In this document: in pieces, positions 1 through 64,000 of the stretch
Position numbering within the stretch: position 1 is the stretch's first letter
How the letters are laid out: every line of letters begins with the position of its first letter
NCBI GenBank assembly: GCA_000827325.1
Contig: KN832880.1
Span: 1,478,112-1,542,111, forward strand
Direction of reading: 5' to 3'
DNA length: 64,000 nucleotides
Source of the DNA: Oidiodendron maius Zn
Taxonomy: Eukaryota; Ascomycota; Leotiomycetes; Myxotrichaceae
Translations under genes and position numbers: made by a program
Notes under the pieces: generated by a model
Seen by the model: the letters and a program-made list of their open reading frames with translations, nothing else
Told to the model about the DNA's origin: nothing
Database searches by the model: none

Positions 1-713
1 CAAGAAAGTTTAACAGGAATCCAGGGGATTTAATTTAGGGATATAATACCTTAAGACAGATTTGCCAGATCCAGCTATAAGTAGTCAGTCAAATTGTTGA
101 AGACATGGAGAGGGGGTATATACGCATTCCGTGACACCAGAGCGTTCTCCCAGTACCCTTGAACCAGGATTTAAATTCTTCCATACCAAGTAGCCACTGC
201 TCTGTTCCATTTGTGCACTTGGCAAACGTCTTGTCTTGAAATGCGTTGAAATTTAAAACTGGAGATAGCCAATCTACGACGTTTCGGATCTCTTTGTCCT
301 TCAAGAGTTTCTGTTGATCTTTTCGCAATGAAGATATTAGCATGGCATCAGTGAAAGTCGAAGCGAATAGCGAAACGTTGCTATCGAATTACGTTTTATC
401 GGGATTTGAAATGAAACTATGTTGAAATGAACAAAGATAAAAATGTTGCATACTTTGAATGTATTGCAGAATTTTTTGGAAGTTGGTGCTGGCCTCCTCT
501 GTATGCGCATCAATCTTTGTCTGTATGTTAATATAATCCAGCCGTAATACTAAAATTTTGTGAGTGAAACTCTACGAGGCAGATAAACCGTCTTACTTTC
601 GTCGGAAACGTCTCTCTTAAGATTTTCTATAGCGGCGTGCGCTTTATCGCACTCGTCTCTACTCTTCTGCAATGGGCTGTCTGCCGGAGGATTCAGACTA
701 CCAAGTACTCGAC
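1..713 (-). CDS. N-terminal exons of a NACHT/STAND protein (partial, runs off left edge)
   Basis: Five exons can be read on the minus strand: 713-597, 549-454, 380-124, 74-50, with the last intron running past position 1. Introns have GTAAGA, GTATGC and GTATAT donors and TAG acceptors. The frame gives a helical N-terminal segment (LGSLNPPADSPLQ...), then VVDWLSPVLNFNAFQDKTFA, then EQWLLGMEEFKSWFKGTG and, after an intron, the P-loop HGMPGSGKS. The order WLSP-(L)NF / QWLL..EEF..W / GxPGxGKS is the classic linker and Walker A of fungal NACHT-ankyrin STAND proteins, which act in allorecognition and programmed cell death. The intron upstream of 713 leads into AT-rich DNA where I find no 5' exon, so the gene may be truncated. 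The nucleotide-binding core and any repeat domain lie outside the window. Confidence 0.6.
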
Positions 714-1453
714 CTAGAAGATATTAATTATGTGTTAATAACTGTCTTAAATTATATTACTTAAATTTACTTTAGTTCTTTAAAAAGTCTACTTTTAGTT
801 ATAAAACTTTACTTCCTTAGATATAATAAACGCTTATAAAGTCTAGCTTTAAGTAAACTAATAATCTTTGAAACTTAAATTTAAATTTTCTATTAAGAGG
901 GTACTACTAGATATTAGATCTATAAGCTAGATATAATAAACTATAGTATCCTTATACTACTAAAATATAGTGGAATCATATGTTTTCCCTACTAGTTTTA
1001 GAGGGCTTTTAGAACTATATCTATCCTGCTATTATAACTAGAGCAGTATATACTGCTTGTTTGTACTTAGTAGCATTTTGATTAAGTTTAGGGAATATTA
1101 TTTTGTGGTTTTAGCCATATTATAGCTGGCACCTATTATATTGGCAGATTCAAGATCTTAAGTGTTGGTTCCACTCTGTAGTGGAATTCGATACAGTCGC
1201 TTCTAAAAATGCACGCGAAGAGCAACCCAAGCTTGCTTGAGCCTTTTACCTCGCTTGCAACCAAGGTCCCTAGACGTCTAACCAGAGATAGCTAAGCCTT
1301 GTACACTGGCCACCCCCGCCCCGCTGCTGGCGCCTAAAGCAGGGTCAGCCGCATCTTCCAGCGGCACTATCAAAATCCACTTCGTCAGACACTATCAATA
1401 CAATATCAGCTCAGGATCTTTCAAGCTACGCTGACCACTGTGTGACTCTTAGT
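714..1453. other. Gene-free stretch, AT-rich then HET promoter
   Basis: Positions 720-1130 are strongly AT-rich and rich in TA, CTA and TAG, as in RIP-decayed DNA elsewhere in the window. From about 1150 the composition returns to normal and this part should hold the HET gene promoter. I see no coding exon here, although the first exon of the left-edge STAND gene would be expected in it. Confidence 0.5.
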
Positions 1454-3391
1454 ATGCGGCTGCTCAATTCTCGAACTTTGCAAATGAAGGAGTTCATTGA
1501 TGATGATGACATACCACCGTATGCAATCCTCTCTCATACTTGGGGTGAAGACGAAGTCAGTCTGCTTGACATGGAACGCTTGGACATCTCTCAGAAGAAA
1601 GGTCTCGCAAAAATTCAATTCTGCTGCGCCCAGGCTGCTTCGGACAATCTGGAATGGGCCTGGGTTGATACGTATGTTCAATCTCATATTTGGTTGATTG
1701 GGAGACTCTTTTGTTGGACGGATCGTTGTGTTTCTTTAGAGGAAAGCTTATCTCGTCTTCACAGTTGCTGCATCGATAAGAAAAGCAGTGCCGAGTTATC
1801 TGAAGCCATCAACTCCATGTATCGCTGGTATTATAAGGCCAAAATTTGTTACGCCTTTCTTGCTGATGTCTACTGGACTGATGACGCCGCCGAAATCGAG
1901 GGCCGATTCAACTCAAGCCGGTGGTTCACACGTGGATGGACGCTTCAGGAGTTGATCGCACCACGGACGATTGTTTTCTTCTCCAATGACTGGAGATCGC
2001 TAGGAACAAAATCTCAGTTGACATCTGTCTTGTCTGTTGTCACGGGAATCGATCCAGGCTACCTAGCCGACAAAGACGTCAGGCTCGCGAGCATTTCCAA
2101 GCGGATGTCCTGGGCTTCCAGCAGAAAGACAACACGCACCGAGGATATCGCATATTGTCTCCTTGGTATCTTCGACATTCACATGCCCCTGCTCTATGGT
2201 GAGGGTAAGAGAGCCTTCCGCCGTCTGCAAGAAGAAATACTGAAGGTCCAGCCCTTCGAACACACCTTATTTGCTTGGGGAGAGGTCATCCAGCCTTCAG
2301 ACATTCCACATATCCCAGCTTTCATTGGCGAGAAAGAGTTTAATGAACATGGCCAGAGCCTCTGGCGTAACAGCGACGCAGAAGCACCATTCTTGGGTCT
2401 TCTTGCTGAGTCCCCTGCAGATTTTAAGGATACAGGCTGTTTTGTGCCGAACGAGGTGGCACATTATCTTTATTCATCGCCGCAAAAATCACTCGCTATT
2501 CCAATTTCGATGAACAATGGCCTCTCTATAGAGCTTCCGACATACTCTAAACTCATCAACCGTTACGGATGCGTTCACTGGAAAAAGCCAAGGCTGACTC
2601 AACTATGGGCGCGCGATACACTCGCACTACTTTGTCATCTCGAAAACTCTTTCCAGAAAGATTCCTACATCCTAATACCTATTTGGATAGGAAATAAGAT
2701 GGCCTCTAGATCGAGATACCTAGTTCACGAAAGGTCCCCTGTGATTCACGTCCTTTACGACATGTTACCCACCACAGAGAGGTGGTTCATAGGGCCACAA
2801 CCAAGAATGGAGTTGGAACTTCGGGCTGGAGATTTGATATTCCTCCGACCGCCAGTAAGCACTCGATCCGCGAGGGCATGTAGCAAGTGGATCAGATTAG
2901 AGAGTTGGAGCAGGAGTGTTGAGCGGGCCAACAAACTTGGGTTGTTCAGATTGCGTACCGGTCTGAGAGGTCGCCACGTTATTTTCCAGTGGTGTTTCCA
3001 GCAAGATGGGGATAGGGACAGAGGCTGGATTGCGATAATTTACCGTGATTTCTTCCCTGACAGATCGCTTGGCCCCTTGCAAATATCTATTGTGCGTGTG
3101 ACTTGGAGGACTCTCAACTCAGAGCAGAGGGGTGAGTCTGAGCTAGATGAAGTTCACTGGTACCACTTCCCCCTACGCACCGTACCTGGAGACTTTATTG
3201 CTGGGGAGTGGCCACCAGACACAGATAGAGCCTGCTGTAGTTACATAATGATGACGCCAAAGGACAGTTGGGAGCTAAAGGGTGGTAGACATATGCCTAT
3301 CATACGAGTTACGACAGAGAGGCGAATGATGGACAATGGCGTTGTTATCGATCTTGTCGACTTTCAAGCGCCTGAGGTTAGGCCACCTTGA
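1454..3391 (+). CDS. HET-domain protein (heterokaryon incompatibility family)
   Basis: The predicted product is 614 residues after removal of one intron, 1672-1764 (GTATGT...CACAG). That intron is 93 bp, a multiple of three, and has no stop, so unspliced sequence also reads through; splicing restores the family motif VDTCCIDKKSSAELSEAINS. The HET core is evident: YAILSHTWGEDEVSLLDM near the N terminus, then WAWVDTCCID, then RWFTRGWTLQELIAPR. RTEDIAYCLLGIFDIHMPLL and YGEGKRAFRRLQEEI follow, the usual extension of HET-E/HET-D-like proteins. The start was set at the ATG of MRLLNSRTL, the standard HET N terminus. HET domains are TIR-like cell-death effectors in non-self recognition. The C-terminal 300 residues have no family I recognise. 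The frame is intact. Confidence 0.9.
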   Translation: MRLLNSRTLQMKEFIDDDDIPPYAILSHTWGEDEVSLLDMERLDISQKKGLAKIQFCCAQAASDNLEWAWVDTYVQSHIWLIGRLFCWTDRCVSLEESLSRLHSCCIDKKSSAELSEAINSMYRWYYKAKICYAFLADVYWTDDAAEIEGRFNSSRWFTRGWTLQELIAPRTIVFFSNDWRSLGTKSQLTSVLSVVTGIDPGYLADKDVRLASISKRMSWASSRKTTRTEDIAYCLLGIFDIHMPLLYGEGKRAFRRLQEEILKVQPFEHTLFAWGEVIQPSDIPHIPAFIGEKEFNEHGQSLWRNSDAEAPFLGLLAESPADFKDTGCFVPNEVAHYLYSSPQKSLAIPISMNNGLSIELPTYSKLINRYGCVHWKKPRLTQLWARDTLALLCHLENSFQKDSYILIPIWIGNKMASRSRYLVHERSPVIHVLYDMLPTTERWFIGPQPRMELELRAGDLIFLRPPVSTRSARACSKWIRLESWSRSVERANKLGLFRLRTGLRGRHVIFQWCFQQDGDRDRGWIAIIYRDFFPDRSLGPLQISIVRVTWRTLNSEQRGESELDEVHWYHFPLRTVPGDFIAGEWPPDTDRACCSYIMMTPKDSWELKGGRHMPIIRVTTERRMMDNGVVIDLVDFQAPEVRPP

Positions 3392-3615
3392 TCAGGAAAA
3401 GACAGCTCAAACGCTATAGAAGACAAAGTGTGCCCTGCCAACTTGGATTTAGCTTAACTGTAACAACTTCACAATAAGTTAGCCGCATAAGGAATCGTAT
3501 GAACAAATTAATGAAGATTAACATTAACTCTACTATATAGTAATAAGTCTTAAAGCTAGCTTAAGCTTGCCTTAAACGAGGATTAGTCTATCTACTCTAT
3601 TGAAACATCGTGTCC

Positions 3616-4259
3616 TCAGGACCCCTCCAAAGTGGTTGGATTGTCTTGTGCCTCGATGTCGTCTTTCACTGTGTTAACAAGGTTCTCTATATTCCAATAC
3701 TGGTAGTCCGGAAACAGAATTCCAAGTCCCTCGCTCCCCTCCCCGCCAAGCCAAACTATGATCCGCCCCGCGCCTTCGTATACATCGCGCATAAGTCCCA
3801 CTTGGTGCGCCCGCTCCGCGGCATTACTTTGGTCAATGCATATCTGGTACAGACCGCCGCGGCGCCGTGACTCTTCGACCGTGACACGCACTCTACGCAG
3901 CGTGACCCCGAGGTTGGCAAAGGTGTTGAAAGCAAGCCTGTTGACACTGATGGGCGTGGTGACTTTAGGGTCACCGGCGCAGTGGGAGATGGCCAGGTAC
4001 ACTGATGCAGCCTCTTTAAAGGGCAGCGGCGCGTGAGTTCGCAGGTAAGGGGGTCGTCCCGCGCGCCGGGGGTGAGCCTGACCAGGCGAATTTCGCGCTG
4101 CGAGGGGTCTAGGGGCGTGTAGGGTGAGGAGTGGTAAAATACAACGTTTTGTGGGGAGTAGAAGTTGTCGAATGGGCAGTTCGCGGACTCAGTATTTGGA
4201 TGTGGTTCCGATGGTGCTGTTGCCTTTGGCGCGCCGGATGCAACGCCTCGATCGGCCAT
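3616..4259 (-). pseudogene. Broken HET-domain gene
   Basis: Minus-strand frames encode a second HET protein related to the HET class with a short leader. The N-terminal part (MADRGVASGAP..., LDPSQREIRLVRLTPGARDD) is in one frame, and the HET core follows in another: YLAISHCAGDPKVTTPISVN, QICIDQSNAAERAHQVGLM and YEGAGRIIVWLG. The frame changes once near position 4020. The protein then stops after about 130 residues of core, before the usual RW..RxWxxQE segment, so it is also truncated. With no splice signals that would join the two frames, I call it a pseudogene. It is unlike the neighbouring HET gene in sequence, so it is not a simple tandem copy. It lies just left of a LINE insertion. Confidence 0.7.
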
Positions 4260-4348
4260 TGCGTTTACTGGGCCAGCGCGACTGAGGGTTCACAAGTAGA
4301 GTTTATTCTGTATTTAATAATGTTTCCTAGTGCCTTAGATGATACTCC

Positions 4349-5115
4349 AGGAGAACAGAAGGCGAAGTGGGCAAGCAGGTGGTGCGCTGAGGGGGAGCTG
4401 ACAACAGACGAGGCAGTAGAGAGGGACTGGAGACTATGGTGGCAAGGTAAGGTCGAGACACAGGCTCGGTCCCGGGGAGGACCCAGCGTAGAACCGGCGG
4501 ATATAGACCCTGAATTTAAAGGGAAGAAGGCACTCCAGAAACACCAGGGCCTCAAGAAGCATGAAAGCTCCCTTCTCACGCAGATCCGTACAGGCAAGGT
4601 AGGGCTCCGGGCATTCCTGTTCCAGCGAAGGGTCCCAGAAGTGAACACGCCGCTCTGTCGCTGCAGCACTACAGGAGAGACGCCAGTCCATATAGTCCTC
4701 TATTGCCCAGAACTACAACAAGAGAGAGAGGAGCTCCAGAGGGCCTTCCTACCGCACCCCCTCCGAACCACCCGCGACTTCACAGCAGCAACGGCAGACC
4801 CAGCCTGTGCGGGGACGGTGGTAAGATGGCTACTAGCCACCGGCCGTCTCCCTGAGTTCCGGCGAGCCTGCAGGTATGCAGCAATCCAGGACCAGGAGGA
4901 GGAGGAAGAAAGGGAGCTATAGAGGCTCCAGGTGGTATCACATAGTCGGCGGTGAGACCGGCTAAGTAGCAGCGAGGACCAGGCGAAGACGCTTCGTGCG
5001 TATAAGGACCAAAGCATAAGGGTTTTGTCCAGCCCTAAAGGGCACGGTTTACCTTATGATATTTCTAATAGAGGTTCTGTAGCTAGATAGCTAAACAGAG
5101 TATTAATAATAATAA
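4349..5115 (+). mobile_element. 5'-truncated LINE (Tad1-like) with 13-bp target-site duplication
   Basis: The same 13 bases, TAGATGATACTCC, occur at 4336-4348 and 5116-5128. Between them is the C-terminal end of a non-LTR retrotransposon ORF2 (4349-4922, open): LKKHESSLLTQIRTGKVGLR, then LCRCSTTGETPVHIVLYC, the CCHC-like motif typical of fungal Tad1-clade elements after the RNase H domain. An untranslated region follows, ending in a TAA-repeat tail (about 5101-5115). Left truncation, 3' simple repeat and duplicated target are the signs of target-primed reverse transcription. An upstream ATG at 4131 only extends the frame into flanking DNA and is not the LINE start. The coding remnant shows few decay mutations, so the insertion may be fairly young. 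Confidence 0.85.
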
Positions 5116-5128
5116 TAGATGATACTCC

Positions 5129-5590
5129 GTAGTACTTGTAGAGTGGGAATGCGAACGGAGAGTTGCGGCTCAAACCTGAAGCTGAGTTCTACCAGCCTGC
5201 TGAAGACCTAAGCGCAGTTGGGGCGGAAGCCGATTTCGCTATTGGCTTTTCTTAAAATCACATTGTCTCTTAAGCCGATTAGGAAGTAGCAGGACATACT
5301 AGCATCCCACTAAAGGGAGCCTGGATGACCCAGATGGGGTTTTAGTAATTAATTAAAATGTGAGGGGGGTTTTAGTAAAGTCGGTACATGCGAGGGGGTA
5401 TCAGTAAAATGCCGATTTTTGAATCATAGAGAGGATCGCTCTCTTCTTATTAGAGTCCTATTCCCGTAATCCAGGAGTTATAATAGCTATTGCATCGCAT
5501 CAGCGTCTCAGCTGCGTCACGCGCACCAATCTCTGCCACCCACCTCATGTTATGCACTACTAGTCATAACAATTGTGCTCTCTTATTATT
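5129..5590. other. Gene-free stretch
   Basis: I find no gene here. Around 5340-5420 are G-rich runs followed by TTTTAGTAAA and CAGTAAAATGCC; the last 12 bases also occur at 53653 beside the pogo-type terminus, so this may be a worn transposon end. Confidence 0.4.
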
Positions 5591-6304
5591 TCATATCTCA
5601 ACTTTATCATCTTTATACGTTACATTTCCATCCCGATATAAGGAAGAAAATCCGGAATACGCCCGAGGATCCTCGTAGAATACAGCGCCGAGCCTGTCTC
5701 TCAAAAGATGGCACCTCTCCTGCATCGACGATACCATTCTCAGCATCCCGACCTCATCTGGAATAAAGCTTTCTTCCTTCTCTAGCACCAAGACTCCACC
5801 TTCCTCCGGCCATCCAATATAGACTGCCCTCATCTCTTCTTCGCTTGGCTCTGCATCCGGTGTCCAGTTAGCCAGGTTTATGTTTAGCCATCGTCGCTCG
5901 CTTCTCCACCACTTCCCACCAATCTTCTGTAGAGTTATGCAGAACTCATCTTCGATTTCTTGGTTGGTGTACCGAGACGTAGGTATATTGAAAGGGTCAA
6001 TGCCAAGGTACTTCAGGTCAACCACGTCGCAGTCCGGTCGTATGATCACTCCTCCGGATGAGGGCCAGCCAAAAACTGTGCACCCATAGTTTCCGTAGAG
6101 AGCTCGCTTCGTACTCGAACGACCTTGATCGCCAGGGCTGCCGATGGCATGGCGGCGTGCTATAGTGGACCGTTGCTGGCTGCGCGACTTGATATTTCGA
6201 TGGAAATCGTGCTCGGAGACCGGCAGCACTGGGGGACCATTATTGGAAGGCGGAGGAGGACCCATCAGAGCCGCCCAGGCGCTTGCGAATAGCCCGCGAG
6301 ACAT
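5591..6304 (-). CDS. Uncharacterised 237-residue protein, family A
   Basis: This is a single open frame of 237 codons on the minus strand with ordinary codon use, in contrast to the AT-rich DNA to its right. The first 60 residues are Pro/Ser/Arg-rich and look disordered. The remainder has VFGWPSSGGVIIRP (about residue 78), a central Trp-rich stretch (GGKWWRSERRWLNINLANWT), YIGWPEEGGVLVLE, and near the C terminus LLRDRLGAVFYEDPRAY. I know no named domain for these. The pattern FGxPxxGG ... GWxxEGGVxVxE ... LGAVFYxDP recurs in the gene at 9677-10324, so the two belong to one family. There is no signal peptide or membrane segment. The start is the first in-frame ATG; a later start is possible because the N terminus is low in complexity. 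Confidence 0.6.
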   Translation of the reverse strand: MSRGLFASAWAALMGPPPPSNNGPPVLPVSEHDFHRNIKSRSQQRSTIARRHAIGSPGDQGRSSTKRALYGNYGCTVFGWPSSGGVIIRPDCDVVDLKYLGIDPFNIPTSRYTNQEIEDEFCITLQKIGGKWWRSERRWLNINLANWTPDAEPSEEEMRAVYIGWPEEGGVLVLEKEESFIPDEVGMLRMVSSMQERCHLLRDRLGAVFYEDPRAYSGFSSLYRDGNVTYKDDKVEI

Positions 6305-6994
6305 TGTTGAACATGGAGTAGACCGCTATCTAGAGGTTGTTCCGGGGATTGAGCATAAGCGAGTTGCGGATATTTAACTGTTGTGGTATCCCGAAGCTAG
6401 TCCAGTTTCAGTGCTGAGTAACCAACTCAAATGATGATACTTATACTCTGAATACTAATATTATAGAGTATATAAAGGAGTATATATTAAGGATACTAAA
6501 ACCCCTTGATTTAAGTTATTTAAGACTATATTTGGAATTCTAGTCCTATTATAGAGTATAAAGGTAGTAGTTAAACCTACCCTTATTATTATTATTATCC
6601 TCTACAATAGCTAAGCTGTAGTACTTCTATATAATAATATCCTATATACAAAGGCTAACGCAACCTCTCGGAAGAATCCTCACTGATATATATACCCCCT
6701 TATAATACAGGCAAATAATCGGGAGGCCTAGGTAAACTCGTCTAGTAGCAACTCTAAACTAAACTTCCTTCTTCTCCCTAGGATCAGACCACTGTCCCTG
6801 CCTCTGGTATCCAGCCCTGTCTCTCACTTAGTTCTGTTCCTAGACGGCCTCTAGGGGCTAGTCGCTTCGCTACTTGATTGGTCGCGGTTGTAGGGCCCTA
6901 TCACCCTAGTCTTAAGCTCTTTAGTCGTATATCAATAATTTGGTCTTTGTTGTTTCTAGAGGCTTACCCCTTTAGAAAGGTAGAGTTTTGCCCA

Positions 6995-7107
6995 GGTTCT
7001 CGGTTAGGCGACTGCTGCTGTAGTATCCGGGAGTAGAAGCCAGGGCCAAGGTTCTCGGTTAGGCAAAAACCGCTACTGTGATAACCGGGAGCAGAATCCG
7101 GGTTCAA
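6995..7107. repeat. Two-unit 55-58 bp tandem repeat
   Basis: GGTTCTCGGTTAGGC starts both at 6995 and at 7050. The units continue similarly (…CCGGGAG.AGAA.CC.GGG..CAA), with differences mostly C/T and G/A. Confidence 0.6.
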
Positions 7108-7183
7108 GCTAGGCCTAGAGGGAGCAGTCCTAGGTAAACCAGCTAGTCATCTTCTGGGAGGCAATAGAAGAGGTATCTAGAGC

Positions 7184-7300
7184 TGGATTCGAACTAATAT
7201 CCCTTATATTATAGGTTTAAATAGGGTAGGCAAGACCTATTAGGTTTAATAATAACTTTTAGGACCTAGGTATACAACCACTATACTATCCGGTAGGAAC
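7184..7300 (-). repeat. tRNA-derived (SINE-like) element
   Basis: Read on the minus strand, CCGGATAGTATAGTGGTTGTA at 7292-7272 resembles the 5' part of tRNA-Glu/Asp with an A box. AGTTCGAATCC at 7194-7184 matches the RNA polymerase III B box. The spacing between boxes is about 80 bases, longer than in an ordinary tRNA, and no tRNA cloverleaf closes. A tRNA-derived SINE, or a tRNA gene worn by RIP and insertion, are both possible. Confidence 0.35.
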
Positions 7301-9676
7301 AGAATTATATTATAAAGCTAGTCTATAATACAAGAGGGAGTAGCAAGCTCCTACTATACTTTCCTATATATCCTTAGTCTGTTGCTGAAGCTTATCTCCA
7401 GTATATATTTTAAAGGGATATCGAGGCTCTAGCGACCTCCCTTATACCCTCTGCCCTGTTTGCTCCCTAAGTCTATATCAGCCTACTATACCTATTGCTC
7501 TATAGCTCTACCTATAGACTAATATATATATCTGTCCTCTTAGGCTATATAGATAGTGTTATATAGGTCCCTTATAGGTATCTTGTAGCTACTTTGCTTA
7601 ACTGTTACTACTATTATATACTATACCTTATAGTAGTACACTGTTTTGCGTTACTTTACTAGGTCTCTTTTTATAGTAAGGCTAACTGTATCTTATAGGA
7701 GTTATAAAGTATATAACTCTAGCCAGGTATTATATAAATGCTTTTCCCTCCTACTAACCAAAGTGTATATATCCTCTCCCCTACTTCCTAGCTATCTGCT
7801 TTGCCTGTCCTCTAAACGCCCTGCTTTACCTGTATCTATTAAACCCTATATTTATAAAGTTGAAGTTATAGTACTATATAGTCGCTATATATCCTTGGGC
7901 CTGCCTCTATAGTGGAGTTCCTCTATACTGTATATCTATAGGTTTACTATAAAGCTGAAGCTATAGTACCTATATCGTCCTTCTAGAATTCCCTTGATTG
8001 ACTAGTATAATCACTATAACCCTCTAGTCCTTATATAGATTTCTTCACTTAACGAGAGCTCCGAGTGTTTATCGGTTAACGAGAGCTCCGATAGATGTTT
8101 CGTGGGTCCTTCAAGTGACTATCGTCGTACCTGCAATCTCGATACTCTTAGGTGAAAATTTTTTATACACCCTAGAGGTGTCCTGTTATACAACTAGGCA
8201 GCGGTTCTATATCACCTCTGTATTACAGTGATCGAAGGCCTATTCTCTAGGTAGGTAGTTGTATATCGGATGGTTTTTATACCCATTTTGATAGTAGTCC
8301 TCTATTCTGGGTGGCAGCTTATCACCAGCGTCGTACAGGCGCAACCCTGTCGTACAACCAGCGACGCCCACACCAGCTCCATCGAATGCGCTGGTCTCCC
8401 GTTGGCTCTATAATAATATCGCAATCATAGGTTCGTAGCCAGCACCACGTACAGGTGGGAGTTCGACTTTTGCTGGCATAAGAAGGTCTTATTAAAGGGA
8501 GAAGATTAGAATATAGTTTAAGAGGAAAATTTGAATAGCTACGCTTAAGCTCTAGCTATAATGTAGCCAGTCCTCGATATAGCGTAAGGACAGTCTTACG
8601 TATAATAGGAAAAAGAGATTTAATTTGGTAATCTCTTTATTTAAAACTTCCTAAGTACAGATTATATAACCATGTTTAAATCTATTTGCAAAGCAGAACT
8701 AGTTCCTCATTGCACTAAGATATACCTTAGGAAAAAGCATTGAACTTAAAAGCAAAATATATACGCTTGATCTTACATATAGCCAGGTTATTGTGTTGGA
8801 GATTAGGATTTGCAAGATCATCACACAAGTCAAACTCTTGTGATGCGGTATGCACGCTAGATTCACGTACAATCAGGGAGACCTTGCCTATTCCGTCAGG
8901 AGAAGTAGTAGCGGCTGCGGGGTTGCGGTTACGGGAAATGTGCGTGCGTTGAATTGAAGTTCGCAAGGCCAACCATGTTGGTCTGATTTAAGTCCTAAGC
9001 GTCGCGCAACTGATAAACTGCCAAAGATCATGAAGTCGAATTATATGTCTCACACGGTGACGGCTGTCCTCGTACCTCTTATTTGGAGCACCAAGCGTTA
9101 TTGCTTGAAACTGTGGCTCAGTCTCACCGGCATTACCAGCCCATTGGCAACAGAATTACTCCCGCCATGCCTACTCATCACGTTGATAGATTTTAGTAAG
9201 CCCCACATACCTAATATGCTTATACAAACCAACTGCTAGTCTTGTTTCGCTTTAAGAAGGATGTCACAGAACAACTGATAGCTGATTTCATCGTTGGCTC
9301 TCACACCGCTAAGGTCCACTTACATTTCTGGTCAGGCCTTTTGTTCTGTACATGCACATGTAAAAACAGTTCTATAATATCAACACCAGCAACCTAAGGT
9401 AGATAGTGATCATGTAAGGGGCCATAAAACATGTACTATTTGATGATTGATTACCTTAATCATATACAATTATGGTCAATTTTGTGGGCAATGACTAAAA
9501 CCTATATAATTACTGTCTCGATTTTGAGAACCCGTATGGACGCAATATTACTGGTAGACATTGCTACTTCTTTTAGTGGCCCGACCCCTCAAATTAGAGA
9601 GATAGAATTCTGAAACAAGTTTATTGAATACAAGAAGGCATAGAGACTCTATAGCCTCTATTGTGAAATAATCTCA

Positions 9677-10324
9677 TTACTTCTTGTATTGTTGAAGCCT
9701 CTCCAACTCTTCTCTTGCTGCCTCCGAATCATTCGGATCCTTATAAAAGACTGCACCAACCCTTTTCAACAAATCTGTCCAGCCTTCATCCTCTTCATCA
9801 ATGTGCTCCTTTAATATTGTATCCACCTGCCGATCGCTCGCATTCTCTACTACCCAAACGCCTTCATTTCCTTCTTCCTTAACCCAGGCAAAGAAATGTG
9901 TACAGTTGAATTCAAGTTTCAGTGCGCGAAAGAACACCTTAGCTACCGGGCATTCATTTATGTCGGGATAGAATGTAGCGCCAATTTCTTGCATCAGATG
10001 AACTGGAACATAGTAGGCTTGCTCTGGGAGTGGAATCCCTGCCTCTTTGATTTTTTCTATCTGGGCGGCTGTTGGTTTATGAACATAGTAGATGCCTAAA
10101 CCGCCTGGAATTCCGAATAGGTGAAGGGGTGGGAGGTCGCATATTGCAAGATCAGATGATTCCGTATCATCCATTCTGTTAATAACCGATAAGATATTTT
10201 GCGAATTGGTTTGTTCAAGTCGCAGGAGGTAGTGTGGAGCCGTTGTCTGCGAAGTGGTTAGTGGCAGCTCCTTTGAGAAGGTATTGTAAAGCCGAACATA
10301 CTCGTGCCACGTAAACGATTGCAA
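9677..10324 (-). CDS. Uncharacterised 215-residue protein, family A
   Basis: This is a single open frame on the minus strand in a patch of normal base composition. The segments LHLFGIPGGLGIYYVHKP, HFFAWVKEEGNEGVWVVE and LLKRVGAVFYKDPND match, in the same order, FGWPSSGGV, YIGWPEEGGVLVLE and LRDRLGAVFYEDP in the gene at 5591-6304. The two are therefore distant paralogues. There is no signal peptide or transmembrane helix, and the C terminus (EAAREELERLQQYKK) is a short charged helix. The first ATG lies in a segment not shared with the relative; an internal start at MDDTESSDLAICDLPP, about 51 codons in, fits the shared region better and may be the true one. Function unknown. Confidence 0.6.
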   Translation of the reverse strand: MQSFTWHEYVRLYNTFSKELPLTTSQTTAPHYLLRLEQTNSQNILSVINRMDDTESSDLAICDLPPLHLFGIPGGLGIYYVHKPTAAQIEKIKEAGIPLPEQAYYVPVHLMQEIGATFYPDINECPVAKVFFRALKLEFNCTHFFAWVKEEGNEGVWVVENASDRQVDTILKEHIDEEDEGWTDLLKRVGAVFYKDPNDSEAAREELERLQQYKK

Positions 10325-11045
10325 GCTTACATTAAATATGCCTTACATGTTGGTTAAGGTAGCACAGGATATGTCCGCACATGCACTGCCCCCCTGACAC
10401 CCTGCGCCTTACCTGTGCCTCACCTGCGTCTCCGAAATCCAACACTGATTATTTATATTCTTGATCGAGTATTAATTTTCCATTAGCGCTTGGTTCGCCG
10501 TTGGATACAGTTGGATAGACGACGTGGCCCTGCATTAGCTGGGAGAAAACTAGGCATCTAGAGTAGGGGCTATATAGGCTAGTGTCTTGTCAGGTGCCTA
10601 TCATACAGAGTGGAAGAGTCGACCATGCAATAGTTGTTCAGCAGGAGAGTAAGGTTAGCTAGGACCTCGCTGGAGGTTCACTAGTGATATGCAAGAGAAG
10701 AGCTATATTTAACGACTGATGATTAGACACTATATAAAGCTTTATACTATCTGTTTTAGCTTAACCCTAATAAAGTAACTTGCCTAAATTGACTTGGCTT
10801 CTTTAGTAAATCCATGCTAAAAATTTGTTAGCAAAATAAATCAACTACAGTATACTTAAGTTGGTTTTGCAATTCTAGATAGTAATGGCAGCAATAGAGG
10901 TACTTACGGTATATATAACAGCTATTTGTCCCTTTATAGAAAGATCCTAATCTTAGATAGATCGCTTGGTAATACTGGACGACTAGGAAACAAATAGCCC
11001 CTCTATTGAAACCACTGCCATACCTAGCGCCGCTCACGATAGCAC
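10325..11045. other. Gene-free stretch
   Basis: The left half is of ordinary composition; 10690-10900 is AT-rich. I see no domain in any frame and no repeat shared with the rest of the window. Confidence 0.4.
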
Positions 11046-11810
11046 CGAACCTGCACCCGAGACGAACAAGCCGGGTAGTCCTGTTAACCAGGAAGCCTGG
11101 TATAATATCGAGAATAGCTGCTACATCCTCAAGAACCTTCCCCCTCCCCTTGAGAAGGATGATTTAGCTCCTGCAGTCGCTTAAGACGATCGTTCCTCGC
11201 TCGGCATGTTGCAGGATGCGGGCAGTCCATATAGCGATGGAAAACAGGAAACACTCCATGCACAGCTCAGGAGCCTGGAGCCTATAGCTTGCCTTAACCA
11301 AGACGTAAGGATAGCGAGCACGGCTACAGGGAAAGCGCGTTTGAACTTGAGAAGGATATGCTGAAGGGTTTCAAAGAGCAAGAGGATTTGTCGTCGGCAA
11401 ATATTCCAAACCCGCCAAATTCTCACCACTCCAGCCTTGAGCAGGCGTGCCTTCAACTAGACCAAGGACCGGACCAGGGCATGCTAAAGGTACTGAACAA
11501 TGTATCACTGCCTCGCGCGCAATTGCGGAAGGAGTCGGACGTGACACCGAACTTTTTAGGCCACCAGTTGCAGGAGAAAGCAGCAGATGCGGTGAGGGAG
11601 GTTGAAAACAGCGGCAGCGAGCGTGAGCAAGAAGAGCCGGCCGAAAAGCGGACATATGACGGGGAAGCAGAACGCATCGGCGGCCAGACTCAATCCACCG
11701 AGTGCAGAGCTTCCAGTCAGATCATAAACAGCAAAGAAGACGAGGAAGACGAAGAGCCTCGACGGGCAAAACGGCGGAAGCGGAACTCGCACCTCGTAGT
11801 TCCTGGCAGC
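11046..11810 (+). pseudogene. Possible relic of an unknown charged protein
   Basis: A plus-strand reading from about 11046 is protein-like (PGSPVNQEAWYNIENSCYIL), meets a stop near 11183, and goes on in frame (SSLGMLQDAGSPYSDGKQE). A second frame then takes over near 11350 and reads to about 11810 with Glu/Ser-rich sequence ending in the basic cluster RRAKRRKR, which looks like a nuclear localisation signal. The composition is normal and not AT-rich. I recognise no family. A stop plus a frame change suggests a dead gene, but unseen introns or chance cannot be excluded. The second frame stays open into the antisense of the ankyrin gene; that extension is not taken as coding. Confidence 0.25.
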
Positions 11811-11925
11811 AGGTTGACCGTTTTATATTCAAAATTCGAAGTTGCAATAGTATTTTCGTGCACAATTCAATATCAAGCAAATGTACCAACCCAAATTCAC
11901 CACCACGCAGCTTGTTGTAGCTATG

Positions 11926-12918
11926 TCAATCTGTATCGCCCTCCTGCTCACCCTGCTTCCCAACCTGCTTGTCTGCCTGCCAGTCCTTTACAGCTTGCAA
12001 GAAGCGCATATTGCCACAAGACTGTGCGCAAGCAGTGGCACTCGGCCAATTTCTATCTTCATGCGTCTTACAATTCAGATTTGGATCCGCGCCGTGATCC
12101 AGTAAGAAGTTTACCAGCTCTCGAAATATTTGATTGGTGGGACGTCCAGCCACGATGCAAAGTGGAGTGCTGCATTGGCGGCCAAGCTGGTGTTGTACGG
12201 CATTGACGTCAAGCTTGACGACGTCTACAAGATGGCGTACCATGTCCATGCGGTGTGTATAGAATGAGCTGGGCTCAGAGCCCTCTTCCATTGCCAAGAA
12301 CGTGGCTTGCTCGACTGCGCGGTGCAGTGTCCGTGGGTCCAAGGGAGCGCCTTTCGCTCGCAGTAGCTCGAATGTCTCGACACTGCCTGACGACGCCGCC
12401 ATGCCGAGAATTGTTGGGCGTGGCACACCTGTACGGCTCTGCACGCCATCCTTGACTTGAAGCGGGTTGTCAGGAATATCGACTCTAGCGCCGTGATCCA
12501 AGCACCATCTAACAAGATCCGGATATTCCACGACATACCAAAGCAACGGCCAATTAGTAATCTTACCGGGGCCTTGTGTATTGATATCCCATCCGTGAGC
12601 AACGAGGATCTCAAGGATCTCTTGCGAAGGTTTGGTTATATAATCATTGACCATAATATCTGTGGCACTCAGTGCTGCGACATCAGCACCGTGAGGGTGG
12701 TCAACTAAATAGTTAAGCACGTGAACCGCTCCCCTTGCTGCTGAGCGCCTAAGGCCCCGTTGAACGACGTCCTGGACTGCATGGCTCGAGTTAGATTTGG
12801 AGGCGATTGATATAGCCTGTTCCATCAGCGATACATCGTCGGCCTTACATGCTTCGACGCATAATATCATTGGGTTACTGGATCGACCTGCGGTGCTTTG
12901 TTCATTTGTTTGTGCCAT
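11926..12918 (-). CDS. Ankyrin-repeat protein
   Basis: This is a 330-residue single-exon frame. Ankyrin-type helices appear from about residue 55 to 310: LRRSAARGAVHVLNYLVDHP, EILEILVAHGWDINTQ, DLVRWCLDHGARVDIPD, TILGMAASSGSVETFELLRA then KGAPLD, and RELVNFLLDHGADPNLN. Spacing is irregular, with several longer loops between repeats, as in many fungal ankyrin proteins. No partner domain is attached. The C terminus (KQVGKQGEQEGDTD) is charged. Ankyrins mediate protein-protein contact; no specific partner can be inferred. The start is the first ATG, followed by a polar leader. It is not a copy of any part of the large STAND gene at 14304-24622. Confidence 0.8.
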   Translation of the reverse strand: MAQTNEQSTAGRSSNPMILCVEACKADDVSLMEQAISIASKSNSSHAVQDVVQRGLRRSAARGAVHVLNYLVDHPHGADVAALSATDIMVNDYITKPSQEILEILVAHGWDINTQGPGKITNWPLLWYVVEYPDLVRWCLDHGARVDIPDNPLQVKDGVQSRTGVPRPTILGMAASSGSVETFELLRAKGAPLDPRTLHRAVEQATFLAMEEGSEPSSFYTHRMDMVRHLVDVVKLDVNAVQHQLGRQCSTPLCIVAGRPTNQIFRELVNFLLDHGADPNLNCKTHEDRNWPSATACAQSCGNMRFLQAVKDWQADKQVGKQGEQEGDTD

Positions 12919-13453
12919 CTCCCAAGGCGATGATCGAGCTCTGAGCGCTTGCTATGGGAGGTAGGTGATGTAGGAGGTAAGTGGTATATTAGGCAAGTAA
13001 TCTGCTTTGAGTTGTGACTTTTGATCAAAGCTGAGTATCGTAACAGTTAGATATTACAAGATCTATAGCTCAGTTCTGGTGAAATGGTTGATGAATCGTA
13101 ATGGAAGAGAAGAGGAATCCTCAAGGTAGAAATACTACAAAGGATGACTGGTCCGTGCTCAGCTAAGCAAGAAGCGCTAATTATCATACGCTTTATAGAC
13201 CACTTACAGCAATCTACAATGCAGGTGACCTTATATTTGCATCCTTTTAGAGTGCAAATATAATCTTATTATAAGGTTTATCTATATAATTAAGCAGCTG
13301 GTATTATATAAGATATATAGTATATCTATATAACCTTTTAAATAGATAAATACAGGGTTATATAAAGTATATTTACCATAAGAATTAAACTAGACTCTAG
13401 CTGATGTTTTATTATTTCAATTAATAAAAAAAATCTTGCTTTTAATGATTTTA
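12919..13453. other. Gene-free stretch, AT-rich on the right
   Basis: This holds the presumed promoter of the ankyrin gene. Positions 13240-13450 are very AT-rich. I see no gene. Confidence 0.4.
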
Positions 13454-13711
13454 TCTTGAACTGAGGCAATATAGGTGCACAGGTCGTAGTCAGGAATCAA
13501 GGTGAAACTCAGTGTTATATTAAGTGATGCAGAGACAACTAAAGTAAGAAGAGATTCAGGAGAACTAGAGCCTTTTATGCTCAACACTATACACTCAATT
13601 GAGTCACCAAATAGGCTCCCACTTAGTCACCCTATAGGCACCAGTGAGCAGCCTAATAGGCAGATGTGTAGTATGTGTAAATGTGCCCGAAGCCCTAGGA
13701 CCTAGTCAACA
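13454..13711 (-). mobile_element. Solo LTR, copy 1
   Basis: A 258-bp sequence that, read on the minus strand, begins TGTTGACTAGG and ends CAGTTCAAGA. It is flanked by identical TTTTA at 13449-13453 and 13712-13716. A close copy lies at 31939-32193 in the opposite orientation. No internal retrotransposon sequence adjoins it, so it looks like a solo LTR left by recombination. The superfamily cannot be assigned from the LTR alone. Confidence 0.75.
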
Positions 13712-14303
13712 TTTTATATAATACCAAGAAAAATAGCCCGCTCGCTGGGGTGGGCCCGCTCGCTTATGAACTACATTATATTTTGTGAAGGCGTGCTGGG
13801 GATAGAGGGGGCAGTGCGGGCCGTGGTGTTCCTGACTCGATTTAATAAGGGGGGCGGGGGCAGCCATGTGTAGAACGGGCGCGAAACTCCCGTTGCTCGA
13901 AGCAGAAAAAAGAAAAAAGCTGATTTGCAATCGCACGGGAGGAACTGATCATCCCAATGGCGAATTATTGGGAGGCGCCCAGTTAGCGGGCGCCATCATC
14001 CCTAATCACGCGCAGGGAACCAGTCGGTGGCCAACACGACTGATTCGAGCCCGAGGCGACGGCGCCACGCGCCTCCTGACTTGAGCTGAGCAGATGAGGG
14101 CCGTCAGCCACTGCTTCAGCTCCGAGCTTGTTAAGAGTCGTGAATTCCGTGACCGCTGCGGTCATTCTCTTTTGCGAGCTGGAGCTTGGGTCCTTCCACC
14201 TTTTCTCCTCCATGTCCAGATATCCTCTGGTGCTCTGAAACAGAGCGGCAACAAACACGACGCATCTAGATAAGCTCCACACAGAGCCCCAATTGTGCCC
14301 ATC
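13712..14303. promoter_or_regulatory. Upstream region of the large STAND gene
   Basis: About 590 bp of normal to GC-rich DNA between a solo LTR and the start codon. GCCCGCTCGCT occurs twice within 13736-13765. I see no coding frame in it. It should contain the promoter and 5' leader; I cannot point to a defined TATA box. Confidence 0.35.
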
Positions 14304-17300
14304 ATGGCAGCTACCGCCCCCGCCCCCGCCAGGAAGCACTCGAAATTCGACAAGCAGGTAAGAGACTCGCGAAAATTAGGCTTTCCGAGTGAAATTAGTA
14401 TGTAACTAAATCGTCCAGGAAATAACGCAAGGGCTAAACCAATTGTATGCCCCTCCTTCCTTCGATACCGACTCAAAATGTGTAGAGTACGTATAAGCCT
14501 TATTCTTCTCAGCGTACCGTCCAGCAAGATGGTCTGACTTTGGCAAAGCATTGTGGCTGTCCCTGGTCTGGGCTCTAATATGACGCATACCTGGATATGG
14601 AAGGACGAGAAAACGCAGAGGAGGGTGCATTGGCTCAAAGATAAGGAGATGCTTCAGAAGGTTATTCCAAAAGCAAGAATTACAGTCTTCGGATATCGAT
14701 CTCAATGGTTTGGTCCTGATGCTACGAATGCAAACCTCCCGACAATTAGCGGCGATCTGCTCGAATCTATAAAGGTGGACAGGGCAGACTCTGTAAGCCT
14801 TGTCGGATAACGCCCAACGGGAGCAGTAAATGACTAGGCATACAGAAAACCAAAAAGCGACCGATAATTTTCGTTGGCCATAGCCTGGGTGGACTCATTA
14901 TAGCAAAGGTCTGTATGCACTCATGTAAATTACCAGGATAAATTTGCGACCATCTGTCTTACAACTCTAGGCCATTACAAAAGCCAAGCGAGAACCAGAA
15001 GAATACCCCGGAATTATTGATTGCATCACAGCATGTGTCTTTCTCGGGACTCCATTCAGAGGATCGGATGCTCAATCTATTGGTAAAGTCGTTGCCTTGG
15101 CGGGAGAGACTCTTGGACTAGCAAAAAACAGCAGCCTCATTAAAACGCTCAAGCATGGCGTAACGGAGCTGAATGACCTGCCAGGCGAATTCCTGTCTGA
15201 CGTAGACAAAGCACGGATTGATATCCAATGCTATTTTGAGCAGAACAAGACCAACGGTGTAAGTCTAGCATGACTCGCTCTTTATAATTTGCGGCGTGTT
15301 GACTGCCCCTCCAGATCCTAGTTGCAGATGAGAAGTCATCAACCTTTGAAGGGAAGCCAAGAAACGCATGGGATCGCGATCACGGGCAAATGAGCAAATT
15401 TGAGGGCGGCGAAAAAGATGAAAACTACAAGACCCTCTCCCTTAAACTGAAGGAATTTGCACAGCGGTCTTTCAGGACAATAAAATTGCGCCAAGACTGT
15501 GAGTGTTCCACTGATGTACTGCCTTTGATCTGTTCACTAAGGCCTGTGGTAAAGTACTTCGGCAAGAAGTGCTCAATGATTCCAGATCTGAGAAAATATT
15601 AGAGGCTCTGGAAGTGGGCAACCCCAAGAAAGACTTGGACAAAACCAGGCGTATCAGTGGCATTGCCAAAGGGGCCACTGTTACTCCATCTTGGATGCAG
15701 GGCGATAAAAAATATCTCACGTGGAGAGATGAGCTTTCCTCGCAGACGCTTTTGATCTGCGGTAGTCCAGGCAAGGGTAAGACGCTCGCGGCCATTTCCA
15801 TGATAGAAGAACTATCACAACTGCGCGATAGCGATGGCGACAGAGATGATTCAATTGTTCTTGCTTACTTCTTCTGTGATGAGCAAGACACCGAAAGGAA
15901 CAACGGTCTCAATGTTCTGAAATCTCTTGCCTGGCAGCTTCTAAAATCGAAACGACATCTCTTCCGCCATTTCTTCAAAGAAGACAAGGCCGGTACTCAG
16001 AAATTCGACTCAACGGAATTTGACTCTCTGCTAGAGTTATGGAAGCGTCTCAAAGCTGCTTTAAGCGATCGGTCTCTGGGAAAGGTCTACTTTCTTGTTT
16101 GCGGTCTCGACCAGGTTGACTCCGCGTCACGGAAGGAATTGATGAATCTTATCACCTCATTACGACCGCGTATACAGGAGGATGATAACGAAAACAGTGG
16201 TCCTTACTTGAAATGGCTATTTTTAAGCGTCCATCGTGAAGATATACTAGAAGCCCTCCAGCACGAGATGATTCTGAACCTTGACGATGGAAGCAATTCA
16301 ACGGCACAAGATGACGCTCTTCACAAGTACGTCAGCGAGAAGATCAACGATCTTACCAAGGAAAAAGGCTACAATCGATCAGTTGAATATTTTATCAGGA
16401 GTTTCATCAGCTTCCGAGCCAAAGGAAAATCAAATTATGATTGGGTTGATTTAGTCTGCCAGGAACTGAGGAGTGATGAGAAGCAGCACATTGCCATCAG
16501 GCCTCGTTTAGAAACTCTACCGTCTGATCTTTATCCCATGTATGATCAGGTCTCCTCCCGGGTAAGTGCTCCAGATCTTTGATTTTGGCCCATGTGCGAG
16601 GGTCAAAGGCAGTAGCAAAGTTGGTTATTAATATTTGCCTCCGTCGCAGGTGTTGAGTGCTTCAGAGTTAGAAGTGGAATGCTCCAAAGAAATCCTGCGG
16701 TCGCTCTTGCTGGTCTATTCGCCACCAATTACTCTATACGAGCTTGCCGTAATCGCAGGCCTACCCGAAGAAGATCGAATGAACCTAAAAGCAATAAAAC
16801 GACATGTGAATAGATGCGGAGCGCTCACAACTATTATTAAGGACAGAGTCCAACTCAGCCATAAATCTGTCCGAGATTTTCTGAGGTCCAAATCGAATGA
16901 CTGGCTTGCCATGGGCTCGGAACAGATTCAGCATGGTATAATCGCATTGCGCTGTTTCGAATACGTTCTTAATACCGTCAAAGAGGCCGAAGCGGAAAAT
17001 TTGGAGAGCTTGGAAGAAGGGGCAGCAGACGACCGAGAGAACGTGGAAGGAGATGCAGCAAATGATCAGGAGAATGTGAAAGAAGATGCAGCAAATGATC
17101 AGGAGAATGTGAAAGAAGATGCAGCAGATGATCAGGAGAACTTGAAAGAAGATGCAGCAGATGAGCGGCAGATTGCGAAAGAAGATACAACAGACAACCA
17201 GCAAAATGTGAAAGAAGACGAATCAGACCAGTCGTCGGACGACGATGATACAGACGAATGGGACTGGGACGATACGGACACAGAGGATGAAGAGGATGAA

Positions 17301-20300
17301 ATAGATGATGCAGGGCCAGTCAAATCTGGTCACAAGAAGGCTGCCCCGGAGAAACAAATACTTCGGTATCCTTACACTCAGTGGATCGAACACGCCCTAC
17401 AATCAACCGCTGACATTGTGGAGAATTTTGGCATTGGAGACGTATTCTGGTTGCTGGGGTCTAGAGAGAGAGCCGAGTGGTCTAAATCCTATTCGAAACT
17501 GAACGATCCAGAGTCAGGAGAATTTGATGTAGACTTTACTGCTCTTCACGTTGCTGCATACTTTGGTTACGTGCCTCTTGCGGACTTATTATTGAAAACC
17601 AGTGCGCATATCGAGGAAATCCGTGCAACGGACAGCCAAGGTCTCCAGCCGCTATACTGGGCTTGCAGGAGAGGCCATATGAATATGGTGCAAAAACTCT
17701 GCAAGGCAGGAGCCGATGTTAGCTACCAGCAGACATTTGTAGAGCACGGACTCACTGCACTACATGGAGCTGTCATGTCCGAGAAGTCGGAGATAACTGA
17801 GTACCTTCTCAACCACAACGCTGCAGTTGACGTGCCAAACAAATACTGGGGCTCTGCACTTTACATTGCTGCCGATATGAAGCAACTGGCGATTGCGCAG
17901 CAGTTACTAAGCAAGAAAGCTGATCCCAACCTTGCGAGCGGGGATGAAGGGAATCCCTTAAATGCCGCTGCGTATTCAGGTAGCCTAGAGATTGTGAAGC
18001 TCCTTGTGGAGAGTGGAGCGGAGGTCAACCCAACGGTAGAGCATAAGTTTGGTAATGCTCTTGGCGTAGCCTGCTGGTCAGGTCAGAAAGAGATTGCGGA
18101 GTATTTGCTACAACAAAATTGCGACTTCAAGAAAATGGGTGGGGGAGGATCCCGTCCATTGGAGATTGCAGCAGAATATGGACACCAGGAAACTGTGCAA
18201 CTTCTGCTGCTCCACGATTTAGATCCCGAATCTCACCAAAAGGCCTTGCTCCAAGCTGTTGAATGGGAGCATATTGATTGCGTACGCGTTCTGCTTGAAA
18301 AGTGTCCGCAAATCGATCGTAGCGAGGCTTTCAAGACCGCCGCCAGCAATGGCTATACGGAAATACTGAAGGAACTCGCGAGCAAAAACATGGGGCCCGA
18401 AGTACTGGCAAAGGCTCTATATGAAGCTGCTGAATATGAACACGAGGAAGCAGTTAGACAGCTGCTGGAGATGGACGCAAATCCTGATGCCGAGGGAGAA
18501 GAGTAAGTGCGATTAAAACATCTTATTTGTGCTGTCTATACGACCACATCCAAGTACTTGATTCGAGTAAGGCAGCTAACAATTTTGTGTGTAGGTATGG
18601 AAATGTGCTGCAGGTCTCTGCTTACATTGGCAATATGGAATTTCTTAAATTGCTGCTTGAAAAGGGCGCAAAGCCTAGCCTATCTTATGTTGGATCGGAA
18701 TATGGAACAGCTCTCCAAGCAGCATGCTTCGATGGGAATATTGAGAATGTGAAGCTCCTCATCGAATATGGGGCGAGTGTCAATACGGAGATATGTGGCG
18801 AGTACGGTACTCCTCTACAAGCTGCTTGCGCCCAGGGTTACACAGAAATTGTCCAGCTTCTTCTAGAAAAGGGTGCAGACCCGAATGCTGAAGGGGGCCC
18901 TGATGGGTATGCAATTATTGCGGCAACTGGTTTTGGTCATAGCGATATTCTAGAGTTGCTTGTCGAGCACGGGGCAGAAGTCGATGTCAGAAGTCCTAAA
19001 GATGGCTCTACTCCGCTGACAAACGCGGCGATGGAACTCTCTAAATCCAGTCTAGAGCTCCTGATAAACCACGGGGCACCAATCCATGTACGTGATGATG
19101 ATGGCGACACAGCTCTTATAATGGCAGCGGCTTCTGGCGATGTCGAACGGGTTCTCTATCTCCTGGAAAAAGATTCCGATATCCGGACCATTGGGAAATG
19201 GGGAGGGGCGCTATACCGTGCCACCGAAGTATCTGCCATTGATTCTATGAGAGTGTTACTGGATCATGGCATTAATGTTAATCAAGAAGGCGGTGACATG
19301 CATACCCCTCTTCAGGCAGCGGCCTCTCTTGGGGAAAAAGAATCCGTTGATCTCCTCCTGGAGTACAATGGAGACGTGAATAAAGTTGGCGGTAAGTTTC
19401 ATACGGCTTTGCAAGCCGCAGTTTCAGCCGACAGCATCGAAGTGGCTCAATTGCTGTTGGATCATGGCGCAGATCCAAATAAACATGGAGGCAAACACGG
19501 AACGGTTTTGCATGCCGCAATCTATGCTAACCCAAGTGAATTCATTAATCTGCTTCTCGAACACGGAGCCGACATCAATGCTCTGGCCGAAAGGGGAACT
19601 CCACTACAGCTTGCTTGCGCGATCCTGGGGATAGACCATGTGACTAACCTGTTGGACAAGGGAGCAGATCCCAATATCGTTGGCGGGAGGTATGGAACTG
19701 CGCTGCAAGCAGCATGTTTTCATTTAGAAAATGAAGTGGCTGAACTTCTCCTTGAGAAAGGCGCCGATCCTATGCTTAGAGGCGGCTGCTACAGTAGCGC
19801 CTTAGGCGCAGCTGCAGCAAAGGGTGCTGGAACTTGTCTAGAATTGTTGCTAGACAAATATCCTACACAAGGCATGGTTCTCGAGGCTTTGCATCACGCA
19901 GCACACTATCGCGAGAAGCGCGCCGTGCGAGATCTCCTCGACCATGGCGTGGATGTCACAGCGGCAAGTCGCCATTATGCATCCGCATTCGAGGCGCTAG
20001 ATGCAGAGCTCTCTCCAGAAGAAAGAAAGCAAAAGAATGGTGATTATGATTTCTGGTATGGGCCGTATCGCGAGGATGACGAGGACGACGACGATGACGA
20101 CAGCTCTGACGAAGAAGGCATGCCGAATGACAAGAAGTCCGAGAATGGCGGTGATGAGGGTAGTAGTGATAGTATTGATGGAGGGAATGAAGAGAAGGAC
20201 AAAGAAGAGGAGGCCGAAGCGCAGAAAGAAATCAAACAAATGCTCGAAGAAGCTCTCGATAGTTTCCGCAAAGATGAGCAACCGGATGGCGAGCTCGATC

Positions 20301-23300
20301 AACCAATTCCTTTGGTGCAGCCGCTTCAATCTCTCTGTAGAGAGATTCACGGCAAGCCGGTGGCTCCAACTTTTACCTCGGCGCTCTCTGTCCCCTTACC
20401 GGAGTTTGAAGAAAACTACATCACCGCTGCAGACAGCAACCGAGCCAGAGAGCTTTTAATCCAGCAACGGGTGGTTGATGGAAAAGCAAAGAAGACGAAG
20501 AAGGAAGAGCCATTTACATCTAAAGAAGTCAATCCCGTTCTTGATACTGTGATAGTCAATAAAATCAACCCTGCAACTCCAGGTCTTGTGCAGGCATTGC
20601 TCCACGAAGGCGGAGATGTTAGTATAGCTCGTCAAAAAAGCAAATCCATATGGAAGAAGGTCCTTCGGAAGGATCAACAAGACCGTCGAAGTGACATTCT
20701 CGCCAAAGCCACCCAAAATTGTTCACTAGAAGTGGTCTGGATTTTGACACATGAAGCGGATGATATTGCTAAGACCGAGGCCTTACCATACGCCATTAAT
20801 GAGAATGATACGGCCAAAGCGCGCATCCTGCTGGACTCAGGCGCCAACGCAGAAGAGTTTTGCAAGGAGTTCTTATCAGCTGTGGAAAACAACGCGGACG
20901 ACATGGTGGAGATTCTCCTACGCTCCCCGAAAGGCCCTTGTCCTCAATGTCGTACCACGGGCCTGGTAAAAGCGGTCAATAACGGCTCCTTACGAAAAAC
21001 CTTGATGTTGCTTGAGAAAGGAGCAGATGCGGATTTCCAGAATGCAGCCGCTTTGCAGAGAGCCATATCCGATGGCAGAGAAGACCTGGCGAATCATATT
21101 ACGTTTTGCGCTAGCAAACCGTCTCCAAAGTCCCTTGATACTGCTGTTGGGCTTGCGCATGCCAAACTGGCTAATGATGCAGGGAAGCAACACTGTATGA
21201 TTGATATCTGTCTTCTAGGGGGGGCTCGTGGCAGTATTACCGATGGGACGCTAGTGCAGGCGTGCAAGCGTGGGCAAAATGCGTTAATAGACATTCTGCT
21301 CACACATGGCGCTTCTGTCGATCACAGCGCAGGTGCAGCTCTTCAGTATGCAATACAAAGCAAAAAACCAGCATTAGTCACGACTCTTCTGCGTGGCAAG
21401 CCTTCTCTTTCAACACTCGCCACCGCGATTCCGGTAACAACAACTCTGAATGATCCTGTGATGGCTCTTGAGATTGTTGACATTCTTCTATCTGCTGGTC
21501 TTCGGGGAGACTCGGTCAGTCAGACCCTCATTACGGTCATCGAGCATCCCATTTCAGTGTTCGGAGATCCGGAGCATCTCAACTTGATTCAACTCCTTCT
21601 GGAGAAAGGATACGCCAATATAAACTTTAACGGAGGAAAGTCTATTTGTTTGGCCGCTGCCGAGGGCTCGACGGATATTTTAAAATTGCTGTTTCAACAT
21701 GGCCCGTCAGTGGAATCCCTTAATGCAGCCTTTCCACTTGCAATGGAACTTAAACTTGCGGGCCGAAAGTTCAAAGTAGTCACAATGATTCTGCATGCTG
21801 GAGCTTCGGGTAAGATAGTTGATGAGGCTCTTTTGGCGTCTGCGAGCACTGGTAAAGATGGCGTCGAATTAACATCGGCACTATTGAAGAAAAGCTCTGT
21901 CAACTATCAAAATGGAAAAGCTCTATGTAACGCCATCAACACCTGCTCTCTAGAACAGATGCAAGCTCTAATGGCTGGTGTGCCCTCCAAAGGTTCTTTG
22001 GAGGCGGCCTGGACCGAAGCTGACGCTCTTCAAAACGACAAATTTCAGTACCAGGCCTTCCAAATATTGCTGGCTGTTGGTGTGGATGAATCATTCAAGA
22101 ACAACTCCCTGATAACTGCTGCCAAAAGAGGGAATCGAGGCCTCCAAGTATGCACTCTCCTTCTTAAGTATCAAGCTTCACCAAACTATTCAGACGGTGC
22201 CTCTGTTGTGAATGCTGCCAAAAGGCTCCATCTGGACACTCTGAAATTACTAGCTGGTTTGGTAACCTCTACCGCGGTTTTCAGCGACGCCTTTGGTGCA
22301 TTGGCGGACGCACAAGATTGGCTTACCCCCATCGGGTTGGATGTCGTTCGACTTCTCTTAGAATATGGTGCCTCGGGCCCGCAGGTAGATGCAGCGTTCT
22401 GCAAGGCCGCGAGACTCTATAAGACTGATGCCTTAGAGCTTCTGGCAAAGTCGATTAATCCGGGAGCCGTAAACGTTGCTTTGGCTACAGTCACTCAGGC
22501 TGGGAAAGGCTGGCTCTCACCTGACAACAGCCACCTCTGGCTGATCCATTCGCTACTCGAGTGGGGTGCGGGGGGTGATTGTGTGAATATTGTCCTGCTT
22601 GAAGCCTTAGATGCTTATACTCATGGCTTCACCTCAGAAGTCCTCATCGATACCCTTTTGGTAAAAGCCGATGTCAACTTCCAGAATGGTAAAGCTGTCC
22701 AAATTGTGGCCAGATACGGAGATGCTGCACTACTAGAAAAATTAGCCCTGTGCGGAGCAACCGCAGAAACGCTATCGGTGGCATTTGCAGAAGCCATCAC
22801 CACTGGACTCGATGAGAATTCACTCATCTCTCTTATTGATGTCCTCATAAATAGCAAAGGCGCTAAATTCGACCCCAAAATCGTTCCTGATGGTTATCAG
22901 TCGTCCCTTTTTGCGGGCATAGCTAGCTACCCACAGTCGGCAACGCTGGTGAAGAAGTTGGCAGAAATAGGATGCGATGTGGAATCTAAAATCGAGTCGT
23001 TTCTTTATGATGACGAACAAGTCGAGGCGGAAGATATTACTCCACTCGCATGGGCTTTGTCCCAACCGGACAATCGTATTGCTTCTGCTACCATAGAAGC
23101 ATTAATCGAAGTCAAGGGTTAGTAGATGCCTCTGTTGTTTACACAAAGAGTCCCCCACACTAATCGGTAAATAGCGAATCCTAATTTCACGGCCAACAGC
23201 TCAATGGCCACACCTCTGATACTTGCCGCCAAATACTCAAGAAATGACCTAGTGAGAAGTCTACTAAAGGCGAAGGCGACGGTTTCAGCAAAAGATCGGT

Positions 23301-24622
23301 TCGGCCGATCAGCCCTATTCTACGCATCTCGGAATGGAGATCTTGCTTCAGTCAAGGCACTTCTTCAAGCTAAATCCCCTCTTAACGATGGTAGTCTCCA
23401 GGAAGCGGCCAAGAACTTACACAGCGAAGTTGTTGATGCTCTCATTAATGGGAAGCATGATCCTGAATTCCCAAGTAGCAATGAACTGCATGATGGCCGT
23501 TCAGCGCTCCAAGAAATGGCCTTGATGTGTGATAGCACAAAGGGTAGCACAAAGCTCGAGGAGACAATCAAGGCTCTGGTTAATGGCAAAGCCAACCCAC
23601 TAGAGAAGTCACGGGGCAAGAATGCTCTCTTCCTTGCCTTAGATAATGCAAACCCTGTTCCAATTACACGGGCACTCTTGAACTGTTTCATGTTTCAGCA
23701 TATCAACAGCAAAGAAAATGTGTACCTCGAGGCTGATCCTGAAACTGGGACGAAGTACTATTTCTCCCCTACTACGTATGTATCGCGGGGGCTTTCCCAA
23801 GGCCCTGAAAAACACAATGAGCAGCTGCTGAAACTCTTGGTCGACAATGGAGCCGCCGATCGCTTTCACGCGGAAGAGGGTGTAGAACAGCCTGCCGATG
23901 CCGTAGGGATGCCCCAAGAAATCATGGATGCTGAGGGAATGCGAAGAGCGCAAGAAGAAAGGTCGCGGAAACAAAAATGGGAAGATCAGTTGGACCTCTT
24001 GCGGAAGAAACAGGCTGCAGAACTTCAGGCAGAAATTGAGGAGGCTAAGCAGGAAGAAAGGATATTTCAAGACGAGGAACTAGCACAACTAAAACGGGAA
24101 CAGAGTGAATTGGCACATATGCAAAAACTTGCTAAGGAGGACGAAAGCAACGCTGCCCTCAAGACCACCCTGCGAGAAAAAACCGACGCCCAGAAACAAC
24201 GCGCCCTCCAAAGCGAGCTTGAATTCGAAGAAAAGCAAAAGGCTAGAGTGGCAGAGCGGAAAGCGCGTACCTTGCAACAGGACCAAGAACTCAAACTAAG
24301 AAGCCAAGAAGAAGCTAACGCACAAAAACTTGCCCTGCAAACCCAACAGGACAGACTTGCCGCAGCCGCGAGCCAACAGAAATCGCTGACGGCGCAGCGG
24401 CTGGCGGATACTCAAGGGGCGGTGGCCCGGCGCAGACTGGCAATCAAGGAAAAGCAGAAGGAGCAGGCGACGGGGCTGACGCGGGGGACCGCCGAGGAGA
24501 AGCACGCGCTATACCAGGTACAGATGCGGGAGCTGCACGCGGAGGGGGAAAAGATGAAGCTAAAGATGCTGGATAAGTATTTCGATGGGAAGCAGAAGTA
24601 TTTGATGATAATTAATGGTTGA
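14304..24622 (+). CDS. Giant STAND protein: alpha/beta-hydrolase - NACHT - ankyrin - coiled coil
   Basis: Ten exons: 14304-14357, 14419-14486, 14549-14792, 14846-14908, 14971-15258, 15315-15498, 15555-16561, 16650-18502, 18595-23121, 23200-24622. They sum to 9,711 nt, 3,236 codons plus stop, all in frame. Residues 1-300 are a SesB-like alpha/beta-hydrolase: DIVAVPGLGSN, nucleophile elbow GHSLGG (Ser135), CVFLGTPFRGSD. NACHT follows, with P-loop GSPGKGKT (370-377) and Walker B FLVCGLDQVD (480-489), which has Cys and Gln where Asp and Glu are usual. A winged-helix-like stretch ends in LSHKSVRDFL. Next are six acidic 11-residue repeats (about 758-825), classical ankyrins (about 930-1700), an Asp tract (about 1748), ankyrin-like super-repeats (about 2066-2760) and a Glu/Lys/Gln coiled coil (about 3004-3225). 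In known fungal STANDs the N-terminal domain is the effector and the repeats sense ligand. Exon edges were set by eye. Confidence 0.9.
17019..17221 (+). repeat. 33-bp coding minisatellite in the STAND gene
   Basis: Six tandem units of 33 bp encode an 11-residue acidic repeat of the type EDAANDQENVK. Units two and three are nearly identical in DNA, which suggests recent slippage or unequal exchange. It links the NACHT-side winged helix to a longer acidic stretch. Confidence 0.85.
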
Positions 24623-24649
24623 GTCCTAAAATATTACTTTCAAGAGATA

Positions 24650-25340
24650 AAGGTAAATTAAACATTACTAGTAAACGTTACGAGTATAATTAATTAACTC
24701 TTGAAATTTTAGCACTTAAAACACCTGCAGTTTCTTCTTCCTTTCTAAATTATTATACGATATATTGCCTAGGCAACTTAAGCAAACAGGCTATTTTTTC
24801 TTAGCTTTATATAAAATCATCAAAAATCTTATAAATTAAAAGTCTAAATTATAAAGTATTATTCGATCTAGAATCCTTAGGTTCTTCTTCTATATTTATA
24901 AATATACTTTAATATAGTCTATAAATACAAGCCTCCAACCTCCTATATAATAGTTTCCTTAAAGTGTATAGGGCAGTATCCCTAATAAAGGCTGGCATCA
25001 AAAGGCTTATAAAGGCTCAGAAGAAGGATATCAAGTATCTGATATAGAATACTGTTTGTAATGCCGTTAGTGCCCGGAGCTTTGCTAGGGGTAGCTCTAT
25101 ATACTGCCTTCTTGATCTCTTACAGTGTAATCTCTGGGTATTTAATAGCTAGAGGGTATTTATATCTATTAACATCCGAGAGGTCTGCTCTAGGCAGCGG
25201 CAGAAAGAATGACTGGTGTAGAGTTTCTACCTTCTCTTCTGCTTGGTGGGCGAGTTCTCTATCTAGCTTCACTAATGCTGGCGTGCTGGCGGATGCCACG
25301 GTGTGTCTATTCTTGGCCCATTTAACTAGTATATTTTCAT
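24650..25340 (-). mobile_element. LINE fragment (Tad1-like reverse transcriptase)
   Basis: Read on the minus strand from about 25340 leftward: STPALVKLDRELAHQAEEKV, ADLSDVNRYKYPLAIKYPEI, and then the RT entry motif SKAPGTNGITNSILYQ, followed by GYCPIHFKETII. These are the linker and first RT blocks of fungal non-LTR elements, with several in-frame stops (for example within PEITL*EIKKAVY). The left half, 24650-24980, fades into AT-rich RIP-like DNA. Neither end of the element is recognisable, and no target duplication was found. It lies directly after the 3' end of the giant STAND gene and abuts the F-box gene, which it interrupts. Confidence 0.75.
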
Positions 25341-25767
25341 ATATGGAAGGCACCCATATTCTGTATCATACTCGTCGTAGAAGAGGAAGGCATCCTGTAC
25401 ATAGCTGTCGGGTGTCAAGATGTCAGACTTGAAACAGTCGAAATCCAGTATTTCTATCGAGGTTACAACTAGCGTTAGAACAGTCGCATCAGATACTTAC
25501 CGGTCTTTAACAGTTCCGGGACCTTATAAGTAAATGAGATGACATGGTGGCGAACATCTGACTGTATGATGCTTTCAAGCTCCTCGAAACATAATGAGAG
25601 AACTCAAAATGAACCTGACGGAAGAGAGAAGGCAGACACACTTCTCTCAGCTGCTTACTAGCACAGGACAACTGTTTAATATCTCGGAGGGGAAGAAGAT
25701 CGATACTGGCGTAGAGAATCTCGACCGAGAGTGTATCGAGGTAGGTTCTCGTAGGATTTTGGCTCAT
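25341..25767 (-). pseudogene. F-box gene cut by a LINE
   Basis: Exon 1 (25767-25501) starts MSQNPTRTYLDTLSVEILYA and has the F-box core LLPLRDIKQLSCASKQLREV. Near 25595 the frame shifts by one base, after which the family sequence resumes as FEELESIIQSDVRHHVISFT then YKVPELLKT. Intron 25500-25454 (GTAAGT...GATAG) joins to exon 2, EILDFDCFKSDILTPDSYVQ then DAFLFYDEYDTEYGCLP, which is lost where LINE sequence begins near 25340. F-box proteins recruit substrates to SCF ubiquitin ligases. The conserved splice site and exon 2 show this was a normal host gene before disruption. Both the one-base shift and the LINE should inactivate it. Confidence 0.75.
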
Positions 25768-25868
25768 TGTGAAAGTGTTGAAAACTAGCAGGAGAATGAT
25801 TTGATGTGGTCCAAAGTGACAAAGAAAGACTGGAGAATTCCTTTATCATGACTAGAGATATTTGGCGA

Positions 25869-27970
25869 TCAATCGTTAACGGACGAATATCCACGGGTGC
25901 TAACAGCGAGCCTCGGGGTCTGGGCCTCTCTTTCAGCAACGCTTCGAGCACAACCCACATCTTTGAGTTGCTTTTGCCAAAGTGTCTTCACTGACAAGAG
26001 GTTGAACTCAAATTCTTCCTTCGCCTTATCATTACTGAATTCCAGGGCAAGATGTGTGCATTCTAGCGTCTTGACTTTTGGCTGGTCCTTGGACTTCTTA
26101 TTGTTAGATGAAACTTTTCGGTCGGAAAACAAGGTACAAAGATCCCAGGATGCCAGTTCGGACTTCTTAACTCTAAATATATGAGCAGGAAAAGGATCAC
26201 CGTTCTTTTTGGCCCTAAAGCCCAAAATTAGTGCCTTTGGGTGACATGTTTCTATTTCTATGCGATCAACTAAGAGCGAAGTTAGTATGTAGACTTGCGT
26301 ATTGGACGCTTTGGCTTACGTTCGATTTGCCAGAAGGCGTATGTGCCAGCGTCTTGCGTGAAGGCAATGATCAAGGGGGGAGGCGGAAGAGCCGTGACCA
26401 CGACCACTTTACCACTCTCCGCCTCGGAAACGGTTGTGAGGCTTGGATTGGCGTCGCTGAAACTCCAAGATGCTCTCGAGAAGCTCGACTGAATTCGCAT
26501 GCTGCTCATAGTGCCGTTCGGTGGAGGCGACCTCGGCGAGGATGGAGGGGGATTAGGAATAGGCCATTGCAGGAGCTGAATTTCACCATCGAACACATGC
26601 TGGCCGTCTCGAGATGGCCAGATCTTCTTCTGCGTAACAGTGCACGATACATCTTTGGAGTAGGCTGTAGTCTCATATCGTATGAACGCCTGCTGGAATT
26701 TGAAGGCATCAGATCGTGTTTGGAGCGGGTAGTCAGCCTGCGATCGCCCGTTCCCATAGAACACCTGCATGCTCCATTCAGTTCGAGGCCCGGTGGCGAT
26801 GGCATATAATGGGATCAGTCTATCGCTTTGGAGATCAAAGAATGTCTCTGTTTCTCTGATGCCCTGATTCTGGTCGTTTGAAGACCGTTGGTATACAATT
26901 CGTAGATTCCGATCGTCCGCCCGAAAAACGAAGATCTCTCTCGTCTCGTTTGATGGAGAAGAAGCCATAGGTAACCTCACCAGCATCTCTTCACGGCCGG
27001 CAGGCTCTGTTAGCGGCGGTTCCGGGACGACAACCTTTGGTGGCCAGATATAGAAGTCAGACATATTCAATGCACATAATTCGTCTTCGGTGTACCGTGA
27101 AATTTCCTCGCGTTCGTACTGCTCGGCAATACTTTCCCGTACTTGTTTGATAATTCGTCGATAGAGATGACCCGGCCGAGTCTTTTTCAAGCTATCGGAC
27201 TTCAACAAAATCTCAACAAGCCAGTGTGCCTTTAGGAGATGGAGGTACTGCTCCACTGTCTGATCCGTTACTGATCCATTGGACACGGCCGTGCTCTTTC
27301 GGTAATGCAATGTCATAATATCAATGCCTTCTTCCAGGGGTATCCGATATGGGTGTACGATTTGAATAGTGTTGTGCCTGCTCAGTGCGTCTCGAAATTT
27401 TTCATCGAGGCTGGAAGGAATATTTGGAAGCTCGATTCTCCTGGACAAGCCGACATGCTCCATGAGAATCTCGAGGATGTCGTGAGTCTGGGCTGCAGTG
27501 TCTGTCGCTAGTTGTAGCCTCACCGGTTCAACAAATAGAGAGATCTTGTCTGCATGGGCTTGGATGCGCCGTCGTAAATCTTCGACCTGTGCTTGTGTCG
27601 ACGTGTGCCAGAAGAGATTGTCCAGGATCGTGCCTCTCCTGCTATCAAACACGGCGTGCGCCCTCAGAAGCGTCTGGCAGTCAGTGAGGGTTGATACAAA
27701 GTCTCCGATAAGTGTGTCCGCTTCTTGCTTGAGGACTTCATGTCGCGGGACGGCGTCCAGAAGGCGGGACGCCTGGCCATCGACCTGCGCAATCGCCAGG
27801 CGGAGGGCATCTCGAAATTCAATCAGGCGATTCTCAAAGCCCTCTATTTCTCGCTTAAACTCGAGATATTTAACCTGCGCATTATTATCTGGGTCGATGC
27901 AGGTCGTCCGGATCCAATCGATGAGTTCGAGAGCCCTAACAATGTCGCCAAACGAAACCGGGGATGACAT
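25869..27970 (-). CDS. Conserved fungal protein with helical STAND-like N terminus
   Basis: Two exons, 27970-26320 and 26269-25869, are separated by a 50-bp intron (GTAAGC, ACTAAC branch, TTAG). The sum is 683 codons plus stop. I chose the ATG at 27970 (MSSPVSFGDIVRALELIDWI), because the preceding 35 codons in the open frame look like leader; 28075 is the alternative. The first 250 residues are helical (FKREIEGFENRLIEFRDALR, QVEDLRRRIQAHADKISLFV) and resemble the N-terminal helical regions found before NACHT or kinase domains in fungal signalling proteins. The middle is beta-rich with a Pro/Ser linker (NPPPSSPRSPPP). The end (CTHLALEFSNDKAKEEFEFN) resembles a PH-like fold seen in related fungal proteins. 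No catalytic motif was seen and no function is assigned. Confidence 0.75.
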
Positions 27971-28672
27971 GTTAGCCGGCCACGTTCCTGGGCGGGGTCG
28001 AGTCGCGATGGAAAAGCCGATTTCAACGAAAACACTCACGAGGCTGGGAGATGAGGGGAGAAAAGACAACGGCACATCCTGTTACCTCCATGTCCCGTGC
28101 AGGCATCAGCTGTCAGCTGCCAGCTGTAATGATACTCTATGCACGTAAGAAGGGGCCATGGCGTATTCAGCCTCATATGTCTTTCCAACACCTCCACCGC
28201 CAGTCTGCCGCGGCTCGATCGGCCGAGGAGAGACGACTTCCTTTTGCATGGCGGGACGCACACGTAGTACTCTGTTAGTGGTACGCGGCGCCGCCCGCCC
28301 TACTTCCCTCTTGGCGTTCGTGTCAGCTTCTCCTACTGGTCTAGTGTTGAACTGCAGTGCCCCCCATGCCCTGGCGCCGACCGTCGCGTGTGCCAGGCTA
28401 ACTCGCTCTGGGGTCTACTTCCATGGAGAATACTGTCCCGTGAGGCTGAGAAGAATGCCTCGCAGGGCACACGCAGGGACACTACGGACGTATCTGGACA
28501 GCCAATCCCCCCCCGTGATAAGACGGCCCAGTGCGTGTCCGTATTTGTAAGAGTTTTGAATTAAAAGCCTTTGGGCCCGGTGCTTGCAACTTTGCGCAAG
28601 TCTGGAGACAGGAGCCGTTTATATCGAGACATCCATCGGAAGGCCGGTTCCAGCGGTCGAGAAATAACCGCA
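27971..28672. promoter_or_regulatory. Divergent intergenic region
   Basis: About 700 bp separate the starts of the helical protein (minus) and the permease (plus). The composition is normal and GC-balanced. It should serve as promoter for both genes; I find no defined control site. Confidence 0.4.
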
Positions 28673-30760
28673 ATGGTCGCTGCGATGGGGTCTCCCGACG
28701 GCGGTTCAGACGATTTGATCAACCAAGCGGGGCAAGACGAGCCGGAAGCATTCACGCGCCATGCGCAACTCGAGCAGGCAAGGGCGCATTATAACAGGGA
28801 GAAGCAGGTCCAATACCTCTTGACGTGTATCTCAGAATCCTTGCTGACCGTCTCCCGCAGCTTTTCGATCTCTCTCCAACAACCACACAACTCCTTGGGG
28901 CTTTTGACATTTTTTGTCTCGTTCTGAACCGCACAATCGGTTCCGGGATATTTACGGTACCTCCCAAGGTGCTTGCGGGTACTGGCAGCATTGGTGCCTC
29001 TCTGCTACTATGGCTCGCGGGCGGCGTAATAATTATATGCGGCATGCTCTGTTGGCTCGAACTTGGATTGACTATTCCTATGCACACGGTATATGAAAAT
29101 GGGACGCCGCGCAAAGTGTCTGCTCCACGGAGTGGGGGTGTAAAAAACTACGTGAGTCCTCCAACGCGATAATGCCTTCGAAACTAACATCTCGTAGCTC
29201 GAGTATATCTATAAGAAACCGGTCTTTATGATGACATCAGTGTTTGGCATCCTATTCATTGTCCTAGGGAACCTCGCTGGAAACGCTGTGGCGTTCGGTA
29301 TCTATGTCATGATCGCTGCAGGCAAGGATCCTATAAACAACAGCACCAACAATTACGAAAAGGGACCCATCATCGGCCTCGCCATTGCAGTTCTAACAAT
29401 TTGCTGTCTCTTCCACGTTTTCTCTAGGCGAGGTGGAATCTTGGTCAACAATACCTTTGCAGTTGCAAAGGTAGGAATACTACTTGTCATTACTGTTCTG
29501 GGGTTTGTTCATGCGGGCGGGAAGTACTTACGCAGCTCTGGTATCAACGAATCATCACCTGTCCCCCTGAATAACGATTCGATGATAGTGGCAAACATCA
29601 CTAGCGCGATGATCAATGACGCAACGAATATCAATTTTGACAAGACGACCAGTTTCAAGTCCACAGGCGATTTCAATAGCTTTGTTGGGTCCTTGTTGTT
29701 TGCCGTGTACTCCTTTACGGGGTTTGATCAACCCTTTTACGTTATGAGCGAGGTTGCCAAGCCCAGGAAAATCTTTCCGACAGCAGCTGTCACCGCCATG
29801 CTCACGACGATAGTTTTGTACATGCTCGTCAACGTAAGTTACTTCTGCGTCGTACCTAAAGAACTGTACACAGAAACCTCGGCAAGTGCAATTGATATGG
29901 CTGGCGCCTTTTTTCACGATCTCTTCGACTCCACCTACGGACCACATGCAGGCCTGCGGGCTATGGCAGCTCTAGTCGCATTCTCCATTTTTGGAAACAT
30001 ACTTGTATTGACATTTACGGCTGCACGAGTTAAGCAAGAGATTGCTAAAGAAGGCATACTCCCCAACTCCCTCTTCTTCGCAACAAGCCACACAACACCA
30101 TGGGCGCTCTTCCGAAATCGATCCCGAAATAATTCCATTATTAGCGCTGAAGATGATTTTGGTATCGAAACGCACCTAGAAAAGTCGCCCATGGCAGCGC
30201 TCGCACTCCACTGGTTCACCTCCATCTTTTTAGTCCTGATTACAGCAATGTTGCAGCCCGAGACAGCCTATTCTTTCCTCGTCGCCTTCTACAACTACGT
30301 GGATGTGGCAGTTCTGGGCAGTTTGACCGCAGGGGGCCTTCTATATCTAAAGATAGATTCCTGGCTCCGTAAAGAGCGTGGGCGAAACTGGTACAGCAAA
30401 GTCCAATGGACGCCATGGCTTGACCCCTTACCAGCAATAGTCTACTTCTCTGCCATGACATTCTTCCTTTTCGCTTCGTTCGCCAAGCCAGCGGATAATT
30501 CGCCTTTCTCAGAGAAGGCAATGCAGTATGTATGGTTTCTTGTGCCAGTGATTGGACTGTCGAGTCTGTTGTGGGGAGTGGTTTGGTGGTTTGGCTTGGA
30601 GCTTGCACAGTGGAAGGGAAGATTTAGGATTGAGGTTTCGAGGAGACCATATTTAGAGAGAGATAGTGAGGGAAATTACGTACAGAGAGTTGAGTTGGTA
30701 GAGCATGAGAGATTTTATTCTTCGGTCTCAGGAAGGAGACATAATTCTAGGGACGTATAA
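28673..30760 (+). CDS. Amino-acid permease, Mup/LAT-type APC family
   Basis: Three exons, 28673-28807, 28861-29151 and 29198-30760, sum to 662 codons plus stop. The first membrane helix carries the APC signature LNRTIGSGIFTVPPKVL. Further family motifs are PRSGGVKNYLEYIYKKP across the second intron, FGILFIVLGNLAGNAVAFGI, and FTGFDQPFYVMSEVAKPRK. About twelve hydrophobic segments are visible. This arrangement is that of fungal high- and low-affinity methionine permeases and related LAT-like carriers, which import amino acids with protons at the plasma membrane. Substrate cannot be fixed from sequence alone. The N terminus is hydrophilic and acidic, the C terminus short. The start ATG gives MVAAMGSPDGGSDD; an in-frame GTG further upstream was not used. 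Confidence 0.88.
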
Positions 30761-31446
30761 ATATTTCATTTAATTTAGTCTCTAGTTAGTAACTCCTAAT
30801 ATAGCAGACCGGTCTCCCGACATGTGAGATTCACAATGACAAGAGTCAACTGGGCATGATTCGGGCGGCGGAAAACGAAAAACGGGATACCTCTAGCCGT
30901 TTCAGACAACTAATCATTCCTAACAGAAAGAGTAATAATTAGTCTTTCTCTTGAACTTGAGTGACCAGTAGCGGATTTGGCGCTTCAACTTCTGCATTGA
31001 TGTTGCAAGGCGCGGGACTTCGGCATCCCGTCGTTCATCTGCGCATCAGTTTCATTCGGCCAATCGCCTTCTGAAAGAAGAAAAATAATCTTTCCTATAT
31101 CGTGTTCTGATTGGCTATAAGCTGCTTGCTGAGAATTAAGCGCCTAGCCTTGAAGCGTATTCCGGTCAACGAATGGTTATACAAAAGACGAATAATAATT
31201 CTTTATTATCTTAGTGGTAATTGGCTCTAGTTAGGGCCGGTGCTTAAATAACAGCAGCAGTACTGATTGGGAGCGGGTTGTAACTTGGTACAAAATTAAG
31301 AAAGTTAAGATTCCGGTGTTGTATCGAGAGTGATATCTTAGACTATAAAATTTGACGTTATGTTTTTATCTAGCCTTACAATATATAAAAGGAAAACACG
31401 CTATAATATTAAATTTATAAATTTCAAATGTTTTAAAGTAACAATA
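30761..31446. other. Gene-free stretch
   Basis: Normal composition to about 31300, then AT-rich. No gene or repeat recognised. Confidence 0.4.
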
Positions 31447-31608
31447 ATGACTAAAGTTAAGAAGAGAAGCCAGAAGCTAAATAGACGAAAAGAGACATTA
31501 CTGAAAAAGGCCTATAAGATTGGAATACTTTACAATATAGATATAGCAGTATATCTCTGTTATTTCAAAAGTAGCTGTCTTATTACCTACAAATATATTA
31601 ATCTATAA
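31447..31608 (+). pseudogene. MADS-box-like fragment
   Basis: A 53-codon frame in AT-rich DNA reads MTKVKKRSQKLNRRKETLLK followed by KAYKIGILYNIDIAVYLCYF. The RR(K)xxLLKKAYxxGxLxxxDxAVxx pattern resembles the DNA-binding helix and first strand of a MADS-box, as found in short MADS-like proteins of some ascomycetes. The following sequence is AT-rich and decayed, and no further domain is seen. It is probably a relic; a short expressed protein is less likely. Confidence 0.35.
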
Positions 31609-31938
31609 TGCTAGCTACATACTAAAGAACAGATTGTAAGTGCTTTCGTATATCGGAAGTACCCTACTAATAGAGCTATAGTAATACACCTATCCTATCC
31701 TATTAGTTCTGCTGCTAAAGGATATAGAAGCCAAGTATAGAGAGGATTAGAATGTTATTATAGAGGCTAGTTAGAGGCTATAGCAGTCGGATTTAGACAA
31801 GGAGCTCTAGGAAAGGCTCTATTAGTATAGCTAATGAAGGTATTAGTATAGGAAACGATTCGTTAGGAGATGAAAGGCTTTTTACTATTGATTTTAAGCG
31901 TTAAACTAACTCTAGTTATAGATATTATTTATAAAATC
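31609..31938. other. AT-rich decayed stretch
   Basis: Rich in TAG/CTA, as in the Gypsy interiors. No feature recognised. Confidence 0.4.
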
Positions 31939-32193
31939 TGTTGACTGGTATAAGGCTTCAAGCGTATCTACACATGCGATACAGCTGCCTACTAGGCTGC
32001 CCACTGGTGCCTGTAGGGTGACTAAGTGGGAGCCTATTTGGTGACTCAATTGAGTGTATAGTGTTGAGCATAAAAGGCTCTAGTTCTCCTGAATCTCTTC
32101 TTACTTTAGTTGTCTCTACATCACTCAATATAACACTGAGTTTCACCTTGATTCCTGACTACAACCTGTGCACTATGTGACCTCAGTTCAAGA
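31939..32193 (+). mobile_element. Solo LTR, copy 2
   Basis: 255 bp beginning TGTTGACTGG and ending CAGTTCAAGA, flanked by identical AAATC at 31934-31938 and 32194-32198. It is the same family as the copy at 13454-13711, in opposite orientation. No internal sequence adjoins it. Confidence 0.75.
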
Positions 32194-32198
32194 AAATC

Positions 32199-32658
32199 AA
32201 TAGTCTATATATATACCTAAAACTTCTAGATAGTTCTCTCTATATCCTATAACTTCTCTTTCTTTTCTAACTACCTAACCTAGTTATTTAATAAGTTATA
32301 AACCTTCTTAAGCTAGTTATTTAATCCCTTATAAATTTTCTTCTTAATAACCTACTATATAATATCCAATTGCTCTTCTGTTTACTATATCCTATCTGTT
32401 GCTATATAGAAGAGTTCTTCTATCTAGCTTGCTTGCTTTTTACTGCATTCTTGCTTACCTTGCTGTTATAGAGTACCTTTATCTATAATTATACCCTCCC
32501 TATTACTCCCCTACTGTTATCTTAACTGTATCTAAAAGCTTTTCCTCTATAGTACTACTTAATGTTAGTATGCCTATAACTACAAGATCTCTTAACCTAA
32601 GATCTCTTGCTATAGACTTAGTAACCGTTATCCAGCAGTCTAACATTTATTTATCTGT
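32199..32658. other. Pyrimidine-rich, AT-rich stretch
   Basis: Contains a two-copy repeat of CTAGTTATTTAAT with neighbouring TTATAAA (about 32279-32340). It is the left flank of the first Gypsy element. No gene seen. Confidence 0.4.
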
Positions 32659-32938
32659 TGTTACGGACGAATGGTCGTCACGTGGCCAGGGCGAGACATA
32701 GAGCGCAGCTGAGACGCTGGTGCGACGCACTAGCTGCGACGACTCCTAGATCTTAGGAGTGGGACTTTGATAAAAGGAGAGTGATCCTCTCTAAGGGTTC
32801 TGTAAGAAATAGTCTGTCTTTTGAATTGATTTCTGCTTCAGGGCACAGGAGTTGTCCTGGGAGCTTATACAATATCATTGCATGTGTTACACCTATAATT
32901 CCCTGCCTTTACGCCAGCCTCTGGGAGGCATCCTTACA
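32659..32938 (+). repeat. 5' LTR of Gypsy element 1
   Basis: 280 bp, TG...CA, paired with 40445-40724 and far more GC-rich than the interior. Confidence 0.92.
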
Positions 32939-35900
32939 TTCTATTTCTTCTAACCTTTCGAAGGCGGCAGTTCGTTACAGGGCGTAATGAATACACGGTC
33001 TATAACTAGGCGCCCAGACCTTAGTAAACAAATGGATCTACCAACTCAAGATAGTGGAACGGAAGTAGGTAGTGAAGTGCAGGTACTTCAGCTGCAACTT
33101 GCTACTCTATAAGAAGAAAATGCAATCCTTGAAGCTGAAGCTGCAGTACAGGAGACAAGGCTGCGTTTAGAGGAGGCAATAAGGGAAGAAGAGGCCTGTA
33201 GGGAGTGCTTATAAAGCGAAGCCCAGGAGTCGTCTATAAGAAGGGGTTCTCAAGCCACTGCTGAGATACTAGCAGAGAGACCAATTAGAGTAGTACTGGT
33301 GCTACTATAGCCTTATATACTATTTCAGTCGCTATATAAGTATCAGTATACAGAAAAGCTAAAGTCTTATAAAAAGAAGAGCCTATATAAATATAGCGAT
33401 TTCGTTACAGTATATAAGAATAAATATATAATATTCCCTGACTGGTTTTCTATCGATAAGTATAAGATTCAATATACTATTAAACATTTAGATCAAAGGC
33501 CTTATATAGTATAGGAGTATAAAGATATTAAGGACTATATATAGGATATATTCTAGGAGTTTTTATTAGATCAGATCTATAATAAACTAAATTGCTAGAT
33601 CCGTGTAGTTACTAAGCTAGAGTATACTAAAATAAGAGATAATTAGCCTATTAGCAAATTTGCAGACTATTTAGACCTCCTATAAAGCTAGATTAAAGGC
33701 TAAACAGAACAGCAGAAATATAATACCCTCTTAGCTAAGATCCCTCTAGAGATCTAGCTTACTCTCCTGGTACAAGCTAACGACTTGCTGCCTACTACCT
33801 AGACAGCGTTTATCAGTATAGTAGAGAGGATTCAGGGTAAAGGGATTACTCTTAAGGGTATATAGAGAGGGCGAAATATAGATATAGAGACAGAGTCCCC
33901 AACTACAGGAAGTAAGAGAGCGGGGTCACCTCTAGAAAAGAGTTATTCAAGAAGGCGTCTGCTATAGGCCCAAGGTAGTAGAACAGGATAAAACAAGGAC
34001 CCGAATACTATTCCGGTTCAAGGAGGGCTATATACTAGCGGTTTGATAGTGCTATACTGTATCTGTAGTCAGTCCAGCTACTCAATAGGCCAATACAACA
34101 AGGTCCAGTACTTTACCTATAAGAAGCAGGGGTATATCTTGCCTAATTGCTCTAAGAAGCTCTAGGGAAAAGGCAAAGCTTAGGCCTAATAGCCTCTATA
34201 GACCTAGGAGCCTATCAAGGAGGGGAGTATTACAATAAGAAAGGTCAGATACAGATATACCTAATAATTGATATCTTGGTAGAGGACCAGGATAAGGAGT
34301 TAAGGATAGAGAAAGCCCTTCTTGATAGTAGAGCTAAGGCAAATATAGTGTCTTAAAGGCTAGTCAAAGAGTATAGTTAGAAGGAGTCAGGAGTATTACC
34401 TCCCCTATAAAGCATCGACTATAAGCCTATCTTTATATATAGCTTATATTCAATCAAGGTAAGTGCTAGTGATAGTATAGGCTAGTTGCGGATCTAGTAT
34501 CATGACTTTATAGCTATAGACCTGGAAGTATACTCTATAGTGCTTAGATACCTATAGTTATATAATATAGACCTGTATATCAGCTTCTATACCTATAGCT
34601 AGGAGTATCAAGAGGAGCTAGTAAAGGTAGACCTATTAATAGCAGAGGAGTTTGCTGCTATACTTGAAGATATTAAGGAGAATATACCTCTATTTAGAGT
34701 ATATTTCTAGCTGTATTGAACAAAAGTCTTAATTGCTATATTTAGTAAGGGGAATAAGGGGGTATAAGCCTAGTATATCCTAGAAGAATATATAGAGTTT
34801 TTGGAAGTGTTTAGTAAGGAGAAAGCTGCTAAGTTACTAGTAATTGATAGGCTAAGCTATACAATTAAGCTTAAAGAAGGTATAGCGCTACTATAGGGGC
34901 CTATATATATATTGGTAGAGAAGGAGATAGATATACTATAGGAATATTTATCCAAAATGCTTTATAGAGGATAGATAAGATACTTATCTAGCCCTACAGG
35001 TACTCTAATCCTCTTTATCCCTAAGAAAGATAGGGGCTTGTATTTATATATCAACTATCAGGTATTAAACAAGATTACAATCAAAAATAAAGTACCGCTC
35101 CTACTAATCAGTAAGACTCTAGACTGCTTAAGTAAGGCAGTAATCTTTATAAAGTTAGATCTTAAAGATACCTATTATCGGATCTGGATCCAGGTAGATA
35201 ACAAGTAGAAGACTGCTTTCTATATATACTACAGCTACTTTAAATACTATATAATACTATTTGGGCTCTATAATACCCTAGCTACATTCCAGTAGTATAT
35301 CAATAAGGCTCTAGTTAGGCTTATTGATATGTTTTATATAGTATACCTTAATGATATACTTATCTTCTTCAAGAAAGCCAAGGAGTATATAAGCTATATA
35401 TACCAAGTGCTCAAGCAGCTCTAGAGGTATAAATTATTTGTAAATCTAAAGAAGTATAACTTCTATATAGACTAGGTTAAGTTCCTTAAGTTTATTATTT
35501 CTATAACTGGTATATCAATAGAGTAGAGTAGGATAGACGCTATTAAAGATTAGCCTATCCCTATATTATTCCAGGAGATCCAAGTATTCTTAGACTTCAT
35601 GAACTTTTACTAGTGTTTTATATACCGCTATTTATATTATATAGCACTGCTTATAAGTCTCCTACAAGGAGCAAAGGATAGCAAGAAGACAGGACCTTTT
35701 AAGTTTAGGCTAGAGGCTTTAGAAGCTTTCAAAAAGCTAAAAGAAGTATTTATTCAAGTACCTATACTTATATACTTCAAGCCAGGGTTATATATAATAG
35801 TCAAAACTAATATATCAAGGTTTATAATAGGCGGTATATTATCCTAGTTATATAGAGAGACACTAGATATACACTAGTATCCTGTAGCGTTCTACTCTAA

Positions 35901-38900
35901 GAAGATAATACCTACCTAGCAGTTATACTATATAGGCAATCAAGAGATACTAGCTATTATTATAGCCTTTAATAAATAGAGATACTACCTTATATATAGC
36001 GTTTTGATAGTAATAGTAAAGACTGATTATAATAACCTAAAGAGGTTTATACAAAAGAAGCTAAATAGCCAATAGGTATATTAAGCCTAGAAGCTTTTAG
36101 AATTTGACTTTAGGATCAAGTATCGGCTAGGATAGAGTAACCCTACTGATAGCCCTTTAAAGCAACCTGATTATAAGCCCCTTACAGATAAAGTAGTAGA
36201 GGAGCTATTGCTAAGTATTTATATAAAGCTCAAGGGGGTGTTTATAATATATAGAGCTATATTCACCCACTAGAATTACCAGGTATTTATTGCTATAAAG
36301 CCTATAGAAAATCCCTTGGAAAATAGGACCCTTCAAGGTAGGCAACAATACCTAGACTAATCTAATGGTTAGCAGATCTAGACAGGGCAAGATACTTACA
36401 GGCTAGTAGATAACTGTAGTATAGCCCTGTTACAGACTGGGCTTAATCCTGTCGCTAGGACTAAGATCTATAAGTCTCTTGTTCTATAAGTATATACAAT
36501 AGAAAGTATAAAGCTTGAAACAGTATATAATATACCCTTAAAATCAGTTACTGATTTGATTTAGAGTATCTAACAAGAGAACACTTTTATTAAGGAAAAA
36601 CAATAGTAAACAATATCGAGGTATAGGCTAGATACTGGATAGTAGAAAGTACTAGTAAGGCTAGAATCTATAAGTCTATAAGAGAACCAAGTCCTAGGTA
36701 TAATAATAATACAGTAAGGAGCCAGTATCCCTTATAATACTAGCAGTCAGTATAAGAAGGCCTAGGAGTTATATACAAAATATAGGCAAATTCCTAAGAT
36801 AGCTTATAGAAGGATAACTATAAGGAGCGGTTAGGCTAAGAGTATAGATCCTATATATACTTAGAGAGGGATTACAGATCCCAAGTCTAGATCCCTAATA
36901 AAGGATACTAAAAGTCAAACTAGAGGCGATTTGTCTGATGACTAGGTAATAGATTAAGAGGTACAAGCCTAGGATCTTGAAGCCAAGATCCAGGATCCTA
37001 GTGATATAGATATACAAGTAAGGTATAGGCGTTATAAGAAGGTCCTAAAGAAGTCCCAAGACTAGAAGAAAGAATACTCTTCTAGATAGGAAGAGGATAA
37101 GATAGGACTACTTAGATATAATAGGCAAGTATATATCCCCCCTAAAGAAGCAGTAAGATCTAAGATTCTAACAATAAATTATAATAATCTATATACAGGA
37201 TACCTAGATATAATAAAGACACTAGAGCTTCTCTATCAAAAATACTTTTAGCTAGGATAGGCTAGAGATATAAAGCAATAGATAAAGACCTATTAAGTAT
37301 ACTAGAGGGCTACAACAAAGAAACACTATCTATATAGCTTGTTAGTACTGTTAGAACATCCAAGTAAACCTTAGGCTTAAATATTAATAGACTTTATTAC
37401 TAGACTCCTACCAAGTATATATCGAGAGTGTATCTACAACTCAATACTAGTAATTATTGACCGATATACTAAACTTGTATAATATATCCTATATAATAAG
37501 ACTATCACTATACCTAAATTAGCTGATTTGTTTATAGAGTATTAAGTAAAGGATTTTAGTATACCTAAAGGTATTATATCCAATTATAGCACCTAGTTCA
37601 CTAGTAAATTTTGGTTGTTATTATACTTCTACTTAAAGGCAAGATAATAGCTTAGTACTACCTTCTACCTATAAAGCGATAGATAGACTAAAGTTCAGAA
37701 TTAGACCCTTAAGCACTACCTCCAAGTATATAGGATATACTAGCAAGATGATTAGGCCTTAAGGCTTATACTAGCTGAATTTATATATAATAACAGTACT
37801 TACTCCTTGACTAGTATAAGCCTGTTCTTTACTATATATAGAATGAATCCAGAAATCTATCTTAATATCAAGGACACTATTATAGGAGAGGAGGCAGTTA
37901 TAGTATATAAAAGAGTATATATAATAAGTAACGAATATAATATACTTAATAAACACTAGAAAAGCGCTATTAAAGTATAGAAGAAGTTCTATAATAAGAA
38001 ATATAAACAGATAATATTCAAGAAGGGTATCTAGATTATACTTTTAACTAAGCACCTAAAACTAAGACAGCTAAGCAGGAAGCTAGCTAACCGATATCTT
38101 GGCCCTTTTAAGGTACTAAGAGTATCTTTAAACAGAATAGTATATAAATTAAAACTCCTACTTACCTTTAAAATATACCTAGTATTTTATATCTCCCTCT
38201 TAGAGCTATATTATTACTAGATAGGTACTACCTTAGAGCCACTAAACATGATTATTATAGATAGAGAAAAGGAATAGAAGATAGAGGCTATCCTTAATAA
38301 CTACAAAAGAGACAAGGAAGAGCAGTTTCTTGTAAGATAGAAAAGATATATAGCTATAGATAATACCTAGAAGCTAGTGAAATACTTACAAAACACTTAA
38401 AGGGAGTTAAATATATATTATATAAGTTATAAGTAAAGAATAGTCCAAAGACCTAGAGGGAAGGAAAATAGTATTTATATATAGTCTAAAAGAGGCTAAA
38501 AGAATCTAAATATACAAAAATAAAAAATCCCAACTAGCTAACCAATAAATCTAGCTATATACTAGATATATAATACTAAAACGCCCTAACCAAATCATTC
38601 AAATCTATCCTACTCTAGAAAGGCAGGAGAGGAGTAGCAGGCCCGGAAAGCAGTCGCAGGAGCAGCGGGAGCTATAAAGGAGCCATGAACTAGAGTATAA
38701 GGGCTAGAAGAGCTAGAAACAGTACTAGTACCAGTATATATAAGGGTAAGGGTATAGCTACAATACAGGCAAACAGCAGGCAAGACTAAGGGTTCATCAT
38801 TATTATTATCCTCCTCTAAAGAAAGAAGGGAGGAGGAGAAGGAGGAAGCAGCAGTAGTACTAGTAGCAGTAGTAGTAGCCGGGGCAAGGACAGGAACAGG

Positions 38901-40444
38901 TGCAGGCTATACAAATAGTTAGTGCCTATTCTGTACTATAGATAAGAATAGAGAAGGGGACTTACTACAGGAGAGAGACAGCCGATCACCTCCTGAAGGA
39001 GGGCCTCGATACAACAGTTGCTCTAGAGGATTGTAGCTAAAAGGTCTTCAGCAGTCTTAGGTATATAACGCTATACAGCCTCTATATACTTAGTGAAATC
39101 AGACTGTATTTTTTCCAAATTATCTTAAGTAAAGGCAGCTATAATAGTGCTCTTATTTCCTCTAAAGCATTTAAGATATATAGAGGCAGCATTTCAAAGG
39201 CAAGACAGGTACTTAGCTACTTTATTATTATTAGGGATCTTCTTGCAGTCCTTATATAGTATAGTACAATAAGTATATTTGTTAGAGCTAAGAGGGAAGG
39301 CATAAGACTCTCTAGGCTTAGTTCTAATATACTTAGTATATCAGAGGTAAGGGGGCTAGTATACAGGTATAATAGGCAATACAACTATTATATATATAGT
39401 TAATACTAGCTATTAAAATAAAGGGGAAAAGTAAAAACATACTGATTCTAAAGATACAGTAAAGCGTTACAAAACTCTATAGAAAGGAGAGGACTTAATA
39501 GTCTTGGAGACAGATTAGAGTCAGAGGTCCTAGAGGAAGGTAAAGTGAACTTACCAGGATCAAGGGCCTTAATAGTAAGGAGATAGAGGGGAGCTAGGGA
39601 TACAAAATCTCAGAAATCTCAAGCCTAGTCAGACTACCGATTAGGCTAAGGGGTGAAGGAATAAGAGGATACTTACTAGGGGTAAGGTGAGACAGCTTAA
39701 TAAAAAAGAAAGAAGGATCAGAAAGGTAGGAGAAGTGGCTCTTCTTATAGAAGTAAGGAGACTACACTAGCCTAGTGATCTGGCTATAAGACAATAGCAC
39801 TAAACTGTTTCAAGCGAAATCCTGAGATTATTTATACTATACTTTATATAAAGGATGTTTTGAAAGTAACCAAATATCCAAAAAGGGAAAGGTCTCCTAG
39901 CAACTAAAGGTGATTAAGGTCGCTATTGTAATCTAGGTAAAGGGAGTGTATATAGCAATAAGTCCTAGATATATTGAGTCACTTGAATATATAGAATCAC
40001 TTGAAGGAAGCTTCTGGATTTACCTTATATCTTGTTTTGGAATACAGTTAAGTGGTTATAAAGGATAAGGAGGGGAGCTGTCTCTAGGTTAGGTGATGAC
40101 TTATATCCTTATTGCTAGATATACAAGTTGATAGCGTCTAAGGGTTAGGTTGAATGGATAGAGGTTTATGATTATAGAACTAGCTAGATTGAATTAAACA
40201 GAGATAAAGTAAAGGGATAATGTTCAGTTAAGTATGCAGCTTAAATAAGGCTGGGCCCTGCAGGTATACAGACCATTAGTGTTGAGACGCCTCCTCTATA
40301 CAGGCATGGATATAGCGCTACACTATATGCCCCAGCACTTAAACCCTATAGTGGGTGTCATCAATTAACGATATAGGGCAATGAGATATTATCCCTGTGA
40401 TATGCTTGCGACTCTCGGGGCGAGAGTCCTAAGAGAGGGGGCAA

Positions 40445-40724
40445 TGTTACAGACGAATGGTCGTCACGTGGCCAGGGCGAGACATAGAGCGCAGCTGAGA
40501 CGCTGGTGCGACGCACTAGCTGCGATGACTCCTAGATCTTAGGAGTGGGACTTTGATAAAAGGAGAGTGATCCTCTTTAAGGGTTCTGTAAGAAATAGTC
40601 TGTCTTTTGAATTGATTTCTGCTTCAGGGTACGGGAGTTGTCCTGGGAGCTTATACGATATCATTGCACGTGTTGCGCCTGTGATTCCCTGCCTTTACGC
40701 CAGCCTCTGGGAGGCATCCTTACA
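40445..40724 (+). repeat. 3' LTR of Gypsy element 1
   Basis: 280 bp, about 96% identical by eye to 32659-32938. It is followed by the target duplication TCTGT. Confidence 0.92.
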
Positions 40725-41515
40725 TCTGTATAGATAGTAAGGCTATAGAGAATATAGGCAAGTGTAAGTTTACTATAATATAGACAGCTAATGGTTAAGG
40801 ACCAAGATTGGAAAGTAAGCAGACTGCAACATACTAAGTAACGATACCGCTCCCTTATTAAATGAAATGGATAGCTAGGCTTTTCGACTATCGTTATCTA
40901 CTATATCTAACCCTCTATATTATATAAACTGGCTACTGTTTATATATATAAATAGTCCCGCTTAGTCTCTTTATTAAATACAGCAATTGCTTTTGAAGTT
41001 GGTGTTTATCTTGCCTTAGCTTAGAGGTCCGCTCTAGCAGGTCTATAATAACTTAGCGGACCTTGATCTTGTAGATGGCTGTAGAATTGAATCGGACAAG
41101 ACGATATAGTGCTGTAGGCTGAGTAGAGACATCTGCTTACGCTTCTTTATCAAAGGGATGCTGGAATATTTGCACTTGGTATCTAAAGAGCCAAAATTGC
41201 TTTGACAGGTTAGTCTTTCGCTTGGAAACAATACAGGCCTTACTTATATTATCGCTAGGAGAAGATGATTCTGGTAGGATATCATTATTCATTACAGTTA
41301 ATGAGTCCTTGTTGTTACTGATATGGCAGCTATTATAGGATATTGCCACCCTTGATATAAGTCCAGTTTGCGAATATCTATAGTTACCTAAGCCTTGGTT
41401 GAATCCTTACGATACCTCTGGCCTACAGCTGAGAGTATAAATAGTCACTTGTGCTACAATAGCAGGATCGATTTATAAAATAGTCTGTAGGATTGAGGCT
41501 TTTATGCTGGTGTAG
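40725..41515. other. Decayed DNA between the two Gypsy elements
   Basis: AT-rich to about 41000, then closer to average. Short minus-strand frames near 41040-41350 have no recognisable domain. It is the original flank into which both elements inserted. Confidence 0.4.
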
Positions 41516-41839
41516 TGTAACGATAGCTCACACCTGGTGTTAGGTAAGTCGTTGAGTGGGTTGGGTAAGGCAGGGATGCCATCAAGTCAAGAAGTAATAT
41601 ATAGACTCAGTAAGTTACTAAAGTAGTATGAAGATACTTTATTTGAGTTAAGCACGAAGCTTCTTTCTACCAAGAAATATACGCTGTTTATATAGAAGCC
41701 TCGTTCCTGATTGGACCGATATAGATCGTTGTGGACCGATGGTCCCTGGCAGTCCTTCCTCACACATGACGTTCCCCTACGGTTCTCTGTACAGAGTTCT
41801 GCCGAGCCTCAGGCTATAGGTGAGCACGTGTTCGTAACA
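41516..41839 (-). repeat. 3' LTR of Gypsy element 2
   Basis: 324 bp, paired with 47883-48206. Preceded by the TGTAG target duplication. Confidence 0.92.
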
Positions 41840-41928
41840 CTAGCCCCTTCTTAGCTAGATCGTCCCGATCGCTTAAGTAGAGCCTAAGAAATATCGTCTG
41901 GCTATCATGGCCCTCCTTCTTCTTCAAT

Positions 41929-42486
41929 ATGTCCACCCCTTCTCAACAAAAGAAGCATAAACAGTTTGCTTTAGGAAATCATATAGCTTGTATAGGAATT
42001 GAAATGTCGCCCTGCTCTTTTTGTGAAAAGAACAAGAAGAAATGCGTGATTCTTCTGACAGGCACTCCCTGTTGTTTGGAGTGTGTATACGTTAGGAAGA
42101 AGTGTGACGTTGAGGGTATTCCTGCTAGTGACTGGGAGGCTGTAGAGTATGAAGAGTTCCGTCTTGATACTGCAGAGATGCTAGCTGAAGACTCTTTTTG
42201 TAAGGCTTAGTCGGCCCTGAATGAGGCTGTCAACCGTCTTGCTAGGTTATATCAACAAAAGAAATTCCTTTAGAGGCGTGCTGGCGATATGCTCAGTCGC
42301 GGCCTTAAAACCATGGATAAGTTAGACGTAGCGGAGGAAAAGGAAGTATACGAGAAGGAAGAGGCCAATCGCCAAGTCTTTACTCCGGCTGGTTCTGCCG
42401 ATGTATCGGGTGGCCTTTTGAGTGACCTGTTGGATTTTGCTGGTACGGCTTTTAATCCCGATCTGTCTATCTTACCTTCCTTCTAG
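41929..42486 (+). other. Antisense Cys-rich accessory frame inside Gypsy element 2
   Basis: Just inside the 3' LTR and opposite to gag-pol, this stretch reads as protein with ordinary codon use and much less AT drift than the rest of the element. Its first part has a cysteine/lysine cluster (CSFCEKNKKKC, then CCLECVYVRKKC), reminiscent of zinc-binding clusters. The later part is acidic and helical. It is broken about once. Antisense frames near the 3' LTR have been described in some plant and fungal Gypsy lineages; its function is unknown. Confidence 0.5.
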
Positions 42487-45400
42487 GACTCGATTGATGT
42501 TGGTGGAGAAACTTCTTTAAAAGCCCCGGGTAGTTGAGATTTTCCTCTGGTTCCTATAAATTGTCCGTTTGACTGTATCCTTTCTATTTGATCAAGTATT
42601 CTTGCTGACCTTTTGTAGTTATCCTGGTATCTAGGATCCTTTCGACCTTATATTCTCCTGGGTTGTTTTCTGGTTGGAGTTCGGCTTGCGTTACTACTGG
42701 TATATCTCCCTTTACTAGTTCTAGTAGAGATATATAGAATATAGGGTATAGCCTAGAGTTCCCGGGTAGCTATAGTTTGTAATTAACAGGTCTAACCTTT
42801 TCTAGAATTTTGAATGGTCCTAGTTTCTTAAAGTCTAACTTGCTGCTTAGTCGTTTGGTTTTGATGTTCCTTTATAGTAGGTATACTTTATCCCCCTCTC
42901 TTAGCGGAGGTCCTATACTATGCTTTCTGTTAGTATTTACTATAGTTTGTTGCTGGCTAAATGTAATGTCTTTTGCAAGCTGTTCCCTTAGTTGTTGTAG
43001 CTTATCTGCAAACACTCTAGACAGTTCTGCTTTTTCTTTATCTTTTCTTGGCTGTCTGTAGGCCTCTAGTTTATAGCTGAAGTTAATAAAGAAGGGTGAA
43101 GTCCCTGTTGCTTTGCTCTTTACGCTGTTATAAGCAAACTGCACCAGTAGCAGCTATTCTACCTAGTTGTTTTGTTTGTGATTGATGTAATTTCTCAGAT
43201 ACTGCTCCAAGGTTTGGTTCAGCTGTTCTGTTTAACTATCTGTTTAGGGGTGGAATGCTATTAATAGTTTATGATTTGCCCCTAGTCTTGCTATAAGAGA
43301 TTACTAGAACTTTGAGATAAACAACTTGTCTTTGTCTGAGATTATTTCTTCCAGTAGTCTATATTAGCTGAGAATAATTCTCAGGAATATATATACTAAT
43401 TCTGGGGTATCGCTGCTTTCTTTATATAGTATGAAATACCTATATTTGGTTAATCTGTCCGTTACTACCTATATCGAGTTATAGGCAACCTTAGTCATTG
43501 GTTCCTTTAATAGCAGGAGTTTAACAATAAAGTCGAAGGCAATAGATTTCTAGGCCCTGTCTGGTGTTGGTGGCAGTTGTAGCAATCTATAGGGTGTATG
43601 TTGGTTTGTCTTGCTTTTGTTGTATAAGATATACTCCCCTACTATCTTCTTAACCTCCTTCCTTATACCTGGGAAGTAATAGTCCCTTATTAATCTTTCT
43701 AGGGTTCTTGTAACTCCTTGGTGTCTATATATAGGGAGTGTGTATTGCCTCTATATAAAGTCTTGTCTTATCCTGGTTAGGATATAGACAAGCCCCTTAA
43801 ATTGTAATATACTCTAGTGATTAACTAGGAAGTCTGTAGTTAGTTCCTTAATAACTCTTTGTATATTCTTGTCTTTTGTATATATACCCTTAATTGTCTT
43901 CTCTAATTATATGTCTTCTATAACTGAAATAGTAGCTAATAGTTTATGGTTGTATTCTATACCTTTATTGTTGGCTTTTAATATTGCTTAGGGCCTCTCT
44001 ATAGGTTTCCTAGTATAGTCTTGTTATCGGCTTAGGGTATCAGCCCTGGTGTTTTCTGATCCTTTCCTATATACTATAATAAAGTTGTAGGCTAATAATG
44101 CTTTAGACTATTGAACTTGTCTTTGGTTTAGGATCTTAGTTATAGTGAAGGAAGTAAGGTTCTTGTAATCTGTCTAGATCTATACCTGATATATAGATCC
44201 TTTAAGGTAAACTCTCTACTGTTTATATATAATAACTATCGCTAATAGTTCCTTATTGTATATATTGTAGTTTAACTTGGCTGGTGATAGTTTATATAAG
44301 TAGTATACGACTAGTCTTAACTTCCTTTGCTTATTGATTTATCTTAGGCAAGCTCTAATAGCGAAGTTGGATATATCTGTCTCTAGGATAATTTTCTGTT
44401 TTAGGTTAAAGGTAGTGAGTATCAGTGCTTGTATGAATTTGTACTTGAGTATATTAAGGGCCTCCTAGGCTGTCTTATCCTATATAAATTTCTGGTCCTT
44501 TTTTATTAGTCCTATTAAGGGTGCTATTACCCTTAAGTAATCCTGGATAAACTATTAATAGAAGTTAGTAAATCCCAAGAAGGATTGTACTTCCTTGATG
44601 GTTTATAGGACTGGCTACTTGAGGACAGCCTTCACTTTTTCCTTATCTATCTGGATTCTATTTTCCCTAATAATATATTCTAGGAACTTGAGTTCCTTTT
44701 TATAAAACTTGTATTTTTTTGGTTTGATTAGTAGTCTTGCCTGTTTAATCTTGTCTAGTACTTTCTTAATATATTCGATATACTTGGTTAGTATTTTAGA
44801 GAATATAAGGATATTATCCAAGTAAGCAACTATAAAGACGTTGAGATATTTATATAGCTAGTTATTAATTATTTGTTGATAAGTTATAGGGGTGTTAGTT
44901 AGTCCTTCCTATATAACTAGGGTCTTATAGAGGCTATAGCGGGTATAGAATACTGTTTTCTATTCCTTGCTCTCCTTTATTCTTATTATATAATATACTC
45001 CCTATATATCAAGACTCGTGAAGTATTTAGCTCCTTGGAGTCTATTATATAATTTATTGATTAGTGGTGGTATATACCTGTCCTTAATAGTAATGTTGTT
45101 TAGCTATCTATAGTCTATATATAGCTATAGGTCACTGTTCTTTTTTGGTATAAACAGGACTAGGCTTGCTGCTGATAATATGGATAGTTATATAAATCCT
45201 TTTGCTAGGTTCTTATTGATAAATTTCTTAAGAACCCCTAACTCCTTTTCTGATATCTAGTATAATAGTCTAAAAGGAGGTGTCTTTCTGGGCTTAATAG
45301 GTATCTTGTGATCCTATAGCTAGTGCTTTGGAAGTGCCTTGTTTATAGGTGCTTCTTGGAATAGTAGCTTGTATTCCTTATATACTACTGGAATTTGCTT

Positions 45401-47882
45401 TAGTATAGAGGCCTGGGCTAGGTCCTCTTCCTCCTTAGTAGTTGTATATAACTGCTTGTAGGGTAGAAGTCCTATCCTTCTCTTGGGTACTATATTGTTA
45501 CTTCTATATTAGTATTAGTTTATAGTAATATATTCCCTTACCTAGTTGATTTAGGGGTTATAGAATCATAACCAAGGTATACCAAGTATTACCTTGTAAG
45601 TACCTATAGTAATGATATCAAATTGAATATCTTTAGTATATCCCCTTAATATAGTCATTAATAATTTCTTGGTCTTATAGGTTACTATCCCCTTATTAGA
45701 TCCGATTTCTCCCCCGTTAATAAGGAGTAGTTGGTATAGTACTCTCTTTTCTAAAGTCTGATACCTTCCTTGTATAACTGTTTGTATATTAATAAAGTTG
45801 CCTGTTGCTCCTGAGTCTATTAATACTCTGAGCGTTTATCCTTTTATAAGGATATTCAGGAAAATCTGGTATCCTTTTCCTGCTGTGTTTAGTTCTTTAT
45901 ATAGTCTTCTATAGCCTTGCTAGTGTCTTAATATAGGCCTTCTTGTATTGATACCAACTAGTTTTTTGACTTTATTCTAGCTTTATTGATATAAGTTACT
46001 GAGGTTTAGGGTATTTTTGTCTAGTAGACTAGTCTATTCTTTTTAGGCTAATATCCTGCCTTCTCCTTACTAGGTTTATATATTATATACTTGTCAGTAT
46101 AGCAGAAGCTTTAAGTGAGTTCTCTATATTAAAGGTGATTAGTCCTTGCTATATTCTTGGCTTTTCTATATTCCTCTAGCTGCTGTTCTATAAGTTTCTT
46201 CTTCTTGATTAATCTGTTGAATTCTTGTCTTAAATAGGGTAAGAGGTTGATATTTATAGCTAATTTGTCTTGGTATTGCTGGCTCCTTTTGATACCTAGC
46301 TTTATTGCTTTATCTATCTCTTCTACTTGTTTCTTAATTATAAGTTCCAGGTATATTATATTAGTATAGTAGTACCTTATAGATTCTATAATGTCTTCTG
46401 CCTTGTTGATTAATAATACCAGGTTTCCTTTATAATCTCTATATTGTTTCTTGATCCGGTTTATTATATTATAGAAATTATCCTTAGACTCTTTAAGGTA
46501 CTTCTATACAGATACTAATCCTGCTAGTATATAGGTATCCCTTTCTTCCTGTCTTGTTATATTCAGCGTTTCCTGGAAGGATATCCCTTCAGATTCCATT
46601 TACTCTTCCTCTAGCTCTAGATCTAGGGTTGCCTGCCCTTACAAGCCCTCTAAGTCTTTAGTGTCTAAAGAATCGCTGTTTACGTTATTGCCTCTTATTT
46701 CTATAAAATTGACTACTGCTAGGCTTTATAAAACATACTTATAGTCGTCTTTGTTGTCCAGGTCTGCTTCTGCTAACTCCTCTATCTGAATAGCCTAGTC
46801 TTCTTGTCTTAAGGATAAGGAAGATGATTAGGATGCTAGTATATAGGCCTAAGTACCAAAAGTTCCTATAAAGCTTAACTTCTTATAAGGGCCAAATGTC
46901 GTTCCTATAAAGGAGGCATTATACTCTATTGGTCTATTATAGCTACTATAGTTTATAGCATTAACCTTGCCTCTGTATAGTCCTTTTTGTCTATTTCCTC
47001 TAGACCTGTAGTTATATACTATATGTCCAGGTTTCCTATATTGGAAATACAATTTCCTCTCTATATAGTTTTATCGTTCCTGGGGTAATAGCTCTTTCCT
47101 ATATATAGTGTCGAGTTCTATTAGTTAAGGGCTATAGTGGTTTCTATAATTATACTGCTTCTTGGAGGTTGGGTTATAGAACCCTTTTTTCTCCTAGACC
47201 CTTTTATAGAATCAATTATTGATATATATAGTATCCTTGGTTAGCTCTCTGAACGAATTAGGGAAATCTGCTCTAGACAGTTTATCCTTTATAACCTCTT
47301 TCAGTCCCTTATAATATTTGTCTTTGAGTGCTATATTATTCTATCCTGTTTTAATAGAATATCTATTGAACTCTACTATATATATAGCTATAGATCCCTT
47401 TTGTTTCAGGGACTAGATCTTTCTGACTGCTTGTTTGATTTTATCGAAATCTCTGAAGGTGTAGTTAAGTCTCTCTAAGAATCCCTTGAAGGTTATAAAG
47501 ATATAGTATATCTCTGCCCTTATTTCAGCTATTACCTGCCCTTATAGGCCAGTATTAGTAAGGTAGTCCTGTATAAATCCTTCAATCTAGTTCAATGCTT
47601 CTCCTTTAAGGAGAGTAATAGTATACAATACCCTTTTGGTTAAAGAGGCGAAATATTAGGTATAGAAGGTTAGATACAAGTTCAGTTAAACAAGGAAGCC
47701 CTTAAACTTGGACTTCTCTCTAGAGTAGGCCTAAGGTGTTTCTATCTTAATGCCCTTGTTTAGTGATCCTATAAACAGTTCAATCGCTTGGTACTTGCTG
47801 GTGGAACTTTCTCCTTTAACGGAAGACATATTGACTTCTTGATAACGATAGTGTGTTGGTACCTTAGGTTAGGTGCTTAAAG

Positions 47883-48206
47883 TATAACGATGGCTTATAC
47901 CTGGTGTTAGGTAAGTCGTTAAGTAGGTTAGGTAAGGCAGGGATACCGTTAAGTCAAGAAGTAATATATAGACTCAGTAAGTTACTAAAGTAGTATAAAG
48001 ATACTTTATTTGAGTTAAGCATAAAGCTTCTTTCTACCAAGAAATATACGCTGTTTATATAGAAGCCTCGTTCCTGATTGGACCGATATGGATCGTCGTG
48101 GACCGATAGTCCCTGGCAGTCCTTCCTTACACGTAACGTTCCCCTACGGTTCTCTGTGCAGAGTTCTGCCGAGCCTCAGGCCATAGGTGAGCACGTGTTC
48201 GTAACA
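47883..48206 (-). repeat. 5' LTR of Gypsy element 2
   Basis: 324 bp, paired with 41516-41839. Followed by the TGTAG target duplication. Confidence 0.92.
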
Positions 48207-48893
48207 TGTAGTTGTAAGAGGTAGGCAGATCGGACGGGGGAGGGCTACTTATAGTTGTAGGAGCAAGGAATCCCGGGTTCTAGATGGCTGCATAACCTAA
48301 GTGTGATTAACTGGTGGATATATATAGTATTTAAATAAGAGGGGTCTAGTATATCTATTCCTCAAGAAGTAGCAAGGCGCTTATTATACTATATACTCTA
48401 GTATAGCGGACCTAGATCTAGGTACTTTTAATTATATAGGGCTACACTTATACTTAGTCAGTGAAAGAAGAAGATTTTATATATCTGATATTAAAGTATT
48501 AAGAAATGGTTAAGTTATTGCAGTTTCAAAATCGTGATTTTTGCAGTAGATTTAGTTGTATCGCTTACTGGTGTGTATCGCTTACTGATGAACTACGTTA
48601 GAGCCTACAGTACATACGAAATAACCCTTCTGAATACTGGAGCGAATCGCTGTCTGGGGATCCCAGCTAGCATGGGCAGTGCGCACGGGTCGAGTGTATA
48701 GAAATCCCCCTTAGCTAGCAAAAATGGGACACTGGTGTAACCCTTACAAGGCTAAGCCCTCATCTTAACCTTAATATAGCACGAGTAAAATTTCTTGGCC
48801 CCGTCCTGTACGGCGAAGTGACAGGGGTTGTGGCCAATACCGAATAAGCCTTGCCGCGGCTGTACCTGAAATGTGGAAATAGAAAACCAGGTA
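48207..48893. other. Gene-free stretch
   Basis: AT-rich to 48540, then near-normal. GTATCGCTTACTG occurs twice near 48558-48588. No gene seen. Confidence 0.4.
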
Positions 48894-49170
48894 CGAAGTA
48901 CGGCGTCAAAAGTATTCAACCACGCTAGACAGGAATAGACACCATACCTCGTATGTAAGTAAGCACTAGTCTCGGTTGCTGGTCACCCAGCAACCAAACC
49001 CACTGTAAAAATAGTGATATATAGGCTTATACACCCTAATTTTACAGCGCACATGGCCTATGGCTATCACTAATTATCTCTGTCAATGCGCTATAGCCCG
49101 TTGCTCTGCCAGGCCCTAGTGAGTCTGACCCCAGCCTAGCGTGGTTGAATACTTTTGACGCCGTACTTCG
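48894..49170. mobile_element. MITE with perfect 35-bp terminal inverted repeats
   Basis: A 277-bp element. The left end 48894-48928 (CGAAGTACGGCGTC...CACGCTAG) is matched exactly and inverted at 49136-49170, and TA flanks both sides (48892-48893 and 49171-49172). The interior is non-coding and has a hairpin around 48975 (GGTTGCTGG / CCAGCAACC). TA duplication suggests a Tc1/mariner-type transposase in trans. Perfect inverted repeats suggest recent movement. Confidence 0.88.
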
Positions 49171-49378
49171 TACGAGGACTCGCTTTGAACCCCCTTGCCA
49201 ATAGCTAGGCAAGGCCTACACTGCCTACCGCTCTTTTACGTCAAGGTGCTGGAATTTTTTATATTTCTTAAATATAAAATATCGGAGCTCTCCGCCCCAT
49301 ACGTTACTCTATTTGTCAATCCTCTGCTCCTCCTCTAAACCCCTCCGCCCTACCAGCTCTATTCAATTTGGAAGAGCG

Positions 49379-51290
49379 ATGAGGTCCATCTTGGTTTCTG
49401 TTCTAGCTGGACTACAACTGCTCCCTCTGGCATTAGCAGGCGGTACATTACAATTGGACCTTAAACGAGATGCCAGCATTGCTCCAGCCCTACAAAGGCG
49501 CCAAGCTATCGGTATTAATACCTTCCAGGCCGATCTAGTGGAGTCACCAACTCTCGCAAAATACTTTGTGAATGTCTCAATAGGAACACCACCTCAGCCT
49601 CTCTTGTTGCAATTAGATACGGGAAGTTCTGATGTGTGGGCAATTGCTTCCAACGCTGCGGTACACCCTCCAGCCGGTACCTGGCCTTCTGGGACCCCTG
49701 GTGGCACATGTAACTATCCCTCTCACATGCAGAGTTTGCTGTTGCAGTTCCTCTCATCAGTGCTAACGCCTTTCCCAGTCGATTCAAACAAATCCTCAAC
49801 TTTTAATGACACCTTACCTGGCGACTTTGGTGAGATATTTGCCGATGACTCGTACACCCTGGGCGACTATTTCCAGGACACATTTAGCATTGGCGGTGTA
49901 TCTGTGGAAATGTTCCAGGTATGTTCACTTCAACAACGTTTTCAGCCTGGCATACGGATTCCAGGACCATGAAGTATCTAAACTAAGCATTTTCTTTCGT
50001 TGAAATGTATTTCATGAGTCTTCGAAGACGTGCCTCTTCCGAGATCTTTCCCCCTTGAATGAAGAGCAATGCTGACTCAAAATCATCTAGATGGGCATAG
50101 CTATAAACACGACAGAAAACACAGGCATATTGGGCGTTGGTTTTGTTGCATCTGAAGATAATGGCCAAGGTACTCCATACCCAAACCTAGTCGACACACT
50201 GGTCAGCCAAACCATCATATCTACTCAAGCCTATAGCGTTTGGCTGGACGATGTCGGTGAGTTTCAAGATGTTCTAGATTAAAACGGGATTCCTACTGAC
50301 AATTTCGTAGATGCAGGCAAAGGTCAAATTTTATTCGGTGGTATCGACACCGGAAAATTTACTGGCACCCTTGCAAATATTGCCATGTATCCTTCAGCAG
50401 CAAGCGGGAATATCGACGCCATGACTGTCGCTTTTACCTCACTCTCAATCACTACCTCGTCCGGAACCACTGCCTTAACAGCATCAGAATTTCCAGCCAC
50501 GGCCGCAGTTCTGGACACTGGAACAGCGACTACCGTTCTCCCCGACGACCTGGCACAAAAGCTTTTTGACATTAGCGGCGCAACATATAATGCCGGATTC
50601 GACGCGGCTGTCCTCCCCTGCGCCGCGCGATACGTTCAAGGATATCTTTCTTTTGGTTTTGCGGGGCCAGACGGCCCTGTAATCAAGGTGCCTATTTCAG
50701 AGATGATTTTCCCGGCCATTATCAACGGCACTACGGTTTCGGCAACGGTCCTGTTCCCTAAAGCTGCTGCCGACGACTTGCTCTGTCTTTTAAACGTCAC
50801 ACCCCTCTCTGTCTTGAGCCCAGGCATTCCGCTTTTGATGGGTGACTCAGTTCTGAGATCCGCATACGTTGTGTTCGACCTTGCAAACGAGCGCATCGGT
50901 CTAGCACAAACAAATTTCAACAGCACTCAATCTAACGTCGTGCCATTTGAAAGTCTAAGTGCTGCGATTCCAAGCGCCACAACCGTCAGTGAGACGTCGT
51001 TGACGTATTCGGTCACGGGAACTGCGGTGGCCCACGTCACTCTGTCGCCATTTTCCCAGATTACGACGGATTTCTTTTCTGGGTCTGCAGGGCTTGCATT
51101 TTCATCTGTCCTTGCCGCTGTAGGTAGCTCAACGGCGACTACAACGGGAATTCAATCAACAGGCACGATCACGCCAGCAAGCCCAGCCGCAACGACTAAA
51201 TCTGCCGCCTCTTCCTCGCGGCCCTTTACCCAGAATCTATATATTCCTTTCGTCCTCTCGGCGTTCCTCTTATACCCCTTGCTTTTCTAG
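49379..51290 (+). CDS. Secreted, GPI-type aspartic protease (yapsin-like, family A1)
   Basis: Four exons, 49379-49709, 49779-49918, 50091-50256 and 50311-51290, sum to 538 codons plus stop. Intron 1 (69 bp) is stopless and a multiple of three. A signal peptide (MRSILVSVLAGLQLLPLALA) is followed by a basic propeptide (LKRDASIAPALQRRQA) and then the first catalytic site LLLQLDTGSSDVWA. After a loop, FGGIDTGKFTGTL precedes the second catalytic site AVLDTGTATTVLP. A Ser/Thr/Ala-rich stalk ends in a hydrophobic tail (NLYIPFVLSAFLLYPLLF), the pattern of a GPI anchor. Such proteases act at the plasma membrane or wall and process or shed surface proteins. The start ATG is chosen because it opens the signal peptide; open frame further 5' is leader. 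Confidence 0.92.
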
Positions 51291-52587
51291 AGCGTCGGTC
51301 GCTTCCAAAATCTTTTGGACTTTGGCGTTTCCTTCATCTGTATAACTCATAAATAGATTGTTCCGTACATACACTAGTAACTTGATAAATTTAAATAGAG
51401 TCTTAGATGTTAACATGCTAAGTAAACGTAAAGTAACGCGTGGTGACTCTTGAAATTTGAGCGAAATTTTCCGTAATTCTCTAAGAGCTTCGTTCTGTTG
51501 AACTAGCGATGGGCATCAAGATCTCATAAATAAAATGCTTGGAAGATTCAGATTGAAAAGCCACTAGGATATACCAGCCTGTCCTCTTGGTGTAAATGTC
51601 TTCTAGCGCCAGTAAGAATAGATTTAAATGGGGGATAATAGTATTAATACTATATAACGGTAGTCTCCAAACAAATACCGAGGATTAAGAGGTACTTACA
51701 AGTGAATGATACCCTATTTTAAAGCAACTGCTATTTAATCTACTAAAAGACATTCCTCAGGTAGGAACGTAACGATCTGTTTATATAAAAGTTTCTTAAA
51801 CATGCTTTATTAAACTAGCTCCCGTTTATGGTATCAAATAGACGGGCGGCAATCTGTCGGAAATACATGGCCAGGCTAGTAGAGAGAAAAATGTTCTTGG
51901 AACGGCAATATATACATTACACTTGAGAGAGATATTAGAGCAGGACTTCAGCCGTAATTTCAATTGTTTTAGTACTGGCATCTTGTAGTCCACGGTCCAT
52001 GCACCATTCGTGAGGGGATTAACATGGCGGTCTACCATTAAGCTGGACTAGACGAGGCTTAGACCCCAGAGTGGCTTCTCCTGCGGAATGTATCAACCCG
52101 CCTGCTCCTGGTCACCTCCCTCACTAAGGCGCAGCCTCTTGCCCCGCAAAACCCAGTGCATCATCTGTACTAGTGAAGGGCTGATGGGTGCCTATAGCTG
52201 CGTTTTCAAGATGCTTGATCACATTGGGTGCCGCTAAAATACACTCCGGTGGGCAGTTTTATTTAATTTGGCAGGATAGAAGAATCAGACAATTGGAAGA
52301 TGGGGTTGATGTTATTTAAATACGGGAATGGTTTTATTTAAAGTAACTATTATTATAGCTTAGTGTGTAGAGAAACTGGGTACCGTGATGGGGTCAAGAA
52401 GTAGAGGGAATTCGGCATGCATAATCTGTAAGGAAGAACTCAAAGGTATATTCAACTATCAATTGTCCTACATAAGTTCCAAAAAAGGTGCTGAATTGTA
52501 ATTGTCTACCTAGCCCTCCATAAGTGCCTTTAATCTGTTCCATTCTTGTTATAAACTTTGGCTTGCGTTATTGATTCTGATCAATAA
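51291..52587. other. Gene-free stretch
   Basis: This contains the presumed 3' end of the protease transcript. The left end of the pogo relic is expected in its right part, but no inverted terminus was found. Small frames show no domain. Confidence 0.4.
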
Positions 52588-53659
52588 TCAAATCTGGTCC
52601 TTCTGGATGCCGCTCTTTGCTAGGGACACTTGCGCGGCACTTGCAATCTTCTGTACGTGTCTATGCAGGTTCTCTTTGCTTGGATCATCGTGGGTATGAG
52701 CATCTCGTTCGAGGATTAGGTTTTCCAACGAGTCTAGGGTCGCGTCTGGTACTGGCGTTACATGAGTTTGCGGAACTTCACTTCGAGGACGAAGTTCGAT
52801 CGTTCGCCACATCGGCTTTCAGAACGGTTAGTTCGGGTAGGGGCTTCGGTATACCTCTGAGTACTCTGTCGGGATTCAAAGGAAACAAACCAGTTGCAGC
52901 GAAGCCGGCCTTGATGTTCTTAGGCGTGAACGCTTTCTCCTTTGCAGGGCTATATAGAGAGGAAATGTTGCTTGCCGACGGTATTCGCACCTCCTCGCTC
53001 TAAAATCTCAACGTGGTCGCGATATGCCGCCTTTAGCGGAGCGGATACTGTAACGTTATAGCGCTGGAGTTTATGTGAAGTATGGGAGTGGAGACGACGC
53101 TAGATGATATCGTTTTTGAAAAAATACTCCAAGACTTCGAGCGGCTTATGCATCCTAAAACTATCACAGATTAATACCCGTGGTTTTTAGTTCGCTCGTT
53201 CTTTGGTTTGGGGGTCAAATATACGCTTAAGCCACTCTAGACAAATCTTATAATCAGTGTATCTAGATTCAGAGCATGCATAATGCCATCTAGGGGTAGG
53301 AAACGTAGTCCAGTTGCTTCGATGGGGCATCGCAGGCTAGATGATCGTGGTTTCAGATACCTACCGTCGCTTCTTATACGTTCGATCGCTGTGACCATTG
53401 CTAGCTTTTCACGCACACCTCTATTATCTTGCAGACGGATTTATCTAGTGTTTAATTGGAAGAGAACCCCCGAAATGAGAGAGTGTGAAATACAGGGGGT
53501 ACAAATAGAATAAAGGTACTTCAATTGATAAATAAATGCCGTACAGATGTAGGCACTAATGTTACTAGAATACCTTACTAGACTGCCCCAAAAACGTTAC
53601 TCTAGTGCCCTGAAGGCGGTTTTTGTAAATTTCGCCAATTTGAGGGCGGTGGCAGTAAA
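52588..53659 (-). mobile_element. pogo/Fot1-type DNA transposon relic
   Basis: Minus-strand sequence from about 53290 to 52588 encodes the C-terminal half of a fungal pogo-like DDE transposase: YTDYKICLEWLKRIFDPQTK, PRVLICDSFRMHKPLEVLEY, LKAAYRDHVEILERGG, AFTPKNIKAGFAATGLFPLN and PDRVLRGIPKPLPEL. At least two in-frame stops lie in the DDE part (one after KERAN, one near FFKNDII), and a frame change separates the last part. The N-terminal DNA-binding half is absent. The right end, 53501-53659, is shared with an inverted copy at 59994-60149 and ends abruptly at GGCAGTAAA, so it is taken as the 5' terminus. The left terminus was not found. Confidence 0.75.
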
Positions 53660-54717
53660 ATGCCCTAAAATGCCTATAAAATTAAGACCGTACCTAGCTC
53701 ACACTCAAAGTACACTGATCAGCGGACGAAGAATGACGTGGCCCCGTCGGCTCGTCCCTCTGCGACTCGGTGTAGATTAGTTATGAATAGATAGATATCT
53801 GAAGTCAAATTTATGGCTTTCCTAGTCCGGGAAGCCACATCTCTTGCCCGATTCGGTAGCATTCTCCGAAACGAGACTTATCCCCGCCGTGTGGAATGCC
53901 CCGCTGCTACCGTAGACTACGCCAACATCGTTCTCCATAACCCAGCCGTAACGTTAGAGTTGGTTTGAACTCTTGACGCCAATGCTCGGCGGAGCACTTC
54001 GCTGGGCGTATCTTCCTAGAGCTCCTAGTTGCCGTGGTGGATCTTCCCAGGTGCTCGAAATCTGAGGAACATACTCTGGGTGGCAGCAATGTCTGCCCCT
54101 GGACAAAGCACACGGCCCCTTACCATAAGAGTGAGTAGATTAACTTGTATACAGACTAGTCGCCATTTAGACCTGCTATGATGCACAGAGGAGTCCAAAG
54201 TACTCAAATTCGCAATTCGCTAATGTAGAAGATTAACTCCCACTATATATAACAAATTACTGGTAAAGATAAGGATAAATCTAGCCTAAGCTAAACTTAA
54301 CTAGGTGTAAAAGATAAAGAAAATTAGGAAAAAGTAGCTTGTACACCTGGACCTAAATATCACGGCAAAATTGCGTCATGGTTTAGAGTTACCAAGCAGG
54401 TGGGAGACTCGACTACATATAATAATAAATGATAAATCAAACACTTCCCACTTCGTAAAGTTTGTAGCAAAACTCAAAAGGCCAGGTAGAGATATTCAAT
54501 GAGCCGAAATTAAATTACTCCTTCCTTATAGAGAAGCTATCTCTTCCCGCTAGTCGTTAACTATAAGGTGTCTAAAGGGGAAGGTGATGTGCTTAGAAAG
54601 TTATACCCTATACTAAAGCTTGATATAAATTGTCTAGAACAAAGCTAAAAAGATGCCAAGACCCTCCTGTAGTAGTGTCACTAATTGAATCTTTTTTATG
54701 TATTAATTTATACGAAG
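53660..54717. other. Gene-free stretch
   Basis: About 53700-54130 has normal composition but no recognisable protein in any frame. 54230-54600 is AT-rich. It includes the promoter of the carboxypeptidase gene. Confidence 0.4.
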
Positions 54718-56514
54718 ATGAAGACTCTCTATACCTTTCTTTTGATTCTCCTTCTTGGCTTGGCTGCTGCGCATCAGGATGGGTGGACTCACCTCCAGCC
54801 ACCTTATCCCAAGTTGCAAAAAAGGGGAACTTTTCTGACCAATTCAACAAGCAGTATGTAAGTCCAATTTCAGGTCCATTAGATCACAAAAATTGAGAAT
54901 CTTGTAGAATTCTGGGTCAATGGCACCAACATTCCCAATGTAGACTTTGATATTGGGGAATCTTATGCCGGTCTCCTTCCCATAACATCAAAGGCAAATG
55001 ATTCTAATCAGCTATATTTCTGGTACTTTCCAACAACAAATCCTGCCGCAGGAAACGAAATCTTGATTTGGCTTAATGGCGGACCTGGTAAGACAAATTT
55101 GTATGAAAGTTTCAGAAAGGCAAGCAATCTAATGCGAAATTGAAGGTTGCTCCTCACTTTTGGGATTTCTTGATGAAAATGGACCATTTACCTGGAAGCC
55201 TGGAACGTATCAGCCTCTTCAAAATTCATGGGCATGGACAAATTTGACAAATGTCGTGTGGATTGATCAGCCCGTAAGGATAATCCGTTCTTTAAGTCGT
55301 CTGTCTGCTCCAGAGCTAAAAACAGTCCGCATTTTCTTGTCATATGTCGAGCTTGTTTAAGCAGTTATACCTTCTCAATAAGTGTTCCCTCTTACTGAAA
55401 CATACGATTCTGACATTTTGGTTCTTAGGTTGGCACTGGCTTTTCAGTTGGTAAACCTACAATTACTGATGAGATAATGCTCTCTGCTCAATTTCTGGGC
55501 TTTTGGAGGAACTTTGTTCGGACATTTAGCCTACAGGGTTGGAAGGTCTACATTGCCGGAGAGTCCTACGCTGGTCGTTACGTACCTTACATAGCAGATG
55601 CGATGTTCAATACCAACGATACGACAAACTTTAACATACAGGGAACCATGATGAATGACGCGCTTATATCGGATCAGACTACTCAATACTTTATTCCCGA
55701 AGTTGCCTACGTTAATTACTGGAACCAACTGTTCCGCCTGAATGACACTTTCATGCAATACATTAACGAAGCTGCGGATACCTGTGGCTACACGGCATAT
55801 ATGGACGAATACCTTGTCTTTCCCCCGCCAAGTAACCCTGCGAATATCACTCTTCAAAAATGCAGCTCTTTATCAACCGAAATTCAGGCCGCAATTACCT
55901 TGAAAAATCCGTGTTTTGACCTCCTTCTCATCACCGCTAGCTGTCCCCTGCTGTGGGATGTGATACCACCTCCCCCATATCCCGGCTATCCCGTTTACAA
56001 CTCTACGGGTACAGCAAATACGTTCTTCAACATTCCTGCTGTTAAGCAAGCCATTAATGCACCAGCTGATGTGGTTTGGGAAGAATGCACAAGCCGAAAT
56101 GTTTTCGTCCACAGAATCGATAAAAGCCCCCCACCAGACCATGGAGTATATTCGCGAGTTATAGAGCGCAGCAATCGTACTGTTTTTGCTCACGGGGCTC
56201 TGGACATGATACTCCTGGCTAATGGCACCCTTCTCTCTTTGCAAAATATGGAATGGAATGGTGCAAAGGGATTCACTTCACAGCCATCAGATGAGTTCTA
56301 TGTTCCTCCCATTTCCGGTTTGAATGCCTTTAATCAGGCTGGCTCGGGTGTTTTTGGAACGACACATACAGAACGCGGTCTCACGTTTCTGACTGTCGAT
56401 TTGGCTGGACACACGATTCCCCAGGTTGCCCCTGCAGCCTCTTACAGATATCTGGAGTTTCTACTTGGAAGAATTGATTCACTTAATTCTACTGAGCCAT
56501 TCACCACACAGTAA
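54718..56514 (+). CDS. Secreted serine carboxypeptidase (family S10)
   Basis: Four exons, 54718-54853, 54908-55087, 55146-55273 and 55429-56514, sum to 509 codons plus stop. The signal peptide is [19 protein letters not shown]. Family motifs appear in order: [20 protein letters not shown], the oxyanion/substrate motif [35 protein letters not shown] (across an intron), and the catalytic serine in [18 protein letters not shown]. Later come the Asp in [13 protein letters not shown] and the His in DLAGHTIPQ, completing the triad. Several N-glycosylation sequons (NDT, NGT) fit secretion. The enzyme removes C-terminal residues from peptides, outside the cell or in the vacuole. It is convergent with the esterase gene to the right. 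Frame and triad are intact. Confidence 0.93.
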
Positions 56515-57137
56515 AGGTAAGACGGAGACGAGCTCAAATGATTGCTATTTTTACTCTTTAGAACGGGATGCGCGACGAGGTCAGCATGTGCTTAAGCAAG
56601 ATCCACAGCCAGGCTACTACGATAGGTAGATAACACAAGAACCCATGGTTAAAAGGCTTTTCTTTAATAGGTCGTGTTATTGGATATGCCTCAAATATTG
56701 TCATGAATGCAGTCACCTCAAAAGATAGCCGGGAAGCCGGCTGTCGTCATCCAGCTGGGCCGGGATTCCACAGCAGAGTCCGGACGGCATGAGAGATCGG
56801 GCACGGGCTAAGCTCTAGACGACTTTTTTGCTAGGCTTAAGGGCATATCAGACCATAAGGGTTGCCGAGATGTGGGTGGTTCCTGAGAAGATCGTACAAA
56901 AGGCACACGAATTGACTATGGCTGCCGGCCTCAAAGTAGCACTATGTGACTTCCCAAGAAAGCCAAGTTTGAAGAATCACCTTCCAAATATAATTAGTAA
57001 GCTTAGTCGCAACTACTCAATCTCTTCTGAGCTTATATCCAGAAACCTTCTACATAATATGCCTCATAATAATTGCAGTCTATCTCTTTCTAGAAATCTT
57101 TGTCATGAGTAATATAGATATAATAAGTCCTTCAGAC
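56515..57137. other. Gene-free stretch between convergent genes
   Basis: This holds the 3' ends of the carboxypeptidase and esterase transcripts. AGCCGGGAAGCCGGCT near 56729 is a short inverted repeat. No gene seen. Confidence 0.4.
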
Positions 57138-58538
57138 TTATGCAAATATCAGAATTAGGAGGAGGTCCAATCCGCAGAGAGCTAAGATTGCCTGCTTCTT
57201 ATTGATGAGCTTTTCAGCGCTGCCCGCCGATGATGATGCGCTCGTCGCCCCTGTTGGTGACGAGGGGGTTGTGGTCTTACTGCTGCTCGCAGTAGAGATG
57301 CTACTATTACCCTGGTAGCCATTGGTAATCTGTTTGACTTGATTGACTATAGCGACCATTTGCACACCTGTATTAACGAGCACATTAAATTAACACAAAT
57401 AACTACAACAAAGACAATAAACTATACCGATCAAACTCACCTCCAATCTGGTCAGCATTTGTACCATACCAACCAAGCCAGTCCCAGCAACCGTTGGGAT
57501 TTGATAATTTCTTGCCACCAAAGATGGTGTAGTACTTGTTATCTTGAATTGCTTGTGGGAAGAGGATGATAAAGTCGTTTGTGTCTGTAATAATCACAAA
57601 CAGTTCAGCAGTCCGCCAATGAAATGAATAGAAAGTACCAATAATACTAAAGAACTCTATCCTTACCTGCCCACATGGTGTAGCCAGTGTTTTTAATGAA
57701 TGTAGACCCAACCTGGCTATAACCTTGGACGCACCCGTGCAAGGCAACATGCAGCTTGCATATTGCAGAGGACCCCTGGCAGGCAGCAGGTACATATAGA
57801 TAACCAGTTGTATCCATTCCAGGGGCACCATATTGGCCAGTCTGGTCAAAAGACACTATAGTTCCTGATAATGTACCTGTATTTCGAGGATTTAAAGTGC
57901 CATGCAGCCATTGCAAAACTGTACCGGCACCATCATAATTGCAGTTGCTTATATATGGAGATGTAGAGTCGGTACATGCATTATTACCGGATGCATCAAA
58001 ATCGGTAGGGAAAGTATGAGCTGCACCACTTGTGGTGACATATGTGATATTGGCTGAGTTGTCGAAACTAGATAACTGCGTGTTTAATTGATCTACCACA
58101 TTTGGCCCGACTGTGGTATCTGCTGATCCAACTTGTATATAGATCTTGCGGCTCTCAATGTTATCAACAGCGCTAATTTCATTTCCACTCCAAGATTTCA
58201 TGTTGGCAGTTGGAGTGGTAATTAATGGACTTTCGTTACTCATGCAGTCCGCGTACTATATTGTATTAGTACAGTACATTACATTATATAGCAGTAACAA
58301 TGTGTGCCCATTCAAGATCACAGTAACTTACAGACTGATTGCGAGCGCAATCATATGGACTGCCAGCGAAGGCACCAAAACCAATCTTGAAAGTTTCAGA
58401 GTATGCAACACCAAGCTGCACAGACATAGATCCACCACTGGAGAGTCCAGACACCGATACTAAGCCAGGATCAACATTGTAGGCTCTGAGAGTGGCTGCC
58501 GATACGCCGGTTACACCAAGTATAAGAATGTTGAACAT
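57138..58538 (-). CDS. PHB-depolymerase/feruloyl-esterase-type secreted esterase
   Basis: Four exons on the minus strand, 58538-58332, 58255-57667, 57584-57441 and 57367-57138, sum to 389 codons plus stop. The signal peptide is MFNILILGVTGVSAATL. The nucleophile elbow is SGLSSGGSMSVQLG. YADCM follows the first intron; SADTTVGPNVV and SGAAHTFPTDFD supply likely Asp and His; then VPAACQGSSAICKLHVALHG, PNGCWDWLGWYG and a VNQVKQITN end. This is the fungal Esterase_phd layout, used by extracellular poly(3-hydroxybutyrate) depolymerases and carbohydrate esterases. A Ser/Thr-rich stalk and a hydrophobic tail (ILALCGLDLLLILIFA) suggest a GPI or membrane anchor, less usual for this family. The exact substrate cannot be told. 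Confidence 0.88.
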
Positions 58539-58839
58539 TTTAATTGCACAGATGAGTGGAGGATGGGCGCTGATTGGCAAATAACAGAGTTCAGTCAGTG
58601 AAGAAGAGATCGATATTCATGGGCGCTTGGAACACTGCCAACAGATCTAAAACGTCAGCGTGTGCCCGGCATTGCCATCTAAAATGCCTAAATTTTCAAG
58701 CAAAAGAAGCTATCGAATCTGAGTGACATCTATCTATCTATATCTTCTAAAGGAAGATCACTCCCGTATAAACTGGCATATAAGGCCCCTATGTAGCCCG
58801 TGCGATAGAGAAGACCGTCTCGAGGCAGTCACTGCCGAG

Positions 58840-58966
58840 CACTGCCTATAAAAGTGGGACAGATGAAACATACTAAATTTAGTAAAGTGTTACTCTAAAT
58901 ATGTCTGTTTGACCATAAAATTCCCAAATTAGGTATGTTTTATCTGTCCCACGTTTATAGGCAGTG
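58840..58966. mobile_element. MITE-like inverted repeat A
   Basis: The arm CACTGCCTATAAAAGTGGGA at 58840 is matched, inverted, by 58925-58966 over about 40 bases with a few differences. Just outside, GGCAGTCACTGCC and GGCAGTGGCTGCC extend the symmetry and resemble the termini of the element at 59583. The interior is short and AT-rich, with no coding capacity. Confidence 0.65.
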
Positions 58967-59582
58967 GCTGCCAGATGAAGGGATAGCAAAGGGGATTTAC
59001 TATGTAGATAGTTGGTGCGCCATACAAATTTTGTTAGGGCAGGACAGCGACCCTCCGCTAGAGGGTGTCTGATATGCCGGGAGTTCTTATAGCGAAGGGG
59101 GGTCTTATATGCCAGGTTATACGGTATGAGCCAGACCTAAATGGCATGGCCACGTAATTTACACCCCCCTCTAGACTTGTAGGATTACATGATAAGAAGG
59201 CAATGATTAAGCGATACTTTGAATTGACAGATTTGAAATCAGCAACTTTATAATAGAAATAGCTTCCTTATATATCCCGAGTGCCTTCTAGGTGTCAGAT
59301 TGAATGAATATGACTACTCTAATTAAACTCGTCGATAGAACTGCAATTAGTTTTCCTTTTCCTTCAAATCATTTCGAAATCCTTTACCCTCCCGGCAATT
59401 ACTTTACAGCCGGTCTTATCATATCCTTCCTAGTTAGGGAGCTGGAGGTTGCTTCTTCGGGTCTGGACGGAAGCTGATTAGGAAGATTAGGAAGGAGGAT
59501 AATGGTATCGGAGATAGATAAGTTTAGAGTCCAGGTAAATTGCGGCCGCTAAGGCAAAGTCTACCAGTAATATTACGTAGTA
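58967..59582. other. Gene-free stretch
   Basis: No gene. Sits between two MITE-like elements. Confidence 0.4.
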
Positions 59583-59791
59583 TCCCCTCGACCGGCAGCC
59601 ACTGCCTTCGCTTAGTTGCGGTTTCACCAATGGAATCTATTATTCGGATACAAACGCCCCAGTAATTACAATACAGTAAGAGGGAATCTTCTAGCGGGGG
59701 CAATAGCCTATTCGGGGCCATCGCCCATATAATACCTCACTTTGAATACGAAAGCCAATCACTATACGGCAGTGACTGCCGGTCGATGGGA
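59583..59791. mobile_element. MITE-like inverted repeat B, TA-flanked
   Basis: The left end TCCCCTCGACCGGCAGCCAC at 59583 is matched inverted by the right end, ...GACTGCCGGTCGATGGGA to 59791, with two differences over about 24 bases. TA lies on both sides (59581-59582 and 59792-59793). It is 209 bp and non-coding. Its terminus resembles the outer arms of element A. Confidence 0.7.
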
Positions 59792-59993
59792 TAATATCCC
59801 GACGATAATTTAGTGAAGGGGTCTGCAAAGAGGAAGGTGGTAGGGAGAGGACATCATTATGCAATCGACTGTGAAAATTAATCGCCTGCCAAAACTAGGT
59901 TAAACTTATTTATCAAGGAGCTTGCCACATCACACCATCACATACAGGAGACCATTTTCAAGGGTAGCAACAACAAATTAAATTAAGGGGATC

Positions 59994-60149
59994 TTTATTG
60001 CCACCGCCCTCAAATTGTCGAAAATTACAAAACCCCCTCAGGGCACTAGAGTAACGATTTTGGGGCAGTCTAGAAAGGTATTCTAGTAAGATAGTACTTA
60101 CATATGTACTGTATTTATATATAAATTTAAGTACCTTTATTCTATTTGT
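59994..60149 (-). mobile_element. Isolated pogo-type terminus, inverted copy
   Basis: The reverse complement aligns by eye over about 155 bp with 53501-53659, sharing ACTAGAATACCTT, TAGACTGCCCCAAAA, GTTACTCTAGTGCCCTGA and TTGAGGGCGGTGGCA. Similarity stops at the same end point. No transposase follows to its right, so this is a remnant or a non-autonomous copy. Confidence 0.75.
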
Positions 60150-60773
60150 AAAGGGATATTTTTTAAATAAAATTTTGGCTTATACTACTCCTACTACTCT
60201 AGCACTCTGCTGCTCTATAATTAGGGCAGCTGCCTTTCGTCAATTACCGCTTTCTTAAAGGATATAGACACTCCTAAGGATCTATGGAATCAAGCACTTT
60301 ACTTAAATATTCACACTTTTAAGGCCTAGTATCTAGACCACTGGTATCCTGATCCTGATCATGCTCTATAGTAATCCATGTATTAAATTTATCATCTTTT
60401 AACTCCCATAACTCACGAACTAGCCTCCTTTGATCCCTTTCTCGAATGTGGCAATCACGACATTGTAGATACCTCCTATGGGTTGTATACTCCCGTTCTT
60501 TAACTGCTGTCATTCTCTCATCGTGCCAAGCGACTCAAGAGATTTCAGGTCGTAGATGTGCTCTGTGAAGGTGCTGTCAAACATCGGCCCCTTTTATCAG
60601 CTGATGTCCATTCGGATACATTGCAGCCGACTATGGAGGAGATGTCACTTACGAGTGGACCGCAGGAGCAAGGATAAAGACGAGGTGATAGAGGGCTCTA
60701 CTCCACAGCCAGTGAGAAAGGTCTAGTCTCACATAGTCAGGTCTTCGAAGGCTCTATATATCCTTCAAATCCT
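60150..60773. other. Gene-free stretch
   Basis: A 64-codon minus-strand frame at 60513-60319 (CRDCHIRERDQRRLVRELWE) is protein-like but has no recognised family. It is left uncalled. Confidence 0.35.
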
Positions 60774-61232
60774 ATGAACTGTAATGAAAGTCAGCCTCGG
60801 TCGATAGAGCAGCCTACTTCAGATACCGCTCCTAGTGCTCCTCTTGAAGACCGGCAATCGCTTCACCAGGTGGTCGATAGTTATGAGTCCATCACTGTCG
60901 AAGTTGCAGGTCATACTGCACTACATTTGAACATCTGCAGCTCACACCGGCGATCAACTAGGAGGCTAGGGTCAATGCTGAGTTTATGGTGCAGGATGGT
61001 AGCCATTGGCGTGTAGCCACAGATTGTGATAATCCGATATGGGCATGTGTAAGTAGGACACTCATAAAATAGTCGCTCTCTTGCTCTGACCCCTTTTCGT
61101 TGTTGAAGCTCACCATTAAATTAGGTCGTTGTGAACTATGCGGATTCTGGTCTGCAGTTTTTCCTCGATGACTGTACATTTTATGTTGAGTTACGATTCG
61201 GAGTAAGCTTCCGACTATATGTTGTTTGCTAA
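60774..61232 (+). CDS. Possible small two- or three-exon gene
   Basis: A frame starting MNCNESQPRSIEQ is open to about 61010. In another frame, EARVNAEFMVQDGSHWRVAT then DCDNPIWAC runs into a good donor (GTAAGTAGG). A TTAG acceptor near 61120 is followed by VVVNYADSGLQFFLDDCTFY and a stop at 61230-61232. The second and third pieces fit together well; the join to the first is weak. Several cysteines are present and there is no signal peptide. The family is not recognised, and a relic is equally possible. Confidence 0.22.
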
Positions 61233-63014
61233 CATATCTTTAACCTATTCCCCGAAATCCTACTGCTTATTCCATCTCTGTCTAAATTATATTTCAATGC
61301 AGCTTTCACCCTTTGCAATCACACTTCCCATTACATATACAAGAACCCGCAGTCCGCCTACGACTCCTCCCCTGTCGCTACCCTCACCGCCGACTCCTGG
61401 ATCCCGGATCAGACCACGCCGTCACTACCTCTACGGCCGCACCTATCAAGCTGCCAATCAAGGGGAAGGGCATGTGGCGCTGGTTGCAACCGTTCTGGAT
61501 CCCGCCGCCGCCGGCGACCACGACACCAGGGAGTATAGGCGCTTTGTCTAGCAGTAGGCGGAGCTGTTGCATCACCTGAGGCCTCTATAGCAGCGGCCTA
61601 GGGTATGACTCTTTATAATACACTGCAGATTAGAGAGGAAGACAGGAGATTATAACGAGATCAAGGCCTATATACAATACTTGAGGGCTTCTTGCAGCTG
61701 ACTTAGCCTCTTATTAAGGAAGACGTTATAATATAATTAAGATTACTAAAGGTTTGCTTGTTTCTTTGTTAAGGTTATATTATACTATAGGTATTAATAT
61801 AAGGTATATTTAGAAAATAAATTAATACTAGTTATAGCCTATTAGTGTTTAAGTCTTTTATACTTCTAGTCTTAATATTTATTTATAGTTAAATAAAACC
61901 CATCTAATAGATAAAGCCTTTAACAGGATATTCTTTTTATACTTAAAGTCTAAGATACTTGCCTAGAGACTTAAAAGTCTAGCTTCAAAAATAGTATCAG
62001 AAAACCTAGAAAAATCCTAAATCTCTATATCCCTTTTATACTATTATGCTTTATAAGCCCTATACTACTAAAAGTCAGGTTATTAGTTCCAATATTAGAT
62101 TATTATAATAAGTAGAGATCTACTTATATACACTCTGACTTTTCTAGCAGTATATCTATAATTAGGATAGCAAGGTGCTATAGGGCTTATACTAGTATCT
62201 AGACAAAGACATACAGTAGGAGCATTATATCTATAATTAGGATACCAAGGATATATTATAGTATAAGCTTGGCTTAGTAACGATAGGGTTGACAAAACTA
62301 TAACTGCAGTAGCAAGTACCGCCAGGATTGCTATAGCAATATATATTATAGGTTTAAACACAATTAGATCAAATAATTCCAATTCAATCTGATTGCAACT
62401 AAAGAGAACAAGAGTAAAAACTAAATTCAGAGCTATATCTTCCTATATATTTCAATATCCTCAGTGAAATATACGCATGCCGGTCATTTGTACAGGTTTT
62501 AATCTGCAGTTTGGCGGTTAGAAACTAGAAGTTACTACTTTAAGTCTTTGTTACGAGATACAGAGGGTTACTACTTTAAGTCTTTATCACAAGAAACGAA
62601 AGGGTTACTATTTTACTATTAACTGCAAGATAAAGAAATTTACTTATTTTGTATTTGCAATAAGATACAAAAGTTATTACGAAATAAAATTAAAAGAATG
62701 CAATACCAATATCAACTACACTGCAACTACAAAAGTCTTCTCTAGCAGATCAACTCCGCATATTGACCACTCAAATGAGACATGCTTGCACCAAGCTATG
62801 ATGAGATACAAGCTGACGCAGCCGCCAAGCCAGGTTGGCCGACACCCGTACACTCCGTGAAAGGCATGCAGGTGGCCATGAATTTATCGCAAAGACTCAA
62901 GCCTGCTAAATCAAGTTATTTCTTAAATGAAGGTGTTTCTTTAACTTTCAATTTTATTATTATAATCTAATATTTATATTTTAAAGGATTTAGTTCTTAG
63001 CTTCTTAGTATTAA
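61233..63014. other. AT-rich gene-free stretch
   Basis: Positions 61600-62400 are very AT-rich. TATATCTATAATTAGGATA occurs twice (about 62150 and 62226). The surrounding minus-strand frame would give a hydrophobic peptide but is most likely chance in AT-rich DNA. A short tandem repeat lies at 62531-62640. Confidence 0.4.
62531..62640. repeat. Three-unit 36-37 bp tandem repeat
   Basis: GTTACTACTTTAAGTCTTT begins units at 62531 and 62567. A third, more divergent unit starts near 62604. Confidence 0.55.
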
Positions 63015-64000
63015 TTAAGCAGGGCATCCATTTAGATATGCTGTAACGGCACTAGTAAAGGGATCTATCTCGATGTATTCAGCACGCCCATCGCCATTAA
63101 GATCTAATGTGTTAACCATTTTTTCGTCTTATAAAGTTAAGGCCTCAAAACTTACCTGCAAACACCACATTTGCACCACTAGTTCCATCTCCTGTAGTAA
63201 TCTGGCCTTGAGGATACCAGACCACCTGTGCGGCGTTTGGACCATTGTTAGGACCGCCTCCATTGAACCATGCATTGACAGAGCCTGATCCAGAGCGTTC
63301 AACTTCAAGGTAATCTGCTCTTCCGTCTCCGTTTATGTCTTTCGTCTGTCGTCAACAACCCTTTAGAATAGAAGGACTCGCAGTGACTTACCAGCAAAGA
63401 CAGTGTTGTTCCGTATCCCACCTACGCCGGTGGCAATTACGCCCTGAGGTAACCAACCAACAACTGCCGCATGAGGTCCATCATCTATAGTCGGCCCCAG
63501 ATTGAGATAGCAGGTTACGGCCCCATTTGCGTCCGTAGAGAGGTAATCAGCCCGCCCGTCTCCATTTATGTCCTATCAAGGAATTAGAATCACTAAGGAA
63601 GACTGGGTGAAGTACTCACAGCAAATGAAACTGATGCCCCAGGTGCACCAATTCCAGTCGCGACTAAACCGTTATACAGCCAACCTACCTTGGCTGCATT
63701 GGGTCCGTCATCGGGGCCTCCAAGATTTAGCCACGCTTCTACAGATCCATTCTCATGAACCCATAAATATTCCGCGCGCCCGTCCCCATTTAAGTCCTAT
63801 TTATGAATGAGGGCCATTCTTTGGGGAAAATATAGGAGACAAACCGCAAACTGGACTTGGTATACTGGTGCTCCAACTCCTGTCGCTATGACCCCTTGCG
63901 ATAACCATTCGACTGTAGCACCTTTGGTACTTTCCTGGCCACTCGGTGGGCCAAGATTCAAGAATGCTGTTACATTTCCCAGTTCCTCCACATAGATATA
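63015..64000 (-). CDS. 3' end of an FG-GAP/VCBS-type repeat protein (partial)
   Basis: Minus strand, entering from the right edge: exons 64000-63845, 63796-63620, 63572-63392, 63338-63156 and 63103-63015, with stop at 63015-63017. Introns are about 47-53 bp. Each internal exon encodes one repeat of about 60 residues that opens with a Ca-binding-like motif (DLNGDGRAEYLWV, DINGDGRADYLST, DINGDGRADYLEV, DLNGDGRAEYIEI), continues with an AxLNLGG-like strand (EAWLNLGGPDDGPNAAK) and ends in GVIATGVG...FA. This is the FG-GAP/VCBS beta-propeller type, common in secreted fungal enzymes and lectins as a C-terminal module. The last repeat is cut short and the protein ends in YLNGCPA. The N-terminal domain lies outside the window. 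Confidence 0.8.

Follow-up and report, generated by a model that had tools for sequence, protein, structure and literature searches.

The gene at positions 14304 to 24622 of the window (the whole 64-kb stretch of DNA that was analyzed) probably encodes, in a filamentous fungus that is most likely an ascomycete, a single 3,243-residue NLR-type STAND receptor that is ankyrin-sensed, NTPase-switched, and hydrolase-triggered. In its open spliced frame, a hydrolase head, an NTPase, and an ankyrin sensor follow one another (DUF676, NPHP3_N, and Ank families), an order read directly from the sequence and one that agrees with the single fungal STAND/NLR-type protein proposed in a preliminary description of this DNA. 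The same description considered it a poorly described system, a view that we do not share: the accessible parts of two surveys already treat SesB-like hydrolase/NACHT/ankyrin proteins as a class of fungal NLRs (PMC4986451, PMC12258605). The protein is a large but otherwise ordinary relative of these NLRs with one unusual part, a helical tail of ~230 residues. Within a known receptor class, its main contribution is a giant example with clear limits and a revised exon map, as follows.

14304-24622, forward strand: whole gene, coding sequence with introns; ten exons, 3,243 aa (spliced model plus introns)
14304-14357, 14419-14486, 14549-14792, 14846-14908, 14971-15258, forward strand: exons 1 to 5, preferred model
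15315-15498, 15555-16561, 16650-18502, 18595-23117, 23175-24622, forward strand: exons 6 to 10, preferred model
14476-15497, forward strand: alpha/beta-hydrolase head, residues ~38-300; DUF676 match, outer borders by inspection
15686-16213, forward strand: STAND NTPase, residues ~345-520; NPHP3_N (PF24883), E = 3.7e-24
16659-16901, forward strand: probable winged helix of the switch, residues 640-720; judged by eye from location and sequence, no Pfam match
17014-17218, forward strand: acidic linker carrying a tandem repeat of 33 bp; Tandem Repeats Finder
17505-19885, forward strand: canonical ankyrin array, residues 922-1684, crossing intron 8
20006-20473, forward strand: acidic charged spacer between ankyrin regions, residues ~1725-1880; E 16%, D 14%
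20528-23116, forward strand: divergent ankyrin region, residues 1899-2761 (863 residues); Pfam and repeat profile
23118-23174, forward strand: preferred last intron, 57 nt, GTTAGT...ATAG
23177-23920, forward strand: final ankyrin-type repeats plus cap, residues 2763-3010
23921-24619, forward strand: helical polar tail, residues ~3011-3243; AlphaFold prediction

The preliminary description had given two introns, a total length, and some junction motifs, and the remaining exon borders were rebuilt here. With introns 18503-18594 and 23122-23199, the rebuilt model returns the ten exons and 9,711 nt claimed, encoding 3,236 aa with one terminal stop; an alternative last intron (donor GTTAGT at 23118, acceptor end at 23174) lengthens these to 9,732 nt and 3,243 aa. 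Internal stops in the spliced message, named beforehand as grounds for rejecting the gene, occur with neither version of the last junction. The junctions also restore the expected motifs, with VDIVAVPGLG starting at residue 40 and spanning the exon 2/3 junction and KTKKRP opening exon 4 (residue 123) ahead of GHSLGG at 133. All nine introns of the rebuilt model are GT-AG and 53 to 92 nt long, and exon 9 runs for 1,507 codons without a stop, while the two other frames of the same stretch hold 96 and 66 stops. By these signs the gene is real, a single open spliced gene. Its unusual length could point to two or three separate genes, or to a decayed pseudogene, but such readings are highly improbable, as the 9.7-kb spliced frame contains neither stop nor frameshift and the junctions of introns 8 and 9 fall among ankyrin repeats that stay in frame.

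The last intron as first placed, 23122-23199, is probably wrong. In Pfam searches of the joined sequence, the alternative junction scored 44.0 bits for Ank and 44.4 bits for Ank_2, compared with 40.0 and 40.8 bits for the earlier one, and with a small repeat profile built here the two were nearly equal (3.9 vs 2.6 bits); our preference for 23118-23174 is a modest one. Were this intron retained, translation would end directly after residue 2762 (the readthrough begins with G and two stops) and the tail would be missing. It is conceivable that the gene yields two transcripts, one retained and ending there and one spliced, which would make the tail optional. The in-frame stops at the start of the retained intron would suit this idea, but retention brings an in-frame stop in eight of the nine introns, so that the last is not special, and we hold it to be very unlikely.

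An effector domain at the N terminus, as in NLRs generally, is indicated by DUF676, which matches the head above its Pfam cut-off (E = 1.2e-7; 31.9 bits vs 20.3; best stretch, residues 79-176). The nucleophile elbow GHSLGG is intact, with Ser135 as its serine, and a candidate histidine, His262 within DRDHGQMSKF, was assigned by inspection; an alpha/beta hydrolase with these elements would be SesB-like. The central nucleotide-binding oligomerization domain with Walker motifs is likewise present, with an intact Walker A, GSPGKGKT, at 370 (Lys376) and a Walker-B-like VYFLVCGLDQVD at 478. PF05729 (NACHT) was not among the six Pfam families matching exon 7 at E <= 0.1, and the NACHT label thus rests on NPHP3_N, motifs, and literature. 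NPHP3_N presumably covers fungal T-NACHT; the domain is filed here as a STAND NTPase, NACHT-like. The 2014 survey of fungal NLRs, in its accessible text, built its queries on PF05729 (PMC4986451).

Other sequence searches added little for these two domains. PDB returned one match for the hydrolase, an isomerase (E = 0.053), and four for the NTPase (best E = 0.22), all unconvincing. In NCBIfam, no family matched the head, and five matched the NTPase far below cut-off (best E = 2.2e-4, an orc1/cdc6-type model). PADLOC gave DUF626_VIII (E = 7.1e-5, 20.1 bits) and one weaker match for the head, and mad8 (E = 3.1e-4) and three weaker matches for the NTPase, which we attribute to similarities common to hydrolases and P-loop proteins. 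Between the switch and the sensor, the repeat of the acidic linker comprises 6.2 copies with 82% matches, consisting of variants of NDQENVKEDAA (Tandem Repeats Finder).

Exons 8, 9, and 10 all match Ank families, which here represent the superstructure-forming repeats that end NLRs. Ank_2 reaches E = 1.3e-50 in exon 8 and 4.5e-88 over the whole of exon 9 (nine stretches), and the self-lag score of the canonical region has a peak of +0.06 at lag 33. A profile found 24 stretches in this region; for the 13 of them chosen by motif, to which the identity figures are confined, pairwise identity averages 34% and is at most 61%. Fast-evolving NLR repeats have been defined as >85% alike across at least 100 residues (PMC4986451, accessible text), well above that top value among the 13. 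Because the repeats do not have this fast-evolving, highly alike character, they lend no specific support to a role in allorecognition.

Beyond the charged spacer (20081-20527 gave only sub-threshold Pfam matches), the preliminary description had seen 700 residues of ankyrin-like super-repeats. The ankyrin part of this claim stands, and extends to 863 residues. The first two thirds match Ank_2 (E = 3.2e-17 and 1.4e-11) and the last third shows a sub-threshold Ank_3 alone (E = 0.033); residues 1881-2765 score 29.1 bits against a profile of the 13 canonical repeats, compared with <=0.7 for five shuffles. The super-period was not recovered, as the best self-lag scores were negative (-0.65) with no peak and self-BLAST gave the trivial match only. 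Judged by their sequence, then, these "super-repeats" are degenerate ankyrins. An AlphaFold model of the region was all helical but, at a pLDDT of 44.5, too poor for a fold search. In the final repeats, Ank_2 matches exon 10 (E = 3.1e-16) and 23375-23938 (E = 1.3e-6), and 23177-23920 finds ankyrins and DARPins in PDB (best E = 2e-27); our own repeat profile gave nothing above shuffles in residues 2763-3010.

The comparisons that follow draw on the accessible portions of the papers cited. The order of hydrolase, P-loop STAND NTPase, and ankyrins is that of described fungal NLRs such as the Metarhizium anisopliae SESB-LIKE NACHT ANK protein (Table 2 of PMC4986451, a survey that merges sesB with Pfam alpha/beta hydrolases) and the sesB-like T-NACHT NLRs, of which 624 sesB-like/T-NACHT members were counted in Sordariales (PMC12258605). 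Compared by description, the present protein has in addition 863 divergent ankyrin residues, two acidic stretches, and the helical tail. Some Sordariales NLRs also carry additions behind the repeats, but these are annotated domains (zinc finger, SPRY, kinase) rather than a polar helical tail (PMC12258605). In Nectria haematococca, a NACHT-ankyrin STAND protein is likewise linked with a SesB hydrolase at the HET-eN/sesA/sesB locus; there the hydrolase is a separate protein, and it and the STAND protein have a sigma-type extension in common (PMC3321046), whereas here it is fused, and simple PP- and sigma-type amyloid signaling patterns are absent from residues 1-330. Neurospora PLP-1 (patatin/NB-ARC/TPR) offers a model of how such a protein may work, since it too combines a lipase-type effector, an NTPase switch, and repeats, although its lipase family, NTPase, and repeat type are different. 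For PLP-1, self-interaction has been described, as has a dependence of cell death on its ATP-binding motif and its patatin activity (PMC12881547). We count this dependence on lipase and ATP motif, together with the match to described architectures, in favor of the receptor model.

By analogy with this family, the ankyrin array would detect either a ligand or an altered host protein, keeping the receptor inactive until then. Its release would allow the P-loop NTPase to exchange nucleotide and oligomerize, and clustering would activate the SesB-like alpha/beta hydrolase at the N terminus, probably on a membrane lipid or ester. The outcome may be regulated cell death, or a defense or incompatibility response.

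The tail is predicted to be helical, with helices at 250-321, 326-431, and 439-480 of exon 10 in an AlphaFold single-sequence model (ten-residue mean pLDDT mostly between 70 and 84, falling in places to 55-64 and at the extreme end to 41). It is rich in Glu, Ala, Gln, Lys, and Leu, its 232 residues including 47 K+R, 43 D+E, 31 Gln, and 32 Ala. The preliminary description regarded it as a coiled coil and as a possible oligomerization or signaling device not normal for this class. A true coiled coil could preassemble a dimer or trimer, or recruit a partner whose coil matches, and oligomerization would then be partly built in before ligand binding. Its composition, the ~220 residues predicted as long helices, the 38% hydrophobic share of the last helix, and the segment closest to heptad order among 16 (residues 3061-3102, reached by 40 of 500 shuffles) all favor such a structure. 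However, in a simple Fourier test, as distinct from a trained coiled-coil predictor, the 3.5-residue hydrophobic periodicity of the whole tail was reached by 1756 of 2000 shuffles and that of the three helices by 639, 1931, and 1354 of 2000, whereas a GCN4 control was reached by 1 of 2000. Other periods were also unremarkable (over the whole tail: best of 3.4-3.9, 472 of 1000 shuffles; 11-residue and 15-residue types, 259 and 150 of 1000), and the first two helices are just 21% and 16% hydrophobic. Coiled-coil character is thus unproven, and a true coiled coil seems unlikely. An isolated single helix (ER/K-type), acting as a rigid spacer, is similarly doubtful: the predicted helicity and high charge suit it, but opposite charges are not enriched at i,i+4 (20, against a shuffle mean of 17.1, s.d. 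3.5) and number 19 at i,i+3 (17.3 in shuffles), and Gln and Ala are many. Most likely the tail would lengthen the sensor arm, serving as a helix for docking or spacing, and switching could be explained without it; of all the parts of the receptor model, this role is the weakest inference.

Similar polar helical ends may occur on other large fungal ankyrin proteins. It is possible, though decidedly improbable, that the tail represents a separate type of C-terminal module, recurrent among fungal NLRs and acting from the sensor end, either by docking the giant receptor to a partner, the cytoskeleton, or a membrane or by relaying the binding of ligand back through the ankyrin solenoid. Such a module would be a second signaling pole opposite the N-terminal effector, not met in the accessible part of the fungal NLR literature surveyed; there, among the open-access matches listed, no fungal NLR was described as having a C-terminal coil or helical tail, and "coiled" has 0 occurrences in the main text of PMC12258605. 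If the tail recurs, one may ask whether fungal NLRs have, C-terminal to their repeats, a further part for docking, one that annotation by repeat models alone would overlook.

Searches with the tail gave no PDB match at E <= 0.01, none in PADLOC, one sub-threshold NCBIfam match (E = 0.066), and no relative by tblastn in a plasmid collection. A sub-threshold Pfam match to the BT domain of acetyl-CoA carboxylase (E = 0.0077; 16.5 bits vs a cut-off of 27) was taken as composition-driven. None of the pattern matches was confirmed for the last 327 residues (80) or the divergent ankyrin region (20) in prokaryotic genome contigs, or for exon 10 (21) or the NTPase exon (2) in viral contigs. These searches for relatives covered viral, prokaryotic, and plasmid collections and have no bearing on recurrence in fungi.

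In the 64-kb window as a whole, Rfam (gathering score) and ARAGORN reported nothing. Two HET-domain pieces lie ~10-13 kb upstream of the gene; a self/non-self context would fit, but is not proved by, their presence.

The receptor, a STAND (NLR-type) protein, is encoded by a gene of ten exons that contains a linker of acidic composition.

14304-24622, + strand: receptor gene, one long spliced gene
17014-17218: acidic linker between the switch (NTPase part) and the sensor (ankyrin part), with a coding 33-bp tandem repeat (6.2 copies, 82% matches)

The preliminary description gave two introns, the total length, and junction motifs, and the remaining exon borders were rebuilt here. The model rebuilt around those two introns reproduced its ten exons, 9,711 nt, 3,236 residues, and single terminal stop. 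All introns are GT-AG and short (53-92 nt). Such introns, the HET-domain pieces nearby, and the domain architecture point to a filamentous fungus, probably an ascomycete, as the source. Exon 9 has 1,507 stop-free codons while the other two frames hold 96 and 66 stops, an openness far beyond chance. GC by codon position is 0.599, 0.384, and 0.480 for the whole receptor coding sequence and 0.661, 0.330, and 0.575 for the tail (the C-terminal end, residues ~3011-3243, encoded in exon 10), differences that are as expected for coding DNA. Strains probably differ in the length of the tandem repeat in the linker.

Two readings of the last intron were compared. The intron originally placed at 23122-23199 does yield an open frame, joining the protein as ...IEVKGYSMATPL, but in an alternative, with donor GTTAGT at 23118 and the end of the acceptor at 23174, the junction reads ...IEVKANPNFTANSSMATPL and the coding sequence comes to 9,732 nt and 3,243 residues (the numbering used here); this intron has a branch-like CTAAT beginning 15 nt upstream of its end. 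In Pfam, the joined stretch scored 44.0 bits with the alternative versus 40.0 for Ank, and 44.4 versus 40.8 for Ank_2; a small in-house repeat profile scarcely separates the readings (3.9 versus 2.6 bits). We have a modest preference for the intron at 23118-23174. Because ankyrin sequence follows the last junction under either reading (Pfam), the tail is most likely part of the same protein as the receptor.

Residues 1-360, the head, matched nine Pfam families at E<=0.1, of which DUF676 was the sole one above its own cut-off (E=1.2e-7, aligned residues 79-176); GHSLGG at residue 133 contains Ser135. Exon 7 matched NPHP3_N (E=3.7e-24) and carries GSPGKGKT at residue 370 and VYFLVCGLDQVD at residue 478, and the classic NACHT model was absent among its six Pfam matches at E<=0.1. 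The hydrolase proposed earlier is supported, and the proposed NACHT holds as a P-loop NTPase but not as a match to the classic model.

Pfam Ank_2 was found in exons 8 (E=1.3e-50), 9 (E=4.5e-88), and 10 (E=3.1e-16). The 13 repeats of the canonical region (residues 922-1684) compared pairwise had a mean identity of 34% and a highest of 61%, short of the mark of over 85% given for fast-evolving recognition repeats in PMC4986451. A further 700 residues of ankyrin-like super-repeats had been claimed. The divergent ankyrin (residues 1899-2761) was confirmed: Ank_2 covers its first two thirds, with a weak trace only in the last third; residues 1881-2765 scored 29.1 bits against a profile built from the receptor's own 13 canonical repeats (five shuffles, <=0.7); and BLAST, run without composition correction, aligned the divergent with the canonical region across 646 columns with 23% identity (E=2.3e-11). 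The super-repeats were not, as lag scores in this region had no peak and self-BLAST gave the identity line alone. Residues 2756-3010 scored 2.7 bits against the same profile, not above shuffles (up to 3.8); ankyrin was nonetheless found there by Pfam and PDB sequence matches. PMC4986451 also mentions cryptic repeats that have degenerated too far for Pfam signatures to recognise. A single-sequence AlphaFold model of the divergent region, with helices throughout at pLDDT 44.5, was left out of the argument.

The hydrolase, P-loop NTPase, and ankyrin of the receptor are also found in the fungal sesB-like NACHT ankyrin NLRs of PMC4986451, including a Metarhizium SESB-LIKE NACHT ANK protein. PMC12258605 counts 624 sesB-like T-NACHT NLRs in Sordariales, with T-NACHT/ankyrin among the commonest pairings. 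By its sequence, the receptor belongs to this already known kind of fungal NLR. From such NLRs, and from the lipase-type PLP-1, in which patatin activity and the nucleotide motif are required for cell death (PMC12881547), we infer that the ankyrins would sense, the NTPase would drive clustering, and the hydrolase would trigger cell death or defence. Parts of the receptor had no confirmed relative in viral, prokaryotic, or plasmid collections, a result that is silent on fungi. Additional domains in Sordariales NLRs include zinc fingers, SPRY, and kinases, and 170 of 185 extra-domain kinds occur in just one to three NLRs; the word "coiled" has no occurrence in the main text of PMC12258605. Novelty could rest on one point, a possible recurrence of the tail.

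This tail had been described as a coiled coil. In a single-sequence AlphaFold model of exon 10 (mean pLDDT 55.9, pTM 0.23), it was the best part, with helices predicted at exon 10 positions 250-321, 326-431, and 439-480, all within protein residues 3012-3242. Their ten-residue pLDDT means were mostly 70-84, with dips. Helix prediction is easy for such a composition and is no evidence for any particular assembly. Hydrophobic 3.5 periodicity was equalled or exceeded by 1756 of 2000 shuffles for the whole tail and by 639, 1931, and 1354 of 2000 for the three helices, whereas a GCN4 zipper control was reached by 1/2000. The test is crude, using one hydrophobic set, one short control, and no trained predictor; coils that are Ala-rich or irregular would escape it. 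The protein was also scanned from residue 2991 onward in 16 windows, each 42 residues long; the best heptad score was reached by 40/500 shuffles, which is unremarkable given 16 tries. The strongest periods of the whole tail were 3.7-3.8, and the best of periods 3.4-3.9 was reached by 472/1000 shuffles; 15-residue and 11-residue types were also often matched (150/1000 and 259/1000), and the lowest count for a single helix was 125/1000 (11-residue type, residues 3012-3083). Opposite charges at i,i+4 were not enriched (20 observed versus 17.1 in shuffles, SD 3.5). Because neither periodicity nor charge pairs stand out from shuffles, the tail has no support as a canonical coiled coil or as a single helix of the canonical ER/K type. 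The tail can be described as a "polar helical tail," its helices being predicted, and no further; it is improbable that it serves as a second signalling pole of the receptor.

The surroundings of the receptor gene hold the following:

1292-3388, + strand: HET-domain (heterokaryon incompatibility) piece, PF06985 E=1.4e-4, barely at cut-off
3619-4188, - strand, opposite to the preceding piece: HET-domain piece, PF06985 E=2.7e-12
11929-12915, - strand: small ankyrin ORF, separate from the receptor gene and upstream of it (Ank E=1.2e-11, 329 residues searched)
26282-27970, - strand: ORF of 562 codons from the first MSSPVS methionine, ~1.7 kb beyond the receptor gene

The N terminus of the last ORF resembles, by eye, fungal STAND-associated N-terminal domains; the 560 residues searched matched no Pfam family at E<=0.1 and no PDB entry at E<=1. 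It is possibly a partner gene of the receptor. No stop-to-stop ORF of at least 150 aa occurs in 30760-49205. GC in 2-kb steps is 0.32-0.41 across 34001-48000 versus 0.44-0.52 across 14001-30000, and this AT-rich stretch may consist of decayed repeats.
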